The notes beneath the pieces were generated by a model. The model did no database searches. It saw only the letters and a program-made list of their open reading frames with translations, and was not told the DNA's origin. From an uncultured Sphingomonadaceae bacterium (GTDB taxonomy: Bacteria; Pseudomonadota; Alphaproteobacteria; Sphingomonadales; Sphingomonadaceae): DNA of 64,000 bases. Position numbers and translations under genes: made by a program. The stretch is taken from NCBI GenBank assembly GCA_947493215.1, contig CANLQE010000001.1, positions 434,001-498,000 of the forward strand, given 5' to 3'. Shown one piece after another: positions 1-64,000 of the stretch (within the stretch, counting starts at the first letter, position 1; each line of letters starts with the position of its first letter).

Positions 1-1053
1 GCCGGTAATGGCAACGGCGACGATGCCGCGCGGCGCGATCCAGGCGATGAAGAGCCGCTCTCGCCAGGGCAGAGAGCTGAACAGCAGCGCGACCAATACC
101 GATATCGGCCGGACGACGAACAACAATAGGATCAGGAAGATGACAAATTGTGGCCGGAACTGCTGAACGGTTTCCCAATCCAGCGTAGCAGACAGGATGA
201 TGAAGACGCCGGAGATCAGCAAGACTGCCAAGTCTTCCTTGAATCGGTGCAGCGCCTGACTGGAATAGATTTGCCGGTTAGCCATGACAACACCCATGAC
301 GGTGACAGTGATCAATCCGGTTTCATGCATGATGAGATCGGCAAGAACAAAGCCGCCGATGACCGTGATCAGCAAAAATGGCGCTTTCAGATATTCAGGC
401 ACATGCCCGCGCGGGAACAGCCAAGTGATGGCGTAACCCAAAGCCGCACCGATCAGGCCTGCGAGGAAACTGGCCGCCAGTACGTCCATGCTGATGGCCG
501 CAATGTTGGCGTTGGGACCTTCATAGGTAATATAGGCGTAAATCCCTACCGCTAGCAGCGCGCCAATTGGGTCATTTACGATACCCTCCCATTTCAGAAC
601 ATTGCGCACCCGCGATGGTACGCGCAAGGTACGCAGCATTGGGCCAATGACGGTGGGGCCGGTAACAATCATAATGCCGCCAAGCAGCGCGGAAATTTCC
701 CAAGATAGTCCCGCCCCATAATGGGCAGCACCCGTCCCCAGAACCCAGGCTATCGGTCCAGCGATAAATACCATCATGAATACAGCGCCGCCCGCTTGGC
801 GAAGTTCCCGGAAGTTGAGGCTCAGCCCGCCTTCAAATAATATGACAGCGACCGCGAGCTTGATAATCGGTTCTTGCAGTGCGCCAAAATCCCGCTCGGG
901 GTCTATAATCCCTAAAACTGGGCCAGCGAGGATTCCAACAATCAACATCAGGGCAATGGCTGGTCGTCCGGTACGCCAGGCAACCCATTGTGCGCCAATG
1001 CCCAAAAGGCCAATCAACGCAATTTTCACCATCAGCGAATCAACAATAATCAT
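1..1053 (-). CDS. Cation:proton antiporter, NhaP/CPA1 type (3' end outside window)
   Basis: The minus strand reads open from an ATG at 1053 to the window edge, giving 351 residues without a stop, so the C-terminal end is missing. The chain is a run of hydrophobic segments. It contains a glycine-rich 'LFEGGLSLNF' stretch near residue 75, 'LLGGIMIVTGPTVIGPML' near residue 120, and 'RERLFIAWIAPRGIVAVAIT' at the cut end. These are hallmarks of the CPA1 Na+/H+ exchanger family (Pfam Na_H_Exchanger). The protein should swap Na+ or K+ for H+ across the inner membrane. It begins 62 bp after the end of bioA on the same strand and could be read through from it. A C-terminal TrkA-N or regulatory domain, frequent in this family, cannot be judged here. 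Confidence 0.88.
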   Translation of the reverse strand, partial: MIIVDSLMVKIALIGLLGIGAQWVAWRTGRPAIALMLIVGILAGPVLGIIDPERDFGALQEPIIKLAVAVILFEGGLSLNFRELRQAGGAVFMMVFIAGPIAWVLGTGAAHYGAGLSWEISALLGGIMIVTGPTVIGPMLRTLRVPSRVRNVLKWEGIVNDPIGALLAVGIYAYITYEGPNANIAAISMDVLAASFLAGLIGAALGYAITWLFPRGHVPEYLKAPFLLITVIGGFVLADLIMHETGLITVTVMGVVMANRQIYSSQALHRFKEDLAVLLISGVFIILSATLDWETVQQFRPQFVIFLILLLFVVRPISVLVALLFSSLPWRERLFIAWIAPRGIVAVAITG

Positions 1054-1115
1054 TTGTAATCTATGCCGTTTCTCTAAGGGATATGCAAAATATCATCTGC
1101 ATGCGCTTATGGCCA

Positions 1116-2375
1116 CTACGCAAAATGCTCTACGGCCTCTTCCACAACACTGTAAACCGTAGAGAGCTGAACATCGGTAATACAATAAGGAGGCATCAAG
1201 TAAACCGTATTACCAAGAGGCCGCAGCAGCACGCCTCGGTCGGCGAAAAAGCGAAGCAGCTGTGGTCCAAGCGCAGACATATAGTTGCCGCTAGCCTCGT
1301 CTATTTCAAAGGCGAGGATTGTGCCGCATTGGCGAATCGCGGAGATATTATTGTGCTCGCTAAGCTGCCGGGCAAAATCTTTATGGCGTGTGATGATATC
1401 GTCGATGCGCAGCTGCACGGGCTCGTCGCGCCAGATTTGCAGATTGGCATTAGCAGCGGCGCAGGCAATTGGGTTGGCAGTGAAGCTGCTGGAATGAAAG
1501 AACATTTTGGTACGGTCTTGGGAAAAATGGGCGTCATATATCGGCGCGCTGGCCGCTGTCACAGCAAGCGGGATTACCCCGCCAGTCAGCCCCTTGGCCA
1601 TGCACAATATGTCGGGCGTGATACCAGCTTGCTCGCAAGCGAAGACGGTACCGGTCCGGCCCCAGCCCGTCATGACTTCATCCGCGATGAATAGCACATC
1701 ATGTTGCCGGCAAATGCGGTACATCTCGGCGAGGACCTTGGACGAATAGATCTTCATGCCCCCCGCGCCCAGAATCAGTGGCTCGATAATCAGCGCGGCG
1801 GGAGGATTATCCTGATTGGTGCAAAATGCTGTCAGTGCATCAAGCGTCACCTGCTCCGCACCCTCTGTTGGAAAGGGTATTGAACCCACGTCAAACAGCA
1901 AGGGCGCATAGGCCTGATTAAACACGCCGCGCGCGCCAACGGACATCGCGCCGATGGTGTCGCCGTGATAGCTATGATCCATCACCACTATGCGGTGCCG
2001 CTCATGACCCTGATTGTGCCAGTAACCCAGCGCCATTTTCAGGGCGACTTCGACAGCCGTAGACCCGCTGTCCGAAAAGAAAATATGATCAAGGCTGTCC
2101 GGCAAAAAGTCGGACAGGCCCTTTGCCAGTTGCTGAGCCGGTTCATGTGTCCATCCGGCGAAGATGATCTGGTCCAGGCTCGCGCTCTGCTCTTGAATCG
2201 CCGCGACGATTGTAGGATGGCAATGACCATGGGTCTGCACCCACCAGCTCGAGATCGCGTCGATGATCGCGCGGCCGTCATCCGTGAAAAGCGTTGCGCC
2301 CTCGGCCCTCACGATTTCCGGGATCGGCTGACCTAAGCCGTGCTGCGTGAAGGGATGCCAGATTTTTGCGGTCAT
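1116..2375 (-). CDS. bioA: Adenosylmethionine-8-amino-7-oxononanoate aminotransferase (biotin synthesis)
   Basis: The 419-residue product is a class III PLP aminotransferase that makes 7,8-diaminopelargonate from 7-keto-8-aminopelargonate using S-adenosylmethionine. The N-terminus 'IWHPFTQHG' and 'SSWWVQTHGHCHP' (about residues 43-53) are typical of BioA. 'SDSGSTAVEVALKMA' (101-115) binds the PLP phosphate. 'ADEVMTGWGRTG' (231-242) supplies the PLP-contacting aspartate, and 'CMAKGLTGG' places the Schiff-base lysine at about K261. Length is normal for the family. Its ATG overlaps the TGA of bioD as ATGA at 2372-2375, so it is the last biotin gene of a translationally coupled bioF-bioD-bioA set. 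Confidence 0.96.
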   Translation of the reverse strand: MTAKIWHPFTQHGLGQPIPEIVRAEGATLFTDDGRAIIDAISSWWVQTHGHCHPTIVAAIQEQSASLDQIIFAGWTHEPAQQLAKGLSDFLPDSLDHIFFSDSGSTAVEVALKMALGYWHNQGHERHRIVVMDHSYHGDTIGAMSVGARGVFNQAYAPLLFDVGSIPFPTEGAEQVTLDALTAFCTNQDNPPAALIIEPLILGAGGMKIYSSKVLAEMYRICRQHDVLFIADEVMTGWGRTGTVFACEQAGITPDILCMAKGLTGGVIPLAVTAASAPIYDAHFSQDRTKMFFHSSSFTANPIACAAANANLQIWRDEPVQLRIDDIITRHKDFARQLSEHNNISAIRQCGTILAFEIDEASGNYMSALGPQLLRFFADRGVLLRPLGNTVYLMPPYCITDVQLSTVYSVVEEAVEHFA

Positions 2376-3001
2376 TGGCTGAAATCCGACACGTTAAAAT
2401 GTGCGTCAAAAGCCGACCGTAAAAAATGGGCGGACAAGTCTTCAATAATCGGCAGTCGCCCCAGTTGTTTCACACGCCCGACCTTACAGATAGTGTCCTG
2501 GCTATCGGCTATTTCTTCGCCGATGAAGGCAATGCCGTGTATCGGCACGCCTCTGCTGCGCAGCGCTTCGATGGTCAACAGGCTGTGATTGATAGTGCCT
2601 AATTTGGTCGATGCGACGATGATGACGGGCAGCCCCCATGACGCAAACAGATCGGCAAACAGCAACGTCTTGTTGATCGGAACGAGCGCTCCGCCGGCGC
2701 CCTCGATTATCAACGACCGATCCACCTTGGGGATGGCCAAATCGTGCGCGGCTATCGTGACGCCGTCTTTGGCTGCTGCAAAATGGGGAGAGGCCGGTGT
2801 GTTCAAACGGAATTTTTCTGGCAGGATTCTGTCTGGGCCCAGACCACCCAGCCTCACAACCGCCTGACTATCCGTCTCGCCATCCAGACCAGCCTGCACC
2901 GGCTTCCAATAATAAGCGTTGAGCGCGGCGGTTAGGGCGGCGGCAAAGACGGTTTTACCGATATCGGTATCGGTCCCGGTGATGACGAAATTCTGGTTCA
3001 T
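2372..3001 (-). CDS. bioD: Dethiobiotin synthetase
   Basis: The 209-residue protein catalyses ATP-dependent carboxylation and ring closure of 7,8-diaminopelargonate to dethiobiotin. The P-loop 'GTDTDIGKT' sits at residues 9-17. 'YYWKPVQAGLDGETDS' follows, with the substrate lysine region, and 'IIEGAGGALVPI' near residue 99 is the BioD signature. It overlaps bioF upstream (ATGA at 2998-3001) and bioA downstream (ATGA at 2372-2375), so the three enzymes should be made from one message in fixed ratio. Nothing is missing from the active site that I can see. Confidence 0.96.
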   Translation of the reverse strand: MNQNFVITGTDTDIGKTVFAAALTAALNAYYWKPVQAGLDGETDSQAVVRLGGLGPDRILPEKFRLNTPASPHFAAAKDGVTIAAHDLAIPKVDRSLIIEGAGGALVPINKTLLFADLFASWGLPVIIVASTKLGTINHSLLTIEALRSRGVPIHGIAFIGEEIADSQDTICKVGRVKQLGRLPIIEDLSAHFLRSAFDAHFNVSDFSQ

Positions 3002-4140
3002 GCTACATGTTCCATTTTACGGGCCTCGGTTAAAGCGTCGGCAAGCGATGCGATATCCTCTTGCAAGACGTTCAAGGTGAGCGATAGTCGCAACCGGGCG
3101 GTGCCTGCCGGAACGGTGGGCGGTCTAATCGCACGGACATCAAAACTAGCCCCCTGTAAAAGATTTGCCATGCGGACAGCAGCTTCGTCTTTACCGAGAA
3201 TGACGGGGAAAATCTGACTGCCAGATCGCGAAGCGGGACAGAGATGGCCGAGCAGCTTTTCGCCAAGCCGAATATGATCCTGAAGCTGGTTCTGCAGCGA
3301 AGGATTTTGATCAATATATTGTATCGCTTTGTGCACCAGATGCGCCGTTAGCGGGCTTGGCGCAGTCGAGAAGATAAATGCGCGAGCGCGGTTGATAAAG
3401 AAATCGTGCAAGACTTGCGGCATGGTAATGAGGCCGCCTTCGACCCCCAAGGCTTTACCGCAGGTGCGTAGAACGATGATATTGTCCTGATTCTCAATCG
3501 CTCCCGACAGACCGACACCGCCGGTCCCAAAGACCCCAACCGCGTGGGCTTCATCGATGATTAGGAATGCATCATGTGTACCGGCAATTTGCGCAAGTTC
3601 AACAAGCGGTGCCCGATCCCCATCCATGCTGTAGAGACTTTCAACCGCGATCCAGATCGTTCCAGCCCCAGAAGTTTGCCGGTATGCCACTATCTGGTCT
3701 GTCAAATCATGCAGATCATTATGTCTAAAACTCTGCGTCTTTGCCCTGCCCAGCTTCATACCATCATGGCTGCTCGCATGAATCAACGCATCATACAGCA
3801 CGAGGTCACTCGATTGCGGTAATGTAGAGAATAGGGCGAGATTGGCAGCGTAACCAGTGCTAAAAAACAAAGCCGCTTCTGTTCCATAATGCGCTGCCGC
3901 ATAAGCCTCCAACGCTTCATGCTCGAAATGATTGCCGCCTAATAATCTTGAGCCGCCGGAACCATGTGCAATGCCATTGTCGAGCGCGGCATGGGCGGCG
4001 TCTCTTAAAAAGGCGCTGTGGGTCAGTCCGAGATAATCGTTCGACGAAAAATCCTTGCCCGGCGGGGTTATAAGGGTGCGTTTGCGGCCCGCCCGATCAA
4101 GCGCGTCCAACTGCTGGTGAAAAGGATCGAATCGCGACAT
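2998..4140 (-). CDS. bioF: 8-amino-7-oxononanoate synthase
   Basis: The 380-residue alpha-oxoamine synthase condenses pimeloyl-ACP or pimeloyl-CoA with L-alanine. 'SSNDYLGLT' (32-40), 'HGSGGSRLLGGN' (59-70), 'DEAHAVGVFG' (196-205) and 'LRTCGKALGVEGG' with the PLP lysine at about K229 follow the family order. The gene starts 21 bp downstream of pdeM on the same strand, so the biotin genes probably share a transcript with that nuclease. No bioB, bioC or bioH is visible in the window, so the rest of the pathway must lie elsewhere. The start has only a weak ribosome-binding site, but no better in-frame ATG is nearby. Confidence 0.95.
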   Translation of the reverse strand: MSRFDPFHQQLDALDRAGRKRTLITPPGKDFSSNDYLGLTHSAFLRDAAHAALDNGIAHGSGGSRLLGGNHFEHEALEAYAAAHYGTEAALFFSTGYAANLALFSTLPQSSDLVLYDALIHASSHDGMKLGRAKTQSFRHNDLHDLTDQIVAYRQTSGAGTIWIAVESLYSMDGDRAPLVELAQIAGTHDAFLIIDEAHAVGVFGTGGVGLSGAIENQDNIIVLRTCGKALGVEGGLITMPQVLHDFFINRARAFIFSTAPSPLTAHLVHKAIQYIDQNPSLQNQLQDHIRLGEKLLGHLCPASRSGSQIFPVILGKDEAAVRMANLLQGASFDVRAIRPPTVPAGTARLRLSLTLNVLQEDIASLADALTEARKMEHVA

Positions 4141-4161
4141 CGCGGCGCTGTTAGCAGTCAG

Positions 4162-4917
4162 CTATTGGCTATGGCCAGTGGTAATGGGGCCAGCAGTAAA
4201 AGGGGCAAGCGGTAAAGGCAGTTCCGGTTGATCTATTATTTCAGGTCGCGTGGGAGCAAACCCGAGATCAAAGCGCACCAGCTTTTCTTTGAGTGCAATC
4301 AGCGCTTCCGCCGGGCCTGTAACGGCTTGTTCTATCGCTGGATCATTGGCCGCCAGCCCGCCGGTTAGTGCGCCAAAAGCCGGCATGATCAAATGCCTTT
4401 CCCCTTTGACGAAGCAGCGTCGCGACACATGCCGTCCACGCACCGGTACGCGCAACTTGGGATGGAAATGGCCGGAAATTTCGGGGAGTTTGGTATCTGC
4501 AGTTGCTTCATGCCGCAGTGCGAGGCCATCGCCGATCCATTCGATCCTTACCTCCCCGCCCCATAGACCGCTGACATCGCGGTCATGATTGCCGCTAATC
4601 CATATCCATTGGGTGCTTTGCGTCAGTTTTTTCAGCAGATGGGCTGCTTGCCCTTCCAACCGGGCTTCACCCTCATCATCATGATAATTATCGCCAAGGC
4701 AAAATATCTTTTCCGCCTCTGTTTCGGCAATCAGAACTGCCAGCTCGTCCAGCGTCGCACGGCTATCATAGGGCGGCAACATTTGCCCTTGTCGCGCATA
4801 AAAGCTGGCCTTTTCAAGATGGAGATCGGCTACCAGCAATGCCTTTTGGGCTGGCCAGTACAGTGCGGCGGGGGCGACCGCGTCAAATAGGTGATTAGCG
4901 AACGAAAGGGGAACCAT
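4162..4917 (-). CDS. pdeM: Ligase-associated DNA damage response endonuclease PdeM
   Basis: A metallophosphoesterase of 251 residues. The calcineurin-like metal motifs appear in order: 'ADLHLEK' (D31, H33), 'LGDNYHD' (D76), 'SGNHDRD' (N110, H111), H136 and 'SGHFHPK' (H150, H152). The following 'MPAFGALTGG' is typical of the PdeM family. I chose the ATG at 4917, preceded by GAGG. An in-frame start 57 bp further out exists but adds a stretch unlike the family. PdeM is normally found beside the Lhr-type helicase and an ATP-dependent ligase. Here the helicase is about 3.7 kb away and bioF follows 21 bp downstream. It diverges from trhO, with 81 bp between starts. Confidence 0.9.
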   Translation of the reverse strand: MVPLSFANHLFDAVAPAALYWPAQKALLVADLHLEKASFYARQGQMLPPYDSRATLDELAVLIAETEAEKIFCLGDNYHDDEGEARLEGQAAHLLKKLTQSTQWIWISGNHDRDVSGLWGGEVRIEWIGDGLALRHEATADTKLPEISGHFHPKLRVPVRGRHVSRRCFVKGERHLIMPAFGALTGGLAANDPAIEQAVTGPAEALIALKEKLVRFDLGFAPTRPEIIDQPELPLPLAPFTAGPITTGHSQ

Positions 4918-4998
4918 GGCCTCGCTATGCGACGATCTTCGGGTGCTTGCAAGCGGGAAGGGTTGGAATTTCACGCGGTGCGCGACTATATGCGCGTG

Positions 4999-5937
4999 AT
5001 GACGGAATCAAATATGTCTTACAAAGTGGCTGCACTCTATCATTTTGCGGTGGTGGATGATCCTGCGGCGTTGAAACCAGAAATCTTGGCGGCTTGTGAA
5101 GCTAACGGTCTGAAAGGCACGATCCTGCTCGCGCCCGAGGGGATTAACGGCACGATTGCCGGTGAAGCGGCAGGTATCGATGCTGCTATTATATTTCTGA
5201 GAAACCTTCCGCAATTTTCAGGGTTGGAGGTTAAATATTCGGCCGCCGCCGACATGCCGTTTTTGCGGATGAAAGTACGGCTGAAGAAGGAAATCGTGAC
5301 CATGGGCGTGGAGGGCATAGATGCTGCCCGGGCCAAGGGCGATTATGTCGATCCGCTGGACTGGAATGATATGGTCGCGGACCCTGATACAATTGTGATC
5401 GATACGCGCAATGCCTATGAAGTGGCGATCGGCAGTTTTGAAGGCGCGATCAACCCCGACACCGAGACGTTCCGCGATTTCCCAACTTGGTTTGATGATT
5501 TTTCCAAGCAATTGCGAGAAAAGTCCGACAAGCAACCCAAGATTGCGATGTTTTGTACCGGCGGCATACGGTGCGAAAAGGCCACTGCTTATGTGAAGGC
5601 GCAAGGTTTTGACGATGTCCATCATCTGAAAGGTGGTATCCTCAAATATCTGGAGAATGTGCCGGAAGAAAACAGCCATTGGAATGGCGATTGTTTCCTT
5701 TTTGATCAACGTGTTGCGGTCGGCCATAGATTGAAACAAAGCGACTATGATCAATGCCATGCTTGCCGCATGCCGCTTAATGCCGAAGAACGGGCGTCGG
5801 AAAAATATGTCCCGGGCGAAGCTTGCCCACATTGTTATGACAGCCGCACGGACGAACAGCGCGAACGCTATCGCGAACGCCAGCGGCAGGTGGAAAAGGC
5901 GGCAGAAGAAGGCCGCCAGCATCTGGGATCGGCATGA
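4999..5937 (+). CDS. trhO: tRNA uridine(34) hydroxylase, rhodanese family
   Basis: This 312-residue protein (YceA/UPF0176 family) helps make 5-hydroxyuridine at the wobble position of tRNA. An N-terminal ferredoxin-like domain (about 8-95) precedes a rhodanese domain (about 120-225) with 'FCTGGIRCEKA', placing the catalytic cysteine at about C186. A C-terminal region carries two CxxC pairs (C253/C256 and C276/C279), which could bind zinc, then a charged helical tail rich in Arg and Glu. The reading frame is open further upstream to 4891, but that part overlaps pdeM on the other strand; the ATG at 4999 fits family length. Its stop overlaps the next start as ATGA at 5934-5937. Confidence 0.92.
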   Translation: MTESNMSYKVAALYHFAVVDDPAALKPEILAACEANGLKGTILLAPEGINGTIAGEAAGIDAAIIFLRNLPQFSGLEVKYSAAADMPFLRMKVRLKKEIVTMGVEGIDAARAKGDYVDPLDWNDMVADPDTIVIDTRNAYEVAIGSFEGAINPDTETFRDFPTWFDDFSKQLREKSDKQPKIAMFCTGGIRCEKATAYVKAQGFDDVHHLKGGILKYLENVPEENSHWNGDCFLFDQRVAVGHRLKQSDYDQCHACRMPLNAEERASEKYVPGEACPHCYDSRTDEQRERYRERQRQVEKAAEEGRQHLGSA

Positions 5938-6572
5938 GCGATACGCCGATTCTCTATAGTTTTCGGCGCTGTCCCTATGCAATGCGCGCGCGTATGGCGC
6001 TGCTGATCAGCGAAACGCCGGTGCGTCTGCGCGAAGTGGTGCTGCGCGATAAGCCAGAGGAAATGATTGCTGCATCGCCCAAGGCGACTGTGCCGGTATT
6101 GGTACAGGATGATGGTATGGTGATCGATGAAAGTCTGGCCATCATGCATTGGGCGTTGGGCCGGAATGATCCCCATGATTGGGCCGCGAATGAAGAGGCG
6201 AGCCATGATCTGATTGCCGAAGCCGACAGCGATTTTAAAGATAATCTTGACCGCTATAAATATCCGACACGTTATGATGATGTCGATCCGATTGCGCATC
6301 GTAGTGGGGGGTTAGAATTTCTCAGGACGTTGGAAAAGCATATCGCGGCCAACGGCCAATTGCTCGGAAACCAGCCGTGTCTGGCGGACTATGCGATTTT
6401 CCCGTTCATCCGCCAATTTGCCAATAATGACCGGAACTGGTTCGATGCGCAATCGTTGCCAGCGCTGCAAAAATGGCTTGCGGAGCATTTGGGTTCGGAT
6501 CTGTTCACCACCGCGATGACAAAATATTCCCGGTGGAGACCGGGTGACGCCGAACCTCTATTTGCTGCTTAA
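5934..6572 (+). CDS. Glutathione S-transferase-like protein
   Basis: A 212-residue protein with a thioredoxin-fold N-terminal domain and an all-helical C-terminal domain, the usual GST layout. 'YSFRRCPYAMRARMAL' (8-23) holds a CPYA motif with C13, as in omega-class GSTs and glutaredoxin 2. 'ASPKATVPVLV' (about 47-57) includes the cis-proline, and 'VIDESLAIMHWAL' (about 62-74) carries the E-S pair that binds the glutathione gamma-glutamyl group. It is translationally coupled to trhO by an ATGA overlap. The substrate is not evident. A thiol-transferase role is more likely than drug conjugation because of the active-site cysteine, but this is inference. Confidence 0.85.
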   Translation: MSDTPILYSFRRCPYAMRARMALLISETPVRLREVVLRDKPEEMIAASPKATVPVLVQDDGMVIDESLAIMHWALGRNDPHDWAANEEASHDLIAEADSDFKDNLDRYKYPTRYDDVDPIAHRSGGLEFLRTLEKHIAANGQLLGNQPCLADYAIFPFIRQFANNDRNWFDAQSLPALQKWLAEHLGSDLFTTAMTKYSRWRPGDAEPLFAA

Positions 6573-6576
6573 AAGC

Positions 6577-7551
6577 CTATGATTTGATACGGGTGTTTTT
6601 CGGTTGCTCGAAATAATGCTTTGCATTTTTCGGCAGCAGAAAATGGATTTTCCGTTTCTCAAAGTCGATTGCGACTTGGTCAAATTTCCGCAGCACGTCC
6701 ATTCCCAATAACAGCGCTGGTTTTTTGGCCATGCCCAATCGTTCAAAAGGTGGTGCATCGGCGAAAGCCAAGGGTAAGCTGGCAAATTTCGCGCGGCCGA
6801 TCCGAAAATTCTTGGCGCGACCAAATTGGACGCCCAATGTTTCCCCAGTGACGGCGATAAGGCTGTTTTCTTCACCCAGTTCTTTCGCCCGTTGCATCAA
6901 TCGTTTTTGCAGGACCAGATTCGCGATGGAAATCTGTGCGCCAGTATCGACAATCACATTGACTTTCATTCCTGAAATGGTCGCTTCGGTAAAAATAAGC
7001 TGCCCTGAGCGGCGTTTGGCAGTGACCACGATTTCGCGGTGCGACGCCATCGGTTGCGGCGCGGCGGTATCTTCAATCGAGATTTGATTGGCGAGAAAAT
7101 CGAACAAGATGCGCTGATCCTGCAAGCCATCGAGACCCAATATACCATCGGCGCCAATATGACGGGCGAGCAAGACCGGAGCAATCAGACTGTCGTAGCT
7201 TTTTGTGCCCAGAGTTAATTGGGGGACATAGACCATATCGACCATGCTGCTGCCCGCGATACTCATAAGCTCCGCTGGTTCTTCGGCATCCAAGGCCAGC
7301 CGGGTTGCAATTTTTCGCGACAGGACGGTCCGTTCCGCACCGGTATCAATCACAAAAGAAAACGGCCCCCTGCCTTCGATGCTGACTGGTACCGTCATCC
7401 GCCGGGCGCGGTCTTCGTCTATCGCGACAATTTCATTGTCCGGTTTGGTGAGGCTGCCGGGCTCAACCGATTGTCCCATCGGAACAGGATAAGCCAGAGC
7501 TAGCGCAGAAGCGGCAATTGCGGGGATCAAGTTCATGGAAAAGATTGGCAT
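6577..7551 (-). CDS. Exported protein with two retropepsin-like aspartic protease domains (copy 1)
   Basis: A 324-residue protein with a hydrophobic N-terminal signal (about 1-25) and two aspartyl-protease-like halves. Half one (about 51-160) has 'FVIDTGAERTVLS' with D69. Half two (about 184-306) has 'VIVDTGAQISI' with D202. Each half ends with an 'LLGMDVLRKFDQVAIDF' or 'ILGLDGLQDQRILFDF' segment, as in the gag-asp_proteas/retropepsin-like family. Two DTG motifs in one chain could build one active site the way pepsin does. Between the halves lies 'EIVVTAKRRSG' (173-183), which resembles a TonB box. The start at 7551 has a good GGAGAG site. It lies 65 bp after a close paralogue. The substrate is unknown. 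Confidence 0.8.
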   Translation of the reverse strand: MPIFSMNLIPAIAASALALAYPVPMGQSVEPGSLTKPDNEIVAIDEDRARRMTVPVSIEGRGPFSFVIDTGAERTVLSRKIATRLALDAEEPAELMSIAGSSMVDMVYVPQLTLGTKSYDSLIAPVLLARHIGADGILGLDGLQDQRILFDFLANQISIEDTAAPQPMASHREIVVTAKRRSGQLIFTEATISGMKVNVIVDTGAQISIANLVLQKRLMQRAKELGEENSLIAVTGETLGVQFGRAKNFRIGRAKFASLPLAFADAPPFERLGMAKKPALLLGMDVLRKFDQVAIDFEKRKIHFLLPKNAKHYFEQPKNTRIKS

Positions 7552-7616
7552 CTTACTCTCCGGATATATTTATGTTGTTCCTTGGTGCCACCAACGGGTC
7601 TGTAACCAAAATCAAC

Positions 7617-8600
7617 TTATGACGCGTCTTTGGGAAGCAGGAAATAGATTTTGCGATTGGCGAAATCGATTGCCATCCGATCAAATTTTCGCAACGCATC
7701 CATGCCGAGGAACATGGCAGGCTTTTTATCCAAATTCAGCGCAGCAAAAGGTGCGATATCGGCAAAAGCAATCGGGATGATCCCAAAGCGCGCGCGGCCG
7801 ATATGGAGTTCGCTGGCAATCCCATATTCTGCCGCGACGGAGCGGCCGGTCACGTCAACAAGACTAATCTGTTGCAGCGCGGAGCGCTTCATCCGCAAGC
7901 GGCGCTGCAAGGCCTTGTTTCCGATCGATAGCTCTCCGCCAGTATCGATGATGACACTGACTTTGATTCCCGAAATTTCGGCGTTTGTAAAAATCAACTG
8001 GCCAGACCGCCGGCGTGCAGTAACGACAATCTCGCGACGAGAGCGGGCTTTACGCTTTTGGGACGTGTCCTCGACGGCAATGGAGCGGTCGAGAAAATCG
8101 AACAGGATGCGCTGCCCTTGCAAGCTGTCCAGACCCAGGACGCCATCAGCACCGATATTGGTCGACCGGAAGGTCGGTGCGACGATACCGCCATAGCTGC
8201 GGCTGCCCAATGTCAGTTCCGGCACATAGACAGTTTGCACCACCGTGTTTCCTGCTAAGGCGATGATATTGACTTCGTCTTCGAGTTCCAATGTCAGGCT
8301 GCCGGCCACTTCTTTGGATAATATCGTGCGTTGGGCCGCGGTATCGATAATGAAATCAAAAGGGCCGCTACCTTCGATGCTGACCGGAACGGTCATGCGC
8401 GCTTTCTGATCCTCTGAGATGGCAATTTGCTCGGCATCTGGTTGAATAAACTGGTCGGGCAGCCGGTCGGCCAATATCGCCTCGGGTTCGACAATTTCGG
8501 GAATGGCTGCTGCGGTTTCTGGCAGAACGGCTGCCGGTTCGGCAATTTGCAGCGAAAACAGCAGCGGTAAGGCCGCGCTTATTGGGAAAAACATACTCAT
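7617..8600 (-). CDS. Exported protein with two retropepsin-like aspartic protease domains (copy 2)
   Basis: This is a tandem paralogue of the previous gene (327 residues) with the same plan: signal peptide about 1-23, a longer Pro/Glu-rich spacer (24-62), half one with 'FIIDTAAQRTILS' (D86, DTA instead of DTG) and half two with 'VIIDTGGELSI' (D219). The linker 'EIVVTARRRSG' (190-200) is again TonB-box-like. I chose the ATG at 8600 because it starts directly at a normal signal peptide; the frame is open to 8636. It begins 61 bp after the helicase gene and is probably cotranscribed with it. DTA is found in some active retropepsins, so both copies may be active. Confidence 0.8.
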   Translation of the reverse strand: MSMFFPISAALPLLFSLQIAEPAAVLPETAAAIPEIVEPEAILADRLPDQFIQPDAEQIAISEDQKARMTVPVSIEGSGPFDFIIDTAAQRTILSKEVAGSLTLELEDEVNIIALAGNTVVQTVYVPELTLGSRSYGGIVAPTFRSTNIGADGVLGLDSLQGQRILFDFLDRSIAVEDTSQKRKARSRREIVVTARRRSGQLIFTNAEISGIKVSVIIDTGGELSIGNKALQRRLRMKRSALQQISLVDVTGRSVAAEYGIASELHIGRARFGIIPIAFADIAPFAALNLDKKPAMFLGMDALRKFDRMAIDFANRKIYFLLPKDAS

Positions 8601-8661
8601 GGATACATGGTTACTCCAATTTTCGACCGGCGACAAATGGCTTGAAGGGCAATAGGCGCTG

Positions 8662-11097
8662 CTAGTCGCCGCGCATGGCTTCCCCGATCAGGCTTTCCGC
8701 CTCTATGAGCAACGCATCGTCAGTCGCACCCTGCGCAACATGTTCACGGCCAATCATAACCAGTACTGGAACCGCCAACGGGCTGACCCGGTCGAGATCG
8801 ACATGAACCATGGAACCAGCCGCGCGGTCGAGCAAATCGCCTAATCGCGCGACATCGGTCATCCGCGCCCGCGCATCGGCCCAGGCCGCCTGCATCAACA
8901 GATGATCGGGTTCATACTTGCGCAACACGTCGAAAATCAGATCGGTGGAGAAGGTAACCTGTTTACCGGTCTTGCGCTTGCCGGGATGTTGCCGGTCGAC
9001 GAGGCCGCTGATCACGGCCACTTCACGGAAAGCACGTTTGAGCAGATAAGAGCCTTCGATCCAGTCGAAAAATTCATCCTCCAATATGTCAGCGCTGAAC
9101 AGGGACGCAGGATCCGTGATCGGATCAACGCTCCAGCAAGCCAGAGCATAGTCATTGGCGACAAAGCCGATGGGTTTCAGCCCGCGCGTCTCCATCCGCC
9201 GGGTTAGCAGCATCCCGAGTGACTGATGCGCGTTCCAGCCTTCAAAACTATAGACCGCCATATAATGCAGCCCCTTGTGCGGGAATGTCTCGACCAGCAG
9301 TTCTCCCGGTTCCGGCAAGCGCGAGCGATGGTCCTGCATTTCCAGCCATTCGCGGACGTCATCCGGGAAACGTGCCCAGCCTGCCCGATCGGTTAGCAAT
9401 CCGCGCACCCTGTCCGACAAATGGGTTGTGAGCGGCAGGCGCAAGCCCATATAGCTCGGGATCATCGCGGCTTTTTTGGTTGCGCGGACGACGACATCGG
9501 ACGTGTCGAGTTTGACCAGCTCTAGGCTCATACCCGCAAAGAAAAACGTATCGCCGGGGCTTAGCATCGCCGCGAAACTTTCCTCGACCTTGCCGAGGTT
9601 GCGACCATTTCTGAAACGTACCGTCATCATGGCAGCATCAACGATAATTCCGGCGTTCAGACGGTGTTGAGTCGCAAAGCGTGGGTGAACCAGATGCCAT
9701 ATGCCATTTGCATCCCGTCGCAACCGCTTGAATTTGTCATAGGCTTTCAGCGCATAGCCGCCGTCGCGGGTGAAGCCGAGGACGCGGTCGAACGTCTCTT
9801 TATCGAGTGCGCTAAAGGGTAGTGATGATTGCAGCTCATCCAGTAAATCGTCTTCCTGAAACGGGGCTGCACAGGCGCAGGTCATGACATGTTGCGCGAG
9901 TACATCAAGCCCGCCGGGTCGAAACGGCTCACCATCGCGCTTGCCTTCATTGACCGCATCTAGCGCGGCTTGCGCTTCGAGATATTCAAAGCGATTGCCG
10001 GGCACGAGTAGAGCTTTGGATGAGACATCCAGCCGGTGATTCGCGCGACCAATCCGCTGGAGCAACCGAGAGCTACCCTTGGGCGCGCCCATTTGGATCA
10101 CGCAATCAATGTCGCCCCAGTCGACTCCCAGATCAAGCGATGCGGTACAGACCAGCGCGCGCATTTGTCCGGATGCCATCGCGTTTTCTACCTTGCGCCG
10201 GGCCTCTTTGGACAGGCTACCGTGGTGGACCCCGATGTGCAGGGTATCCTCGTTTATGTCCCACAGCTTCTGGAAGATATACTCGGCGAGAAAGCGCGTA
10301 TTGGTGAAAACCAGCGTCATCCGGTTGGCTTTAATCTGTTCCATCACCTGCGGGATCGCATATACGCCGGCATGACCAGCCCAAGGCACGCGGATCTTTT
10401 CGCCTTCCGGTGTTTCGGGGATCATGATGGATATATCCGCTGGCGCACCTTCTTCGCCGAGCACATGGGTGACGGTGTCGATATCGCCATAAGGCGCGAG
10501 CCAAGCGCGGAAATCATCTGGATCAGCGACCGTGGCCGATAAGGCGGAGCGCTTCATATCAGGCGCAATCCGTTGCAGCCGCGCGAGCGACAGCGAGAGC
10601 AAATCACCGCGTTTACCCGAAGCAAAGGCATGGACCTCATCAACAATCACATGCTCTAAATTGGCAAATAGCGTGAAGCTGTCCGGCTGGCTCAGCAGCA
10701 AGTTAAGCGATTCTGGCGTCGTGAGTAATATTTGTGGCGGCTTGACCCGCTGGCGTGCCTTGCGATTGGCGGGCGTGTCACCGCTGCGGGTCTCCACTGT
10801 GATTGGCAGGCCCATCTCGTCGATCGGCGTCAACAGGTTGCGCTGTACATCGACTGCCAACGCCTTAAGCGGAGAAATATACAGCGTGTGGAGACCGTCA
10901 AAATCGGGCCGTTTGATAAGATCCACCAGCGTCGGCAAAAACCCAGCTAGCGTCTTGCCCGCTCCTGTCGGTGCGGTAAGCAACGCATGGCGCCCATCGC
11001 TAGCGGCCTGCAACATTTCCATCTGATGCCGTCGCACCATCCATGTGCGCGCGGCGAACCATTCGGAAAGAGGTTTAGGAAGTGCGTCGCCGCTCAT
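8662..11097 (-). CDS. Ligase-associated DEXH-box DNA helicase (Lhr type)
   Basis: An 811-residue superfamily 2 helicase. Motif I 'TAPTGAGKT' is at 41-49, motif Ib-like 'TTPESLNLLL' at about 126-135, motif II 'DEVH' at 153-156 and motif III 'SAT' at 187-189. A second RecA domain ('RLLQRIGRANHRLD') and the long C-terminal Lhr-type winged-helix and DUF4011-like region follow. The length suits the bacterial 'ligase-associated' subfamily that works with an ATP-dependent DNA ligase, an exonuclease and PdeM in repair. No ligase is adjacent here, and PdeM is some 3.7 kb away on the far side of trhO and a GST gene. Two retropepsin-like genes follow on the same strand. Confidence 0.92.
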   Translation of the reverse strand: MSGDALPKPLSEWFAARTWMVRRHQMEMLQAASDGRHALLTAPTGAGKTLAGFLPTLVDLIKRPDFDGLHTLYISPLKALAVDVQRNLLTPIDEMGLPITVETRSGDTPANRKARQRVKPPQILLTTPESLNLLLSQPDSFTLFANLEHVIVDEVHAFASGKRGDLLSLSLARLQRIAPDMKRSALSATVADPDDFRAWLAPYGDIDTVTHVLGEEGAPADISIMIPETPEGEKIRVPWAGHAGVYAIPQVMEQIKANRMTLVFTNTRFLAEYIFQKLWDINEDTLHIGVHHGSLSKEARRKVENAMASGQMRALVCTASLDLGVDWGDIDCVIQMGAPKGSSRLLQRIGRANHRLDVSSKALLVPGNRFEYLEAQAALDAVNEGKRDGEPFRPGGLDVLAQHVMTCACAAPFQEDDLLDELQSSLPFSALDKETFDRVLGFTRDGGYALKAYDKFKRLRRDANGIWHLVHPRFATQHRLNAGIIVDAAMMTVRFRNGRNLGKVEESFAAMLSPGDTFFFAGMSLELVKLDTSDVVVRATKKAAMIPSYMGLRLPLTTHLSDRVRGLLTDRAGWARFPDDVREWLEMQDHRSRLPEPGELLVETFPHKGLHYMAVYSFEGWNAHQSLGMLLTRRMETRGLKPIGFVANDYALACWSVDPITDPASLFSADILEDEFFDWIEGSYLLKRAFREVAVISGLVDRQHPGKRKTGKQVTFSTDLIFDVLRKYEPDHLLMQAAWADARARMTDVARLGDLLDRAAGSMVHVDLDRVSPLAVPVLVMIGREHVAQGATDDALLIEAESLIGEAMRGD

Positions 11098-11155
11098 CGC
11101 GCCACCATAAGCAGGGTGGCTGGATTATCGAATCATTTTCGGACGGTCGAGATAT

Positions 11156-11827
11156 CTAATATGTACCTATCGCGGCTTCAATGAGATCGAGCGTATGTTT
11201 GCGCACCGCCACTTTGTTGGCCCCATAGGCCCGCCCGGGAAGCTTGCTGAGCAAATCCGCCTGCTCTTTTGCGGTTTTCAAAACCAAGTCGGGATCAACC
11301 AACATGTCGATATATCCGACTTCCAGAGCTTCTGTTGGTTCGTAAAGCTGCGACTGGATGAGTGCTTGCGTCAGTTTGCGACCATCCAGGCGCGCCTTGG
11401 GAAGTTCGATGGCAAAGACCGGCAGGTTCATATTGTTAATCGTCTCATTCGCACCATAGCGAAACGCGCCGTTTGCACCGATGCGGGTGTCGCAAGCCAA
11501 TAAGAGAAACGCGCCCATGGCGATGGCATGTCCATTACATGCGGCAATGACCGGAACCCGGCTGCCATAGACTTTGAGTAGCATGTTGCTTGCTTGATCA
11601 AGCAGTTCGCCAGAACGCGCCGCCCCTTCTGCCGCCAGCCATTTGAGATCAAAGCCGCCGCTGAAAACGCCTTCGCGGCCCGACAAGATGATCGCTTTCG
11701 CGCCGCTTTCCGCTTCTTCGAACTTTGAGATAAAATCTGTCATCCAATCCGGATTAATAGCATTGGCTTTGCCATCATCCATCGTCAGATAGGCGATATC
11801 ACCGTCTATTTTTACTGTAATGCTCAT
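11156..11827 (-). CDS. Enoyl-CoA hydratase/isomerase family protein (crotonase fold)
   Basis: A short crotonase of 223 residues. 'FSGGFDLKWL' (55-64) and 'NGHAIAMGAFLLLACD' (98-113) form the oxyanion-hole regions that bind the acyl-CoA thioester carbonyl. The catalytic glutamates of classic enoyl-CoA hydratases are not clearly in place: the second position is in 'YGANETINNMN' (124-134), where E128 could serve. Exact chemistry (hydratase, isomerase or thioesterase) is therefore open. A GGAGG site lies just ahead of the ATG. A 22-bp inverted repeat sits 19 bp upstream of the start and is a likely operator, suggesting induction by a fatty-acyl or other CoA-linked signal. Confidence 0.85.
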   Translation of the reverse strand: MSITVKIDGDIAYLTMDDGKANAINPDWMTDFISKFEEAESGAKAIILSGREGVFSGGFDLKWLAAEGAARSGELLDQASNMLLKVYGSRVPVIAACNGHAIAMGAFLLLACDTRIGANGAFRYGANETINNMNLPVFAIELPKARLDGRKLTQALIQSQLYEPTEALEVGYIDMLVDPDLVLKTAKEQADLLSKLPGRAYGANKVAVRKHTLDLIEAAIGTY

Positions 11828-11845
11828 CTGGGCCTCCGCGAATAA

Positions 11846-11867
11846 AATTTAATCAATCGATTAAATT
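11846..11867. promoter_or_regulatory. 22-bp inverted repeat, likely operator of the crotonase gene
   Basis: AATTTAATC at 11846-11854 and GATTAAATT at 11859-11867 are perfect 9-bp arms around a 4-bp spacer (AATC). The site is only 19 bp from the crotonase start codon, where it would overlap the promoter or transcription start. Symmetry and size fit a dimeric regulator of the TetR or MarR kind. No such regulator gene is adjacent, so the cognate factor is unknown. Confidence 0.55.
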
Positions 11868-11911
11868 CGTCAGGAATGCAATTGCTATTTGTGGCAGTGA
11901 CGAAGAGGTTT

Positions 11912-12859
11912 CTAACGTCGCAATTCGGCCATTAACCCAAATAATTGCGTCACATCGGGCGGTGTCGTGTCGCCGGCATATTCGCGATAGAGCGTCGAAA
12001 CATTAACGGCGATCCGTTCGCTATCGCCCCAGCTGGAGAAATCGCCCAGCTTAATATCATGCGCCGCATCACGAACCGAGAGCCCCGCATCATAACGCTT
12101 GCGAGCCTCGCCATCGATATAGTGTAAATAGTCCTGAACCCGCCGGACACCGGCTTCATCGGTGATCGGGCCATGGCCCGGAACGATCGTGTGAGGTTTG
12201 AGGTCGATAATATGATCGCAAGCCGCAATCCAGTTCGACACCGGTCCTGCCCACATGATAGGGGTGCCTTCGATAAACAGGATATCGCCGGTGAAAACTG
12301 TCTTGTCGTCAGGCACATGCACCAATATGTCACCAGCTGTATGCGCTGGGCCTACCTCGATCAGATCGACCTGCTTGTCGCCGACCATCACGCTATATTC
12401 GCCGCTAAATGTCTTGGTCGGGTGTTTTTCCGCGACATCGGTAAAATCAAAGCTGCCGAAAATATCGACCAGATATTGTCCTGCCGGCCCCATGTCCTTT
12501 GCCTGCGCCATGATTGCGGCCAAGGCAGGCGCAGGCAATTCATCCATTTCGCGCGCGCTGGCGTCAGAGGCAATGACTTCGGCATGTTTGCACAAGCCAT
12601 TGCCATGACAATGATCACCATTGGCATGGGTGTTGACGATCGTACCAATATCATCCGCGCCGACCCCTGCTGCATCCGCCATGGTGGCGAGCATATCGCG
12701 CGTCAGGCTGGCATCGAATAAAGTATCGACCAGCAAGGATTGTCCGCCATCCGTTATCAGTCCGGCATTGGACCAGCCCCAACCACCATCGGGCTGCAAA
12801 TAGGCAAAGATGCCATTGCCGGTTTCATACAGACCTTTTTGGAAGGGGATGTTGTTCAT
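11912..12859 (-). CDS. MBL-fold metallo-hydrolase
   Basis: A 315-residue metallo-beta-lactamase-fold protein without a signal peptide. The main metal motif reads 'NTHANGDHCHGN': H78, N80, D82, H83. The second histidine of the usual HxHxDH is therefore asparagine. Later ligands are present in 'GPAHTAGDILVH', 'VFTGDILF' and 'VPGHGPITD'. This HxNxDH variant occurs in some members of the superfamily, so the protein may still bind one or two metals. The C-terminal part (about 235-315) is helical. It lies upstream of the crotonase on the same strand with an 84-bp gap that contains the crotonase operator. The substrate cannot be told from sequence. Confidence 0.82.
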   Translation of the reverse strand: MNNIPFQKGLYETGNGIFAYLQPDGGWGWSNAGLITDGGQSLLVDTLFDASLTRDMLATMADAAGVGADDIGTIVNTHANGDHCHGNGLCKHAEVIASDASAREMDELPAPALAAIMAQAKDMGPAGQYLVDIFGSFDFTDVAEKHPTKTFSGEYSVMVGDKQVDLIEVGPAHTAGDILVHVPDDKTVFTGDILFIEGTPIMWAGPVSNWIAACDHIIDLKPHTIVPGHGPITDEAGVRRVQDYLHYIDGEARKRYDAGLSVRDAAHDIKLGDFSSWGDSERIAVNVSTLYREYAGDTTPPDVTQLFGLMAELRR

Positions 12860-13002
12860 GCTGCCTCTCGCCTTGTCGCTATCTTGTTTTTTGATGTTTT
12901 GGCAGTTTTCGATAGTTTTGGATAGGGTGACAAAATCGGCTGCTTGGCTGCACCTTCATTGTGTCCGGACTCAATTTGTTTTACGCAGGCAACAGCAAAC
13001 TT

Positions 13003-14118
13003 ATGAATGAAACAGAACGCCCTCAATTCGGAATAGAACGGCTATTTGTCTTAGCCCTGCTGGTGAGCATTTCGCTCGCCTTTGCCTTGCTGATCGAGCC
13101 GTTTTTTGGCGCGATTGTCTGGGCGGTTGTCGTAGCAGTATTGTTTCAGCCGGTTTACCAAAAAATATCCGGATGGCTATTTCCGCGCAGCAATCTGGCG
13201 GCCTTTCTGACGCTGATATTGGTCATTTTGCTGGTGATCGTTCCCGCCATATTGCTCGGCATGGCCTTGGTGCGAGAGGCTACCAGCGCCTATGATAGCA
13301 TACAGGCCGGGGAAATTGATTTTGGCGGCGCCTTCATTGCCTTTCAGAACAGTCTGCCAACATGGGCGCAAAATGAGATAGCCGCTCTTGGCTATGGTGA
13401 TTTGGCAACCGTGCGGCCGCAGATTGAAGAGGCGATTGGCAGCAGTCTTGAATTTTTGATCGCGCAGGCGCTCAGCTTTGGTCAAGGGGCATTTCGATTT
13501 CTTCTCGCGCTCGGTGTCATGCTATATCTGACCTTCTTCTTGCTCCGGGACGGGCGCGCCTTGGCCGGTCAGATTGAGCATGTTGTGCCGCTGTCAGAGA
13601 GTAAAAGCCGCATATTGATTGATAAATTTTTTGTCGTCATCATCGCAACGATAAAGGGTAGCTTTGTTGTTGCCTTGCTTCAGGGGACCATTGGCGGCCT
13701 GATCTTCTGGGCACTGGATATTCGCGGGGCTTTGCTCTGGGCAGTGTCGATGGCGATATTGTCGCTCATCCCGGCCATTGGCACAGGCTTTATATGGGTG
13801 CCGGTAGCCATTTATCTGCTCGTGACAGGGGCGATCTGGCAAGGGGTTGTGCTTATTCTTGCCGGTATCTTCGTCATTAGCCTGGTCGATAATCTCGTCC
13901 GTCCGATATTGGTCGGACGCGACACGCGCATGCCCGATTATATCGTATTGATCTCGACATTGGGCGGTCTTCAACTGTTCGGTTTTAACGGCATTGTGAT
14001 CGGGCCATTATTGGCGGCCTTGTTCATTGCGGTCTGGCGGATTTTTGCGGAAATGAATAAAGCTGAGAGAGAACGCCTAGCGCCGGTCAAGATCGCAAGT
14101 GATAAGTCAAAGCCATAG
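13003..14118 (+). CDS. AI-2E family transporter (YdiK/PerM-type permease)
   Basis: A 371-residue integral membrane protein. Two hydrophobic stretches lie near the N-terminus ('LFVLALLVSISLAFALLIEP' and 'FGAIVWAVVVAVLFQPVY'), a further one follows, then a soluble loop, then a cluster of segments in the second half. Conserved 'LIPAIGTGFIWVPVAIYLL' and 'DNLVRPILVGRDTRMPDYIV' mark the AI-2E_transport (UPF0118) family. Members export autoinducer-2 or small ions, but function is rarely proved. I take the ATG at 13003; a GTG at 12961 is also open in frame. Its 3' end overlaps the convergent DUF1801 gene by 32 bp. Confidence 0.88.
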   Translation: MNETERPQFGIERLFVLALLVSISLAFALLIEPFFGAIVWAVVVAVLFQPVYQKISGWLFPRSNLAAFLTLILVILLVIVPAILLGMALVREATSAYDSIQAGEIDFGGAFIAFQNSLPTWAQNEIAALGYGDLATVRPQIEEAIGSSLEFLIAQALSFGQGAFRFLLALGVMLYLTFFLLRDGRALAGQIEHVVPLSESKSRILIDKFFVVIIATIKGSFVVALLQGTIGGLIFWALDIRGALLWAVSMAILSLIPAIGTGFIWVPVAIYLLVTGAIWQGVVLILAGIFVISLVDNLVRPILVGRDTRMPDYIVLISTLGGLQLFGFNGIVIGPLLAALFIAVWRIFAEMNKAERERLAPVKIASDKSKP

Positions 14119-14494
14119 CGAGACAATGTTTCACCGCCTCTCTCGGAATATCCTGATCCACATCAAAAACGACCGCGCGCGCGCCTTCAAATTTCAGAAT
14201 GTCTCCATATAATTGCTTATACCGTTCGACCAGATCGGTCTGACAATGCACATATACTGCATATTCGCTGTCAGACTTTTTGTGGCGGTTGATGCGAACG
14301 GTCGTGCCGGATTTGGTGGCCGAAGTCAGATAGGCTGGCTCTCCCCATTTCAGCGTTTCTTCGAGCGGGCCTATGGCCGGATTTTCGGCGGCGGTTTCGA
14401 GGATCAGCGCCCTAAGCGCTACCAGCCGAGCGACCATAGCTTTTGGAAGCCGGTCGAAAACCGATTGCGTTTGAGAGGGGAGCTTAGCGTTCAT
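14087..14494 (-). CDS. DUF1801 domain protein
   Basis: A soluble 135-residue protein whose 'GPLEETLKWGEPAYL' core (about 40-55) and following beta strands match the DUF1801/YdhG-like family, a small alpha/beta fold of unknown function. I chose the ATG at 14494, preceded at some distance by GTGAGG; the frame also opens with a GTG at 14512. It converges on the AI-2E transporter gene with a 32-bp overlap of coding ends, so transcription of either may affect the other. No partner is evident. Confidence 0.8.
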   Translation of the reverse strand: MNAKLPSQTQSVFDRLPKAMVARLVALRALILETAAENPAIGPLEETLKWGEPAYLTSATKSGTTVRINRHKKSDSEYAVYVHCQTDLVERYKQLYGDILKFEGARAVVFDVDQDIPREAVKHCLAMALTYHLRS

Positions 14495-14623
14495 GGCGTC
14501 ATCTTGCCTCACTGATGGTGAGATGTTTTATGCTGTGGTTAGTGGGTAGCGCAAAACGATAATTTTGACCAATCCAGAATGGGTTTCCGCTATGAGCGCA
14601 AAAGCGGACAATAGAATCCAATG

Positions 14624-15496
14624 TCAGAGGCAGTCAATAAAGTGATTTACGGTTGGTTCGGAACCCGCATCGATCAGAACGGCAGCACTGACGGAAAACT
14701 GCAAATCTTCGGGATGCGGAAAACCGCTTAACTTGCCTTGATTGATGAGTGGATCAGCTACAGATTTCGGGATGGCTGTCAGGATGTCAGACCCCACGAC
14801 CAAATCGATACAGGCCGCCTGACTGAGCAATCGGTATTTGGGAAAGCGATGCTGTTTGAGCAGAGCTTGTGTCTCTGGAGGAAGGCTGGTTTCAAACAGG
14901 GTATCAAATCCCGCAATAACCCAATCATACTCGACAACATCCGCCAGTTGAAGATCCGTCTCCAACACCGGATGATTTGGTCGACAGATGACGTAATAGG
15001 GTTCTTTGATAACCTTTCGAACGCGCAACCGATCAAGATGCGGAAGCTGGCTAAGCGTTGCTTCATTGTACAAGAGCAGATGAATACGCCTTTGGATCAA
15101 TTCCTCCACAGCATGGGTCGGTGGCATGGTCTCAGCATTGATTTTCGTTTTCGGATAACGGTTTGCGAATTTGCCAATGGCCGGATGGATCATTGTATCC
15201 AATATGGCAGGCCCACTGACAATTTGGAGAATATGCTCGCCGCTTTGTGTCTCGGCTTTGACGGTCTCCGCAAAGCTCAATAGATCGATCGCCATTGGGT
15301 AGAGCTTTTTGCCTGCTTCGGTCGGGACAACCGTACGCGTGGTGCGATGGAATAATTTCACATCCCAACTATCTTCCAATGCCTTGATGCTTTTAGTGAG
15401 CGTCGAATGGGTAAGGTGCAATTCCTGAGCCGCGCTCGAAAAACTGAGTAGTCTGTAGACCGCCTCAAAATGGCGCATTAGGCGAAGGTCATCCAT
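14624..15496 (-). CDS. LysR-family transcriptional regulator
   Basis: A 290-residue LysR-type regulator. The winged helix-turn-helix is at about 1-60, with 'SFSSAAQELHLTHSTLTKSI' as the recognition region, then the linker helix and an effector-binding domain (about 90-290). An AGGA site precedes the ATG. It diverges from a sterol-desaturase-like gene across 109 bp. In this family the regulator usually controls its divergent neighbour in response to a small ligand, so the hydroxylase and the membrane protein after it are the expected targets. The ligand is unknown. Confidence 0.92.
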   Translation of the reverse strand: MDDLRLMRHFEAVYRLLSFSSAAQELHLTHSTLTKSIKALEDSWDVKLFHRTTRTVVPTEAGKKLYPMAIDLLSFAETVKAETQSGEHILQIVSGPAILDTMIHPAIGKFANRYPKTKINAETMPPTHAVEELIQRRIHLLLYNEATLSQLPHLDRLRVRKVIKEPYYVICRPNHPVLETDLQLADVVEYDWVIAGFDTLFETSLPPETQALLKQHRFPKYRLLSQAACIDLVVGSDILTAIPKSVADPLINQGKLSGFPHPEDLQFSVSAAVLIDAGSEPTVNHFIDCL

Positions 15497-15605
15497 ATGT
15501 TCCTATTAGTAACAAATATGGTCTTTTATCTCAATTTATTTCAGTAAAAATTTCCTCTACCCCTCGGTCGTCCAAAGATAGTCTGAACCGGAAGAGAGCT
15601 GAGCC
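15497..15605. promoter_or_regulatory. Divergent promoter region between LysR gene and fatty acid hydroxylase gene
   Basis: The 109-bp gap is AT-rich in its left two thirds and must hold both start-proximal promoters. An ATTT...AAAT pair of LysR type (ATTTATTTCAGTAAAAAT region, about 15,535-15,552) is a candidate binding site. The match is weak and rests only on family habit. Confidence 0.35.
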
Positions 15606-16559
15606 ATGACATTAGAGTCTGTTGTATCATCGAATATCGCGCTGATTGTTGTCCCGCTCTACTTTATCGCGATCTTTGCGGAGTCCATCTTCAACCATTT
15701 CTTCCACGAACGCGGCGCGGGTGATTGGAAAGACAATGGCGTTTCGATGTCGATGGGGCTGGTCAGCGCAGTCACCAACGGCGCGACGGCGTTCATCTCT
15801 GTCGCCGCCCTATTCTGGGTCCAACAATTTCAACTCTATGCCATCCCGCTTTCCCTGACGGCACTCCTTGTCTGCTTTGTCCTCGATGATATGCGCTATT
15901 ATTGGCATCATCGTGTTGCCCATCGTTGCCGTTGGGTTTGGGCGATGCACGTAACCCATCATAGCAGTACGCAATTTAATTTTTCCGTCTCCCTGCGTCA
16001 GGGCTGGACGAAGCATTTCACCGGTACGGCGATGTTTAAAATACCTTTGGTGCTGATCGGTTTTGATCCCGTTCTTGTGCTGTTTTGCGGTGTGATTAAT
16101 CCAACCTATCAATTCTTCCTGCATACCGAGCTTATCAACAAAATGCCGCGTTGGTTCGAAGCGATTTTCAACACGCCTTCGCATCACCGGGTTCATCATG
16201 GTCGCAACCCGCAATATCTCGATGCTAATTATGCCGGTACGCTGATTATCTGGGACAAGATGTTTGGGACATTTGTCGCCGAAGATGAAGAGGATCGGGT
16301 GGATTATGGATTGGTCAAGAATCTGGAAACTCTCAACCCCTTCACCATCATATTTCACGAATATTGGGGTATTGCTAAGGATGTATCCCAGCGCGGTCTG
16401 AGCCTTTGGCAGCGAATTTTATATGTTCTGGCTCCTCCTGGCTGGAGTCATGATGGATCGCGCCAATCATCGACCGACATCAAACAGGAATATGATAAAA
16501 CGCAAATAAAGTTGGAAAATATAGACGCGCAAGATCCAGTTTTGCTGAAGACGGCTTAA
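15606..16559 (+). CDS. Sterol desaturase / fatty acid hydroxylase family protein
   Basis: A 317-residue membrane di-iron enzyme of the FA_hydroxylase superfamily. About four hydrophobic segments lie within residues 10-175. The histidine boxes appear in order: 'HHRVAH' (101-106), 'HVTHHSS' (115-121), an isolated H173 and 'HHRVHHGRN' (193-201). These coordinate two irons for O2-dependent hydroxylation or desaturation of a lipid. The C-terminal 40 residues are polar and charged. It diverges from the LysR gene and is followed after 3 bp by a membrane protein gene. Whether the substrate is a fatty acid, carotenoid or sterol-like lipid is not visible. Confidence 0.9.
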   Translation: MTLESVVSSNIALIVVPLYFIAIFAESIFNHFFHERGAGDWKDNGVSMSMGLVSAVTNGATAFISVAALFWVQQFQLYAIPLSLTALLVCFVLDDMRYYWHHRVAHRCRWVWAMHVTHHSSTQFNFSVSLRQGWTKHFTGTAMFKIPLVLIGFDPVLVLFCGVINPTYQFFLHTELINKMPRWFEAIFNTPSHHRVHHGRNPQYLDANYAGTLIIWDKMFGTFVAEDEEDRVDYGLVKNLETLNPFTIIFHEYWGIAKDVSQRGLSLWQRILYVLAPPGWSHDGSRQSSTDIKQEYDKTQIKLENIDAQDPVLLKTA

Positions 16560-16562
16560 ACT

Positions 16563-17165
16563 ATGCCCGGTCCACATTATGCAATCTCTGAGGCGTTTAT
16601 CGTCTTGGCTGCGATCTGGTGCACAGCACGTTTATCGCGATCAAAGCATTGGTTGGCAGCGTTGGGAATCGCAGTTTTCGGATTTGCAGCAGCCATTGGC
16701 GTATATCGATTTGGTACCAATCAGATTGCGGAGCTGGCCAGCTTTCATAAATACTTCTCACAAATCGGCGGGTCGATTGCGATGGCATTCATATCTGCGC
16801 AACTTCTGCTGGCAGAGCCATTGGTAAATCGAGTTAGGTTCGGAAAGTGGATCGTTTTGGTAGCAGTTTTCGTCAGCGCCGTTACAGCGCTCGCGGTTCC
16901 AGCGTTCACAACTCCACTGTTCATTACGTGGCTTTCTGCAGCAATCATAACGGCAGCATTGATACCTGCCAGCTCCGTAGTTCGCCGGGTTTCTTTAGCA
17001 GCTATTGTTTCAATGTTTTTGATAAACTTGCTGTTGATCCGTCAATCCCCGCATTTGGATCCAGATATCAGCTGGCATCTATTCCATGTATTGGTCGCTA
17101 TATGGTTGCTCGGGATGATCTATGTATTTGGGTACCGTCGTTCTTATGAGGAGGTCGCCCATTAG
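16563..17165 (+). CDS. Polytopic membrane protein of unknown function
   Basis: A 200-residue protein that I cannot name. It shows about six hydrophobic segments (roughly 8-22, 30-47, 63-85, 93-112, 117-150 and 170-192) and short polar loops. 'DISWHLFHVLVAIWLLGMIY' near the C-terminus has two histidines inside or next to the last membrane segment, which might bind metal or haem; this is speculation. It begins 3 bp after the hydroxylase stop, so it is almost surely cotranscribed and may act with it, perhaps as an electron donor, subunit or lipid carrier. Confidence 0.7.
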   Translation: MPGPHYAISEAFIVLAAIWCTARLSRSKHWLAALGIAVFGFAAAIGVYRFGTNQIAELASFHKYFSQIGGSIAMAFISAQLLLAEPLVNRVRFGKWIVLVAVFVSAVTALAVPAFTTPLFITWLSAAIITAALIPASSVVRRVSLAAIVSMFLINLLLIRQSPHLDPDISWHLFHVLVAIWLLGMIYVFGYRRSYEEVAH

Positions 17166-17213
17166 TAAGCTGTTCTAATGTCCGCTATCGGGATAAAGCG
17201 AACACCGCGGTGC

Positions 17214-18623
17214 CTAATGCCCCACCGTCTCCCCCCGCTCCAAACCGGACAGCGCGAGCTGCTCATCAATTTGCGCCATTAGCCGCTCTAGCCCGTCTTT
17301 CGACTTGGCTTCGGCGCGTGCGACCAGCACATCTTGCGTGTTCGAGGCTCTCAGCAGCCACCAGCCGTCGTCGGTATTCACGCGCGCGCCGTCCGTGTTG
17401 TTCACATCGGCCCCGCTCGCTGCGAGCCGTTCCAATATTTCGTCAACCACCGGGAATTTGCGGCTTTCGTCGACCTGAAAGCGCATTTCGGGAGTGTTGA
17501 TCATCTCGACCATATCGCTGCGCAACTGGGTGACGCTCTTGCCAATATTGGTTGCTGCCTGAATCAGGCGGATCGCGGCATAAGGCGCGTCGTCAAAACC
17601 GTAATAATCATGCTTGAAGAAGACATGACCGCTCATTTCTCCGGCAAGCGGTGAGGAAACTTCCTTCATTTTGGATTTAATCAGACTGTGTCCGGTCTTC
17701 CACATAAGCGGCTTGCCGCCAAGTGCGGCAATCCGGTCATACAGCGCCTGGGACGCCTTTACGTCCGCGATAATGGTTGAACCGGGCTCGGATTTCAGGA
17801 CGTCTTCGGCGTAAATCTGCAAGAGCTGATCGCCCCAGATGACCCGGCCTTCGCCATCAATCGCACCGATCCGGTCGCCGTCGCCGTCAAAAGCCACGCC
17901 GAAATCGAGGTTTTTCTCTGCGACAAGCGCTTTGAGATCGGCGAGATTCTTCTCTTCCGTAGGATCAGGGTGATGATTGGGGAAACTGCCATCGACGTCG
18001 GTATAGAGAAGATGATGCTCGCCGGGCAGATTGGCGGTGAGCTTTTCAATGACTGGCCCGGCTGCGCCATTGCCTGCGTCCCAGCCGATTTTCATCGCAT
18101 TTCCGGTAAAATTCTTGGTCAATCGCGCGACATATTCGTCGATAATATCAATGCGCTCGATAGTGCCGACAGCATCATCAGCGGCCGTTTTCCAGTCGCC
18201 GCTCGCCGCCATCGCGCCGAGCTTCTGGATGTCCGCGCCGAAAAATGGCCGTCCCTGAAATACCATTTTGAAGCCGTTATAATTGGCGGGATTATGGCTG
18301 CCGGTGATCTCGATGCCGCCTTGCACCTGTTCTAACACGCATTCGGCATAGTAAAGCATCGGTGTCGGACCCATGCCGATGGAAACGGCGTCGACACCGG
18401 CATCGTTCAGTCCTTCGATCAGCGCATCCTCCAGCACTGGTGAGCTGGTCCGGCCATCATATCCAGTGGCGACCGCGCTGCCCCCTGCCCTTGCGATGAG
18501 CGTTCCGAAACCGCGACCAATGGCATAGGCATCATCATTGCCAAGCGTTTCTCCAATAATCCCGCGAATATCATATTCGCGCAGGCTGGTGGAATGGAAC
18601 TCGTGCGATTTGCGTGCGGTCAT
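17214..18623 (-). CDS. Phosphomannomutase/phosphoglucomutase
   Basis: A 469-residue alpha-D-phosphohexomutase that interconverts hexose 6- and 1-phosphates for polysaccharide and nucleotide-sugar synthesis. The phosphoserine loop 'GIEITGSHNPANYNG', the metal loop 'AFDGDGDRIG', the sugar-specificity loop 'GEMSGH' and the phosphate-binding 'LLRASNTQDVLVAR' near the C-terminus all occur in the expected order. 'SLREYDIRGIIGETL' is the usual start. Length is normal for PMM/PGM (AlgC/PgmG type). It stands alone, converging with the membrane protein on the left and separated by 123 bp from the DnaJ gene on the right. Confidence 0.94.
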   Translation of the reverse strand: MTARKSHEFHSTSLREYDIRGIIGETLGNDDAYAIGRGFGTLIARAGGSAVATGYDGRTSSPVLEDALIEGLNDAGVDAVSIGMGPTPMLYYAECVLEQVQGGIEITGSHNPANYNGFKMVFQGRPFFGADIQKLGAMAASGDWKTAADDAVGTIERIDIIDEYVARLTKNFTGNAMKIGWDAGNGAAGPVIEKLTANLPGEHHLLYTDVDGSFPNHHPDPTEEKNLADLKALVAEKNLDFGVAFDGDGDRIGAIDGEGRVIWGDQLLQIYAEDVLKSEPGSTIIADVKASQALYDRIAALGGKPLMWKTGHSLIKSKMKEVSSPLAGEMSGHVFFKHDYYGFDDAPYAAIRLIQAATNIGKSVTQLRSDMVEMINTPEMRFQVDESRKFPVVDEILERLAASGADVNNTDGARVNTDDGWWLLRASNTQDVLVARAEAKSKDGLERLMAQIDEQLALSGLERGETVGH

Positions 18624-18746
18624 AAACTATATTTTCCTTTGGGGGAGTGGATCGTGAGCTTGGTTTTGAAGGAGACGCAATAATAGAAAGCCTGTGATGC
18701 AAAAGCTAGTCCCCCTCGTGCCCTTAGTCTGCGCCGCACCGGCTTT

Positions 18747-19181
18747 TTAGGGCGTATTAGCCGCCTGTATTTCCTCCAGCAAAATGTCGCGGGCTCGGTT
18801 TATCTGTCTGGCAAGCTCTTCATCACCGCCGCGATCAGGATGATGTTCGGTCAGACGGGAGCGCCACGCCGCTTTAATCGCCGCCTGATCTGCACCCTCG
18901 TCAACCCCCAGTAACGCGCGGGCTCGGTCCAGCTCAAAATTGCGCGCTTTGGGCTTTTCTTTTGCAACAGCGCCGAACATGCTGAAAACTTTCGCGCCGC
19001 TCCAGGCAAATGCGCCTGCAATCAGCCCGCCACCAAATAGCCAGTTTCCGCCGCGCAGAAAATTGACACCGACCAAAGCAATGGCAACGGCTAACCAGTC
19101 ATTAGGGCCCATGGTCTTGGCACGACCGGACAAGAGGAGGGCGGCGATAACTGAACCGCTGAGGATCAGCATGAATGTCAT
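18747..19181 (-). CDS. Membrane-anchored J-domain protein, Tim14/Pam18-like
   Basis: A 144-residue protein with one or two N-terminal membrane segments (about 2-20 and 28-62) and a C-terminal J-domain (about 85-137). The J-domain keeps the essential 'HPD' at 114-116, in 'TEHHPDRGGD', so it should stimulate a DnaK ATPase at the inner face of the membrane. This N-anchored, C-terminal-J layout is that of mitochondrial Tim14 and its alphaproteobacterial relatives. It begins 3 bp after the stop of the MipZ gene and is probably translated from the same message. Confidence 0.86.
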   Translation of the reverse strand: MTFMLILSGSVIAALLLSGRAKTMGPNDWLAVAIALVGVNFLRGGNWLFGGGLIAGAFAWSGAKVFSMFGAVAKEKPKARNFELDRARALLGVDEGADQAAIKAAWRSRLTEHHPDRGGDEELARQINRARDILLEEIQAANTP

Positions 19182-19184
19182 GGG

Positions 19185-19997
19185 CTAGGCAACGAGTTGC
19201 GGTTTACCGAACAAGGGTCGCTGACCTTCCGGTTGCGGTAGAGCAAGATGTTTGATCAGCTCGCGCAATTCTTGCCGGGCCGCGATATGGCTGGTGGCGA
19301 GACGGCCAAGATGCTCTTTGTCGAGCATGGTCAAACCCGTTGGGAATAATTCCCGATAGATAACCCGTTCGCTTAAGCCCGGGATCACGCGAAAGCCGAC
19401 ACGCTGGGATAATTCAGTGAGGGCAGAAATGACGCGCTGCATATTATGCGCCTCGACATGCTGGGTGCGGTTGCGCAGCACGACCCAATCGATGGTGGTG
19501 CCGTCTGCCTTGGCGCGCGCTTTTCGTGCTTCCCAGATGAGTTCAGCATAAAAGCTGAGCTTGCGAACCTTATAGGTTTCCGGGTCGACCTGGCCGATCA
19601 GGTCGAAGTCGACGAAGCTGTCATTAATCGGCGTCACTAGTGTATTGGCGCGGGTGGCGACAAAGCGGGCAAATTTATCGTCGCGGCCCGGCGTGTCGTA
19701 GAGCAGGTAATCCACGCCGTGGCCCATGCGCTCGACCAATTGCTCCAGCCGCGCGAGATTATCATGTTCGAAAACTTCAAAATAGGGTTGTGGAACAACA
19801 ATGTTCAGCCGGTCCATCGTGGCTTGGCGATTTTCCAGATAACGATAGCTGGTGCGCTGACGTGGATCCAGATCAATGACCGCAACCTTGTGGCCTTGAT
19901 AGGCAAGCGCCACGGCAACGTGAACGGCGGTGGTCGACTTGCCGGTCCCGCCTTTCTCATTGGCAAAGACTATATGATGCGCTTTGCTATCGGCCAC
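19185..19997 (-). CDS. mipZ: MipZ-type division plane positioning ATPase (ParA family)
   Basis: A 270-residue deviant Walker ATPase. 'HIVFANEKGGTGKSTTAVH' (8-26) holds the deviant Walker A (KGGTGKST), and 'VAVIDLDPRQRTSYRYLENR' (38-57) is the characteristic MipZ Walker A' region, distinct from chromosomal ParA. 'YLLYDTPGRDD' gives Walker B. MipZ forms a gradient from the poles and blocks FtsZ assembly away from midcell in Caulobacter. The 'LYDTPGRDDKFARF' and 'LRNRTQHVEAHNMQRV' segments also fit the family. It is followed after 3 bp by a Tim14-like J-protein gene. Confidence 0.92.
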   Translation of the reverse strand: MADSKAHHIVFANEKGGTGKSTTAVHVAVALAYQGHKVAVIDLDPRQRTSYRYLENRQATMDRLNIVVPQPYFEVFEHDNLARLEQLVERMGHGVDYLLYDTPGRDDKFARFVATRANTLVTPINDSFVDFDLIGQVDPETYKVRKLSFYAELIWEARKARAKADGTTIDWVVLRNRTQHVEAHNMQRVISALTELSQRVGFRVIPGLSERVIYRELFPTGLTMLDKEHLGRLATSHIAARQELRELIKHLALPQPEGQRPLFGKPQLVA

Positions 19998-20149
19998 TTA
20001 AGCTATTGCCCCTTTTCAGATAACCCGATGGTTCAGTCCAGGACAGAATGTCAAAAGTCGCTGCCCCTTTGTAGGAGTGCTAAACTAAACCACGTTTGAA
20101 TAAAAGGACCGGTGACAAAAACTTACGATTGGCTGGGTCGTTATTCGCC

Positions 20150-20971
20150 TTATAACGGCACACCAGCAACCGTGATCCGGTTGAGATAGCGACGATGCCC
20201 GCGATAATCATTGAGCGCATAATGCCATGTGGAGCGGTTATCCCACATCGCCAGCATGCCTTCTTCCCATTGCAGCCGGAAATGAAATTCGGGCCGCGAG
20301 ATATGCGCATAAAGCGTGTCGAGCAGAGCTTTGCTGTCGTCCTCGGCCATGTCGACAATGTTCAGCGTAAAGCCCGGATTGACATAGAGACCCTTTGCGC
20401 TGGTTTCCGGATGCTTGAGGACGACCGGATGGACTGCCTCTTGTACGGCCGATTCCGTATTTCCGAAACGACCGCCAAATTTCTTTTGGTAGGCGCTGTC
20501 TTTGCCGAAAATATGGGCATTGCCGTGCCGGGCCTTCAGATTTTCAATGCGCGCTTTCATGGCATCGTCCAACGCTTCATAAGCGGCGTGCATTCCGGCA
20601 AATAAGGTGTCGCCGCCGCTCGGCGGAATTTCCAGCGCATAGAGGATCGAGCCCATAGCGGGTATTTCATCATAGCTATGGTCGGTGTGCCAGCCGCCGC
20701 CAATATTCACTTCCTGATCGGCTTCTTTGAGCACTTTGGCAATTTGCGGATAACCTTCGACGGGGGTGAAAAAGCGGTTGATGTCGATATTATTCCAGCG
20801 CTCGGCAAAGGCGATATGGTCTTCCGGAGTCAGTTTTTGATCACGAAAAAACAGCGCGCCACGGTCGAAAAAAGCATCGCGCAATTCGGCAAAATCGTCG
20901 TCGTTTAAGGATGATAAATCGATGTCGTCGACGATCGCCCCGACAGCTTCACTGGCTTTGGATATCTGCAT
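20150..20971 (-). CDS. TauD/TfdA-family Fe(II)/2-oxoglutarate dioxygenase
   Basis: A 273-residue dioxygenase. The metal facial triad is visible as 'GGWHTDHSY' (H95, D97) and 'WDNRSTWHYAL' (H250), and the 2-oxoglutarate-binding arginine lies in 'DYRGHRRYLNR' (about R260-R264). Length and motifs match TauD, but the substrate, whether taurine, an alkylsulfate, a herbicide-like acid or another compound, cannot be told. A strong GGGGGAG site precedes the ATG. It diverges from a Tat-signal SDR gene across 90 bp with a shared AT-rich promoter region. Confidence 0.88.
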   Translation of the reverse strand: MQISKASEAVGAIVDDIDLSSLNDDDFAELRDAFFDRGALFFRDQKLTPEDHIAFAERWNNIDINRFFTPVEGYPQIAKVLKEADQEVNIGGGWHTDHSYDEIPAMGSILYALEIPPSGGDTLFAGMHAAYEALDDAMKARIENLKARHGNAHIFGKDSAYQKKFGGRFGNTESAVQEAVHPVVLKHPETSAKGLYVNPGFTLNIVDMAEDDSKALLDTLYAHISRPEFHFRLQWEEGMLAMWDNRSTWHYALNDYRGHRRYLNRITVAGVPL

Positions 20972-21061
20972 ATTTTCTCCCCCTGATTCTTATTATATCA
21001 TAGGTGTATATCCTATTTTTGTGATATTGTTATAATTGAAATGAACAAGGAGCAGGCCCCT
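20972..21061. promoter_or_regulatory. Divergent promoter region with two TATAAT boxes
   Basis: Between the dioxygenase and SDR genes there is a TATAAT at 21031-21036 on the plus strand, about 25 bp before the SDR start. A TATAAT also reads on the minus strand at 20997-20992, about 20 bp before the dioxygenase start. No clear -35 box is present for either. Near-repeats of TATATC (20,995-21,013) lie between them and could bind a shared regulator. Confidence 0.42.
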
Positions 21062-22051
21062 ATGACCGATATGAAAATGAACCGCCGCCAGATGCTTGCC
21101 GCCGGAGCGGCCACCAGCATTGCGCTGACCGCTTCCCAGTCTGTTGCCGCAGAAGACGGACCAGCAAGCCTTAAAGGCAAATCGGTGCTGATCACGGGAT
21201 GCTCGTCGGGCTTTGGGTATCTTGGTGCGCTGCTTTATGCGGAGCGGGGAGCCAAAGTGTTCGCGACCATGCGTAATATGCCGCGCCCAGAGGCTGCAAA
21301 GCTTGAGGCAGCCGGTAAAGACGGCGTTGATCTGACTGTCCTTGAACTGGATGTGCTGTCCGATGAATCTGTGACCAAGGCGGTGGCAGAAGCCGAGCGG
21401 CTGAACGGCGGCGCGCTTGATGTGGTCATCAATAATGCTGGCGTTGGCACCGGCGCACCGGTGGAATTGCAAGACATGGAAGCGATGCAGATGTTGTTTG
21501 ACACCAATGTCATGGGACCACAGCGCGTGGCGCGCGCCGCGCTGCCAGCAATGCGCGCCAAGAAATCAGGCGCGATCATGAACGTATCGTCTCAGCTTGG
21601 ACGGGTGATGATACCTGGCATGGGGCTCTATTCTTCCACGAAATTTGCGCTGGAATCGATGAGCGAGCAAATGGCTTATGAGCTGGTTCCGCACGGGGTT
21701 GATGTGACGATTGTCCAGCCGGGCGGCTTCCCGACCAAGATATGGGACAATGGCAACAAGCTGACCGCACCGATGCTGGAGCGCGCTAGTGAAGAACGGA
21801 AAGCCGCTTATCCTGAGCTGGTTGCCGGAGCGTTGCGGGACGGCGGCGGTTCGACCGATCCGATGGACGTACCGCGCGCAATGGCTGCGGTTATGGCTAT
21901 GGCACCAGGCAAACGGCCCCTGCGCCTGCCTGTGCATCCGGGTCCCAAGCCCGCATTGGGGATTAACGATGTCAGCGCCAAGACGCAGGTGGCAATGCTC
22001 GGCAATTCGCCCTTTGGCCCATGGATAAAGGATGTAAACGAGCGCAGTTGA
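21062..22051 (+). CDS. Short-chain dehydrogenase/reductase with a Tat-like signal
   Basis: A 329-residue classical SDR. 'SVLITGCSSGFGYLGA' (41-56) is the Rossmann cofactor loop, 'INNAGVGTG' (about 123-131) is the NNAG motif, S176 or S177 is the catalytic serine, and 'YSSTKFALE' gives Y190 and K194. Ahead of the fold is a 30-residue leader with 'NRRQMLAAG' and a hydrophobic run ending 'SQSVAAE', which reads as a twin-arginine export signal. Periplasmic SDRs are rare. AGGAG lies 9 nt before the ATG at 21062; the frame also opens at 21041. It diverges from the TauD-like dioxygenase and may act on the same compound. Confidence 0.88.
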   Translation: MTDMKMNRRQMLAAGAATSIALTASQSVAAEDGPASLKGKSVLITGCSSGFGYLGALLYAERGAKVFATMRNMPRPEAAKLEAAGKDGVDLTVLELDVLSDESVTKAVAEAERLNGGALDVVINNAGVGTGAPVELQDMEAMQMLFDTNVMGPQRVARAALPAMRAKKSGAIMNVSSQLGRVMIPGMGLYSSTKFALESMSEQMAYELVPHGVDVTIVQPGGFPTKIWDNGNKLTAPMLERASEERKAAYPELVAGALRDGGGSTDPMDVPRAMAAVMAMAPGKRPLRLPVHPGPKPALGINDVSAKTQVAMLGNSPFGPWIKDVNERS

Positions 22052-22489
22052 TCAGGCTTTGGCCGCAGTGCTCGTCTGTTTGACCATCAGCAGAGGTACC
22101 AGATAGATGATCAAAAAGGCCAGATTCGGGATCACGTTGGCAGCGTTGCCAGACGCGACGGACGCGCTGCTGTCGATGACAAACCATGTCAAAAAGACAT
22201 AGATAGACCCGCGCCGGATCAGCGTACTGCCCTGTTCGACACCGGGCGCCGAAATGAAAAGATACATAGCGCCAAGGCCGCCAAACACGCCGCCAGCAAT
22301 CGCCATGGCGAGTTTGGATTCCGGTGTCGTCAGGCCAGCAACGCCTTCGCTTCCGGATGAAGCCAGGTTGAAAAAAATGTCATTCGCACCGGTGAAATCA
22401 TTCACGCCGGCCAGCGCAAATAAGACCGCTGTGATAATGGAAAAAACGCCAATAACCCGCATGGAACGGGCAGCTGCAGTGGGTGACAT
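22052..22489 (-). CDS. Small four-helix membrane protein (DUF4345-like)
   Basis: A 145-residue protein with four hydrophobic segments at about 10-27, 59-80, 93-110 and 120-138. It has the size and 'FGGLGAMYLFISA' central motif seen in DUF4345-type proteins, but I am not sure of the family. Its stop lies immediately next to the SDR stop (convergent). Its start diverges from an XRE/MmyB-type regulator across 128 bp holding an 8-bp inverted repeat, so that regulator is the likely controller. Function is unknown. Confidence 0.68.
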   Translation of the reverse strand: MSPTAAARSMRVIGVFSIITAVLFALAGVNDFTGANDIFFNLASSGSEGVAGLTTPESKLAMAIAGGVFGGLGAMYLFISAPGVEQGSTLIRRGSIYVFLTWFVIDSSASVASGNAANVIPNLAFLIIYLVPLLMVKQTSTAAKA

Positions 22490-22617
22490 ATTCTATCTCC
22501 TTTTTCGTTCGCAATCATCCAAGCCGATTGCGATAGCGAAAACAATTACCCCATAGGTAAGTGCACTGCTTGTGCTGGGCTGGCATGATGCGATATCATA
22601 AGCGGGAGGATTGAAAG
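22490..22617. promoter_or_regulatory. Divergent regulatory region with an 8-bp inverted repeat
   Basis: TCGCAATC at 22509-22516 and GATTGCGA at 22526-22533 form a perfect inverted repeat with a 9-bp spacer, about 20 bp from the start of the membrane protein gene and about 85 bp from the XRE gene. The spacing of about 17 bp between arm centres fits a dimeric helix-turn-helix protein. The adjacent XRE regulator is the natural candidate, possibly also repressing itself. Confidence 0.45.
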
Positions 22618-23379
22618 ATGCAGACAGAATTTGGCAGCATATTGAAGGAATGGCGCAAGGTTCGCCGGTTCAGCCAGCTTGATCTATCTCTCGAGGCAGA
22701 GATGTCGGCGCGGCACTTGAGTTTTCTTGAATCCGGTCGTTCCAATCCCAGCCGCGCGATGGTGCTGCGTCTCTCCGAAGCACTGCAATTGCCGCGGCCA
22801 ATGGCCAATCAGGCGCTGCATGCTGCGGGTTTCGCGGCCATTTATCCAAGCCTGCCCGACGATGCGCCGGAACTCGCTCCGGTTCATCAAGCCATTGCAA
22901 CGATGCTCGATCATCATGATCCTTATCCCGGCATAGCGGTGGACCGGCACTGGAATGTGGTGCGGTCGAACAAGGGCGCAGAGATGCTGTTGGCGCTCGC
23001 TGATCCGAGCGGCACAGTGAATATGATGGATATATTGATCAACAGTGCCGAGATGAATCTGATTGAGAATTGGGATGAAGTCGCGATGCTTTCGCTGACC
23101 CGGCTGCGCACCGAAATATTGGAACTGGGCGGAGACGAAAAGCTGTCTGCCCTGATGCAACGTGTGGCGGGGCTCGAACGGGTGAAAAATGCTGATCTGG
23201 GGTCGATCAACCTTAATCAAGCCGTGATTCCGACGATCTTGCGGCTAGGCGAAAATCGCTTGTCGCTGTTCTCCACCATCGCCCAATTCGGATCTGTACA
23301 GGACACGCAGGCTGGCGAAACGCGCATTGAGTTAATGTTCCCGATGGACGATGAAACTATTCAGTTTTTCGAAAGGTAG
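22618..23379 (+). CDS. XRE-family regulator with MmyB-like ligand-binding domain
   Basis: A 253-residue regulator. The N-terminal HTH_XRE (about 5-62) contains 'SQLDLSLEAEMSARHLSFLE', and 'SGRSNPSRAMVLRLSEAL' follows it. Residues about 95-250 match the MmyB-like domain, a PAS-like ligand pocket, with 'DRHWNVVRSNKGAEMLL' as its signature. GGGAGG lies just ahead of the start. Regulators of this type often control an adjacent dehydrogenase or membrane gene, and here both the small membrane protein and the SDR are close. The B3 metallo-beta-lactamase homologue starts 51 bp downstream on the same strand. Confidence 0.88.
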   Translation: MQTEFGSILKEWRKVRRFSQLDLSLEAEMSARHLSFLESGRSNPSRAMVLRLSEALQLPRPMANQALHAAGFAAIYPSLPDDAPELAPVHQAIATMLDHHDPYPGIAVDRHWNVVRSNKGAEMLLALADPSGTVNMMDILINSAEMNLIENWDEVAMLSLTRLRTEILELGGDEKLSALMQRVAGLERVKNADLGSINLNQAVIPTILRLGENRLSLFSTIAQFGSVQDTQAGETRIELMFPMDDETIQFFER

Positions 23380-23430
23380 CAGCTGCCATGTCCCGGGCGC
23401 CGGGTTTCTCGGGGAGTGGAGATTTTGAAT

Positions 23431-24399
23431 ATGAAAACGACGCGCTTTTTAGCACTGCCTCTATTGGCCCTCACCGCTTGCGCGCCCAGTCTCGATATCG
23501 CTGAAGCACCCAATGAACAAGCCAGTAGCGCAGCACCCGACGCCCTCGCGGAGAATAAAGTCAGCGCTGAAAATCTGGCCAAATGGCGCAAGGATAACCC
23601 GAGCTGGTATGCAGCGGTAGAGCCCTTTCAGGTGGTTGGCGAACAAGGCACAGGCATTTATTATGTCGGAACCGAAGGCCTTGGTATGTTCTTCATTCCA
23701 ACGGCAGACGGGCATATTGTCATCGACGGCGGTATGCCGGACCAAGCATCGATGGTGGCCGATGCGATCACAAAGCTCGGCTATGACCCCAAGGACATAA
23801 AAATCCTGCTCAACAGCCACGCGCATCTCGATCATTCGGGCGGGCTTGCTGATCTCAAGGCGATGAGCGGCGCGCAGATGATTGCCAGCGAAGGGGATCG
23901 GTCTGCACTGGAAGGCGGGTTTTATCTGGGATCCGAAGAAGAAGACTTCCTGCTCGCGCCGCCGGTCAAGGTCGACCGGATCATCGCCGATGGTGAAACT
24001 GTCCGCCATGGCGGCGTGACGATGACAGCCCATTTGCATCCCGGTCATTCGCGTGGTTGTACGTCCTGGACCATGGACGTTGCGCAGGGCGGCAAGACTT
24101 ATGACGTGCTAGTTTTTTGTTCTGCGACTGTGGCCGCAAACCGGCTCGTTAACCCGCCGCAATATGAAGGCATAGTGGACGATTATCGCAGCACCTTTGA
24201 TAAAACCCGTGACTGGAAGCCAGATGTCTTCCTCGCCAATCATCCCGGCTTTTTCAGCATGGCGAAAAAACGGGAAAAGCAGAAGGCGGGTGATCCTTTG
24301 GCTTTTGTCGATGATCAGGCCTTTGGCAAATTCATCACGGCCATAGAAGGCTGGTTCAAGGATGGTCTTCGGAAACAGACAGAGGCTGCAACGCCCTGA
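23431..24399 (+). CDS. Subclass B3 metallo-beta-lactamase homologue, predicted lipoprotein
   Basis: A 322-residue protein with a lipoprotein signal: 'LLALTAC' places the lipidated cysteine at C17. The zinc ligands of subclass B3 enzymes are all present: 'SHAHLDHSGG' (H130, H132, D134, H135), 'HPGHSRGCTSW' (H206) and 'LANHPGFFSM' (H271). The B3-style serine stands where B1 enzymes have cysteine. It could hydrolyse beta-lactams, or be one of many environmental B3 relatives with little such activity. I chose the ATG at 23431, with GGAG about 9 bp upstream; a GTG at 23416 is also open. Lipid anchoring would hold it at the membrane facing the periplasm. Confidence 0.9.
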   Translation: MKTTRFLALPLLALTACAPSLDIAEAPNEQASSAAPDALAENKVSAENLAKWRKDNPSWYAAVEPFQVVGEQGTGIYYVGTEGLGMFFIPTADGHIVIDGGMPDQASMVADAITKLGYDPKDIKILLNSHAHLDHSGGLADLKAMSGAQMIASEGDRSALEGGFYLGSEEEDFLLAPPVKVDRIIADGETVRHGGVTMTAHLHPGHSRGCTSWTMDVAQGGKTYDVLVFCSATVAANRLVNPPQYEGIVDDYRSTFDKTRDWKPDVFLANHPGFFSMAKKREKQKAGDPLAFVDDQAFGKFITAIEGWFKDGLRKQTEAATP

Positions 24400-24476
24400 C
24401 GCTAGTCAAAACGGGACTTGCAGAAACGTCTGCTCCGCCCTTAACCTAAGGGCATCAGAGGATGGAGTTATTGGAT

Positions 24477-24824
24477 ATGGCGACTGCGAAACAGGTTATC
24501 GAGAAATTCTGGGAAATTCAGAACGACCATGATTATACCAAATTGAGTCCGTTATTTGCCGACGAAGCCGTGTTCGAAGATCCTGCCATTGGCCGCGTCG
24601 AAGGGAAGCCTGCGATAGAGAAGCTGCTCGCTGGATTGACCAAGGAACTGGCCGATAAGAAAATGCATTTCGAAGTGCTGGAAATTGCTGGCGACGAACA
24701 TGTCGCCTGGTCCCGCTGGCTTTGGAAACGGCCTGAGGGGGATATTGAAGGTGTTGGTCTGTATAAGGTCGCAGATGGTCAGTTAATATCTTATCGCGAC
24801 TTTTACGCCGTGCCGGAAGGCTAG
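24477..24824 (+). CDS. SnoaL-like / NTF2-fold protein
   Basis: A 115-residue small protein with a cone-shaped NTF2-like fold: 'IEKFWEIQNDHDYTKLSPLF' helix, 'FEDPAIGRVEGKPAIEKLL', then beta strands ending 'ISYRDFYAVPEG'. The family holds isomerases, cyclases and ketosteroid-binding proteins, and also non-enzymatic members. The pocket residues do not tell which. I chose the ATG at 24477 because GGAG sits 9 bp before it; an ATG at 24462 is also in frame. It follows the B3 homologue after 77 bp and may share its transcript. Confidence 0.78.
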   Translation: MATAKQVIEKFWEIQNDHDYTKLSPLFADEAVFEDPAIGRVEGKPAIEKLLAGLTKELADKKMHFEVLEIAGDEHVAWSRWLWKRPEGDIEGVGLYKVADGQLISYRDFYAVPEG

Positions 24825-24840
24825 GGTTGCGCCGAGAGGC

Positions 24841-25170
24841 TCAGTCTTTCGGCTGGATATCTTCCGGATAGGGATTGCGCGAAATCAGGCCCCATGAACT
24901 ATTGTTCGACAGGCTTTGCCGCGCGTCTATCTCGATCAGCAATTCTTTCGTTTTGATGATATCTGCGCCGACAGCGGACGATAATGTTTCAATATCACGC
25001 CACTTAAATTTTTCACCGCGCAGTAATAATATCAGCCGCTCTTTGCGCTTGTCATCGAGCCGATATTCGCGGCGCTTTGAAAGCCAATGGGTTACGAAAA
25101 CCGTCGCGATAGAAGCTATAGCGCCCACCACAGCACCGATGAGAACGGCGATTTCTGCACTAACGGTCAT
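24841..25170 (-). CDS. Small protein with one N-terminal membrane segment, unknown function
   Basis: 109 residues: a membrane segment at about 5-30 ('IAVLIGAVVGAIASIATVFV') followed by a basic stretch 'LSKRREYRLDDKRKERL' on the presumed cytoplasmic side. A short alpha-helical domain (about 45-90) then looks a little like a winged helix ('KWRDIETLSSAVGADIIKT'). A GGAGG site lies before the ATG. It begins 21 bp after the nitronate monooxygenase gene and is probably the last gene of that small operon. I do not recognise a family. Confidence 0.65.
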   Translation of the reverse strand: MTVSAEIAVLIGAVVGAIASIATVFVTHWLSKRREYRLDDKRKERLILLLRGEKFKWRDIETLSSAVGADIIKTKELLIEIDARQSLSNNSSWGLISRNPYPEDIQPKD

Positions 25171-25191
25171 TCCGGTGCCTCCGAGTTTCGA

Positions 25192-26190
25192 TCATGGATT
25201 AAGCCGCTTTAGCGCGCTCTTCATTTCTGATTCTATGTCATCAATCAAGGTTGCCGCATCCGGGACGTTGGATATCATACCAGCAGACTCGCCGATACCG
25301 ATATGGGCTCTGTTAAAATCCGCTTGGCGCACGCCGTCATCGTAAGCGGCCCGACCTTCTTCCGGATCATTCTTCAGCTGATCAATGCGGTCTTCCCATT
25401 GCCGATAGAGGTCATTGCGGATGGCCCGAAAATCGAAAGATTCAGGCCAGTTCTTTCGCCGCAAAATATCAAAAACCGAACTGCGCGCCGTATTATCGCC
25501 ATCTGTCTGGGTCGCAACTTTCTTGGCTTCCGGGTTGGCGAGACATTCTTTGGTTGCCCAAAATCGTGATCCCATCATGACGCCATCTGCGCCCAATACC
25601 ATCGCCGCAGCGAGGCCGCGGCCATCGGCAATGCCCCCGGCACCCAGCAAATAGGTTTCGGGTGCATGGGCGGCAAGCCAGTCTGCGGTTTCCGAGATAA
25701 AGGAAAATGTCCCTCTGCCGCGGTCTTGGGTCGCGCCATGTCCGCCAGCTTCGGTACCCTGCGCGACAATTACTTTTGCGCCTGCTTCAACCGCCAGCGG
25801 TAAATCTTTCAGCGAATGGACTTGGCATATTAGCTCGGCACCGGATTCTATAATCCGTTCCGAATATGGCCGGGGGTCGCCAAAGGACAGCATGACCGCA
25901 GCAGGGCGATGATTGTCGATCAACCAATCAAGGGCATCAGCGTTTTCTGCCAGCTTCCAGCTGATGAACCCGCAGCCAAGGCGCTTCATAGCCGCTGCAT
26001 TGTCTTCGATCGCCTCCACTGCAATTTGATATTCCCGGCTCGTCCATTCCAAATCGCCATAACCGCCACCGACCAGTCCCAATGTTCCAGCCTGCGCACA
26101 AGCCGATGCCAGATCGCCGCCGGATGCCAATGCCATGGGGGCAAGGGCCAAGGGGACTTTCAAATCGAAGTGATCGGCAAAGCGGTTCAT
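25192..26190 (-). CDS. Nitronate monooxygenase family flavoprotein
   Basis: A 332-residue TIM-barrel flavoprotein of the NMO/2-nitropropane dioxygenase family. 'PLALAPMALASGGDLA' starts the barrel, 'VAQGTEAGGHG' (about residues 146-156) carries the catalytic histidine region, and 'LLGAGGIADGRGLAAAMVLGADGVMMGSRF' binds FMN phosphate. It should oxidise alkyl nitronates such as propionate 3-nitronate. An AGGAAC site precedes the ATG. It follows the SdhAF4-like gene by 10 bp and precedes a small membrane protein gene by 21 bp, all on the minus strand. Confidence 0.9.
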   Translation of the reverse strand: MNRFADHFDLKVPLALAPMALASGGDLASACAQAGTLGLVGGGYGDLEWTSREYQIAVEAIEDNAAAMKRLGCGFISWKLAENADALDWLIDNHRPAAVMLSFGDPRPYSERIIESGAELICQVHSLKDLPLAVEAGAKVIVAQGTEAGGHGATQDRGRGTFSFISETADWLAAHAPETYLLGAGGIADGRGLAAAMVLGADGVMMGSRFWATKECLANPEAKKVATQTDGDNTARSSVFDILRRKNWPESFDFRAIRNDLYRQWEDRIDQLKNDPEEGRAAYDDGVRQADFNRAHIGIGESAGMISNVPDAATLIDDIESEMKSALKRLNP

Positions 26191-26200
26191 TTCTGTTCCT

Positions 26201-26398
26201 TTAAAAATCTATCGCCAGACCTTTAAGTTCCCAATCGCCGTAGCGGGTGGGGCCGTCTTTTTCCAAAATATCGTCCGCTTTCTCCAGTGGATCGGGTTGT
26301 GGAACGGGTTTGCTTTTGGATAAATGGGCAGGCGCTTTTACGTGGGGTGGGCGTACACCGGGCTTGCGCGCATCAGCTTTTCTATCGTTTTCGGCCAT
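26201..26398 (-). CDS. DUF1674 protein, succinate dehydrogenase assembly factor 4-like
   Basis: A 65-residue protein ending in 'DGPTRYGDWELKGLAIDF', the strongly conserved C-terminal signature of DUF1674, the bacterial counterpart of mitochondrial SDHAF4. In mitochondria the factor binds flavinylated succinate dehydrogenase subunit A. The N-terminal half is charged and proline-rich and looks unstructured. I chose the ATG at 26398; an in-frame ATG at 26437 would add 13 residues but its GGGG is too close to serve as a ribosome-binding site. It leads the NMO operon and diverges from htpX. Confidence 0.85.
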   Translation of the reverse strand: MAENDRKADARKPGVRPPHVKAPAHLSKSKPVPQPDPLEKADDILEKDGPTRYGDWELKGLAIDF

Positions 26399-26482
26399 AG
26401 TTTCTATTTCCCGTATATTTGAAAAAGCCCGCTTCATCCCCTATATTGAGAGAGAAATGATGATAATCAAGCGAGTAGACGC

Positions 26483-27412
26483 ATGAATTTTCTAAAGACG
26501 ACGATGTTGCTGGCGGCGCTGACGGCCTTGTTCATGGTTATGGGATTCTCGCTCGGCGGTCCGCGTGGCGCGATTTTGGCGCTGTTGGTTGCGGCGGGGA
26601 TGAACCTGTTTACTTACTGGAATGCCGATAAAATCGTCCTTAAAATGCACAAGGCGGTCGAGGTAGACGCGAGCAGCCATCCCGAATTTTATACCATGGT
26701 GCAGCGATTGGCGCAGCAGGCGCAATTGCCGATGCCGAAAGTCTATATTGTTGATCAGCCGCAGCCCAATGCCTTTGCCACCGGCCGTGACCCCGAAAAT
26801 AGCGCGGTCGCGGCAACCACAGGCCTACTCAATATGCTCAGCTATGACGAGATTGAAGGCGTGATGGCCCATGAACTTGGCCATGTAAAAAACCGTGATA
26901 CGCTGATCATGACCATGGTTGCGACCATTGCCGGGGCGGTGTCGATGCTCGCCAATTTCGGAATGTTTTTCAGGAGCAATCGGGGTCTGGCCGGAATATT
27001 GGCGGTTTTTATCGCCCCCTTCGCAGCAATGATCGTGCAAATGGCGATCAGCCGCACCCGCGAATATGGCGCGGATAAAGCAGCGGCAGATATTAGCGGT
27101 AAGCCGCTGGCACTGGCCTCCGCGCTCCACAAGATTTCGGGGGAAGCCAAGCGCATCCCCAATCCAGTGGCGCAGCGGAACCCAGCGGCAGCGCAGCTCT
27201 ACATCGTACCCGCTGGTGTTAAGCAGATGTTCTCAACCCATCCCGCGACCGAAGATCGTATCGCGGCGCTGCAAGATATGGCGCATGTTGGTGGATCGGG
27301 GGGCGGATCGGATGGCTGGTCCAACAATAGCGACGAAATTGGTGATATGAGCCGGATCAAAGGCAAGTCAAAAGCTAGGCGCAGCGCACTTGACCCGACC
27401 CGCGGAAACTAG
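26483..27412 (+). CDS. htpX: Zinc metalloprotease HtpX
   Basis: A 309-residue membrane M48 protease. Two N-terminal membrane segments (about 5-24 and 28-46), a catalytic domain with '[13 protein letters not shown]' (H130, E131, H134), and two further hydrophobic segments (about 140-190) are followed by '[14 protein letters not shown]' with the third zinc ligand glutamate. HtpX degrades misfolded inner-membrane proteins with FtsH. The C-terminal 40 residues are glycine- and serine-rich and then basic. It starts the plus-strand run htpX-rsmB-rpe-heparinase-purH. A perfect 8-bp hairpin follows its stop. Confidence 0.94.
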
Positions 27413-27510
27413 CCGTAACTTGCTCTGGACTTGATCCAGAGCCTAGGGCGTCTATGGGGAAGCCAGCGTGATCCACCCCGGGTCTCGCATCAAGTGCGGA
27501 ATGCCATAAG
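27413..27510. repeat. REP-like intergenic repeat with perfect hairpin
   Basis: Right after htpX, GCTCTGGA at 27422-27429 and TCCAGAGC at 27435-27442 pair perfectly around a 5-nt loop. The next 60 bp hold fragments such as GATCCACCCCGGGTC and GCATCAAGTGCGGAATG, which look like the degenerate palindromes scattered between genes in sphingomonads. It has no T-run, so it is better read as a repeat remnant that may also help end or process the htpX message. I judged this from pattern only. Confidence 0.45.
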
Positions 27511-28791
27511 ATGAACACTGAAAGCCCCTCCAAAATTCCCGGCCTGCCAGCACGGATCGCAGCGCTACGCTTGCTGGACGCTGTATGCCGTCGCGGTGAA
27601 ACGCTCGATCAGGCGCTGCCTGTCGCCACCGCAAAGCTGAGCAATCCGTCGGATCGGTCGCTGGCGCATAATATTGCGGCCAATGCGCTGCGCTGGATGA
27701 CCGCGCTTGATGCGATGATCGACAGCGCGACCAAGAAACGCCTACCCGATGATGCCAAAGCGCGCATGGCGCTGCGTATCGCCTTGGTGCAGGTGCTGAT
27801 CCTCGAAACACCCCAACATGCCGCAATTGCGACCGCTTTGCCGCTGGTTCATGGCGGACCACGGCGCCTGGTCCACGGCGTTTTCTCCACCGTAATGCGC
27901 GGACTGGAATCGGGCGCACTGGGGTTGCCAGAGCATCCCGAAATTCCCGGTGAAACACTGGACCGTTGGACCGACCGTTGGGGTGAAGATGTTGCAATCG
28001 CAGCCGGACAGGCTTGGGCCCAATCGCCGCCGCTCGATCTCAGCTTTAAGACAGATGACGCTGGAGAGCTTCAGGGCGAGAAACTTGCGTCTAAACATCT
28101 GCGGATGCAGCCCGATAAGCCTGTCACTGAATTGCCCGGCTTTGATGAAGGGGCGTTCTGGGTGCAAGATCTGGCAGCTTCCTTGCCAGCCCGTTTGCTG
28201 GGTGAAGGCGAAGGCAAGACTGTGCTTGATCTCTGCGCTGCTCCGGGTGGCAAGACCATGCAACTGGCAGCAGCGGGCTGGAAAATTCAATCTGTCGACA
28301 ATAGTGAAAAGCGGATGGAGCGGTTCACGGATAACCTGTCTCGAACGAAACTGGATGCCGAAGTCGTTATTGCCGACCTGATGAAATGGGAACCAGCCGA
28401 GCCAGCCGATGCCATCCTGCTCGACGCGCCGTGCAGCGCGACCGGTATTTTTCGCCGCCATCCTGATGTCCTGCATTGTATCGGATCGCGGCAGATTGCC
28501 GACCGCGCGGAAGTGCAGAAAACGCTGCTCGACCGGATCGCGCCGTGGGTCAAACCGGGCGGCGTGCTGGTCTACGCCGTTTGTTCGCTCGAACCCGAAG
28601 AGGGCGAAGAGCAGATCGAGCAATTTCTCGAAGGCCATGATGAATTCGAAATAGTTCCGGTGACAGCTGATGCGCTCCCCGACACCATTAGCCCGACCGA
28701 AAATGGTTGCGTGCGAACGCTGCCCAATATGCTGGCGGACAAGGGTCACCTTGACGGCTTTTTCATCGCGAAACTGCAGCGAAAAGGCTGA
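27511..28791 (+). CDS. rsmB: 16S rRNA (cytosine-967-C5)-methyltransferase RsmB
   Basis: A 426-residue protein. The N-terminal part (about 15-140) is a NusB-like helical domain. The C-terminal part is a SAM-dependent RNA methyltransferase with 'VLDLCAAPGGKT' (238-249), 'DAPCSATG' (C308, the general acid/base) and 'VYAVCSLEPEEGEEQ' (C358, the nucleophile in the usual 'TCS' position, here 'VCS'). RsmB methylates C967 of 16S rRNA. It lies between two degenerate intergenic repeats. Start choice is supported by its position right after the repeat, and by a normal N-terminus. Confidence 0.92.
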   Translation: MNTESPSKIPGLPARIAALRLLDAVCRRGETLDQALPVATAKLSNPSDRSLAHNIAANALRWMTALDAMIDSATKKRLPDDAKARMALRIALVQVLILETPQHAAIATALPLVHGGPRRLVHGVFSTVMRGLESGALGLPEHPEIPGETLDRWTDRWGEDVAIAAGQAWAQSPPLDLSFKTDDAGELQGEKLASKHLRMQPDKPVTELPGFDEGAFWVQDLAASLPARLLGEGEGKTVLDLCAAPGGKTMQLAAAGWKIQSVDNSEKRMERFTDNLSRTKLDAEVVIADLMKWEPAEPADAILLDAPCSATGIFRRHPDVLHCIGSRQIADRAEVQKTLLDRIAPWVKPGGVLVYAVCSLEPEEGEEQIEQFLEGHDEFEIVPVTADALPDTISPTENGCVRTLPNMLADKGHLDGFFIAKLQRKG

Positions 28792-28909
28792 CACGGTGAT
28801 AAAATCCAGCCTGTCCCCAAATTGTCCACAGGCCATTGGGATTCCAGCCGGATCGCGCCTTGCGGGTGACATGTAAAAATCCTAGAGGCTGGATATCAAA
28901 GGAACCGCC
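28792..28909. repeat. Degenerate palindromic repeat and inverted repeat before rpe
   Basis: ATCCAGCCT at 28804-28812 and AGGCTGGAT at 28886-28894 are perfect 9-bp inverted arms separated by 73 bp, and could close a long stem-loop in the leader of rpe. The interior (GGGATTCCAGCCGGATCGCGCCTTGCGGG, shown in two parts around 28,847) resembles the kind of REP remnant seen after htpX. No promoter stands out. Confidence 0.4.
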
Positions 28910-29572
28910 ATGACTAGCTCTGTTCGTATTGCCCCTTCTATTCTTTCCGCCGATTTTGCGCGGCTGGGTGAAGAGGTTCGCGCGATTGACGAAGCGGGTT
29001 GTGATTGGGTGCATGTCGATGTGATGGACGGGCATTTTGTTCCCAACATCACAATCGGTCCCGCTGTGGTGAAGGCATTGCGTCCGCATAGCGACAAACC
29101 CTTTGATGTCCATCTGATGATATCTCCGGTGGACCAATATCTCGAAGCATTTGCTGATGCAGGCGCGGATATTATTTCTTTCCATCCTGAAGCAGGGGCG
29201 CACCCGCACAGGACCGTACAAACGATCCATACGCTCGGCAAGCAGGCCGGGCTGGTGCTTAACCCGGCAACATCGCTTGATACGCTCGACTATCTGATCG
29301 ACGACCTTGATCTGATTTTGGTGATGAGCGTCAATCCCGGTTTTGGTGGTCAGAGTTTTATCGACACGCAGCTCCGTAAGATCGAGGCCATTCGCAAGCG
29401 GATCGACGCAACTGGCAAAGACATTCGGTTAGAAGTTGATGGCGGCATTGATCTCAAGACTGCACCAAAGGCCATTTCGGCTGGCGCAGATACGCTGGTT
29501 GCCGGCACCGCAACATTCCGGGGCGGCCCTGATCACTATGCTGCAAATATCAGCGGCCTGAGGGGTGAATGA
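28910..29572 (+). CDS. rpe: Ribulose-phosphate 3-epimerase
   Basis: A 220-residue TIM-barrel enzyme of the pentose phosphate pathway. 'PSILSADFARLGEEV', 'WVHVDVMDGHFVPNITIGP' with the metal-binding His and Asp, 'SVNPGFGGQSF' and 'RLEVDGGIDLKT' cover the conserved metal and phosphate sites. Length is normal. An AGGAACC site precedes the ATG. It overlaps the next gene as ATGA at 29569-29572 and is expressed with it. Confidence 0.96.
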   Translation: MTSSVRIAPSILSADFARLGEEVRAIDEAGCDWVHVDVMDGHFVPNITIGPAVVKALRPHSDKPFDVHLMISPVDQYLEAFADAGADIISFHPEAGAHPHRTVQTIHTLGKQAGLVLNPATSLDTLDYLIDDLDLILVMSVNPGFGGQSFIDTQLRKIEAIRKRIDATGKDIRLEVDGGIDLKTAPKAISAGADTLVAGTATFRGGPDHYAANISGLRGE

Positions 29573-31359
29573 GCGCAGACCCTCCCAAGGCTGATGATCC
29601 CGGTAATGATCTAGGCGCAGGCGTAGACCGCTATAGCGGCGAGGAAAGTGAAGCGCCCGACGGCCAAAGTCTGACGCTGCGCGCAGACGGTGATCGCGGG
29701 CAATCGCTCGCGGAACAAACCGCCCTGCTCTATTATCGTATGACTTGGCGGATGCCGCTCCATCGGTTGCGTTTGTCCGGTAAATTACCGCTTCGCTTGC
29801 TGGCCGTGCCGGTTGATCCCGTGGATGGCGATCGTGTCCAAGGTACCGCTGTCCGCGCCGGATATTTTCTGTTTCGCGGCCTCAAGAAAAAGCTCGACGG
29901 CATTGATTTTGCTGAATTGAAACTACCGCCAGCCTTTGAAGATTATGTCCATCGTTTCCAATGGTTGCGCGATCTTGATACGGCGGCGTCCCGTGACCAA
30001 GCTTTGCCGGTTGCCGAAAAGCTGATGGAAGAATGGCTGGATGCTAACGGAAAGAAAATCCGGCAACCGGCCTGGCGTCCTGACAATTGCGGTTGGCGGC
30101 TGCTTATTTGGGCCAGCCACGCGCCGTTGATCCTGTCTTCCAGCGATCTGATTTATCGGTCAAAGGTGCTGAACAATATTGCCCGTACCGCACGGCATTT
30201 GGATCGCACGGCAGACAAGGCGACCTCCAGCCTAGGGCGCCTGGTCGCTTGGAGCGGAGTGGTTGCAGCGTCGCTGTTGATTCCGGAAGGCCGCGTCCGA
30301 CGGATTGTTGGCGAAGCAGGTCTGGAAAAGACTATGGGCGAATTTTTCCATGCCGATGGCGGATCGGTTTCCCGGTCTCCCTTGAATCAGATGGACGCCG
30401 TGATCCTGCTATCGATGCTCAAGCAGGTTTATCTGGCGCGCGACGAAGATGCGCCTGAATTCCTCGAAAATGCGCTGGCACTCGCCGTGCCGCCTTTGAC
30501 CGGCCTCACCCATTTTGATGGCAGCATGGGCAATTGGCAGGGCGGTGGTGCGACGGCGTCTGACCAAGTCGAACAGGTCATCGCCGCCAGCGGCATTCGC
30601 GCGCGCCCCCTTCGCCAAGCGCGGGATTGGGGCTATCAAAGGGTATCTTCTGGGCGTTCTGTTTTGATACTTGATGCTGCCCCGCCGCCCATTGCGCGTA
30701 TGGCTGTGGCTGGTTGTGCCTCGACACTCGCATTTGAGTTTTCTAACGGCGATAACCGGATTATTGCCAATTGCGGCGGTGCAGGCCTAGTCGGTGCGAC
30801 CATTCCGGCATCGCTGGCACGCGGTCTCCGGACGACGGCGGCGCACAGCACATTGTGTATCGACAATAGCAACAGCACCTCCATTTTGCCGGATGGCAAA
30901 CTGGGGCGCGGCGTGAACGAGGTGGAACTGTTCCGCCGTGATGTTGAAAATGCGACCCGGCTGGAAGCCAGTCATGATGGCTATGCCCGGCGCTTTGGTC
31001 TTGTCCACAAAAGACTCTTGTTAATGCGTTCCGACGGATTGGAATTACGCGGCGAGGATATGCTGATCCCGGACAGCAACAAGCGACGGCGCAAGAAAAA
31101 GGACGTCGAATATGCGCTGCGTTTCCATTTGGGCCCGGATATTGAGAGCGATTTGATATCGGAAGGCAAGGGCGTTTTGCTGCGCCTTAAAGATGGCAAT
31201 TTATGGCAATTCCGTTCGACCAGCGGTGTAATTGCACTGGAAGATAGCGTCTGGGTCGATGGCATGGGTATCCCCCATGGCGTGATGCAGATGGTGATAA
31301 CCGACACAGTGGGCAGCGGCGGTGGAGCAACCGGTTGGCTGCTCAAGCATATGGGATAA
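29569..31359 (+). CDS. Heparinase II/III family protein
   Basis: A 596-residue protein. An N-terminal helical part (about 45-290) resembles the alginate-lyase/(alpha/alpha)6 toroid. A C-terminal beta domain (about 330-570) holds the Hepar_II_III signature around '[28 protein letters not shown]' (written here as family evidence, about residue 375). No signal peptide is present, although most polysaccharide lyases of this class are exported. In alphaproteobacteria this gene very often sits between rpe and purH, which suggests a conserved housekeeping role in a capsule or wall polymer rather than scavenging. It is coupled to rpe by an ATGA overlap. Confidence 0.86.
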
Positions 31360-31367
31360 CGAATATC

Positions 31368-32960
31368 ATGACGGAAAATATTGCGGTTAAAAGAGCATTG
31401 CTCTCGGTGTCCGACAAAAGCGGACTGGCGGAGCTGGGCAAAGAGCTTGCTGCTATGGGCGTGGCGTTAATCTCGACAGGCGGTACGGCCAAGGCGCTGC
31501 GTGATGCAGGTTTGGACGTTGCTGATATTTCCGATGTCACCAACTTCCCTGAGATGATGGATGGCCGCGTGAAAACGCTCCACCCCAAAGTGCATGGCGG
31601 TCTGCTCGCGCGGCGCGATGATGCGGGCCATGTCGCTTCTATGGAAGAACATGATATTGCCGGGATCGATCTGGTGATCGTCAATCTTTATCCCTTTGCC
31701 CAGACGGTTGCCAAAGGCGCCGCGCGCGACGAGATTATCGAGAATATCGATATTGGTGGTCCCAGTATGGTGCGCAGCGCGGCAAAGAACCATGATTTCG
31801 TGACCATTGTGACCGATCCTTCGGACTATGATACACTGCTTGCAGAACTGAAAGAAAGCGGCGGCGCAACCAGCATAAATTTCCGTAAGAAAATGGCGGC
31901 CAAAGCTTTCGCTGCCACCGCCAGCTATGACGGTATGATCGCGCAATGGTTCGGTTTTGCGGATCAACAGCAGATGTTCCCGCCGACATTGCCGCTGACG
32001 ATGAGTCAGCCGACGGAGCTTCGCTACGGCGAAAACCCGCACCAGATGGCCGCGCTCTATCTGCCCGACGGCCCATCAGCCAAAGGCATTGCACAGGCAG
32101 AGCAATTGCAAGGCAAGGCGCTGAGTTATAATAATTATAATGATGCTGATGCCGCACTGGAACTGGTCAGCGAGTTTCGCGATGGTCCGCCGACAGTAGT
32201 GATTGTCAAACATGCCAATCCTTGCGGCGTGGCGAGCGGGGATAGCATATTGGATGCCTATAAGGCCGCACTCGCCTGTGACAGTGTCTCGGCCTTTGGC
32301 GGGATTATCGCGGTGAACCGGCCCTTGGACGGCGCGACAGCCGAAGCGATGACGGGTATTTTCACCGAAGTCGTCTGCGCGCCCGATGCTGACGCAGACG
32401 CGCGCGCGATTTTCGCCAAGAAAAAGAACCTGCGGCTTTTGCTAACCGGTGATCTGCCCGACCCCGCACGGCCCGGCATGGGGGTGAAGTCAATTGCGGG
32501 CGGTTACCTGCTGCAATCGCGCGACAGTGGGCAGATCGCCCAAGATGATCTGAAATGCGTCACCAAGCGCGAACCAAGCGCGCAGGAAATGGCCGATTGT
32601 CTGTTCGCGTGGACGGTCGCGAAACATGTGAAATCTAATGCGATTGTTTACGCCAAAGATGGTTCGACCGCTGGCGTTGGTGCGGGGCAAATGAACCGTT
32701 TGGAATCGGCTCGCATTGCCGCTTGGAAAGCCAAAGATGCAGCCGAGAAAGCCGGCTGGAGCGAAACGCGGACGATTGGCTCCGCAGTGGCTTCCGATGC
32801 TTTCTTCCCCTTTGCTGATGGTTTGATGGCAGCGGTTGAGGCGGGTGCGACGGCAGTGATTCAACCGGGCGGTTCCATCCGCGACGACGAGGTGATTGCG
32901 GCAGCCGATGAAGCCGGTCTGGCGATGCTATTCACTGGGATGCGCCATTTCCGGCACTGA
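31368..32960 (+). CDS. purH: Bifunctional AICAR formyltransferase / IMP cyclohydrolase
   Basis: A 530-residue enzyme catalysing the last two steps of IMP synthesis. The N-terminal MGS-like IMP cyclohydrolase domain (about 1-190) has 'DKSGLAELG', '[14 protein letters not shown]' and '[19 protein letters not shown]'. The C-terminal AICAR transformylase has '[14 protein letters not shown]', '[15 protein letters not shown]', 'KHANPCGVA' (catalytic K-H) and a C-terminal '[17 protein letters not shown]'. I chose the ATG at 31368; the frame is open back to a TTG at 31335 inside the heparinase gene. It converges with the CHAT gene across 30 bp. Confidence 0.96.
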
Positions 32961-32990
32961 TGAGAATGGCGGCAATAAAGCAGAAGGGCA

Positions 32991-35900
32991 TTATTCTTCT
33001 GTCAAAAAAGCTTTTGCGCCATCGCCCAGCACAACAAATGCAGCCCAATAATAAGGATGGGATGTAATCGGATCATCCATCAGCTTCTGTTGCGCCAACC
33101 GCAGCGAGGTTGCGAGCGGCATGTCCTGTTCGGCGCCAAACATGCCTCCGATTAAACGCTCTGTTGCATCAAAATCATCGGGCACCGGCCAATGGCTGGC
33201 AACGACCGATCTTGCGCCTGCCCCAACAAAGGCGCGCACCAATCCGTCCAGCGCATAGTTGCCGCCAGTTGCGACGCCCGCTTCGCGCGACGCTCCGACG
33301 CTGGCCATTCCGGCGGTATCGCAAGCCGACAGGATTACGACATCGGCATTAAGCTGTAGGTCGAAAATTTCCTGGAAGCTGAGCAACCCGTCAGAACCTT
33401 TGTCGCCAAAGGACGTTATCAACGCGGGCCGTGCCGTACATTGAGGTTTGGGCGCAGTCACAAGGCCGTGAGTGGCAAAATGGATGATGCGATATTCATT
33501 GAGATCGTCTTGCGCCAAAAGAGCGCTGTCCGAGAAACCGGCCCCAGTGATGACGTTTGACTGTGCCGCGCCGACAATATCGCGCGCCAGATGAAGCTCG
33601 GCGCCGGAAATCGGATTGCCCCATGTTTCGGTGCCCCATTGGCACTGATCGTCTTGCGCAGCGGTATATTGCAAGCTGGCATCGGGAACCGCATTTTCGC
33701 CTAGCCCGAGATATCGATATTTTCCTGTTGATGGCGCAATCGCGCGCACCTCTGCGAAGGAGCGGGGGGACACTGCGATCGACATATCGCGGCCTTTACC
33801 AAACCATTGGACGCCGGTAAAATCAAACAAGTCTGAATCGATATCCTGCGTGCGATCAATATAAGCGTCCACGCTCGCTTGATCTTCGACCAGTAAATAG
33901 GGCGGCAATTGCAGCAGCGGCCCGTCGGGTTCGTATATGAGATGCTTCACATCGGCGAGCTGGGCCTCAACGGGCTCGAACAACGAACGGTAGAGCGTGC
34001 GCGCCAGCTCCACATTAAACGGATAGGTCGTCGGCGCGCCATATTCGATACGAACAATGGAATCGCGCAAGTCATTTATGGTTTGCTGCAGAGCTGGCAA
34101 GTCATCGGCAACCTTGAAACTGCGGACATCATCGGGTGTCACGAGGATGCTGTATATGGCATTGCCCACGATATTGACTTTATAATAGGCCTCACCGGTT
34201 CTCAGCAGCTTTTGCATTTCATCAAGTGACATGGCCTGCGGGGCGAGAACGCGGTAACGCGGGAATTTACTCAACTGGGACTGTAATTGCGTCTGCTCAA
34301 GCTCCAAAGACGTCAGGGCATCTTGAGAGTAACCAAGGTCGCGAATCTCATTGGCGTTGAGCGATCCTTTTGAGGAGAGTTGAGCGATCTGACTCCGCGT
34401 CCGAGCAATTTCGCGCGTCCGCGAGACAGCCAAACGGAATAGCGCAGAGGCTTCATCATCGCCTTCTGAAAGCTCGCGTGCAAGAGCCGCCTGGGTTTGC
34501 GCTACTCCAGGCCTTTGCAGGGCCTGAGAGGCCAAGAACATGGCAGCAGCAGCTTCTGCATCATCATCAGGTCGAGCCGTCAGCAATTCAAAATAGGGAC
34601 CGAGCAGGTCCCGCATGACTACAGCGGCACCCGGCACGGAATTGCTGTCTTCTACCACCGTCGCATAGAGCGCGAGTGCTTCGTCGACCAAGCCACTGCG
34701 CCCCTGAAATCCTGCAAATCTTGCTTTGGCGGCGAGCAAGGCCGGTGATTGTGGATATTCTGTTTCAAAAATGGAAATGGCTTCGGCAAAATAGCCTTTG
34801 GCATTATCGATTTTGCCGAGAAACTCAGATGTGAGCGCGAGTTCCGATTGGATGTCCGAGCGTAACCAGGCTGTAGAGATGACCCGGCCACCCCGTACGG
34901 CTTCGATGGTCTCTAGTGCAGCATTCTGCGCTTCGGTTGCCGCCACGAAATCTTTGTTGATGCGCATGGCAACACCGCGCAGGTGGCTGGCTTGCCCGTC
35001 GAGTATCTGACCGCGTTCAAAGTCGCTCAGTCCGCTGTCAAATCCGCCAACGCGCCGCAGGTTTTCATTCTCTCGATTAATCTGGTTCGCCAGTTCCGAT
35101 GTGATCTCACCAGACGAAACGACCGAGTCATCAATGCCGGCGGTAATTTTTACGACCGAGCGATCCAGCAAGGTTAAGGCCGCGTCGGCCTGTTGTTGGT
35201 TGAGCAGATGGATGGTCCGGAAATTGCGGATGAGCCGCTGGGTTACGCCGTCACGCGCTGCGACCGATTTATCGGCGCGATCAAATAATGCGTCGGCACT
35301 TGCGAAATTGCCGAGATTGGATTGCTGCAGGCCCTGATTGGCCAAAAATTCTGCGCCGCGGCCCGTGCTATTGCTGTCGCGCTTCACCAGCGTTTCGAAA
35401 AACTCGGAGGCCTCTGCATAGCTACCGTTATGATTGCGGGCATAAGCTTCGCTGCGGGCGCCTTCGATATCGAGAGACCCCGCTTGAATGCGAGCAAAAG
35501 CGGCCGGATCGCTAACCGATGTGGTGGCGACTTCTACTGCGCCGGCAACCGGGCGATCCGAAACAAGGGCCGCAAGGCCAAGGCGCAACGCGGAATCATA
35601 TCCTGCCAATCCCTGAGCAATATATGTCGTATTGCCGCGCGCGACCGCATAAATGCGGTGATCAATCCGTGTGACGCTGTTGGTGCAGATTGTAGAAGAT
35701 ACAGCACCGAGGTTTTCGATGGTAGCCTTGCCTTCCTGTCGGCAGGTCAGATCGGGCGATGCTTTAAAACCGGCCACGCTAACCGCATCGTCGGAAATAT
35801 CGCGAATGGCCAGGAAGGTCCCGATGCTGGTCGCCGCATCCCGGCAAACAACATTGTAACCCCGGTCAAACATGCCCGACAATCCGGCAAGATTGGGTGC

Positions 35901-36056
35901 ATTTTGTGCGGTACATAATACGCCGGTGCTGCCGATCCGAAAACTATCCTGTACGGATAAAGGCAGATCGCGGGCCGCGGCCGGTTGAGACGCAAGGGTT
36001 GCAATTGCAAAGCCGAAGAACAATCCAGCGGCCAGTTTATCATTCCGTCTGATCAT
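32991..36056 (-). CDS. Exported TPR-CHAT protein (caspase-like), partner of the TpsA exoprotein
   Basis: A 1,021-residue protein with a Sec signal peptide (about 1-28, 'LASQPAAA' before the cut). An N-terminal domain (30-150) contains four cysteines (C48, C71, C105, C124), then helical TPR-like repeats (about 195-480), a coiled-coil stretch (about 545-600) and a C-terminal CHAT domain (about 690-1015). The caspase-type dyad is intact: 'IHFATHGLV' with H863 and '[10 protein letters not shown]' with C912, followed by '[10 protein letters not shown]'. It should be a periplasmic cysteine protease. It starts inside the stop of tpsA (ATGA at 36053-36056), so it is made with the exoprotein, which is its likely substrate or cargo. 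The role is inferred from context. Confidence 0.88.
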
Positions 36057-39000
36057 TGTCCGTCCCCCTCGCCAAGGTCACTTGGTGGCGGAGCGGCGGG
36101 CGCCCCCATCAAATTTGGGTTGCCGCCACTGGTCACTGGCTCAGAGATTGATCCGGTGCTGCCCATGGGGCGGGTGTTGATTATCGAAACAGTCCGTGAA
36201 ATCGGGCTTTTGCTTGTCGCCTTTTCTTCGGCCTCTTCCTTTTCTTCCTCTGTCACTTCTTCATCCACGCCTTCTTCAACAGCCTCCTGTTGCTCCACGA
36301 TCGTGTCGCGGACGTTAGAGGCTATAGGCGTGTCTTCGCTATTCATGGTTATGCAGACCGTTGCGGTGAGCAAACAACCGTTGATGCTGGATTCAGCAGT
36401 AAAACCGCTGGTCGGCGCTGTCGGGAAAATCGAATCCCGAACATCGCTGTTGATCACTTGGGTACCATCGGCGTTCAGTGTCGCGCCGTAAATGACAACA
36501 TCCAGATCATTTCCGCCTGTCGGAATAATCTCTACTTCGCCGGTTTCTGCGTAGAAACCATAGGCTATCCCGCCCACGCCGACATTTTGGATGAGCAGGG
36601 TCTCTTCGGCTCCAAATGTAATGCGCGCTGCCTGAATGGAACCATCCGGATTGCCCGTCGGTGTGGCTCTCGCCAACAGACTGTCCCGTCCGACAAAGAA
36701 CGGATCAACCGCCAATTGGTCGAGCAAAGCCGTGCTGCCAACATGAATATGCCGCGCGGAAATATCCAGCGTGCCACCGGGCGAGCTACCTTCCATCAGG
36801 ATGCCGCCCGTGTCGCTAGCCACGCTGATGATGTCGCCGGTTAGCGATAGAAGATTGTCCAGTGCCAGATCAGTCAGATTGAGATTGCCCGAAACCCGGA
36901 TATTATTTGCCGAAGATATCTGTAAACTACCGTCGGGGCCAACCAGATTGCTGCTCGCCCCGTTTGAACCGGTCAGGTTCAGGTCACCAATGACGATCCC
37001 GCTCGAGCCATCAGAATTAATGCTGATCACATTGGAACGGAGCCGTCCGGCTTCTGCGTTGCTTAACGCATAGCCCAACGGGCCAGAAGCGACATCGCCG
37101 ATCGAAGCACCGTCTGTACCGCTATTGGTCAATGTCAGTTCGGTGGTATTTTCATCGCCCAGACCGCCGCTCGCGCCGATATCGATATCGCTGGATATCA
37201 ACATTATGGTTGGTGCGGTTAAGGCCCCGCCAAAGCCTGCGAGGCCAGCTGCTTCGACGCTAAACAAGGTCGAAAGTGCCATGTTGCCCTGGCTGACAAA
37301 ATCACCAGCCGTGGCCGCAACCAAATTGCCGCCGGATACAGCGTTGTTGATCGTTATCGAACCACTGGTTGCCACTGGGTCAAGCGCAAACAAGGGTGTG
37401 GGATCGCCATTAGGTCCAAAAAACGTATCCATGCTGGAATTGGCGAGATATATGAAATTATCCGGACCGTTCGCTGTGCTAATAGCGCCCGCCGTGATGC
37501 CAGTGCCGGCCAAGAATATGGCATCGGTAGCGCTAGTGACATTACCGGTGGTTATTGCTGATGGTGTCAATAGGCCAATGGCCGCTGAACCAGTGGAAAG
37601 ATCGCCGGTGGAAATGCCTCCAGCGGTATCGATGGCAATACCCAAGACGCCGCCATTGCCGACGCCTTGTGCTGAAATATTGCCGTAGCTGCCGCTGCCC
37701 AGAGCCTGCGATTCAAAAGCACCGTCCGTCATAATCGCGCCAGTGCCTAAAATCGATTGGTCCGAGTCCAGCCTGATGTCGTCAGTACTGGTCAAACTGC
37801 CGGTCTGCACATTGCCGCCAGCAACTATATCGATCAAACCGCCTGCATTGGCATTTGCCAGGACAAGAGCGTCGGCAGCGTCAACAACAATGTCAGTGCC
37901 TGCATCGATATTGCCACCAGAGATTGTTCCTGTCTGAGATATGATTTGCGCTGACAATACCGCTGTAACATCGGTCAATGTGATAGCATTGAGCGCATCG
38001 GCTTGAACATTCGCGCCAGCATCAATGATACCCGCCATTACCGCACCGGCATTGGCAGTCAGGATGGCATCACCATCCGTATCTATAGCAAGGGCGGTCA
38101 CGTTGCCGCTTACGGACGTCGCCTGTACCGGTCCAACAGCCGTCAGATTGCCCAACATCAGATCCGAATCAGCAGACACGATCACCGCTCCGGTGCTGTC
38201 CAGATCACCGGTCGCTAATGTCCCGGTGGCATCCAGCATAAGATCACCGACGCTCGATAGATTCCCGGTCTGCAAACTGCCGGTTACGGCGATATCGATC
38301 ACGCCACCGCTGACTATGTCGCCAAAGCTGACATCACCGGTGACCGCAGTGATCAAGCCCGCCGCAGCGTCGATATTTGTGCTCAAGATAACATCCGCTG
38401 CTGACGCCAAGAGCGTCGTGCCCCCGACGGACAGCAATCCGGGATTAACGGGCGGTATGCCATCGCTGCTGACGACAAAGGTGCCGTTGGTATCAAGATC
38501 AAGATTGCCGCCGATAGTAATCGCGCCACTATCTGTTACGACAGCGATATTGCTGTCGGTGACCAAAGTCAGGTCATTGGTGACATTGAGCGTGCCATCT
38601 ACGGCAGAGAAAAAACTGGGCGGATCGCCGGCATCGGCGGTATCGCCCGATATAAACGCATCATATGACGCGATCGTTGCTGTACCCTGCACAATATCAA
38701 TGACACCAATCCCGACTGTACTGGTTCCTGCAACAGCGCCTGCTCCGGCATTGGCCGTGCTGAAAATATTGATATTACCCGCGTTCAGCGAACCCTGTTC
38801 GGTTCGGTTTAGGCGATTGGCAACAAATATTAAGGCGTCAGAACCGATTGCATTGCCGCCATTGCCTTGTGTTGCGCCGGCTCCGCCATCTCCGCCAACC
38901 GATTGGGCAGTGTAGCTCACGTCACCGATAGTAACCGGTGAGCCGCGCGGGAGAATTGTCAGTGCACCAGCGAGGGCTTCCCCGCCGTCTCCGCCATCGC

Positions 39001-42000
39001 CAATTATCCCGCCCGTGCCGCCATTACCGCCATTTCCTGCGACAGCATCGGTCGTAATGAACGCGTTGCCATATGTTGCAGACCCCAAAGTGTCTGGGGT
39101 ATCAATGCTGCTGACAGAACCGAGCACAACCCTGGTCGCTTCTGCTGATCCGCCAGAACCGCCATTGCCGCCTGCGCCCAGCCCGCCATCACCGCCAATG
39201 CCGCCGATGCCGCCGACCACAGAACTATTGATGGTCACGTTACCAAGCGTTAATACGCCGCTACCCGCTGTGGCTAAGAGTGATATTTCTTCGCCCGGCA
39301 TAGCATTACCGCCATTGCCGCCGGCACCGCCAGCGATGCCATTGCCGCCATTGCCGGCGCTTGCCAAATTATCAATAACCACGTCGTCAAAACTAATGGT
39401 GCTGAGACCACCAGCTAAGGAACTGGAGGGCCTTATAAATGTCATTCCACCAACAACATTCCCGCCATCAAATCCATCAGCGCTGCTGCCAGCCGTTGCG
39501 TCAGTAGCAATGCTCAGGTTGTTGCCGGTTAGGACGCCACCGCCTCCGCCAGCGGCTGTAATATTGGCAGAACCACCGATTGCGTCGCCGCCGAGACCAT
39601 TTCTCAATGATGTTCCAGCATTGGCAGCGCCTCTTAAAAGAGTGTTTCCGCCGATAGATATCATGCCAGCGGAACCGATCGAAAGCGCCAGCGCTCCGCC
39701 CGTGGCATCACCTGCATTTCCGTTAGAGGCGTCACCACCCACAGCATCAGCAAGCAATGTCGTTCCGCCGGTAATATCGATCAGATTATTTGCGCCGCCA
39801 TTGGCGCTTATATTAATGTTGCCACCAGTGCCGGTGCCACCGCCAGCGCCACCGCGGCCATTGCCTTGGGTACCCAGGTCGAGTGCCCCAGTGACATTTA
39901 TATTCGCATTGTCGCCATTGGCTACCAGCTGAATGGCGCCGCCAGAGGCACTGCCCCCAATAGCTGTGGCCGTTCCGGCTGTTCCAAATGCCGCCCCAAA
40001 CAGGCCGTCAAAGTTGATCGTCGTCCCTGTCTCGGCAATGACATTAATATCGCCACCGGTCGCATTTCCACCATTTCCGCTGGAAAAATTGGCGTGCTCT
40101 GCAAAGGCATTGATGGTCGTTGCGCCCAGATCGACGAGGTTATTTGTTCCGCCGCCACCGGTAATGGTGACAGACCCGCCAACAGTATTGGCACCATTTA
40201 GATTGATGCCCATTTCGGTTGAATCACGGCCTTCGGCGGTAATTGTTGTGGCCGTTCCGACCAGAAGACCTGCGTTACCGCCACTTGCGCCCAGTAAAAC
40301 CGTACCGCCAATGCCGTCCCCGCCATCACTGCCGCTATCAGCATTTCCGCCAAAACCAGTGACACCCAGATTCAATAGAGAGGTCACGTTAATTGTACTA
40401 TTCGCGCCCGCTTGCGCAAAAATGGCGCCGCCGGTGCCGCTGCCTGCGCTCACGCCCATCCCATCGCCGCCGAAGCCTGATGCAATAAGCGTGGTGTCGC
40501 CGACCAGATTCACAATGCCGCCGCCATTGGCGAGCAAGTTCGTTGTTCCGCCGATACCCGCTCCGCCGTCAAAACCACCAAAGCCGTCGGCGGAAGCAAA
40601 GCTGGTGCCGCTTATGGTCAATGTCCCACCATTGGCGATGATGCTCGCGGTACCGCCAGTGCCGTCATCTGGGCCGGATCCGGAAATGCCATTGGCGCTC
40701 AGGTTAACATTATCATTGACCGTCAGATTGCCGCCGCTCGATTCCAACGCGACAGAGCCACCGAAACTGCTGCTTTCGCCAAATGCGTCCGCGTTGAGGT
40801 CAACCGGACCGGTTATCGTAATATTGCCAGGGCCAGATCTGATCGTGCCAGAACCACCTAGTGCGGTTCCGGGCATTCCCAAGCTACTAAAACCGCCATT
40901 GACGGCGCTCGCCAGCTGCACATCCGCGCCGGTCGTTATAATGCCGGTCGCATCGGATGTTGTGATCAACATTGTGCCACCGGTCACATCGCCGCCATTG
41001 CCGAGCGCGTCGCTATTGCCGCCCTGCACCATTCCGCCAGCGATGAGCGTGCCGACAAAATTCAATGTGGTTCCGGAACCAGCATCGATCGTAATGTCAC
41101 CGCCTAGGGCCGAACCGGCATCGCCAGAAAATGCATCCGCACCTAGTGCACCCGTGCCAACTGTCGTGAAGCCTCCAATGTCGATCAGATTATTCGCGCC
41201 GCCCGTGCCAGAAATAGTGATCGTGCCGCCGACGGCATTGCCATTGGTATCATTTAGGCCGCCATTACCCGACGATCCGTTGCTCGCCGCAGAAATGAAT
41301 AGATTGCCGTCAATGGACACAGTTGAGTTGCCATCATTGGCCAATAGTCTGCCGGTACCGCCGATGCCGTCACCGCCATCAACCCCGCTGCCGCTAAAAC
41401 CGCCAATTCCGTCGGCGAACATCGTGACTGCGCCGCTGACATTTACGGCGCCGCCGCCTTCTGCGCCAATCTCTACTGTTCCGCCAAATCCGTCACCAAG
41501 CTTGCCAACGCCGAAATTATCGGCGCCCGTGCCATTGGCACTGAGCATGACATCGCCATTTAAAGTAATGGCTCCGCCGCTGCCGAGGATGCCGATCACG
41601 CCACCGGTGCCGTCTGCCCCGTCCATCACGCCCTGAACATCAGCGCTCAGGTTCGTAATACCATCGACGGTAATCGCGCTACCCGCTCCGTTGGCCATGA
41701 CATCGACAAGATCATCGGCCCGCAATGTCAGGTTGGAGGCAAATGCCATCGCGCCTGCACTGGCGATCGCCGTGATATTGTTCGAAGCGCGCGCGGAAAC
41801 GGCTGATGTGAAACTGTTATTCTCAATTTCGATAGATGCATCAATGCCGTTGACTGGCGTGTTCGCAATGACATCGCCCGCAACATTATGGCCGGCCGAC
41901 AAAATCACCGCATTGCCGACGACATCCGCGGCTCCGGCAATATCAAAGCCGATGTCACCGCCATTTTGGATGGCGATGCTGATCGCGTTATTTTTCGGGA

Positions 42001-42880
42001 CTGCGACCGCATAGACACGGTGATTATCACCCACGCCGCTGCTGGCAGGACCGGCTGTGACACCATCATGACGCAAGGCGACACCGGTTGGGATATCGCC
42101 GTCCGTGCCAATGGTGACGTTAATGTCAAACAGGCCCTGATTAAATGTAATTGATGCCTGTTCCGCCGCGATATAGGCGGCCGAGCCGTTTACGTCGACA
42201 TCGCCCAACTGTCCGACAATAGGCGCAAGCAGGCCGACATAGCTGTTTTCAGGCGTCAGCGTGATCGAAGCACCCGCATCAATTTCCGCAAAAGTTCCGC
42301 TTATCGCCGGGGCGAAATTGGTCGTTCCGCCGGGACCGATAAAATTACCGTCCGGATCAACAAACGGATCAGCAGTGGTCAGGAAAAGCCCGCCGACATC
42401 GATAACCGCCGTTCCGCCAATGACGATACCACCGGGCGCATAAAACCAGACGCTTCCGCCGGGAAGAAATCCACTGAAACCATCAGTAACCTGGGTGGTA
42501 ATATTTCCGTTTAAAATTATCGGCCGCGTATTATCAACCGGGATAATCCGATTAAGGATGGTGAAGTTTGATGGGCCACCCATATCAGTCTGGAAAATCG
42601 CTGCATTACCGTCCGGCAGAAAATCAATGTCCGCGCCATTAACCGCCGTGTCATTGGGCGCCCAATCAATCACCACCTGATCTGCAAAAGCCGTGATGGT
42701 ATCCACAAATGCGTTTGAACTAATGTCAGCGTCACCGGATGAAACGGTAGGCGTCCCTTGAAATGCCGCTTGGGCATGAACGGTTGAGGACGTGCCAAAG
42801 AAAAGGCCAAGGGCAAGCGCTGCGCTGGATCCTAATGGCCGATAGCGAAGCGAATGTAAGGGCCTGGATTTACCGGTCAT
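36053..42880 (-). CDS. Filamentous-haemagglutinin-type exoprotein, TpsA of a two-partner secretion system
   Basis: A 2,275-residue secreted protein. A signal peptide (about 1-36) is followed by a TPS secretion domain (about 37-290) in which the usual NPNGI is replaced by 'APGGIVIG' (148-155). A glycine- and asparagine-rich repeat region (about 360-1,370) has recurring 'GGANNLIDI'-like units; then come about 20-residue beta-helix rungs (about 1,500-1,790), then a C-terminal part. The only two cysteines of the whole chain, C2169 and C2176, lie in 'NGCLLTATVCI'. A Glu-rich segment and the tail 'SEPVTSGGNPNLM' follow. I chose the ATG at 42880, which overlaps the tpsB stop as TAATG and has GGGG 9 bp upstream. 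It probably forms a long surface fibre. Confidence 0.88.
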   Translation of the reverse strand: MTGKSRPLHSLRYRPLGSSAALALGLFFGTSSTVHAQAAFQGTPTVSSGDADISSNAFVDTITAFADQVVIDWAPNDTAVNGADIDFLPDGNAAIFQTDMGGPSNFTILNRIIPVDNTRPIILNGNITTQVTDGFSGFLPGGSVWFYAPGGIVIGGTAVIDVGGLFLTTADPFVDPDGNFIGPGGTTNFAPAISGTFAEIDAGASITLTPENSYVGLLAPIVGQLGDVDVNGSAAYIAAEQASITFNQGLFDINVTIGTDGDIPTGVALRHDGVTAGPASSGVGDNHRVYAVAVPKNNAISIAIQNGGDIGFDIAGAADVVGNAVILSAGHNVAGDVIANTPVNGIDASIEIENNSFTSAVSARASNNITAIASAGAMAFASNLTLRADDLVDVMANGAGSAITVDGITNLSADVQGVMDGADGTGGVIGILGSGGAITLNGDVMLSANGTGADNFGVGKLGDGFGGTVEIGAEGGGAVNVSGAVTMFADGIGGFSGSGVDGGDGIGGTGRLLANDGNSTVSIDGNLFISAASNGSSGNGGLNDTNGNAVGGTITISGTGGANNLIDIGGFTTVGTGALGADAFSGDAGSALGGDITIDAGSGTTLNFVGTLIAGGMVQGGNSDALGNGGDVTGGTMLITTSDATGIITTGADVQLASAVNGGFSSLGMPGTALGGSGTIRSGPGNITITGPVDLNADAFGESSSFGGSVALESSGGNLTVNDNVNLSANGISGSGPDDGTGGTASIIANGGTLTISGTSFASADGFGGFDGGAGIGGTTNLLANGGGIVNLVGDTTLIASGFGGDGMGVSAGSGTGGAIFAQAGANSTINVTSLLNLGVTGFGGNADSGSDGGDGIGGTVLLGASGGNAGLLVGTATTITAEGRDSTEMGINLNGANTVGGSVTITGGGGTNNLVDLGATTINAFAEHANFSSGNGGNATGGDINVIAETGTTINFDGLFGAAFGTAGTATAIGGSASGGAIQLVANGDNANINVTGALDLGTQGNGRGGAGGGTGTGGNINISANGGANNLIDITGGTTLLADAVGGDASNGNAGDATGGALALSIGSAGMISIGGNTLLRGAANAGTSLRNGLGGDAIGGSANITAAGGGGGVLTGNNLSIATDATAGSSADGFDGGNVVGGMTFIRPSSSLAGGLSTISFDDVVIDNLASAGNGGNGIAGGAGGNGGNAMPGEEISLLATAGSGVLTLGNVTINSSVVGGIGGIGGDGGLGAGGNGGSGGSAEATRVVLGSVSSIDTPDTLGSATYGNAFITTDAVAGNGGNGGTGGIIGDGGDGGEALAGALTILPRGSPVTIGDVSYTAQSVGGDGGAGATQGNGGNAIGSDALIFVANRLNRTEQGSLNAGNINIFSTANAGAGAVAGTSTVGIGVIDIVQGTATIASYDAFISGDTADAGDPPSFFSAVDGTLNVTNDLTLVTDSNIAVVTDSGAITIGGNLDLDTNGTFVVSSDGIPPVNPGLLSVGGTTLLASAADVILSTNIDAAAGLITAVTGDVSFGDIVSGGVIDIAVTGSLQTGNLSSVGDLMLDATGTLATGDLDSTGAVIVSADSDLMLGNLTAVGPVQATSVSGNVTALAIDTDGDAILTANAGAVMAGIIDAGANVQADALNAITLTDVTAVLSAQIISQTGTISGGNIDAGTDIVVDAADALVLANANAGGLIDIVAGGNVQTGSLTSTDDIRLDSDQSILGTGAIMTDGAFESQALGSGSYGNISAQGVGNGGVLGIAIDTAGGISTGDLSTGSAAIGLLTPSAITTGNVTSATDAIFLAGTGITAGAISTANGPDNFIYLANSSMDTFFGPNGDPTPLFALDPVATSGSITINNAVSGGNLVAATAGDFVSQGNMALSTLFSVEAAGLAGFGGALTAPTIMLISSDIDIGASGGLGDENTTELTLTNSGTDGASIGDVASGPLGYALSNAEAGRLRSNVISINSDGSSGIVIGDLNLTGSNGASSNLVGPDGSLQISSANNIRVSGNLNLTDLALDNLLSLTGDIISVASDTGGILMEGSSPGGTLDISARHIHVGSTALLDQLAVDPFFVGRDSLLARATPTGNPDGSIQAARITFGAEETLLIQNVGVGGIAYGFYAETGEVEIIPTGGNDLDVVIYGATLNADGTQVINSDVRDSIFPTAPTSGFTAESSINGCLLTATVCITMNSEDTPIASNVRDTIVEQQEAVEEGVDEEVTEEEKEEAEEKATSKSPISRTVSIINTRPMGSTGSISEPVTSGGNPNLMGAPAAPPPSDLGEGDGQ

Positions 42881-44628
42881 TAGCGTTTTCCCCATGGGAG
42901 TAACTTGGTCGTAAAGGACAATAGAAAGCGGACATCGCCCTTGCGGGTCTGCAATCCTGCTGCGCGCGTCGGCAAGGCGATGGTCAGGTCAAGCCGCGCG
43001 CGATCGGAAATAGTGCTGCGCAATCCGCCACCAACTGATAATAATCGCTGCGGATCAAGATTGCCGGGACGGTCCTTGTTCCACACCCATGCCGCATCAA
43101 CAAAAGCAAAGGGCTGGATTGTGACGTTGGACATTTTCGGCGGACTGATCCGCGGACCGCGTGCTTCCAACTGAAAACCGGCGCCATCGTCGCCGATAAT
43201 CACGCCCGGTTCATAGCCGCGCCCAATCGTGTAATTGCCAGCCGAATATTCTTCAAAACTGAACAAGGGATCAAAGGCATATTGCGCTTTGGGACTGATA
43301 AAAAATGACAGCTGCGGCGACACCACATATTCAGCCGAAACCGATGCCCTGATGCTGGTGGCCGTCGGGTCGCCATCAATCCTGCTGGGCAGGGTGACGC
43401 CAGCCGGGCATAGCGGATTGCAACCCTTGCTCGCTCCCAATATGCTTAAACCGCGCCGCAATTCGAGGCTGCCGGCGACCCGCCATTTGGGCGCGCCAGT
43501 CGACGGGTCATCAATGGCGTCGGCGGTAAGGCGGGCATAGGCGACACGCAGCCGGTCCTGGCTCAGCGGTGTAATGAAATTGACCTTCTGGTTCACATAG
43601 TCAAAGCCGCCTGCGACCGTCAGATTGCGGGTCTGGCTGCGAATGACCGGATAGCTTGCCTCGGCCGATGCCAATAAGGTGCGCGCCGTCAGATCAGGCG
43701 TATTGCCACCGCCAAAATCACCCAGATCGGGTTTTGTCCACGCATAGGTGAAACGGCCGTTAAAGCGCAAACCTTCGCCGCCGACACGAAAGCTGTGGCT
43801 TGCTTGCAAAATTTGCTGCTCTCTAAATTCTGCCGTCGAATAGAATGAAATACTGGTGCTATCGCCCATGCCGGTAAGGCCATGAAATTGTGCGCGGACC
43901 TGTCCGCCCCATATTCCGGTGTCCTGTGCGGCCAAATTCTGGATGTTAAAATCCACTTCAAACGGTTTTCTCGTAACCGTAACGTCGCCGATAAGATCTC
44001 CTGCGGCAGTGCCTGCGGGCCGCAAGGTCAGCCGCACGTCGTAACCGGGAAGGTCGCGAGCCAGCAAAAGATAGCGCTCGGCATTATTGCGGTTGAAAAT
44101 GGGATCATCTTCCAGTTTTGCCAGATATCCGCCGATTAATTTCTCCGCACGGCCGGCTTGGCCACGCACCCGTACGCTGGTGATGCGGGCGTAGAGCACT
44201 TCGAATTTTATCTGTCCGCCTTCGATCCGTTGGGCTGGCACTTCTACAGCGGCCAGATAGCCTTTGTTCCTTAACACTGTCGCGGCGGCATCGCGGATTT
44301 CACATACCCGTTTGATCGGCTGTGATTTCCCCAAATAGGGCCCGTAAGTCTGCCGCATTTCTGCTTCGGTTATGCCCTGCAAATTGTTGAAAAACACATC
44401 ATCAATATCGACGCGAATATCATCATATTCCGGCTTATCCAGCGGGCAGGGCGATCGTTCGACATTATCTGTAATCGTGAGACGCGGCTGGTCCTCGCCA
44501 ACCGGAGGAACAACAGGTGCTATCTCGTCGCGCGTAGGCGGATTGATCTGCTGCCCATAGGCAACAGATGCATTAAAGGTCGCCAGCACGCTAGCAGTGC
44601 CAACAAGGCCCCAATTTTTGAATTTCAC
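42880..44628 (-). CDS. Two-partner secretion pore, ShlB/FhaC/HecB family (TpsB)
   Basis: A 582-residue outer-membrane transporter. A signal peptide (about 1-25) is followed by a short linker with proline-rich start (28-50), a POTRA-2-like domain (about 70-155, 'LQGITEAEMRQTYGPYLGK' and 'NKGYLAAVEVPAQRI'), and a 16-strand barrel from about 215. The loop-6 motif 'IGRGYEPG' (G469-Y472) corresponds to the VRGY element of FhaC. The chain ends 'LLPWGKR'. I chose the GTG at 44628, with GGGGA 7 bp upstream, because it begins a perfect signal peptide. The frame is open to a TTG at 44670. It is the first gene of the tpsB-tpsA-CHAT module. Confidence 0.9.
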   Translation of the reverse strand: MKFKNWGLVGTASVLATFNASVAYGQQINPPTRDEIAPVVPPVGEDQPRLTITDNVERSPCPLDKPEYDDIRVDIDDVFFNNLQGITEAEMRQTYGPYLGKSQPIKRVCEIRDAAATVLRNKGYLAAVEVPAQRIEGGQIKFEVLYARITSVRVRGQAGRAEKLIGGYLAKLEDDPIFNRNNAERYLLLARDLPGYDVRLTLRPAGTAAGDLIGDVTVTRKPFEVDFNIQNLAAQDTGIWGGQVRAQFHGLTGMGDSTSISFYSTAEFREQQILQASHSFRVGGEGLRFNGRFTYAWTKPDLGDFGGGNTPDLTARTLLASAEASYPVIRSQTRNLTVAGGFDYVNQKVNFITPLSQDRLRVAYARLTADAIDDPSTGAPKWRVAGSLELRRGLSILGASKGCNPLCPAGVTLPSRIDGDPTATSIRASVSAEYVVSPQLSFFISPKAQYAFDPLFSFEEYSAGNYTIGRGYEPGVIIGDDGAGFQLEARGPRISPPKMSNVTIQPFAFVDAAWVWNKDRPGNLDPQRLLSVGGGLRSTISDRARLDLTIALPTRAAGLQTRKGDVRFLLSFTTKLLPWGKR

Positions 44629-44829
44629 CCAATTTTCCCCAAAAACAGCGCCCCACACGCTGCGTACCAATTACACTAAAGCCAATAGGTTACAAACTGA
44701 AACACACTATTAACTATGGCAAAAAATATTTTTTACAGTGATGGCTATCACAATAGGCGTGCGCAACCGATCGCTCCTATTGGCACGCTATGGAAAACGA
44801 TTGTCTTAGGTAGGCTATTGGGAGGAAGG
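44629..44829. promoter_or_regulatory. Promoter region of tpsB-tpsA-CHAT with repeated CAATAGG heptamer
   Basis: This 201-bp gap precedes tpsB and is far richer in A and T than the flanking genes. CAATAGG stands at 44683-44689 and 44751-44757, and its complement CCTATTG at 44776-44782; a partial copy (CTATTG) is at 44815-44820. The second and third form an inverted pair with 18 bp between the arms. A perfect A6-TA-T6 palindrome fills 44721-44734. The layout suggests a regulator with several sites plus a bendable tract, so the module probably has its own control apart from the lspA-bamF transcript. No clear -35/-10 pair is seen. Confidence 0.45.
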
Positions 44830-45237
44830 TTACTCTGGGGTAGCGGCTTGTGCGCTTTGCCCATCGCCTTCGGGCGCGGCGATAATATCACGGGTTACGC
44901 TGCCTTTATCGACCGTAAAAGTTCCTGCATCACCGACGGAAGAACGAATTCCAGCGTCTGCGCTGCCGGCTTGACCAACAATTGCGGTTTCCGTGACACT
45001 GCGCGCTTGCGCTCCGCCAAACATGGCTTCCAAAGTCTGTTGCTGGACACCGCCGGTTTGCGGACGTGGCTGGCCGGGCTGTGGCGGGGTTAGAGCGAAA
45101 TCTGGCGGGATTACCAACGGCGCCTGACGCGTCACGGCAAATTCGTCGGGACGATCGCGGTCAAACAAGCCGCTCGAACCGCAAGCAGATAGTCCAACCA
45201 GCGAGACCAGGCTGATACCAATTACTGATTTACGCAT
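44830..45237 (-). CDS. DUF3035 lipoprotein, BamF-like outer membrane assembly subunit
   Basis: A 135-residue lipoprotein: 'SLVGLSAC' puts the lipidated cysteine at C19. The 'PDEFAVTRQAPLVIPPDFALTPP' region (about 30-52, a DEF-V-x-x-PLxxPP-F motif) is the DUF3035 signature. The rest is Gln-, Ala- and Ser-rich and looks unfolded. In Caulobacter such a lipoprotein copurifies with the BAM complex. I chose the ATG at 45237, with GAGGGAA upstream. It follows lspA by 75 bp; lspA makes the peptidase that matures lipoproteins like this one. The secretion module starts 201 bp downstream. Confidence 0.85.
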   Translation of the reverse strand: MRKSVIGISLVSLVGLSACGSSGLFDRDRPDEFAVTRQAPLVIPPDFALTPPQPGQPRPQTGGVQQQTLEAMFGGAQARSVTETAIVGQAGSADAGIRSSVGDAGTFTVDKGSVTRDIIAAPEGDGQSAQAATPE

Positions 45238-45312
45238 ATTCACTTCCCTCAAATTCTTTTTTCAAGCCTTGCCGGGCTCTTTGCCATGGGTCAACTGTCG
45301 CCAAGCTGAATA

Positions 45313-45813
45313 TTATTTCTCGTCCGGCTTCTCGCGTATTAACAGCGCGCGCGCAAGCAGGATTACGACACCGATGGAAATACAGGCATCGGCAACATTA
45401 AAAATCAGGAACGGACGGAAATCACCGATATGTAAATCTGCAAAATCAGCAACATAGCCGAGCCGCGCCCGGTCCAATATATTACCCATCGCGCCGCCAA
45501 GCACGAAAGACAGGGCAATAATATCCCATTTCGCCTTTTCCCGCCACATCCAGATCAGCACCGCAACGCCAATCAAGCCGGTAAGCGCGACGAGCGCCCA
45601 GCGTTGAAAATCGGTCGATGCGGTCAGGAAACCCATGGATACGCCGTAATTTTCCGCCCAAGTCAGATTGAAAAACGGCAGCAATTCAATCTGGCCTTTG
45701 GCTTTCAGGTCAAGCGGATGCATCACCATATATTTGGTAAACTGGTCCGCGATGAAGATCACGAAAGCAACAACAAGGCCGGTGATCCGGTATTTCGATA
45801 CGGCTTCGGTCAT
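45313..45813 (-). CDS. lspA: Lipoprotein signal peptidase (signal peptidase II)
   Basis: A 166-residue inner-membrane aspartyl protease that removes prolipoprotein signal peptides. Four hydrophobic segments are visible. 'VIFIADQFTKY' and 'NYGVSMGFL' are early conserved motifs. 'GGAMGNILDRARLGYVADF' and 'FNVADACISIG' carry the two catalytic aspartates. Its start overlaps the stop of ileS as ATGA (45810-45813), the widely conserved ileS-lspA pair. Several lipoproteins in this window are its expected clients. Confidence 0.95.
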   Translation of the reverse strand: MTEAVSKYRITGLVVAFVIFIADQFTKYMVMHPLDLKAKGQIELLPFFNLTWAENYGVSMGFLTASTDFQRWALVALTGLIGVAVLIWMWREKAKWDIIALSFVLGGAMGNILDRARLGYVADFADLHIGDFRPFLIFNVADACISIGVVILLARALLIREKPDEK

Positions 45814-48755
45814 GCGTTGAGCACTCCATCACAGCGGCCGCACAGCGCGCCGTCTTCCGAGACATCGGGCAGCAAGCGCCAGCAGCGGCCGCATTTGCTA
45901 TGTTCGGTCTTGGTCACGGTGATTGCACTTCCATCTTTCACATCCGCAACAATGCAGAGTTCGGCAAACTCGTCCGTATCCATTGGCAAATCGCCCATGG
46001 GATAAGTAACTTCTGCTTCCAGACTGGAACGAATGGTTTTTTCACGGCGTAACGGTTCAATCGCTTCGGTGACATTAATCCGTGCGGTGCGGATATTTTC
46101 CCATTTTCCGGCGAGCGCAGCATCTGTCCATGTGCCGTCAACTTCTGGCCATTCCTTCAAGTGAATCGAATCATTCTCGTCCGGGAACCGGCTCTGCCAG
46201 ATTTCTTCGGCGGTAAAGACCAGTACTGGCGCAATATAGCGGGTCAGGGCATGGAATAATATGTCCATCACCGTCCGATAGGCCATGCGTTTCGGATCAT
46301 CCGGCGCATCGCAATAGAGGCAATCTTTACGGATATCGAAGAAGAAGGCGCTCAGATCATCCTGCGCAAAGGCAGTCAGCTCGCGCATATAGGGACCGAA
46401 AGCAAAATCATTCACATGTTGTTTCAGCTTTGCGTCAACTTCGGCCAGACGGTGCAGCACATAGCGCTCCAGCTCTGGCATATCCGCCACAGCCACCCGC
46501 TCGCTATCCTGAAAATCATTCAAGCCGCCGATCATATAGCGGAAGGTGTTGCGCAATTTCCGATAGCTGTCGGTGACACCCTTGATGATTTCATCACCGA
46601 TCCGGTGATCTTCGGTGAAATCGACACTGGCGGCCCAGAGGCGCAGGATGTCCGCACCATTGACGTTGATAATTTTCTGCGGGTCGAGCGTATTGCCGAG
46701 CGACTTCGACATTTTCTTGCCGTTTTTGTCGAGCGTCATGCCGTGGGTCAGTACGGCTTTATACGGCGCATGGCCGCGTGTGCCGCAGCTTTCGAGCAAA
46801 CTTGACTGGAACCAGCCGCGATGCTGATCGCTGCCTTCCAGATAGAGGTCGGCAGGGGTCTGATGATCCGGCCATTTGCCGCTTTCCAGCACAAAGCTAT
46901 GGGTACAGCCGCTATCAAACCAGACGTCGAGAATATCGGTAATCACTTCATAATCGTCGAGGCTATATTTGTTGCCGAGAAATTCCTGATGATCGGCATT
47001 GAACCAGGCATCCGCGCCGCCGGTTTTGAACGCTGCGATAATCCGTTCGTTAACCGCCGGGTCATTGAGATAGTCGCCGGTCTTGCGATCGACATAAAGC
47101 GCAATCGGCACGCCCCAGGCGCGCTGACGGCTGAGCACCCAGTCGGGGCGGCCTTCGACCATGGATTCCAGACGGCGTCTGCCGCGTTCCGGTACAAAGC
47201 GCACTTTGTTGCGGATTTCGTCGAGCGCGACTTCGCGCAGGGTCTCGGCGACGCCTTCGGCATGGCCGACGACTGTCTCACCGGGCTCATCTTCAATCGG
47301 ATCGATAATGGCAGGCGCGGTCAGCGGCTCGTCCATCGGCACAAACCATTGCGGCGTGCAGCGATAGATGATCTTCGCCTTGGACCGCCAGCTATGCGGA
47401 TAGCTATGCTGAAAATCATCGCTGGCCGACAGCAAGCCTCCGGCTTCGCGTAGGTCTTCGCAAATTGGGCCGGTACTGCTGACAAATTTCTTGTTAATCA
47501 CCCCGCCCGCGCGTTCATCACCGCGTGGCAGCCAATCCCAATCCTCGCGATACACGCCATCTGCATCGACCGCGAAAACCGGGTTGATGCCATTGGCTTT
47601 GCACAGCAGGAAATCATCCTCGCCATGGTCAGGGGACATATGGACAAGGCCGGTACCCGCGTCGGTGGTGACGAAGTGCGAGCCGTCGAGGAACGGGCGC
47701 GGCTTGGTGTAGAATTCGCTGTCGGGGAATGTGTCCGCCATCGGGTGTTTGGCGATGGCGCCGGCAAGATCAGCACCGCTATATTCCGCCTCTGGTCTCA
47801 AGAACGCTGTAACACCAAGGTCACGGGAAATCCTCTTTTCCAGATTAGTGCTAAGTTCATAGTCAGCAACAAGATAACGACCAGCCTCACGGAAATTGAA
47901 CTTAGCCCATTCATCAGTGCCGCGAAGTTCCTCGGGAATCAGCTGGTCTGCTAGTAGCAGTTGGCAATCTACATATTCAACATCAGCGCCATAGGCGAGC
48001 GCCTGATTGACCGGAATGGTCCAAGGCGTCGTCGTCCAGATCACAGCATGCGCGCCGACTAGCTCTGGTGCATTCGGTGCTTCAACAATCTCAAACGCCA
48101 CATCAATCTGCGTCGATGTAATATCTTCATATTCCACCTCGGCCTCGGCCAAGGCGGTTTTCTCAACCGGTGACCACATCACCGGTTTTGCGCCGCGATA
48201 GAGTTGTCCCGCTTCCGCAAACTTCAGCAGCTCGGTGACAATCGCCGCTTCGGCATCATAATCCATTGTCAGATAGGGCTTGTCCCACTGCGCCAAAATG
48301 CCCAGCCGCTTAAATTCCTCGCGCTGCACATTGACCCAATTGTCCGCATAAGTGCGGCATTCGGCGCGAAACTCGCTGGCCGGGACGTCGTCTTTGTTGC
48401 GCTTTTTCTTGCGATATTGTTCCTCGATCTTCCACTCAATCGGCAGGCCGTGACAATCCCATCCCGGAACAAAGGGCGCATCCTTTCCGAGCATGTTCTG
48501 TGACCTTACGACAAGGTCTTTCAGCGTCTTGTTGAGGCTATGCCCGATATGGATATTGCCATTGGCATAAGGCGGCCCATCATGAAAAATGAACTTTTCC
48601 CGCCCTGCGCGGTTCTTTCGCAACTTTTCATAAAGCCCAATATTCTGCCAACGCTCCAAAATCGCCGGTTCCTTGTTGGCAAGGCCGGCTTTCATCGGGA
48701 AATCGGTTTTCGGCAGGAAAACCGTATCTTTATAATCTGGTGCATTGTCAGTCAT
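45810..48755 (-). CDS. ileS: Isoleucine-tRNA ligase
   Basis: A 981-residue class I tRNA synthetase. 'GNIHIGHSLNK' carries the HIGH motif (69-72), and 'KNGKKMSKSLGN' the KMSKS motif near residue 685. The CP1 editing domain lies between, with 'VIWTTTPWTIPVNQALA' and 'TDAGTGLVHMSPDHGEDD'. The C-terminus ends in a CxxC...CxxC zinc finger ('CGRCWRLLPD' and 'CGRCDGVLNA'), as in bacterial IleRS. It is coupled to lspA by a 4-bp overlap and lies 73 bp after the GDPD gene. Confidence 0.97.
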   Translation of the reverse strand: MTDNAPDYKDTVFLPKTDFPMKAGLANKEPAILERWQNIGLYEKLRKNRAGREKFIFHDGPPYANGNIHIGHSLNKTLKDLVVRSQNMLGKDAPFVPGWDCHGLPIEWKIEEQYRKKKRNKDDVPASEFRAECRTYADNWVNVQREEFKRLGILAQWDKPYLTMDYDAEAAIVTELLKFAEAGQLYRGAKPVMWSPVEKTALAEAEVEYEDITSTQIDVAFEIVEAPNAPELVGAHAVIWTTTPWTIPVNQALAYGADVEYVDCQLLLADQLIPEELRGTDEWAKFNFREAGRYLVADYELSTNLEKRISRDLGVTAFLRPEAEYSGADLAGAIAKHPMADTFPDSEFYTKPRPFLDGSHFVTTDAGTGLVHMSPDHGEDDFLLCKANGINPVFAVDADGVYREDWDWLPRGDERAGGVINKKFVSSTGPICEDLREAGGLLSASDDFQHSYPHSWRSKAKIIYRCTPQWFVPMDEPLTAPAIIDPIEDEPGETVVGHAEGVAETLREVALDEIRNKVRFVPERGRRRLESMVEGRPDWVLSRQRAWGVPIALYVDRKTGDYLNDPAVNERIIAAFKTGGADAWFNADHQEFLGNKYSLDDYEVITDILDVWFDSGCTHSFVLESGKWPDHQTPADLYLEGSDQHRGWFQSSLLESCGTRGHAPYKAVLTHGMTLDKNGKKMSKSLGNTLDPQKIINVNGADILRLWAASVDFTEDHRIGDEIIKGVTDSYRKLRNTFRYMIGGLNDFQDSERVAVADMPELERYVLHRLAEVDAKLKQHVNDFAFGPYMRELTAFAQDDLSAFFFDIRKDCLYCDAPDDPKRMAYRTVMDILFHALTRYIAPVLVFTAEEIWQSRFPDENDSIHLKEWPEVDGTWTDAALAGKWENIRTARINVTEAIEPLRREKTIRSSLEAEVTYPMGDLPMDTDEFAELCIVADVKDGSAITVTKTEHSKCGRCWRLLPDVSEDGALCGRCDGVLNA

Positions 48756-48828
48756 GATTGGCGGGGATTAGGCGAGGGAGAGCCGCTGCGCAAGCGGGAT
48801 TTAAAGCGCATGACTGCGCACATATCGG

Positions 48829-49812
48829 CTAGCGAATAAGGGCTGGCCCCACCTTGCTAATATCCTCCACCATCACATAGCCATTATAGCTTGCTGGAAT
48901 GTCCGACAGCTGATCGCCATAGGTCAGGCCGCGGGTAGATTCGCGGTTGTTCATCGGGCCGATAATCAGGGTGCGCGCGCCGACGGCTTCCACGCGGGCC
49001 GCGGTGCGATTGGGCCATCCGGCAAAGGCCCATTGATAGTCGAGCGGCACCACCAATGTGCCATTTTTACAGCTATCCGGCGTAATACCGAGCCAGCCCA
49101 TCCACGCATAATCCTTGGTACAGGCTTTGACGCCGGGTTTCGACCAGGCCCAAATGCCGGGGATCAGTTCTTTCATGCGCTTCACCGGCGCTTCCGCTCC
49201 GTAAAATCCGTCACCTTCTTTTAACGGATCGCGGCCCGCAGCTTTGAGGATCGCGTATAGTTGATCGGCCTCATCCGGGTTTTTGCTTTTGAAATTGAAT
49301 AGAAAGGGCTTGAAGGTTTCTGACCCCAGTGCCTCTTCGACGGTAGGAATTTTGCCCACCCCCTTGCCACGCAAGGGGAATGTTTTGCCGCCATCGGATG
49401 AATAGCCATAGCCTACGTCCAATGCTTGCAATTCCGCCAGCGTCAGGTCCCGCGTATTACCCTTACCCTCGGTGCGGCAATCGACGGTCCAGTCGTGAAA
49501 CAGCACCATTTTTCCATCTTTAGTTGGCGCAACGTCCACCTCAACCATATCCGCCTGCATGTTGACGGCCGCACGAATGGAGTGAATTGTATTCTCGAAA
49601 ATCTCCAGCTCTTCTTGGCCGGGGAGCATGCGAACCGCTGTGCAATCATCCCGGTCAACGCCCGTGGGATCGTAGATATGGTGGACACCGCGATGGGCGA
49701 TCATTTTTAAGCGGCCTTGGGGTTCGGGGGCCCATCGGGAACTATTGAGCAACAGGACGATAAGAAAAAGCATCCAAAGCCCGCCAAGACTCCATAGCAG
49801 CTTTTTCTTCAT
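48829..49812 (-). CDS. Glycerophosphodiester phosphodiesterase family protein
   Basis: A 327-residue protein with an N-terminal membrane anchor (about 4-23) and a GDPD TIM barrel. 'MIAHRGVHH' gives H40-R41-G42, 'IFENTIHSI' the metal-binding Glu74, 'VEVDVAPTKDGKMVLFHDW' E91, D93 and H106. These are the metal and catalytic residues for splitting glycerophosphodiesters to glycerol 3-phosphate. The domain facing the periplasm may also act on other phosphodiesters. The ATG at 49812 overlaps the TGA of ribF as ATGA, which decides the start over an in-frame codon at 49839. Confidence 0.88.
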   Translation of the reverse strand: MKKKLLWSLGGLWMLFLIVLLLNSSRWAPEPQGRLKMIAHRGVHHIYDPTGVDRDDCTAVRMLPGQEELEIFENTIHSIRAAVNMQADMVEVDVAPTKDGKMVLFHDWTVDCRTEGKGNTRDLTLAELQALDVGYGYSSDGGKTFPLRGKGVGKIPTVEEALGSETFKPFLFNFKSKNPDEADQLYAILKAAGRDPLKEGDGFYGAEAPVKRMKELIPGIWAWSKPGVKACTKDYAWMGWLGITPDSCKNGTLVVPLDYQWAFAGWPNRTAARVEAVGARTLIIGPMNNRESTRGLTYGDQLSDIPASYNGYVMVEDISKVGPALIR

Positions 49813-50729
49813 GTAAGCAGGGCCCGGGCCTTGTCGCAATCTTTCGCCATCTGCACCATCAGGCCGTCGAGATCGTCAAATTTCGCTTCGCCGCGCAGGA
49901 AATGGTGCAGCTCGACTTCGATCGTCTGACCATAAAGATCTTCGGCAAAATCAAATAAATAGGGTTCGAGCAATTCCTTGGGCGGGTCAAAGGTCGGGCG
50001 AATACCCAGGTTCGCGGCTCCGTTGACAACGCGTCCATCCGGCAAGTTGGCTTTGACGGCGTAAATGCCATATTGGGGACGCAGATAATGGTCGATGTCA
50101 ACATTGGCAGTGGGATAGCCAAGCTTGCGGCCGTTTTTGTCCCCATGAATGACCACGCCTTCTATAGCGAAAGGGCGGGTCAGCAGCTCGGTCGCGGTTT
50201 CGCAATCACCGGCCTTCAGGGCATCGCGGATGCGGCTGGAAGAGATTACCTCTGCGCCATCGCTGACCGGGCCAACCGCTCTCGTGGAGAGACCCAGCGG
50301 TGCGCCAAGTTGTTTCATCACTTCGACATTGCCTGCGCGGCCTTTGCCAAAGGTGAAATCTTCACCGGTCACAATGCCAGCCGCGCCAAAACGTTCGACG
50401 AGCAGTTTTGCGACAAAATCTTCTGCTGTTGTGCCGGCGAGTTCCGCGCCAAACTCAAAGACCAGCATGGCATCAGCGCCAGCAGCCGTGAACAAGCGCT
50501 CGCGCTGGTCAAGACTGGTTAGCCGAAAAGGCGGGGTATCGGGCTGAAAATGGCGTACGGGATGTGGATCAAAGGTCGCGATAATCGCGGGTCGACCCTC
50601 GGCCTTGGCCCAGTCGATCGCCGTCTGCGCCACCACCTGGTGACCTTTGTGAAAGCCATCGAAATTGCCGAGCGCAATGATCGCGCCGCGCATATTTTCC
50701 GGAATCCTGTTTTGCCCACTTAGCCGCAT
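49809..50729 (-). CDS. ribF: Bifunctional riboflavin kinase / FAD synthetase
   Basis: A 306-residue enzyme making FMN and then FAD. The N-terminal nucleotidyltransferase domain has 'IIALGNFDGFHKGHQVV' (about 17-33, HxGH-like), 'ATFDPHPVRHFQPD' and 'GEDFTFGKGRAGN'. The C-terminal riboflavin kinase domain has 'GVVIHGDKNGRKLGYPTANV' and 'GAANLGIRPTF'. The ATG at 50729 gives the family-typical N-terminus; an ATG at 50771 lies inside the end of the dipeptidase gene. Its end overlaps GDPD as ATGA. No FMN riboswitch is visible upstream. Confidence 0.94.
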   Translation of the reverse strand: MRLSGQNRIPENMRGAIIALGNFDGFHKGHQVVAQTAIDWAKAEGRPAIIATFDPHPVRHFQPDTPPFRLTSLDQRERLFTAAGADAMLVFEFGAELAGTTAEDFVAKLLVERFGAAGIVTGEDFTFGKGRAGNVEVMKQLGAPLGLSTRAVGPVSDGAEVISSSRIRDALKAGDCETATELLTRPFAIEGVVIHGDKNGRKLGYPTANVDIDHYLRPQYGIYAVKANLPDGRVVNGAANLGIRPTFDPPKELLEPYLFDFAEDLYGQTIEVELHHFLRGEAKFDDLDGLMVQMAKDCDKARALLT

Positions 50730-50739
50730 GATATTTGCG

Positions 50740-51954
50740 CTATTGGCCAGTTTCGGTGTTTTGTTCAACATCTTGTTTGGGTAAATCTTTGAGCGGGATG
50801 AGCCCTTGCTTTATGACCCGCATAGCGTTGCCACCCATAACCGCGCGAATTTCTGCTTCGGTAAAACCGGCCTCCATCAAAGCCTGGGTGATATGGACAA
50901 TGCCGCTCGTGTCGAAGCGCGTCGTTGTCGCGCCGTCAAAATCACTGCCCAGTGCGGCATATTCTATGCCCACAAGATCGCGAACATGTTTGACGGCCTT
51001 GGCCACAGTTTTGGGGTCCGTGTTACACATCGCGCCGTCCCAATAGCCAAGGCCAATGACACCACCGGTTGCTGCCACGCCTCTTATTTCCTGGTCGGAA
51101 AGGTTGCGGTTAACATCGCAAACGGCCTGCACGCCGCCATGGCTGGAGACCACCGGACGCCGCGCCATTTTAAGGATATCCGCCACTGTTCCGTGGCTCG
51201 AATGGGCAATATCAACGATCATGCCCTTATCTTCCATGTCGCGGACGATCTGCTGGCCAAAATCTGTCAGCCCGCCTTTTTCCTCGCCATGCATTGAACC
51301 GGCGAGCGCATTGTCAAAGAAATGGACGAGACCCGCCATGCGCATGCCGGCATCGTAAAGCTTGTCGAGATTCTCACGTTTTCCCTCTAGCGTTTGCAGT
51401 CCCTCCGCAGAGAACATAACACCGATGAAGTTTTCGGCTTTGGAACGCGCCAACGCGAGGCCATCGACATGATCGGATGTGCCGATGGCAACCATGGCGC
51501 CATCCGAGGCGTTTACCGCTCGGTCCAATTTTGTAGCGTGCCATAACTGTCTCTCTAAAAGCGAGGTCCAGGTACGGATGGGTTGCAACTGTGAGACGGC
51601 AAGCATTGTAATATTGTCTGTCTCTGCGCTGTTGCTATCGTAATTCTGGTCTTTTGGCGTCTTGGTTACGCTTGAAAATATCTGCAGGCCGACGTTGCCC
51701 GCCTGCATCCGTTTCAAGTCCATATGACCATAGTCAACACTGTCGGTAATCTTGCGTTTCCAAAGCAATGTATCGCTATGGAGGTCCACAATCATCAAGC
51801 TATCATGCAGCTTCTGTGCCTCGGCGGTAATTGCAGGTAGCGGTTCGCCGTCAATCTGATTTGTCTGCTTTTCGAAGATGCTGGGCGCGAGGGCAAAAAA
51901 GCCAATCGCCAAAAGAACAACAAGGGACAATGTGGCCAGTAATAACTTCTTCAT
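50740..51954 (-). CDS. Membrane dipeptidase (peptidase M19)
   Basis: A 404-residue exported protein with an N-terminal hydrophobic anchor (about 3-23). Metal ligands follow family order: 'IVDLHSDTLLW' (HxD), 'SAEGLQTLEG' (bridging Glu), 'DIAHSSHGTV', 'VVSSHGGVQAV' and 'ALGSDFDGATTT'. The enzyme cleaves dipeptides, often D-Ala-containing, in the periplasm. Its ATG overlaps the folA stop as ATGA at 51951-51954, and ribF follows 10 bp later, so it is embedded in a run of cofactor and purine genes. Its place there looks historical rather than functional. Confidence 0.9.
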   Translation of the reverse strand: MKKLLLATLSLVVLLAIGFFALAPSIFEKQTNQIDGEPLPAITAEAQKLHDSLMIVDLHSDTLLWKRKITDSVDYGHMDLKRMQAGNVGLQIFSSVTKTPKDQNYDSNSAETDNITMLAVSQLQPIRTWTSLLERQLWHATKLDRAVNASDGAMVAIGTSDHVDGLALARSKAENFIGVMFSAEGLQTLEGKRENLDKLYDAGMRMAGLVHFFDNALAGSMHGEEKGGLTDFGQQIVRDMEDKGMIVDIAHSSHGTVADILKMARRPVVSSHGGVQAVCDVNRNLSDQEIRGVAATGGVIGLGYWDGAMCNTDPKTVAKAVKHVRDLVGIEYAALGSDFDGATTTRFDTSGIVHITQALMEAGFTEAEIRAVMGGNAMRVIKQGLIPLKDLPKQDVEQNTETGQ

Positions 51955-52445
51955 CCGTTTTTCCGCTTTAATGTAACAAAGGAAAAGCCTGGCTTTCCGT
52001 TTTCAGCATCATGGTTCTCCCGCAATGATTCCTGCCAAATTGCGGGATCAAAACCATCCATGATCGTATCACCTTCGGGATTAATATGCACTTCGGTAAG
52101 TGCAATCCGATCCGCTTTGGGCAGAAACAGTCTATAGATTTCTGCTCCTCCGATGACAGTAATCTGGGGAGCATTGGCTATTTTGAGGGCTTCTGCAACA
52201 CTGCCTGCAACGTCTGCGCCTTCGGCTTCCCAATTTTTGTCGCGGGTCAAGACGATATGCCGACGTCCGGGCAGCAGACCGGGTAAACTATCAAAGGTCT
52301 TGCGCCCCATGATCATCGGTTTGCCCTGCGTCAGTGATTTGAAATGGCGCAGGTCGGCTGGCAAGTGCCAGGGCAGATTGCCGTCTTTGCCAATCACGCC
52401 ATTGTCGGCGCGCGCTAGGATCAGGATGATTTCGGGATGGTTCAT
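51951..52445 (-). CDS. folA: Dihydrofolate reductase
   Basis: A 164-residue enzyme. 'ILARADNGVIGKDGNLPWHLPADLRHF' (split: about 8-20 and 21-34) contains the Met20-loop region and the catalytic Asp. 'MGRKTFDSL' and 'VIGGAEIYRLFLPKADRI' complete the NADPH- and folate-binding motifs. Length is normal for chromosomal DHFR. thyA, its frequent partner, is not adjacent. It lies 35 bp after purK and overlaps the dipeptidase start by 4 bp, so thymidylate and purine folate use are transcribed together here. Confidence 0.95.
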   Translation of the reverse strand: MNHPEIILILARADNGVIGKDGNLPWHLPADLRHFKSLTQGKPMIMGRKTFDSLPGLLPGRRHIVLTRDKNWEAEGADVAGSVAEALKIANAPQITVIGGAEIYRLFLPKADRIALTEVHINPEGDTIMDGFDPAIWQESLRENHDAENGKPGFSFVTLKRKNG

Positions 52446-52480
52446 GAGATGCGCCTAGCTCAGATCAAACCCAGTGCAAA

Positions 52481-53551
52481 TCAGAAAAATAATTTCGTGA
52501 CATGGCCCATTTTCCGGCCCGGGCGGCTTTCGCCTTTTCCGTATAGATGAAGGTGGTTAGCTGGGTCGGAAAGCAAAGCCTGCCACTCGTCTGCATTGCC
52601 GCCAATAAGGTTTGTCATTGCGACCTTTTCAGCGGCCAGTCCGGTGTCGCCCAAAGGCAATCCGCAGATTGCCCGGATGTGATTTTCAAACTGGCTGGTG
52701 ATCGCGCCTTCGATGGTCCAGTGGCCGCTATTATGAACGCGAGGGGCCATTTCGTTGAAAACTGGCCCGTCAGCGGTGGCAAAAAATTCGCAGGTCAGCA
52801 CGCCGACATAGTCCATAGCATCGGCCATTTTTGCTGCGAGCGCACGAGCAGTTTCTTCTTGCTCGGCGATAGCAGTGGGGGCCGGGATTAAAGATTGCGC
52901 CAAAATACCATCTTCGTGGATATTATGCGGCGTATCCCAATAGTGGATTATTCCGTCTTGTCCGCGCACCAAGATTACCGAAAATTCATGGGTGAAGGTA
53001 ACGAAGCCTTCTGCGACGCAAGGTTGATGCCCGACCGCATCCCAATGTGCGGCAAGGTCGTCCGCTTGTTTGATCCGGGCTTGCCCCTTGCCATCATAGC
53101 CCATTCGGATGGTTTTGAGGATGGCGGGTGTGCCGACCTGATCGATCGCCTTGTCAAGAGATGCAAGGTCAGTGGCTTCGGCAAAAGGAGCGGTTGTACC
53201 TCCATGGGTCCGTGCAAAAGTCTTTTCTGCGATCCGGTTCTGAGCAATGTCGAGAGCGGTCACTGGCGGATATAGTGGCGCGAGATCTGCTATCGCCGAT
53301 AGTGGGTTCACCGGCACATTTTCAAATTCAAAAGTGATGACGTCGCAGGCGCTGCCAAACTTCTTTAAGGCTTTGATGTCGTCATCTTTGGCGCAAGTAA
53401 ACTCCGCGGCCACATCCGCCGCGACACTTTTCTCGTCCGGCGCATAGATATGGCAGCGATAGCCAAGCTGCGCCGCGGCCATCGAAAGCATCCGGCCCAA
53501 TTGACCACCGCCTAAAATACCTATGGTCGAACCGGGAGGAAGCGGCGACAT
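52481..53551 (-). CDS. purK: N5-carboxyaminoimidazole ribonucleotide synthase
   Basis: A 356-residue ATP-grasp enzyme that carboxylates AIR with bicarbonate and ATP. 'TIGILGGGQLGRMLSMAA' (about 9-26) starts the N-terminal domain, 'DVITFEFENVP' the middle, and 'LTCEFFATADGPVFNEMAPRVHNSGHWTIE' (seen as two adjacent motifs) the ATP-grasp metal site. The ATG at 53551 lies 9 bp after the purE stop; the frame is also open at a TTG (53560), less likely. purE and purK form the usual pair. Confidence 0.95.
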   Translation of the reverse strand: MSPLPPGSTIGILGGGQLGRMLSMAAAQLGYRCHIYAPDEKSVAADVAAEFTCAKDDDIKALKKFGSACDVITFEFENVPVNPLSAIADLAPLYPPVTALDIAQNRIAEKTFARTHGGTTAPFAEATDLASLDKAIDQVGTPAILKTIRMGYDGKGQARIKQADDLAAHWDAVGHQPCVAEGFVTFTHEFSVILVRGQDGIIHYWDTPHNIHEDGILAQSLIPAPTAIAEQEETARALAAKMADAMDYVGVLTCEFFATADGPVFNEMAPRVHNSGHWTIEGAITSQFENHIRAICGLPLGDTGLAAEKVAMTNLIGGNADEWQALLSDPANHLHLYGKGESRPGRKMGHVTKLFF

Positions 53552-53560
53552 CGCAGCCAA

Positions 53561-54061
53561 TTATTCCGGTTGCTCTGCGACAGCATCGCTTTGCGCTGCG
53601 CGCCATACGTCGAGGCGCTCGGCCAGTGCTTCATCTTCATTGGCGAGAATAGCAGCGGCTAGCAAAGCGGCATTTTTTGCCCCTGCATCGCCAATTGCTA
53701 ATGTGCCTACCGGAATGCCCGCTGGCATTTGCGCTATCGAAAGCAGGCTGTCGACGCCGTTCAGGGTGCGCGATTGAATGGGCACGCCCAAGACCGGCAC
53801 GCGCGTCATTGCCGCAACCATGCCTGGTAAATGGGCAGCACCGCCAGCGCCGGCGATGATGACTTTCAAATTTCGGGATACCGCCGCCTTGGCATAGTCA
53901 TAGAGCCGGTCAGGCGTGCGATGTGCTGAGATGATTTTAACTTCATGGGCAACATTGAGTTGTTCAAGAATTTCAGCGGCGAGGCCCATAGTCGCCCAGT
54001 CGGACTGGCTGCCCATGATGATACCAATTTGCGGCCTAATTTTTCGAGTCGCTTCTGTCAT
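53561..54061 (-). CDS. purE: N5-carboxyaminoimidazole ribonucleotide mutase
   Basis: A 166-residue class I PurE. '[14 protein letters not shown]', '[16 protein letters not shown]' and '[25 protein letters not shown]' (two adjacent motifs) are the conserved substrate sites, including the catalytic histidine in 'SAHRTP'. The ATG at 54061 is preceded by an AGGTG site; the frame opens 30 bp further out but without support. It is the first gene of the long minus-strand block that runs to the CHAT gene. Confidence 0.95.
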
Positions 54062-54286
54062 GCATGCACCTGAATAGTGTCGCGGAAGCAAAATCGTTTA
54101 GCCATGAATTGCCGCGCGCGCAATGTGGCAATGGCGATCTGTGCTCTTTTCTGCGGATTGTTTTACAATCTAGGACATAATTAGGTCGTTATCTATCAAT
54201 GTTATTGACGGGACAGACGCGATTGAACTAAAACTCAATAAAAGATAAATAATAACATGTTGATTTTTCATAACAGGGATTATCGG
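54062..54286. promoter_or_regulatory. Divergent promoter region between purE and the GGDEF gene
   Basis: This 225-bp gap is AT-rich near the GGDEF gene (54,180-54,285) and holds both promoters. I see no ordered repeat other than a short TCAAT/ATTGA pair at 54198-54210, too small to call. No purine-type operator (PurR is absent in this group) or riboswitch is visible. Confidence 0.35.
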
Positions 54287-54868
54287 ATGATCAGCGAATT
54301 AGTCAGTAGCGATGAAAAAAAAGAAACATGTCCAAACTGTACTGCATTACAGTCCGAAAACATTCGATTGAGAGAAGAACTCGTTGAAATGGAACAACTT
54401 GCTAATCATGATGCCTTGACCGGGCTACACAATCGGCGCTTTTTCATACAAAGTTTGGAAAAACGGGTCATGCGTTGCCAACGCTATGGTGATAATACGG
54501 CGCTGCTCTTTCTTGATGTAGATGATTTAAAGGCGTTCAACGATACCCATGGACACGCAGTTGGGGACAAGTTGTTGCATTGTTTGGGTAACATATTGAA
54601 GAAAAATATCCGGGGCTGTGACTTGGTCGCACGAATCGGCGGCGATGAGTTTGCTTTGCTTTTGGACAATCTTGACGCTGACCGCGTCGAGGGCAAGATC
54701 TTGTCATTAATTGGGTTGATCAAATCCGCGAATCTGGAACATGAGGGACAGACGCTAAAGTTTGGTGCGACAATCGGCTACAGCTTCGTCGGACCCACGG
54801 ACAGCGTGTCCTCTTTGATGTCACGTGCCGATGAAGCCATGTACCGATCAAAAAATGGCGATACCTGA
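54287..54868 (+). CDS. Small diguanylate cyclase (GGDEF) with N-terminal CxxC
   Basis: A 193-residue cyclic-di-GMP synthase. A 'CPNC' motif at 15-18 leads into a coiled-coil (about 19-38) and a single GGDEF domain (about 40-190): 'HDALTGLHNRRFF', 'LFLDVDDLKAFNDTHGHAVGD', 'ARIGGDEFALLL' with the full GGDEF (118-122). RGCD at 109-112, five residues before GGDEF, is a canonical inhibitory RxxD site. No membrane segment or sensor domain is present, so the cysteine pair or a partner may provide the signal. The ATG at 54287 has AGGGA upstream; an ATG at 54257 is open but without a binding site. It is alone in its direction. Confidence 0.92.
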   Translation: MISELVSSDEKKETCPNCTALQSENIRLREELVEMEQLANHDALTGLHNRRFFIQSLEKRVMRCQRYGDNTALLFLDVDDLKAFNDTHGHAVGDKLLHCLGNILKKNIRGCDLVARIGGDEFALLLDNLDADRVEGKILSLIGLIKSANLEHEGQTLKFGATIGYSFVGPTDSVSSLMSRADEAMYRSKNGDT

Positions 54869-54923
54869 ATAACGATACCGGAATGACGAGGCCTAAAACT
54901 TCGAAGCCTAGATAATTCTATCT

Positions 54924-55610
54924 CTATCTTTCCGACAAATAATAACGTTCTTTTTCGTTCAAATCGTCATCAAGATCATAGATAATCGGCTGGCCAGTGG
55001 GAATTTCCAACCCTGTAATCTCATCGTCCGAAATGCCCGACAGATGTTTGACCAGCGCGCGCAGGCTGTTGCCGTGAGCGGAGATTATCACCCGCTTGCC
55101 CGATTGCAATTCCGGTGCAATCCGCGTTTTCCAATAAGGCAATACGCGGGCGATTGTGTCTTTAAGGCTTTCTGTAGCGGGGACTTCGATTCCGGCATAA
55201 CGGGGGTCTGATGACATTTGATATTCGCTGTCTGCAGCCATCGGCGGCGGCGGAGTATCAAAACTGCGGCGCCAGATATGGACTTGATCATCGCCATGCT
55301 TGTCTCGGGTTTCCTGTTTGTTAAGGCCGGTCAGCCCGCCATAATGGCGTTCGTTCAGCCGGTAGTTTTTTTCTACCGGTAGCCATAAGCGGTCCATTTC
55401 CTCTAACGCCAGATTGAGTGTCTTGATCGCGCGGCTTTGTAAGCTGGTGAAACACAGGTCCGATTCAATTCCCTTTTCTTTCATCAGGCGGCCGGCCGCT
55501 TTTGCCTCTTCGATGCCTTTTTCCGTAACATCAACGTCCCACCAGCCGGTGAAGCGGTTTTCCAGATTCCATTGAGACTGGCCGTGACGGAGAAGGATGA
55601 GTTGAGGCAT
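54924..55610 (-). CDS. gpmA: 2,3-bisphosphoglycerate-dependent phosphoglycerate mutase
   Basis: A 228-residue glycolytic enzyme. 'LLRHGQSQWN' (His9 is the phosphohistidine), 'SLQSRAIKTLNLAL', 'NERHYGGLTGLNK' and 'ISAHGNSLRALVKHL' are all in place. The length is the usual dimeric cofactor-dependent form. It stands between the convergent GGDEF gene and the HupE-like gene, which ends 83 bp upstream of its start. Confidence 0.95.
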   Translation of the reverse strand: MPQLILLRHGQSQWNLENRFTGWWDVDVTEKGIEEAKAAGRLMKEKGIESDLCFTSLQSRAIKTLNLALEEMDRLWLPVEKNYRLNERHYGGLTGLNKQETRDKHGDDQVHIWRRSFDTPPPPMAADSEYQMSSDPRYAGIEVPATESLKDTIARVLPYWKTRIAPELQSGKRVIISAHGNSLRALVKHLSGISDDEITGLEIPTGQPIIYDLDDDLNEKERYYLSER

Positions 55611-55693
55611 GAGCGGTCCTTATTTAAAGAGTTGCAACATCTTTAGCGACGAAGGCTTTTAAGACCAAGCGGCATATTCGTAGCATCATGAAA

Positions 55694-56665
55694 TTACAAT
55701 ATACGCGTGAGTGTATAAAAAGCACCAAGCCCGCCGACGACATATAGTGCAGGCGTTTCAATCCACTTGCGCTGATCAATGGAAATGCGCCGCACCAACC
55801 ATAATAAGCCCAGCGCCAGAACCACGAAAAGGATCTGACCGAATTCCACGCCGAGGTTGAACAATAGCAAAGCCCATATCTCCTCCCCTTTGGGTAGGCC
55901 GATGTCCGCCAGCGCTCCTGCAAAACCGAGACCGTGAAGGAGCCCGAAGGCGAGGGCGATCAGCCAGGGTTTGCGGATGGTGAGACTGGTCCTGCCCGCC
56001 CATTTGCGGACCACTTCAACCGCAAGGAAAAATATCGACAGAGCGATGAGCAACTCCACCGGTTCGCTAGGCAGCATGAACAGGCCCAATGCGGTGATGG
56101 CAAGCGTGACACTATGACCAACGGTGAAGGCGGTAATAACCCATAGCAGCTGCCTTGGCGCCGTGAGTAGTAACAGGCCGAGGACGAATAACAGATGATC
56201 CCAGCCGAATAGCATATGCTCTGCGCCTATCCGCAAATAGGCGCTGGCGGGTGAGCCAGCCGGTCCGCCCAAGGCAAAGGATGTGCTGGCAGGCCGCAAG
56301 ATATGCGTGCTTTCCTCGCCGCTTGCAGTGCGGAGGCGGACAAACACATCGGTTAGCGTGCGGTCGAGACCGTCAATCCTAATGTCGCCGCCATCGAGCC
56401 GGCAAAGCACCTGCCAGCTTTCGACAATCGCATCGCCAGATATGACTTGGCGGCTGGTCTCTGGCTGCGGACATTGGTCCGGCAGCTCGGGCCGCATCTT
56501 GAGTTTGCGGCCAGACAATATCGGCTGTTTCCAGATCACGGTAACGATGCCGTCCGGCCGCTCAGTCAGTTCGAGGGCGGCGGGTCTGATTTCATGGGCG
56601 CTGGCTGTTATGGCGGATAGCCACATGATGACAGCCCACAACAAACCGAGCCGGATGATGGTCAC
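55694..56665 (-). CDS. HupE/UreJ family membrane protein
   Basis: A 323-residue protein. A signal peptide (about 1-23, before 'HEIRPAALEL') is followed by an extracytoplasmic beta-rich domain (24-155) and then a six-segment membrane domain. In it, 'GAEHMLFGWDHLLFVLGLLLL' and 'FTVGHSVTLAITALG' carry the HxxxxxDH and FTxxHSxT pairs typical of HupE/UreJ nickel or cobalt permeases. The GTG start overlaps the PPIase stop as GTGA at 56662-56665. With the PPIase and the DUF3604 lipoprotein it forms one transcription unit. The metal is not identified. Confidence 0.85.
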   Translation of the reverse strand: MTIIRLGLLWAVIMWLSAITASAHEIRPAALELTERPDGIVTVIWKQPILSGRKLKMRPELPDQCPQPETSRQVISGDAIVESWQVLCRLDGGDIRIDGLDRTLTDVFVRLRTASGEESTHILRPASTSFALGGPAGSPASAYLRIGAEHMLFGWDHLLFVLGLLLLTAPRQLLWVITAFTVGHSVTLAITALGLFMLPSEPVELLIALSIFFLAVEVVRKWAGRTSLTIRKPWLIALAFGLLHGLGFAGALADIGLPKGEEIWALLLFNLGVEFGQILFVVLALGLLWLVRRISIDQRKWIETPALYVVGGLGAFYTLTRIL

Positions 56666-57489
56666 TTGTCTGAGCTCTCAAGCACCACATTATAGCTGTC
56701 GACTAGTTCTTGCAGCGCCGCTTGCTTGGCTTTCGCGCTTTGATCTTCCTGCCAGGCGGCGGTAATCTCTGCTTTGATCGGTTCAAAACTTGCCTCGGCT
56801 GCGCTGTCAATGGTTTCGATGCGCACCAGATGTAGTCCGAAGGCAGAACCAACGGGCGGACTCCATTGCCCCGCATCCAGTTTGAAGATGGTGCTCGCAA
56901 AATCAGGTCCGAACAGCCGAGTAACTTCGCTTTCCGGTAGCGCAGCATAGCTGCGTTTCTGGATGAACGGATCGCCAAGGTTCTTCCAGCGGGTTCCCGA
57001 TTGCGCGGCGCGCAGGGTGCTGGCCGCAACCGTCTCTATCGCGCCGCCATGTTTTTCGGGACTGAGATAGATATGGACAAAACTCCGCCGCTCGGGCGCG
57101 GCAAATTTGTCGCTGTTTTGTTCAAACCATATCTTCAGTATTGCATCCGATGGATTTGCCGCTTTGCTTTCACCGCTGACCAGAAAGTCCATTTTTTGCG
57201 CCAGACGGCGTTGGATAATTGTGTCTTCATCCCCGAGGCCAAGCCGCTCAGCTTCGCGCACCAACACTTGCTGTTGCACAAATTGGTCGATAATCTGTTG
57301 TTTATCTTCGCCAGTGGGCAGGCGACCAGCGGTATTGGCCCATAGCGCGCTGAGCCGATCTAGCTCGGCCTCGCTGACGGTGATGGTCCGGCCCTGCTCA
57401 CCCTGATAGTTTGACCAAGCGTGATTGATTGCAACCAGTGCCAGCCCGATCAGAACGAAATGGACGATCGGATCTCGAAAAATTTTCAC
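56662..57489 (-). CDS. Membrane-anchored parvulin-type peptidylprolyl isomerase
   Basis: A 275-residue protein: a membrane anchor (about 7-25), a SurA-like N-terminal helical part (about 35-130, 'QIIDQFVQQQVLVREAERLG') and a parvulin domain (about 135-240, 'RRSFVHIYLSPEKHG' and 'FGLHLVRIETI'). It should help fold a periplasmic or outer-membrane client. The client is likely encoded next door: DUF3604 lies 15 bp upstream, HupE overlaps downstream, and a TonB receptor diverges. Compared with PpiD or SurA it is short, as is usual for such dedicated foldases. Confidence 0.84.
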   Translation of the reverse strand: MKIFRDPIVHFVLIGLALVAINHAWSNYQGEQGRTITVSEAELDRLSALWANTAGRLPTGEDKQQIIDQFVQQQVLVREAERLGLGDEDTIIQRRLAQKMDFLVSGESKAANPSDAILKIWFEQNSDKFAAPERRSFVHIYLSPEKHGGAIETVAASTLRAAQSGTRWKNLGDPFIQKRSYAALPESEVTRLFGPDFASTIFKLDAGQWSPPVGSAFGLHLVRIETIDSAAEASFEPIKAEITAAWQEDQSAKAKQAALQELVDSYNVVLESSDK

Positions 57490-57504
57490 AGACTATCCCG
57501 TCAG

Positions 57505-59409
57505 TTAAGCCTTGGTCGGTACATACCAGATGGGTGAAGACCAGGCGCGTTCCTGAATGGTTTTCTGCAGCGCCGGGTTAGGCGGCACATTTGCACGCAA
57601 CGCATCCCATGTTGACCAGCGGCAAACTGGGTTTTCCAATACCCGGACATAATAAGAGGCGCGTTGCCCTGTTTCATGTTCCGGATCACGCCAGAAGGTT
57701 TTGAGTTCCGGCGCGCCTTTGTCTGTCGAGATGGAGCAGTCGGACAGATTGACTTTAGCGCCATTGTCGGGACAGCGGGCTGTGGCCGGATCGACCGTCC
57801 CGCCATCGGAACAGGCCACATCAAAGACCTTTTCTTTGGTCTTGCCGCCATCGGTCCAGACTTTGACAATCTGCACGCGCTGCAACGGCGCGCTCATCGC
57901 GTCGCGCATCGCCCAGACGATGAAGCCGGGGGCTTTTCCCTGACCGACCAGATCGCCGCCCATGGTCACGCCATTTTTATAGGCCTTGGAAACCATCTCG
58001 GGATCATCCAGCATGGCTGCGTCAAAACCAAAGCCGCCAAAGAAGCGCAGTTTTATCCGCGTGCCGGTGGTCGCATAGGTTTCCTTGCGCCGCATCGCGT
58101 CAAATATCGCCTCGCGGGTATTTTCCTCTGCCCAGACGGCCGCATAGCCCGATGCGCCCCAGCGCGAGAACCAGCTCGCGGCGCGTGGATCAACCGTCAC
58201 GCCTTCCCAGCTTTTCTTGCCACCCGGTGGAATGGAGCCCCGTGCTTCCGCGGTACCATCGACGACGCCGATTTTTGACCAGAAGAATTTTTCGTCAAAC
58301 GAACCACCCGCAACATGGGTGTCGGTGGACCCGATTAGGCCGAATTTATAAGGATTGCTGCCGATCTTGTCTTCCAGCATCAGGCCGTTGGCGAGCGCTT
58401 CGCGGACATAGCTGCCATTAACCTTGGATTTGATTTGCGAGGACAGCAGATACTCGTAAATCCCGAAATCCGCCCATTCGTCATTGGGCGATAGCGACGG
58501 GTGGGTTTCGGATGTGCCCTTAACCTGCGTGATTTCGGCAATCGGCTCGTTGCGAATGCGTTGGTCGGCATAGGCCTTGGTCAGCGGCTGGCCGTTATAG
58601 GTTTCCAGCTTGAACATCTCGCCGTCGGACACATTGCTGTTATGCGGGATCGAAAGCCCGTCATTTCCGGCAGCGCGTTGTTCGTCCATCCAGCTCCACA
58701 AATCTTCGGGATTAGTGGAATCCAAAGTGCCAAAGGGCATGTCAGGGGCCGAACCCCGGAAGACCACATTGCGATGGAGATTGCCGCCAGCAAAGCCGCC
58801 TTCCTTTCCCTGTGTCACCCGCGTTGCGGTATATTCATAGGCGGAGAAAGTGGTGAACTTGCCGGGCTTATAATATTTGTCGGCCGCATCGATGGTCGCT
58901 TTCCAAACGTCACCGACAATTTTGGGGTCATAGACACCTTCCATCTCGTTGCCATCGCGGACGGCGCCGCCGATAAGCTGGAATGCAGCGATGATTTTGT
59001 CTGGGTCTGTGCTGAACATGTCCTTGGCAATATCGAGCTTAGATATCTCTGTGCCTTCAGTATCCATCGCGGGCAGGTGACCCAGATAGGCCGCGTGATC
59101 GGTAACCGCCATAAAGTCGAGGGCTGGGCCTTCGAGTTTCAGGTCATAGCCGGAGGGATGGGTAATACCTTCGCCCATGCCGAATTTATAAGCGTCTTCG
59201 GGGGTGGTACGGACGTTAAAAATATAGGCATCAAAACTGTTACGGGTGTGGATATGGAGGTCGCCAAAATAAACATTGCGATCTGGATTAGGCTGCTCTG
59301 CCGTTTCACCCGGGGCCAACGTATTTTCTTGGTCGGCCGTGCCATCGCCGCCGGAACATCCGACCATCAAAGCACAAATTGCCGTCAGATTTAAAAAACT
59401 GCGCATCAT
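57505..59409 (-). CDS. DUF3604 lipoprotein (PHP-like metallohydrolase)
   Basis: A 634-residue exported protein. The signal 'ICALMVGC' suggests a lipidated cysteine at C18. 'NVYFGDLHIHTRNSFDAYIF' (about 45-64) carries an HxH metal pair as in the PHP domain. Later conserved DUF3604 segments are 'DFMAVTDHAAYLG', 'SIPHNSNVSDGEMF', 'LIGSTDTHVAGG' and a 'MRRKETYATTGTRIKLRFF' end region. These supply several histidines and aspartates for two or three metals; the reaction and substrate are unknown. I chose the ATG at 59409, with GGGAGAG 4 bp upstream; the frame opens at 59541. It starts the trio with PPIase and HupE. Confidence 0.88.
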   Translation of the reverse strand: MMRSFLNLTAICALMVGCSGGDGTADQENTLAPGETAEQPNPDRNVYFGDLHIHTRNSFDAYIFNVRTTPEDAYKFGMGEGITHPSGYDLKLEGPALDFMAVTDHAAYLGHLPAMDTEGTEISKLDIAKDMFSTDPDKIIAAFQLIGGAVRDGNEMEGVYDPKIVGDVWKATIDAADKYYKPGKFTTFSAYEYTATRVTQGKEGGFAGGNLHRNVVFRGSAPDMPFGTLDSTNPEDLWSWMDEQRAAGNDGLSIPHNSNVSDGEMFKLETYNGQPLTKAYADQRIRNEPIAEITQVKGTSETHPSLSPNDEWADFGIYEYLLSSQIKSKVNGSYVREALANGLMLEDKIGSNPYKFGLIGSTDTHVAGGSFDEKFFWSKIGVVDGTAEARGSIPPGGKKSWEGVTVDPRAASWFSRWGASGYAAVWAEENTREAIFDAMRRKETYATTGTRIKLRFFGGFGFDAAMLDDPEMVSKAYKNGVTMGGDLVGQGKAPGFIVWAMRDAMSAPLQRVQIVKVWTDGGKTKEKVFDVACSDGGTVDPATARCPDNGAKVNLSDCSISTDKGAPELKTFWRDPEHETGQRASYYVRVLENPVCRWSTWDALRANVPPNPALQKTIQERAWSSPIWYVPTKA

Positions 59410-59927
59410 TTTTCTCTCCCGCGCGCCTGTTATCCGGCACTTCTTATCTAATATCACGCCGTGGTTCTGGGCCGCCGGTCGGTATTTTTCAGCTGATTTA
59501 ATGGCCCAGTTAAACCGCTTATGCAAGGTCGGCTGCGGCAAATCCAGTCACTTGGCGTCATCTAGGGTGGAAATTCCCAATGCTTATAAATTGTTAAGCG
59601 ACATTTCGGTGGTCTGTACCTAAGGCCGCTTCACCGAAGTTTTGCGCGCGCTCAACCGATCGATACTCGCCAGATGGTATGCAGAGCACATTAAATATAC
59701 CACAAATTGTGCTCTGGCCCGGATTTTCGCCTGAAACCCAGCCTTTTTTAATGTATCATTTTTGCCACTGCTTGCTTTTTTCTGCGCTGCAATGCGGATA
59801 TCAGCTTGATTTAACGGCGCGATTACACGACCTGTGTACTCGAAACCGGCGCTATAAGATCATTGCCCTTCCCCAGAATACCGGGGCAAATGGCAAGCGG
59901 TGGTGAGTTCAACGGGAGAGAATAGTT
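59410..59927. promoter_or_regulatory. 518-bp divergent regulatory region between DUF3604 and the TonB receptor
   Basis: No gene fits here. A perfect 8-bp inverted repeat, AGAGCACA at 59683-59690 and TGTGCTCT at 59708-59715, frames a 17-bp AT-rich core (TTAAATATACCACAAAT). This centre sits about 230 bp from the receptor start and about 290 bp from the DUF3604 start. T-rich runs follow at 59,735-59,790. The receptor start has GGGAGAG 7 bp upstream. The gap is much longer than others in the window, so it may carry sites for both sides or a small RNA that I cannot detect by eye. Confidence 0.5.
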
Positions 59928-62510
59928 ATGAAAAGTTTGAATCGCGTCCTCATGGCAGCATTGTGCACCAGCGCAATGACAGCCCCAGCCTATGCACAAG
60001 ATGCCGGTGCCGAAGAAGTTGATGACAATGTCATCATCGTTACCGCCACCCGCCGTGCGCAGGATGTCCAAGATATTCCGCTCGCCGTGACAGCGGTCAG
60101 CCCTGTTCAGTTGGAGCAGCAAGGCGTCGTCAACGTTCAAAATATTGGCAGCGTTTCACCAAGCTTCTCAACCTCTAATGCGCAAACCGCATCAGGTACT
60201 GTCGTTCTGCGTATTCGCGGCGTTGGTACAACTTCTAACAACATCGGCTTTGAATCCGCTGTCGGCATTTTCGTCGACGGTGCCTACCAGTCCCGCCCAG
60301 GTGTGGCGCTTGGTGAGTTTGTCGATGTTGAGCGTGTCGAAGTTCTGCGTGGTCCACAAGGCACATTGTTTGGACGCAACACTTCAGCCGGTGCTTTAAA
60401 CATCACAAACAAGCGCCCAGATCTTGATGAGTTTGGCGGTTTTGTGAATGCAACCTATGGCAATTTTGACCATATGAGTGTTCAGGGCGCGATTAATGCT
60501 CCGATCATTGAAGATACATTGGCACTACGCGTAACCGGTGCGTATCGGAAACGTGACGGCTTTGTGGATATTATCGACAGCGCTGGAAACAGTGTCGGCG
60601 ATTCCAACGATACTGATCAGTATCTTGTTCGTGGCCAGCTTGGTTTCGAAAGCGATAGCGGTATTCAGGCGCGTTTGATTGTAGATTATTCAAAGAGCAC
60701 GGCAAGTTGTTGTGCGGCTATAGAGGTTTTGCAATCCGGCATTGAAACCGCTGGCCTCTTTGGCGCGGTCGGTCTCGGCGCACGTGGCGGCATGGCTGCT
60801 CCGGATGTTGCATTGACCCCGTTTGATACAACGGCGGCGGAGCGGGCTGTTGATAATCGCATCGCTACTTCTGATTTGAGAGCCGATCCATCCAATGACC
60901 AATGGGGCGTTACTGGCGAAATCGAATTTCCGATCGGTGACAGTGCCGACCTGATATATATCGGTTCGTACCGCGAATTCCGGGCGGAAGAAGCTTATGA
61001 CTCGGATTTCTCCGGCCTTGATATTTTCAACGTTCTGCCAGGCAGTGATACAGCCATCGACACGATGACCCATGAACTTCGTCTGCAAGGCGAAGCCTTT
61101 GATGGTGCACTCGACTGGTTGGTTGGTGCTTATTATTCTGATGAGGATATCACCCAGTCCACTAACTTTGGTCTGGGTCAGGATTATGACCGTCTTGTCG
61201 GCGCTCTTTTGGCAGCTGGTACCGGCGGCGCTACACTGAACCCGGCTAGCCCACTTTTCGCGGGCGCGACACCACTGCAAACATTGACTGGTATCGATCC
61301 TGCAACGGTTCGGACCACCAATGCTTATACACAAAGCAGCAAAAGCTGGTCCGTGTTCACGCACAACACGTTGGAAGTTGCCCAAGGGCTTAAACTGACG
61401 CTTGGTCTGCGCTATTCAGATGAGAGCAAAGACGGTTCATTCAGTCAGCCGGCGATTAACAACGACCTCTGCCCCGCAACATTGGGTCAGATTTTTGGAG
61501 GCGGTCTCCCAGGCGGCGCTTTAAGCCCTCTTACCAACAGTTTCTTCGGACTGGGTTGTTTCGCCTTTGTCGCACCAGCGATTGGAACAGATGCAAATCC
61601 GTTCCCACTGCCGCGGCCCTTCGTTAGCGAGTTTAGTGATGAAGAGCTGATCTATACCGGTAAAGTGAGCTATGAATTCGCCGATCCTGTAACCGTCTAT
61701 GCCAGCTTTACGCATGGTTATAAGTCCGGTGGCTTTAACCTTGATTCAACCGCTGCATCCGGCGGCGCTGATCCGCGCTTTGCTTCGGAAGAAGTGGATG
61801 CTTACGAAGTTGGTCTGAAAGCCAAGTTCCTCGATAACGCTGTGACCTTGAATGTTGCGGGTTTCCACGAGGAATTCACAAACTTCCAGGTTCTGGAATT
61901 CACCGGCGCTCAGTTCACCACGTTTAATGTTCCAAGTGCAAAATCAACCGGTATTGAAATTGAAACAGTCATTCGTCCGGATGACAATTTAACGATCAAT
62001 GGTGGTTTGACTTATACCGATGCGCGTTATCCAAATGATTGTGCTGGTACGCAAACCGACTCTGCCAACGTTGTAAGTCTTTGTGGCAATTCGCTGACCA
62101 ATGCTCCGAAATGGGTGGGTATTCTGGGAGCGACTTATGACCGCGATATTGGTAGCAGTCTGAAGTTCTTCCTCAATGGTCAATTGCGGATGGAAAGCGA
62201 TCGCCGGACTTCAACACAAGCCACGACCGTTCCAAGCGCTGCGCAAATTACAGCGGCTGGAAGTGTTCAGGCAGCGGTTGATGCGGCTCCACTTGTTCCA
62301 TTCGATGTTCAGGATGGCACAGTCAAAATCAACATGCGGGCCGGTATCGCTGATATTGACGATGCATGGGGCATTGAAGCCTGGGTCACGAACCTAACCA
62401 ATGAAGTCACGCGCGGTGTTACTTTTAACACAGTGCTGCGTTCCGGTTCACGGTCCGCCTTCATCCAGGCACCGCGCATGTTTGGCGTGACGCTTCGCGG
62501 CAAGTTCTAG
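59928..62510 (+). CDS. TonB-dependent outer membrane receptor
   Basis: An 860-residue receptor. Signal peptide (about 1-23, 'APAYAQ'), TonB box-like 'DDNVIIVTATRRAQD' (32-46), plug domain with 'VLRIRGVGTTSNN' and 'VEVLRGPQGTLFGRNTSAG' (about 140-157), then a barrel ending 'RMFGVTLRGKF' with the terminal Phe needed for BAM recognition. The style is that of the large sphingomonad receptors for plant or algal compounds rather than siderophores, but the ligand is not evident. It diverges from the DUF3604-PPIase-HupE trio. A strong terminator lies 39 bp after the stop. Confidence 0.94.
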   Translation: MKSLNRVLMAALCTSAMTAPAYAQDAGAEEVDDNVIIVTATRRAQDVQDIPLAVTAVSPVQLEQQGVVNVQNIGSVSPSFSTSNAQTASGTVVLRIRGVGTTSNNIGFESAVGIFVDGAYQSRPGVALGEFVDVERVEVLRGPQGTLFGRNTSAGALNITNKRPDLDEFGGFVNATYGNFDHMSVQGAINAPIIEDTLALRVTGAYRKRDGFVDIIDSAGNSVGDSNDTDQYLVRGQLGFESDSGIQARLIVDYSKSTASCCAAIEVLQSGIETAGLFGAVGLGARGGMAAPDVALTPFDTTAAERAVDNRIATSDLRADPSNDQWGVTGEIEFPIGDSADLIYIGSYREFRAEEAYDSDFSGLDIFNVLPGSDTAIDTMTHELRLQGEAFDGALDWLVGAYYSDEDITQSTNFGLGQDYDRLVGALLAAGTGGATLNPASPLFAGATPLQTLTGIDPATVRTTNAYTQSSKSWSVFTHNTLEVAQGLKLTLGLRYSDESKDGSFSQPAINNDLCPATLGQIFGGGLPGGALSPLTNSFFGLGCFAFVAPAIGTDANPFPLPRPFVSEFSDEELIYTGKVSYEFADPVTVYASFTHGYKSGGFNLDSTAASGGADPRFASEEVDAYEVGLKAKFLDNAVTLNVAGFHEEFTNFQVLEFTGAQFTTFNVPSAKSTGIEIETVIRPDDNLTINGGLTYTDARYPNDCAGTQTDSANVVSLCGNSLTNAPKWVGILGATYDRDIGSSLKFFLNGQLRMESDRRTSTQATTVPSAAQITAAGSVQAAVDAAPLVPFDVQDGTVKINMRAGIADIDDAWGIEAWVTNLTNEVTRGVTFNTVLRSGSRSAFIQAPRMFGVTLRGKF

Positions 62511-62549
62511 GATTTAAACGAATTGGGGGCATTTCGTCACCACCAAGGA

Positions 62550-62576
62550 GGGGCCGGTTTTTCCGGCCCCTTTTTT
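62550..62576 (+). terminator. Rho-independent terminator after the TonB receptor gene
   Basis: GGGGCCGG at 62550-62557 pairs perfectly with CCGGCCCC at 62563-62570 around a T5 loop, followed by six T at 62571-62576. It is the clearest intrinsic terminator in the window. It ends the receptor message and separates it from the alcohol dehydrogenase gene. Confidence 0.92.
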
Positions 62577-62633
62577 GTTGCTGCCTAATCAATGCCGGTT
62601 GCGCGCACGCATGATCGGTGCAAAAGTCCGGCC

Positions 62634-63794
62634 ATGAACAGCTATAGTTTTCAAACCGTACCGGTCCTGCATTTTGGTGAGGGCTGCCTTTCCCAATTGG
62701 CCGATCAAATTGCCGCCTTGGGCGGATCCCGACCGCTGATCGTCACCGATAAAGGTATTATCGCTGCGGGCCTGATTGCCCCGGTGGAGCAAGCTCTATC
62801 CGATGCTGGTTTAACTACGCAGATTTATGATGCGGTCGTTGCCGATCCACCCGAAACTGTCGTGCAGCAAGCCATTGATATGGCGAAGGCGGCGGAGGTC
62901 GATATCGTCATTGGTCTTGGCGGCGGGAGCTCGTTGGACACTGCTAAGGTCGTTGCTGCGCTGTCTGTTGACGGCGCGCAGGGCCTTTCCGAAATCTATG
63001 GTGTGGGTCAATTGGCACGCAAGGGTCTGCCAACCATATTGATCCCGACGACATCGGGCACGGGCTCCGAAGTCACCGCCATCTCCATCCTGACCACGGG
63101 CGAGACAACCAAGGCGGGGATCGTTTCGCCGCATCTGTTTGCTGACGCTGCGATACTCGACCCAGCGTTGACGCTGGGATTGCCCGCTGATGTAACCGCG
63201 GCCACGGGTATCGACGCGATGGTCCATGCGATTGAAGCTTATACCGGACGCAATGCCAAAAACCCGGTATCCGATATGCTCGCGATCGAAGCGCTCAAAC
63301 TACTGACGGCACATATTGAAACCGCCTGTTCGGACGGCACCAATATGGTGGCGCGAGAAGCGATGCTGCGCGGTTCCATGCTGGCGGGGCAGGCATTTGC
63401 CAATTCACCCGTTGGTGCGATCCATGCACTGGCCTATCCGCTGGGCGGGATTTATCATATCCCGCACGGCCTCTCCAATGCGCTGGTCATGCCGCATATC
63501 ATGCAGTTTAACCTCGACGCTGCTGCGCCGCTTTATGCGGAATTGGCTGATGCGTTGAATGTACAGAAATCCGGTCCCAACAGCGCCGAAGCGAGGGCGC
63601 AGGAATTGATCGACTATCTGGAAGGCTTGGCGGTGACAGTCAAAGCTCCCCGGCGCTTGCGCGATGTCGGGATCGTTGAAGATGCTGTGGGCGAATTGGC
63701 AGACGCGGCGATGTTGCAGACAAGGCTGCTCGTGAACAATCCCAAAGAACTCGACCTTGCCGATGCCAAACGGATTTATACCAATGCCTGGTAA
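62634..63794 (+). CDS. Iron-containing alcohol dehydrogenase
   Basis: A 386-residue type III (Fe-ADH) dehydrogenase. '[16 protein letters not shown]' (about 98-113) binds the NAD(P) pyrophosphate, and '[18 protein letters not shown]' is the family's central motif. Metal ligands are in '[17 protein letters not shown]' and '[21 protein letters not shown]' (His and Asp residues). It should reduce an aldehyde or ketone, or oxidise the alcohol. Substrate is not known. The ATG at 62634 is more likely than an in-frame start at 62592, which falls within the spacer. Its stop overlaps the thioesterase start. Confidence 0.92.
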
Positions 63795-64000
63795 AGAGCG
63801 GACTGCGCCGCCGGTCTGGGATGATTACCGTGATGGCTCATCGATCACTACGCGTTGGAATGACAATGACCCCTATGGCCACGTCAACAATGCGATCTAT
63901 TATTTCTGGTTTGATAGTGCAGTGAACCGCTATCTGATCGAACAAGGCGCGCTCGACATTGGCAAGAGCGATGTCATTGGTCTGGTAGTGCAGACGTCTT
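63784..64000 (+). CDS. Acyl-CoA thioesterase of the 4HBT family (5' part only, cut by window end)
   Basis: Seventy-two codons read from an ATG at 63784, which lies inside the last codons of the alcohol dehydrogenase gene (overlap 11 bp), and run off the right edge. '[21 protein letters not shown]' (about 23-43) is the hot-dog-fold signature with the catalytic Asp in 'NDNDPYGH'. It should hydrolyse a thioester, possibly the product or substrate of the adjacent dehydrogenase pathway. The C-terminal part is outside the window. Confidence 0.85.

What the first reader, a model, noticed from the sequence alone, without database searches (positions are those of the whole stretch)
32991..44628. Three-gene secretion module: TpsB pore, giant TpsA exoprotein and an exported TPR-CHAT caspase-like protein
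The three genes overlap at TAATG and ATGA junctions, so they are translated as a unit. TpsA would leave the cell through TpsB. The CHAT protein has a signal peptide and an intact His-Cys dyad (H863, C912). CHAT proteases are usually described as cytoplasmic effectors or partners of nucleic acid systems; a periplasmic one tied to a surface fibre suggests processing or release of TpsA, or a regulated surface signal. I know of TPS and of CHAT families separately. I cannot say from memory that this pairing has been characterised experimentally.
Basis: partly seen in the sequence, partly recalled or inferred. Interest (0 to 1): 0.82.

Follow-up and report, generated by a model that had tools for sequence, protein, structure and literature searches.

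The report
Surface-fibre secretion with dedicated caspase-like protease
A bacterial pore, the giant surface protein it secretes and an exported caspase-like protease are kept together across related bacteria, and in this family the surface protein usually carries a special tail when the protease is present, suggesting that the protease acts on that tail.

Summary
The trio is real: TpsB, TpsA and a TPR-CHAT protein with a signal-like start, overlapping and co-directional. It is conserved. In 219 genomes of the window's own family, 94 of 114 related TpsB rows have a family CHAT within 30 kb on the same strand and 94 of 100 CHAT rows have such a TpsB; one of the six exceptions is a real split. 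The genome holds a second, reshuffled copy with a CHASE2-adenylyl cyclase. New here: TpsA ends in a cysteine pair followed by a tail of about 100 residues with a motif like EPVxGxGNxxL. A regex (chance about 4%) hits 70 of 79 CHAT-linked TpsA of this family but 1 of 13 CHAT-less relatives, nine of which stop within 30 residues of the pair. More distant CHAT-linked TpsA do not share this tail. The CHAT model resembles Csx29 and separase; the dyad is invariant in 63 of 63. Best reading: a periplasmic caspase-like protease acting on the retained tail of its own TpsA, as LapG acts on CdrA. Cleavage is inferred. Five text searches found no paper joining CHAT with TPS, FHA or CHASE2.

The parts
42880..44628 (-). 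TpsB (ShlB/FhaC-type outer-membrane transporter with POTRA), GTG start; TTG at 44670 is the longer alternative
   Evidence: Pfam ShlB 2.2e-17, POTRA_2 5e-6; 582-aa homologues in L005-L007; 47% identical paralogue in L001
36053..42895 (-). TpsA exoprotein, 2280 aa, divergent TPS domain at N-terminus; only two cysteines, both near the C-terminus
   Evidence: PF05860 sub-threshold E=1.2e-4, 26 of 36 family members match; model of the N-terminus matches solved TPS proteins
36353..36376 (-). C-terminal cysteine pair of TpsA (C2174-C2181), candidate cysteine hook
   Evidence: a pair is present in 78 of 79 CHAT-linked TpsA of the family; hook role by analogy with CdrA (passages)
36056..36352 (-). Tail of TpsA behind the cysteine pair (99 residues), acidic linker then SEPVTSGGNPNLMG
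   Evidence: tail and motif track CHAT linkage within the family
36119..36142 (-). Conserved end motif EPVTSGGN of TpsA
   Evidence: the DNA pattern for EPVxxxGN occurs 4 times in the genome: the two TpsA tails and two places opposite longer reading frames
32991..36056 (-). TPR-CHAT caspase-like protein with signal-like start, 1021 aa
34257..35507 (-). TPR-like alpha-solenoid of the CHAT protein (about residues 184-600)
   Evidence: AlphaFold model secondary structure; matches to TPR domains
33021..34010 (-). CHAT domain (residues 683-1012)
   Evidence: Pfam
33321..33470 (-). Catalytic dyad H863 ... C912
   Evidence: invariant in 63 of 63

Best explanation
A two-partner secretion system with its own periplasmic caspase-like protease. 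TpsA is exported by Sec and threaded through TpsB, N-terminus first. The cysteine pair near its C-terminus forms a hook that stops it in the TpsB pore, so the last 60-340 residues stay in the periplasm. The exported TPR-CHAT protein, made from the same gene cluster, docks on the conserved end motif of this tail through its TPR solenoid and, once activated, cuts the tail. That frees or trims the anchored surface protein. In CHAT-first loci a CHASE2-adenylyl cyclase and a small protein with a signal-like start would couple the event to cAMP. Shown here: gene set, conservation, signal-like starts, intact dyad, predicted fold, cysteine pair, tail, and its co-occurrence with CHAT within the family. 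Inferred: disulphide, periplasmic place of CHAT and tail, docking, cleavage and its result.
Against: No cleavage, binding or localisation data. Three CHAT-linked TpsA of the family (L020, L028, L158) show no recognisable motif in the last 60 residues and six more only variants outside the regex. Four CHAT-less relatives (L141, L145-L147) have 63-70-residue tails of another kind, so a tail as such does not need CHAT. More distant CHAT-linked TpsA were not in the count of 79: that of L126 has no cysteine and no such tail, and those of L117-L120, L123 and L125 end differently; the end of L112's TpsA was not examined. The tail model itself did not hit L111 or L176-L181, whose motif rests on regex and reading. 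The regex was written after the tails had been seen. CHAT state changes only about 5 times on the TpsB trees, so few independent events support the correlation. The motif could serve TpsB rather than CHAT. G311 keeps CHAT-CHASE2-small protein without TPS genes in cis.
Confidence: 0.5

Rival explanations
1. Surface-sensing switch: the TpsA tail is the input, not the substrate. Tail binding, or its absence, activates CHAT, which then cuts another envelope protein such as the CHASE2-cyclase or the small protein beside it, and so signals adhesion or secretion state to the cell.
For: In 20 of 80 loci CHAT is followed by CHASE2-adenylyl cyclase, small protein, TpsB and TpsA, and in one more up to TpsB; G311 keeps CHAT with the first two and no TPS genes in cis; a CHAT gene beside an annotated Chase2 protein also lies on a Calothrix plasmid. 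Csx29 is switched on allosterically through its TPR region and cuts a sigma-factor inhibitor (passages).
Against: The window's gene order has no CHASE2 or small protein beside it, and 45 of 80 loci show TpsA-CHAT without them, although locus ends limit what is seen. No substrate motif was sought in CHASE2 or the small protein.
Confidence: 0.25
2. The TPR-CHAT protein is mainly a periplasmic chaperone or quality-control factor that escorts TpsA to TpsB or clears stalled TpsA; the tail is its handle.
For: Large TPR-like surface and overlapping genes; TPS exoproteins must be kept unfolded before export (recalled).
Against: H863 and C912 are invariant in 63 of 63, which a pure chaperone would not need; the handle is at the C-terminus, last to leave.
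Confidence: 0.13
3. Co-regulated neighbours without direct interplay; the tail tracks CHAT only because both belong to one old lineage.
For: About 5 changes of CHAT state on the trees; many rows are related; distant CHAT-linked TpsA lack the tail.
Against: The order of the genes was reshuffled several ways while the set stayed (CHAT last, first, with or without the cyclase), and tail and CHAT differ together inside the 15-row clade.
Confidence: 0.08
4. Contact-dependent inhibition or defence module, with TpsA as toxin carrier.
For: TPS systems include CdiA (review passage).
Against: Whole TpsA had no Pfam or NCBIfam hit at E up to 0.01, so no known toxin domain was seen; the next identified genes are purH and lspA. 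Short ORFs between TpsB and lspA were not scanned.
Confidence: 0.03

Closest known systems
CdrA-CdrB with periplasmic protease LapG (Pseudomonas aeruginosa)
   Same: TPS surface protein held by a C-terminal cysteine hook and a periplasmic cysteine protease that acts near the C-terminus (passages)
   Different: LapG is a transglutaminase-like cysteine proteinase (passage); here it is a TPR-CHAT caspase-fold protein encoded beside the TPS genes. The conserved tail behind the pair is not described in what I read, and CHASE2-cyclase rather than LapD is the neighbour in CHAT-first loci.
Csx29 / TPR-CHAT of type III-E CRISPR (Craspase)
   Same: TPR-CHAT fold, His-Cys dyad
   Different: Signal-like start, an N-terminal beta domain and six further invariant cysteines; no CRISPR genes among the identified neighbours.
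HetF of Anabaena and DdvA of Myxococcus
   Same: CHAT with TPR and a predicted TM segment in HetF (passage); fold match of the model to DdvA, a transmembrane anti-sigma factor by its PDB title
   Different: No TPS system appeared in the passages seen; the topology of DdvA was not read.
FhaB-FhaC with SphB1 (Bordetella)
   Same: TPS exoprotein with a protease that releases it (passage)
   Different: SphB1 is a subtilisin autotransporter encoded outside the fhaB-fhaC locus (passage).

Membership tests
Two-partner secretion (type Vb) | TpsB: ShlB/FhaC barrel with POTRA | tested here: met
   ShlB 2.2e-17 and POTRA_2 5e-6, over cut-offs
Two-partner secretion (type Vb) | TpsA: N-terminal TPS domain | tested here: met
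   PF05860 E=1.2e-4, below curated cut-off, in the window protein; 26 of 36 relatives match; the model matches EtpA, HxuA, HMW1, hemolysin A and FHA
Two-partner secretion (type Vb) | TpsA secreted through TpsB | not testable with these tools
   needs experiment
CHAT peptidases (clan CD) | CHAT domain with His-Cys dyad | tested here: met
CHAT peptidases (clan CD) | proteolytic activity | not testable with these tools
   needs experiment
Type III-E CRISPR TPR-CHAT (Csx29) | partner Cas7-11/gRAMP and Csx30 beside it | tested here: not met
   the eight proteins between 31 and 51 kb given to Pfam and NCBIfam are the TPS pair, CHAT and housekeeping genes; it shares the fold but is not a member
LapG-type adhesin release | transglutaminase-like LapG protease | tested here: not met
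   the protease is CHAT; the likeness is of mechanism only
LapG-type adhesin release | C-terminal cysteine hook on the TPS adhesin | tested here: inconclusive
   cysteine pair in 78 of 79 CHAT-linked TpsA of the family; disulphide and anchoring not testable

The most novel reading that the evidence does not exclude
A widespread secretion class in which a caspase-family protease, dedicated to one exoprotein, reads and cuts a conserved C-terminal retention tail in the periplasm and so switches a giant surface fibre between anchored and released states, with some versions wired to a CHASE2-cAMP signalling cassette.
Probability: 0.4. Interest if true: 0.85.

Novelty: new variant of a known kind. 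Interest (0 to 1): 0.72.

Why it matters
It would give one lineage of bacterial CHAT proteins a defined envelope substrate with a short, testable motif, and would show a second, unrelated protease solution to the problem that LapG solves for CdrA. A tail that goes with the protease makes the question of what exported CHAT proteins cut directly testable with a purified protease and a tail of about 100 residues.

Tried and rejected
Generic sorting signal: rejected for this genome, since the EPVxxxGN pattern occurs only at the two TpsA tails and at two places opposite longer reading frames. TpsA-CHAT fusions: frames of about 2600 aa in the phylum sample looked like fusions; the one scanned with Pfam is TPR/PD40-CHAT without a TPS domain (L114), and the long frame in L112 overlaps a separate TpsA. 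A sequence profile of the CHAT family against the PDB found only TPR proteins (kinesin light chain, CpoB, O-GlcNAc transferase), no CHAT structure; the kinship to Csx29 and separase rests on Pfam and fold. Promoters: 7 found against 9.2 expected, uninformative; terminator-like sites were in excess (25 against 13.8) but scattered through the genes. Disulphide distances in the CHAT model: model coordinates were not in the box, so not tested. The cleavage site could not be named. Cyanobacteria were not surveyed.

Errors and dropped rows: the rows L117, L118, L120 and L122 (other families of the phylum) were labelled CHAT-less although CHAT lies beside their TpsB; one search leaves them out. L136, labelled CHAT-less in both trees, lies on a 9.3-kb contig and is uninformative. 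The alignment of 63 CHATs holds 61 of the 80 loci plus the genome's own two. In one search one second fragment of a TpsB and three second fragments of CHAT were dropped, and CHAT rows weaker than about 1e-58 were not used. The count of 79 leaves out the distant CHAT-linked loci L112, L117-L123, L125 and L126, and L187 and L188, fetched later. One search timed out and was redone. My notebook calls some loci 'gamma'; no call shows their class.
Full report
What is there. The finding's coordinates hold three minus-strand genes with overlapping ends: TpsB (42880-44628 or 44670), TpsA (36053-42895) and a TPR-CHAT protein (32991-36056). TpsB carries ShlB and POTRA domains and CHAT carries the CHAT domain, all above Pfam cut-offs. 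TpsA as a whole had no Pfam hit below 0.01. Its N-terminal 325 residues match the TPS domain at E=1.2e-4, below the curated cut-off, and 26 of 36 family N-termini match it, best 1.1e-11. An AlphaFold model of this part (mean pLDDT 81) has TPS exoproteins or their secretion domains as its 23 best PDB matches. So the pair is a genuine but divergent TPS pair.

A second locus in the same genome. It holds CHAT (45% identical), CHASE2-adenylyl cyclase, a 271-aa protein with a signal-like start by reading, TpsB (47% identical) and a TpsA whose N-terminus is 45% identical to the window's. So the trio exists twice, in two orders.

Conservation, CHAT-anchored. Of 245 relatives found in genome contigs, the best 80 were kept. 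Of these 80 loci, 47 have TpsA directly before CHAT (two of them with CHASE2-cyclase and the small protein after it), 20 have CHAT-CHASE2/cyclase-small protein-TpsB-TpsA, and one reaches TpsB before its contig ends. Of the other 12, eight have a TpsA tail in a reading frame that ends at or close to the CHAT start. Four are unresolved: L058 and L069 end too early; L045 and L054 show no tail in their 1.1 and 0.5 kb upstream. In 40 of the 47 TpsA-first loci TpsA ends in ATGA or GTGA, as expected for overlap with a start codon.

Conservation, both ways. In 219 own-family genomes, 114 TpsB rows (E<=1e-30 to the window's) and 100 CHAT rows (E<=about 1e-58) were compared: 94 TpsB rows have CHAT within 30 kb on the same strand (56 CHAT first, 38 TpsB first), and 94 CHAT rows have TpsB. 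Of the six CHAT rows without TpsB, three are pieces of genes split between contigs, two have TpsA or its tail just upstream (G382, G301) and one, G311, is a real split. Farther out, in an order-level sample of 60 genomes, 9 of 17 strong CHAT hits (E<1e-20) lie within 14 kb of ShlB on the same strand (counted by eye). In a phylum-level sample of 150 genomes at least 10 genomes have CHAT within 14 kb of ShlB, in two of them (G095, G174) on opposite strands; seven of the 10 are outside the own family (by eye, and the CHAT list was cut). Examples are L112, a TpsB-TpsA-CHAT trio in another family of the same class, and L120, from another family of the phylum, with TpsB and CHAT adjacent and a TPS-domain protein divergent.

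The tail. The window TpsA has only two cysteines, seven residues apart, 107 and 100 residues from its end. Behind them come an acidic linker and SEPVTSGGNPNLMG. Across the loci the pair S..NGC......C and the end motif (I.EPV.G.GNP.L) recur. A tail model built from the window and 46 TpsA-first loci was tried on 20 TpsA from CHAT-first loci, chosen from the 56 such rows: 19 of 20 carry a form of DEPVTGAGNDDLW by reading, and the model itself hits 18 at E<1. The exception by reading is L158; L169 was missed only by the model.

The control. All 20 TpsB rows without CHAT nearby were fetched: 15 from genomes without a listed family CHAT, five from genomes with one elsewhere. In 13 of the 20 regions a complete TpsA could be read. 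All 13 have a C-terminal cysteine pair; nine end 1-30 residues after it, four have tails of 63-70 residues with another ending. With one regex the motif is found in 70 of 79 CHAT-linked TpsA of the family, in 1 of 13 CHAT-less relatives (L137, inside the cysteine pair) and in 1 of 11 distant CHAT-less TpsA; shuffled tails give 2.7-4.2%. Of the nine misses among the linked, six are variants by reading and three (L020, L028, L158) show none. The regex was written after seeing the tails, so the linked counts are not blind.

Limits of the tail. The 79 are the window's TpsB family. More distant CHAT-linked TpsA do not fit: that of L126 has no cysteine and another end, and those of L117-L120, L123 and L125 end in a different recurring pattern. 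So the tail is a mark of this family, not of all CHAT-linked TPS systems.

Is it only shared descent? Partly. On the TpsB tree most CHAT-linked rows form one clade (which mislabels four rows). But a 15-row clade mixes linked and unlinked rows. In it all seven linked TpsA have pair, tail and a related motif (TGSSNESLW, TGATNEALW twice, IGRGNEGLI, VGRGNEGLI, VGTNNEGLF, VGTNNESLF), by regex and reading though not by the tail model, and the five readable unlinked ones stop near the pair. L132 and L134, CHAT-less rows within the main CHAT clade, have no TpsA nearby either. So tail and CHAT differ together at few but separate points.

How it probably works. Arrest by a cysteine hook and cutting near the C-terminus by LapG are reported for CdrA (passages read in PMC5422565, PMC4694147, PMC7616799 and PMC11898600). 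An exported TPR-CHAT protein would be in the right place to read such a tail. TPR grooves often bind short peptides (titles of PDB matches), and in Csx29 a change in the TPR region switches CHAT on (passages in PMC10028731). In the model the stretch 917-933 just after the catalytic cysteine is of low confidence, which would fit an activation loop but may only be a weak model. I commit to tail-directed action of CHAT on TpsA at about 0.5, with signalling as the main rival.

Novelty. Each part is known. I found no paper that joins CHAT with TPS: full-text searches 'CHAT domain' with 'two-partner secretion', with ShlB and hemagglutinin, with CHASE2, with 'filamentous hemagglutinin' and CHAT, two-partner secretion, caspase gave no paper; the library holds open-licence PMC papers only. 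In the one plasmid region of this family examined, the TPS genes and the cyclase next to CHAT are annotated 'hypothetical protein'. I file it as a new variant of a known kind: a TPS system with a CHAT protease of its own.

Noticed in passing
L003 (G000:C1:1386000-1405000), 9499-15202: A third TpsB stands beside a FecR-domain protein and a CHASE2-EAL protein with no TpsA seen; L094 and L104 show a CHASE2 protein near TpsB, and L095 and L104 a FecR-like one by reading. A possible separate TpsB-FecR-CHASE2 cassette.
   Followed up: partly
L001 6677-7492 and relatives in L044-L083: Small protein with a signal-like start (about 240-330 aa as called) beside the CHASE2-cyclase, no Pfam hit in the one scanned; present wherever a full CHASE2-cyclase was called in the 80 loci.
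   Followed up: partly
L117-L120, L123, L125: TPS exoproteins beside TpsB and CHAT, in other families of the phylum and in one genome of the own family (L125), end in another recurring pattern, roughly C....S.FV..G.GGLP....D with a last cysteine; could be the tail of a second CHAT-linked lineage.
   Followed up: no
L002 6588-8111 and 8244-10244 (G000:C1:822000-836000): Third CHAT gene of the genome, 507 aa, beside a protein with a weak DUF4231 match.
   Followed up: no
L113-L116: CHAT proteins of about 2560-2850 aa; the one scanned (L114) has many TPR repeats and a PD40 repeat before CHAT.
   Followed up: partly
Plasmids of Pseudosulfitobacter (46 records), e.g. L088: A related CHAT gene lies on plasmids of this genus, in the listed records mostly about 82 kb and from diatom cultures; in the one region examined it is followed at once by a hypothetical gene.
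   Followed up: no
L126 (G051), L127 (G012): Further gene orders: CHAT-small protein-CHASE2/cyclase-TpsB-TpsA, and CHAT-TpsB-TpsA with the CHASE2/cyclase and small protein elsewhere in the genome (L104).
   Followed up: partly
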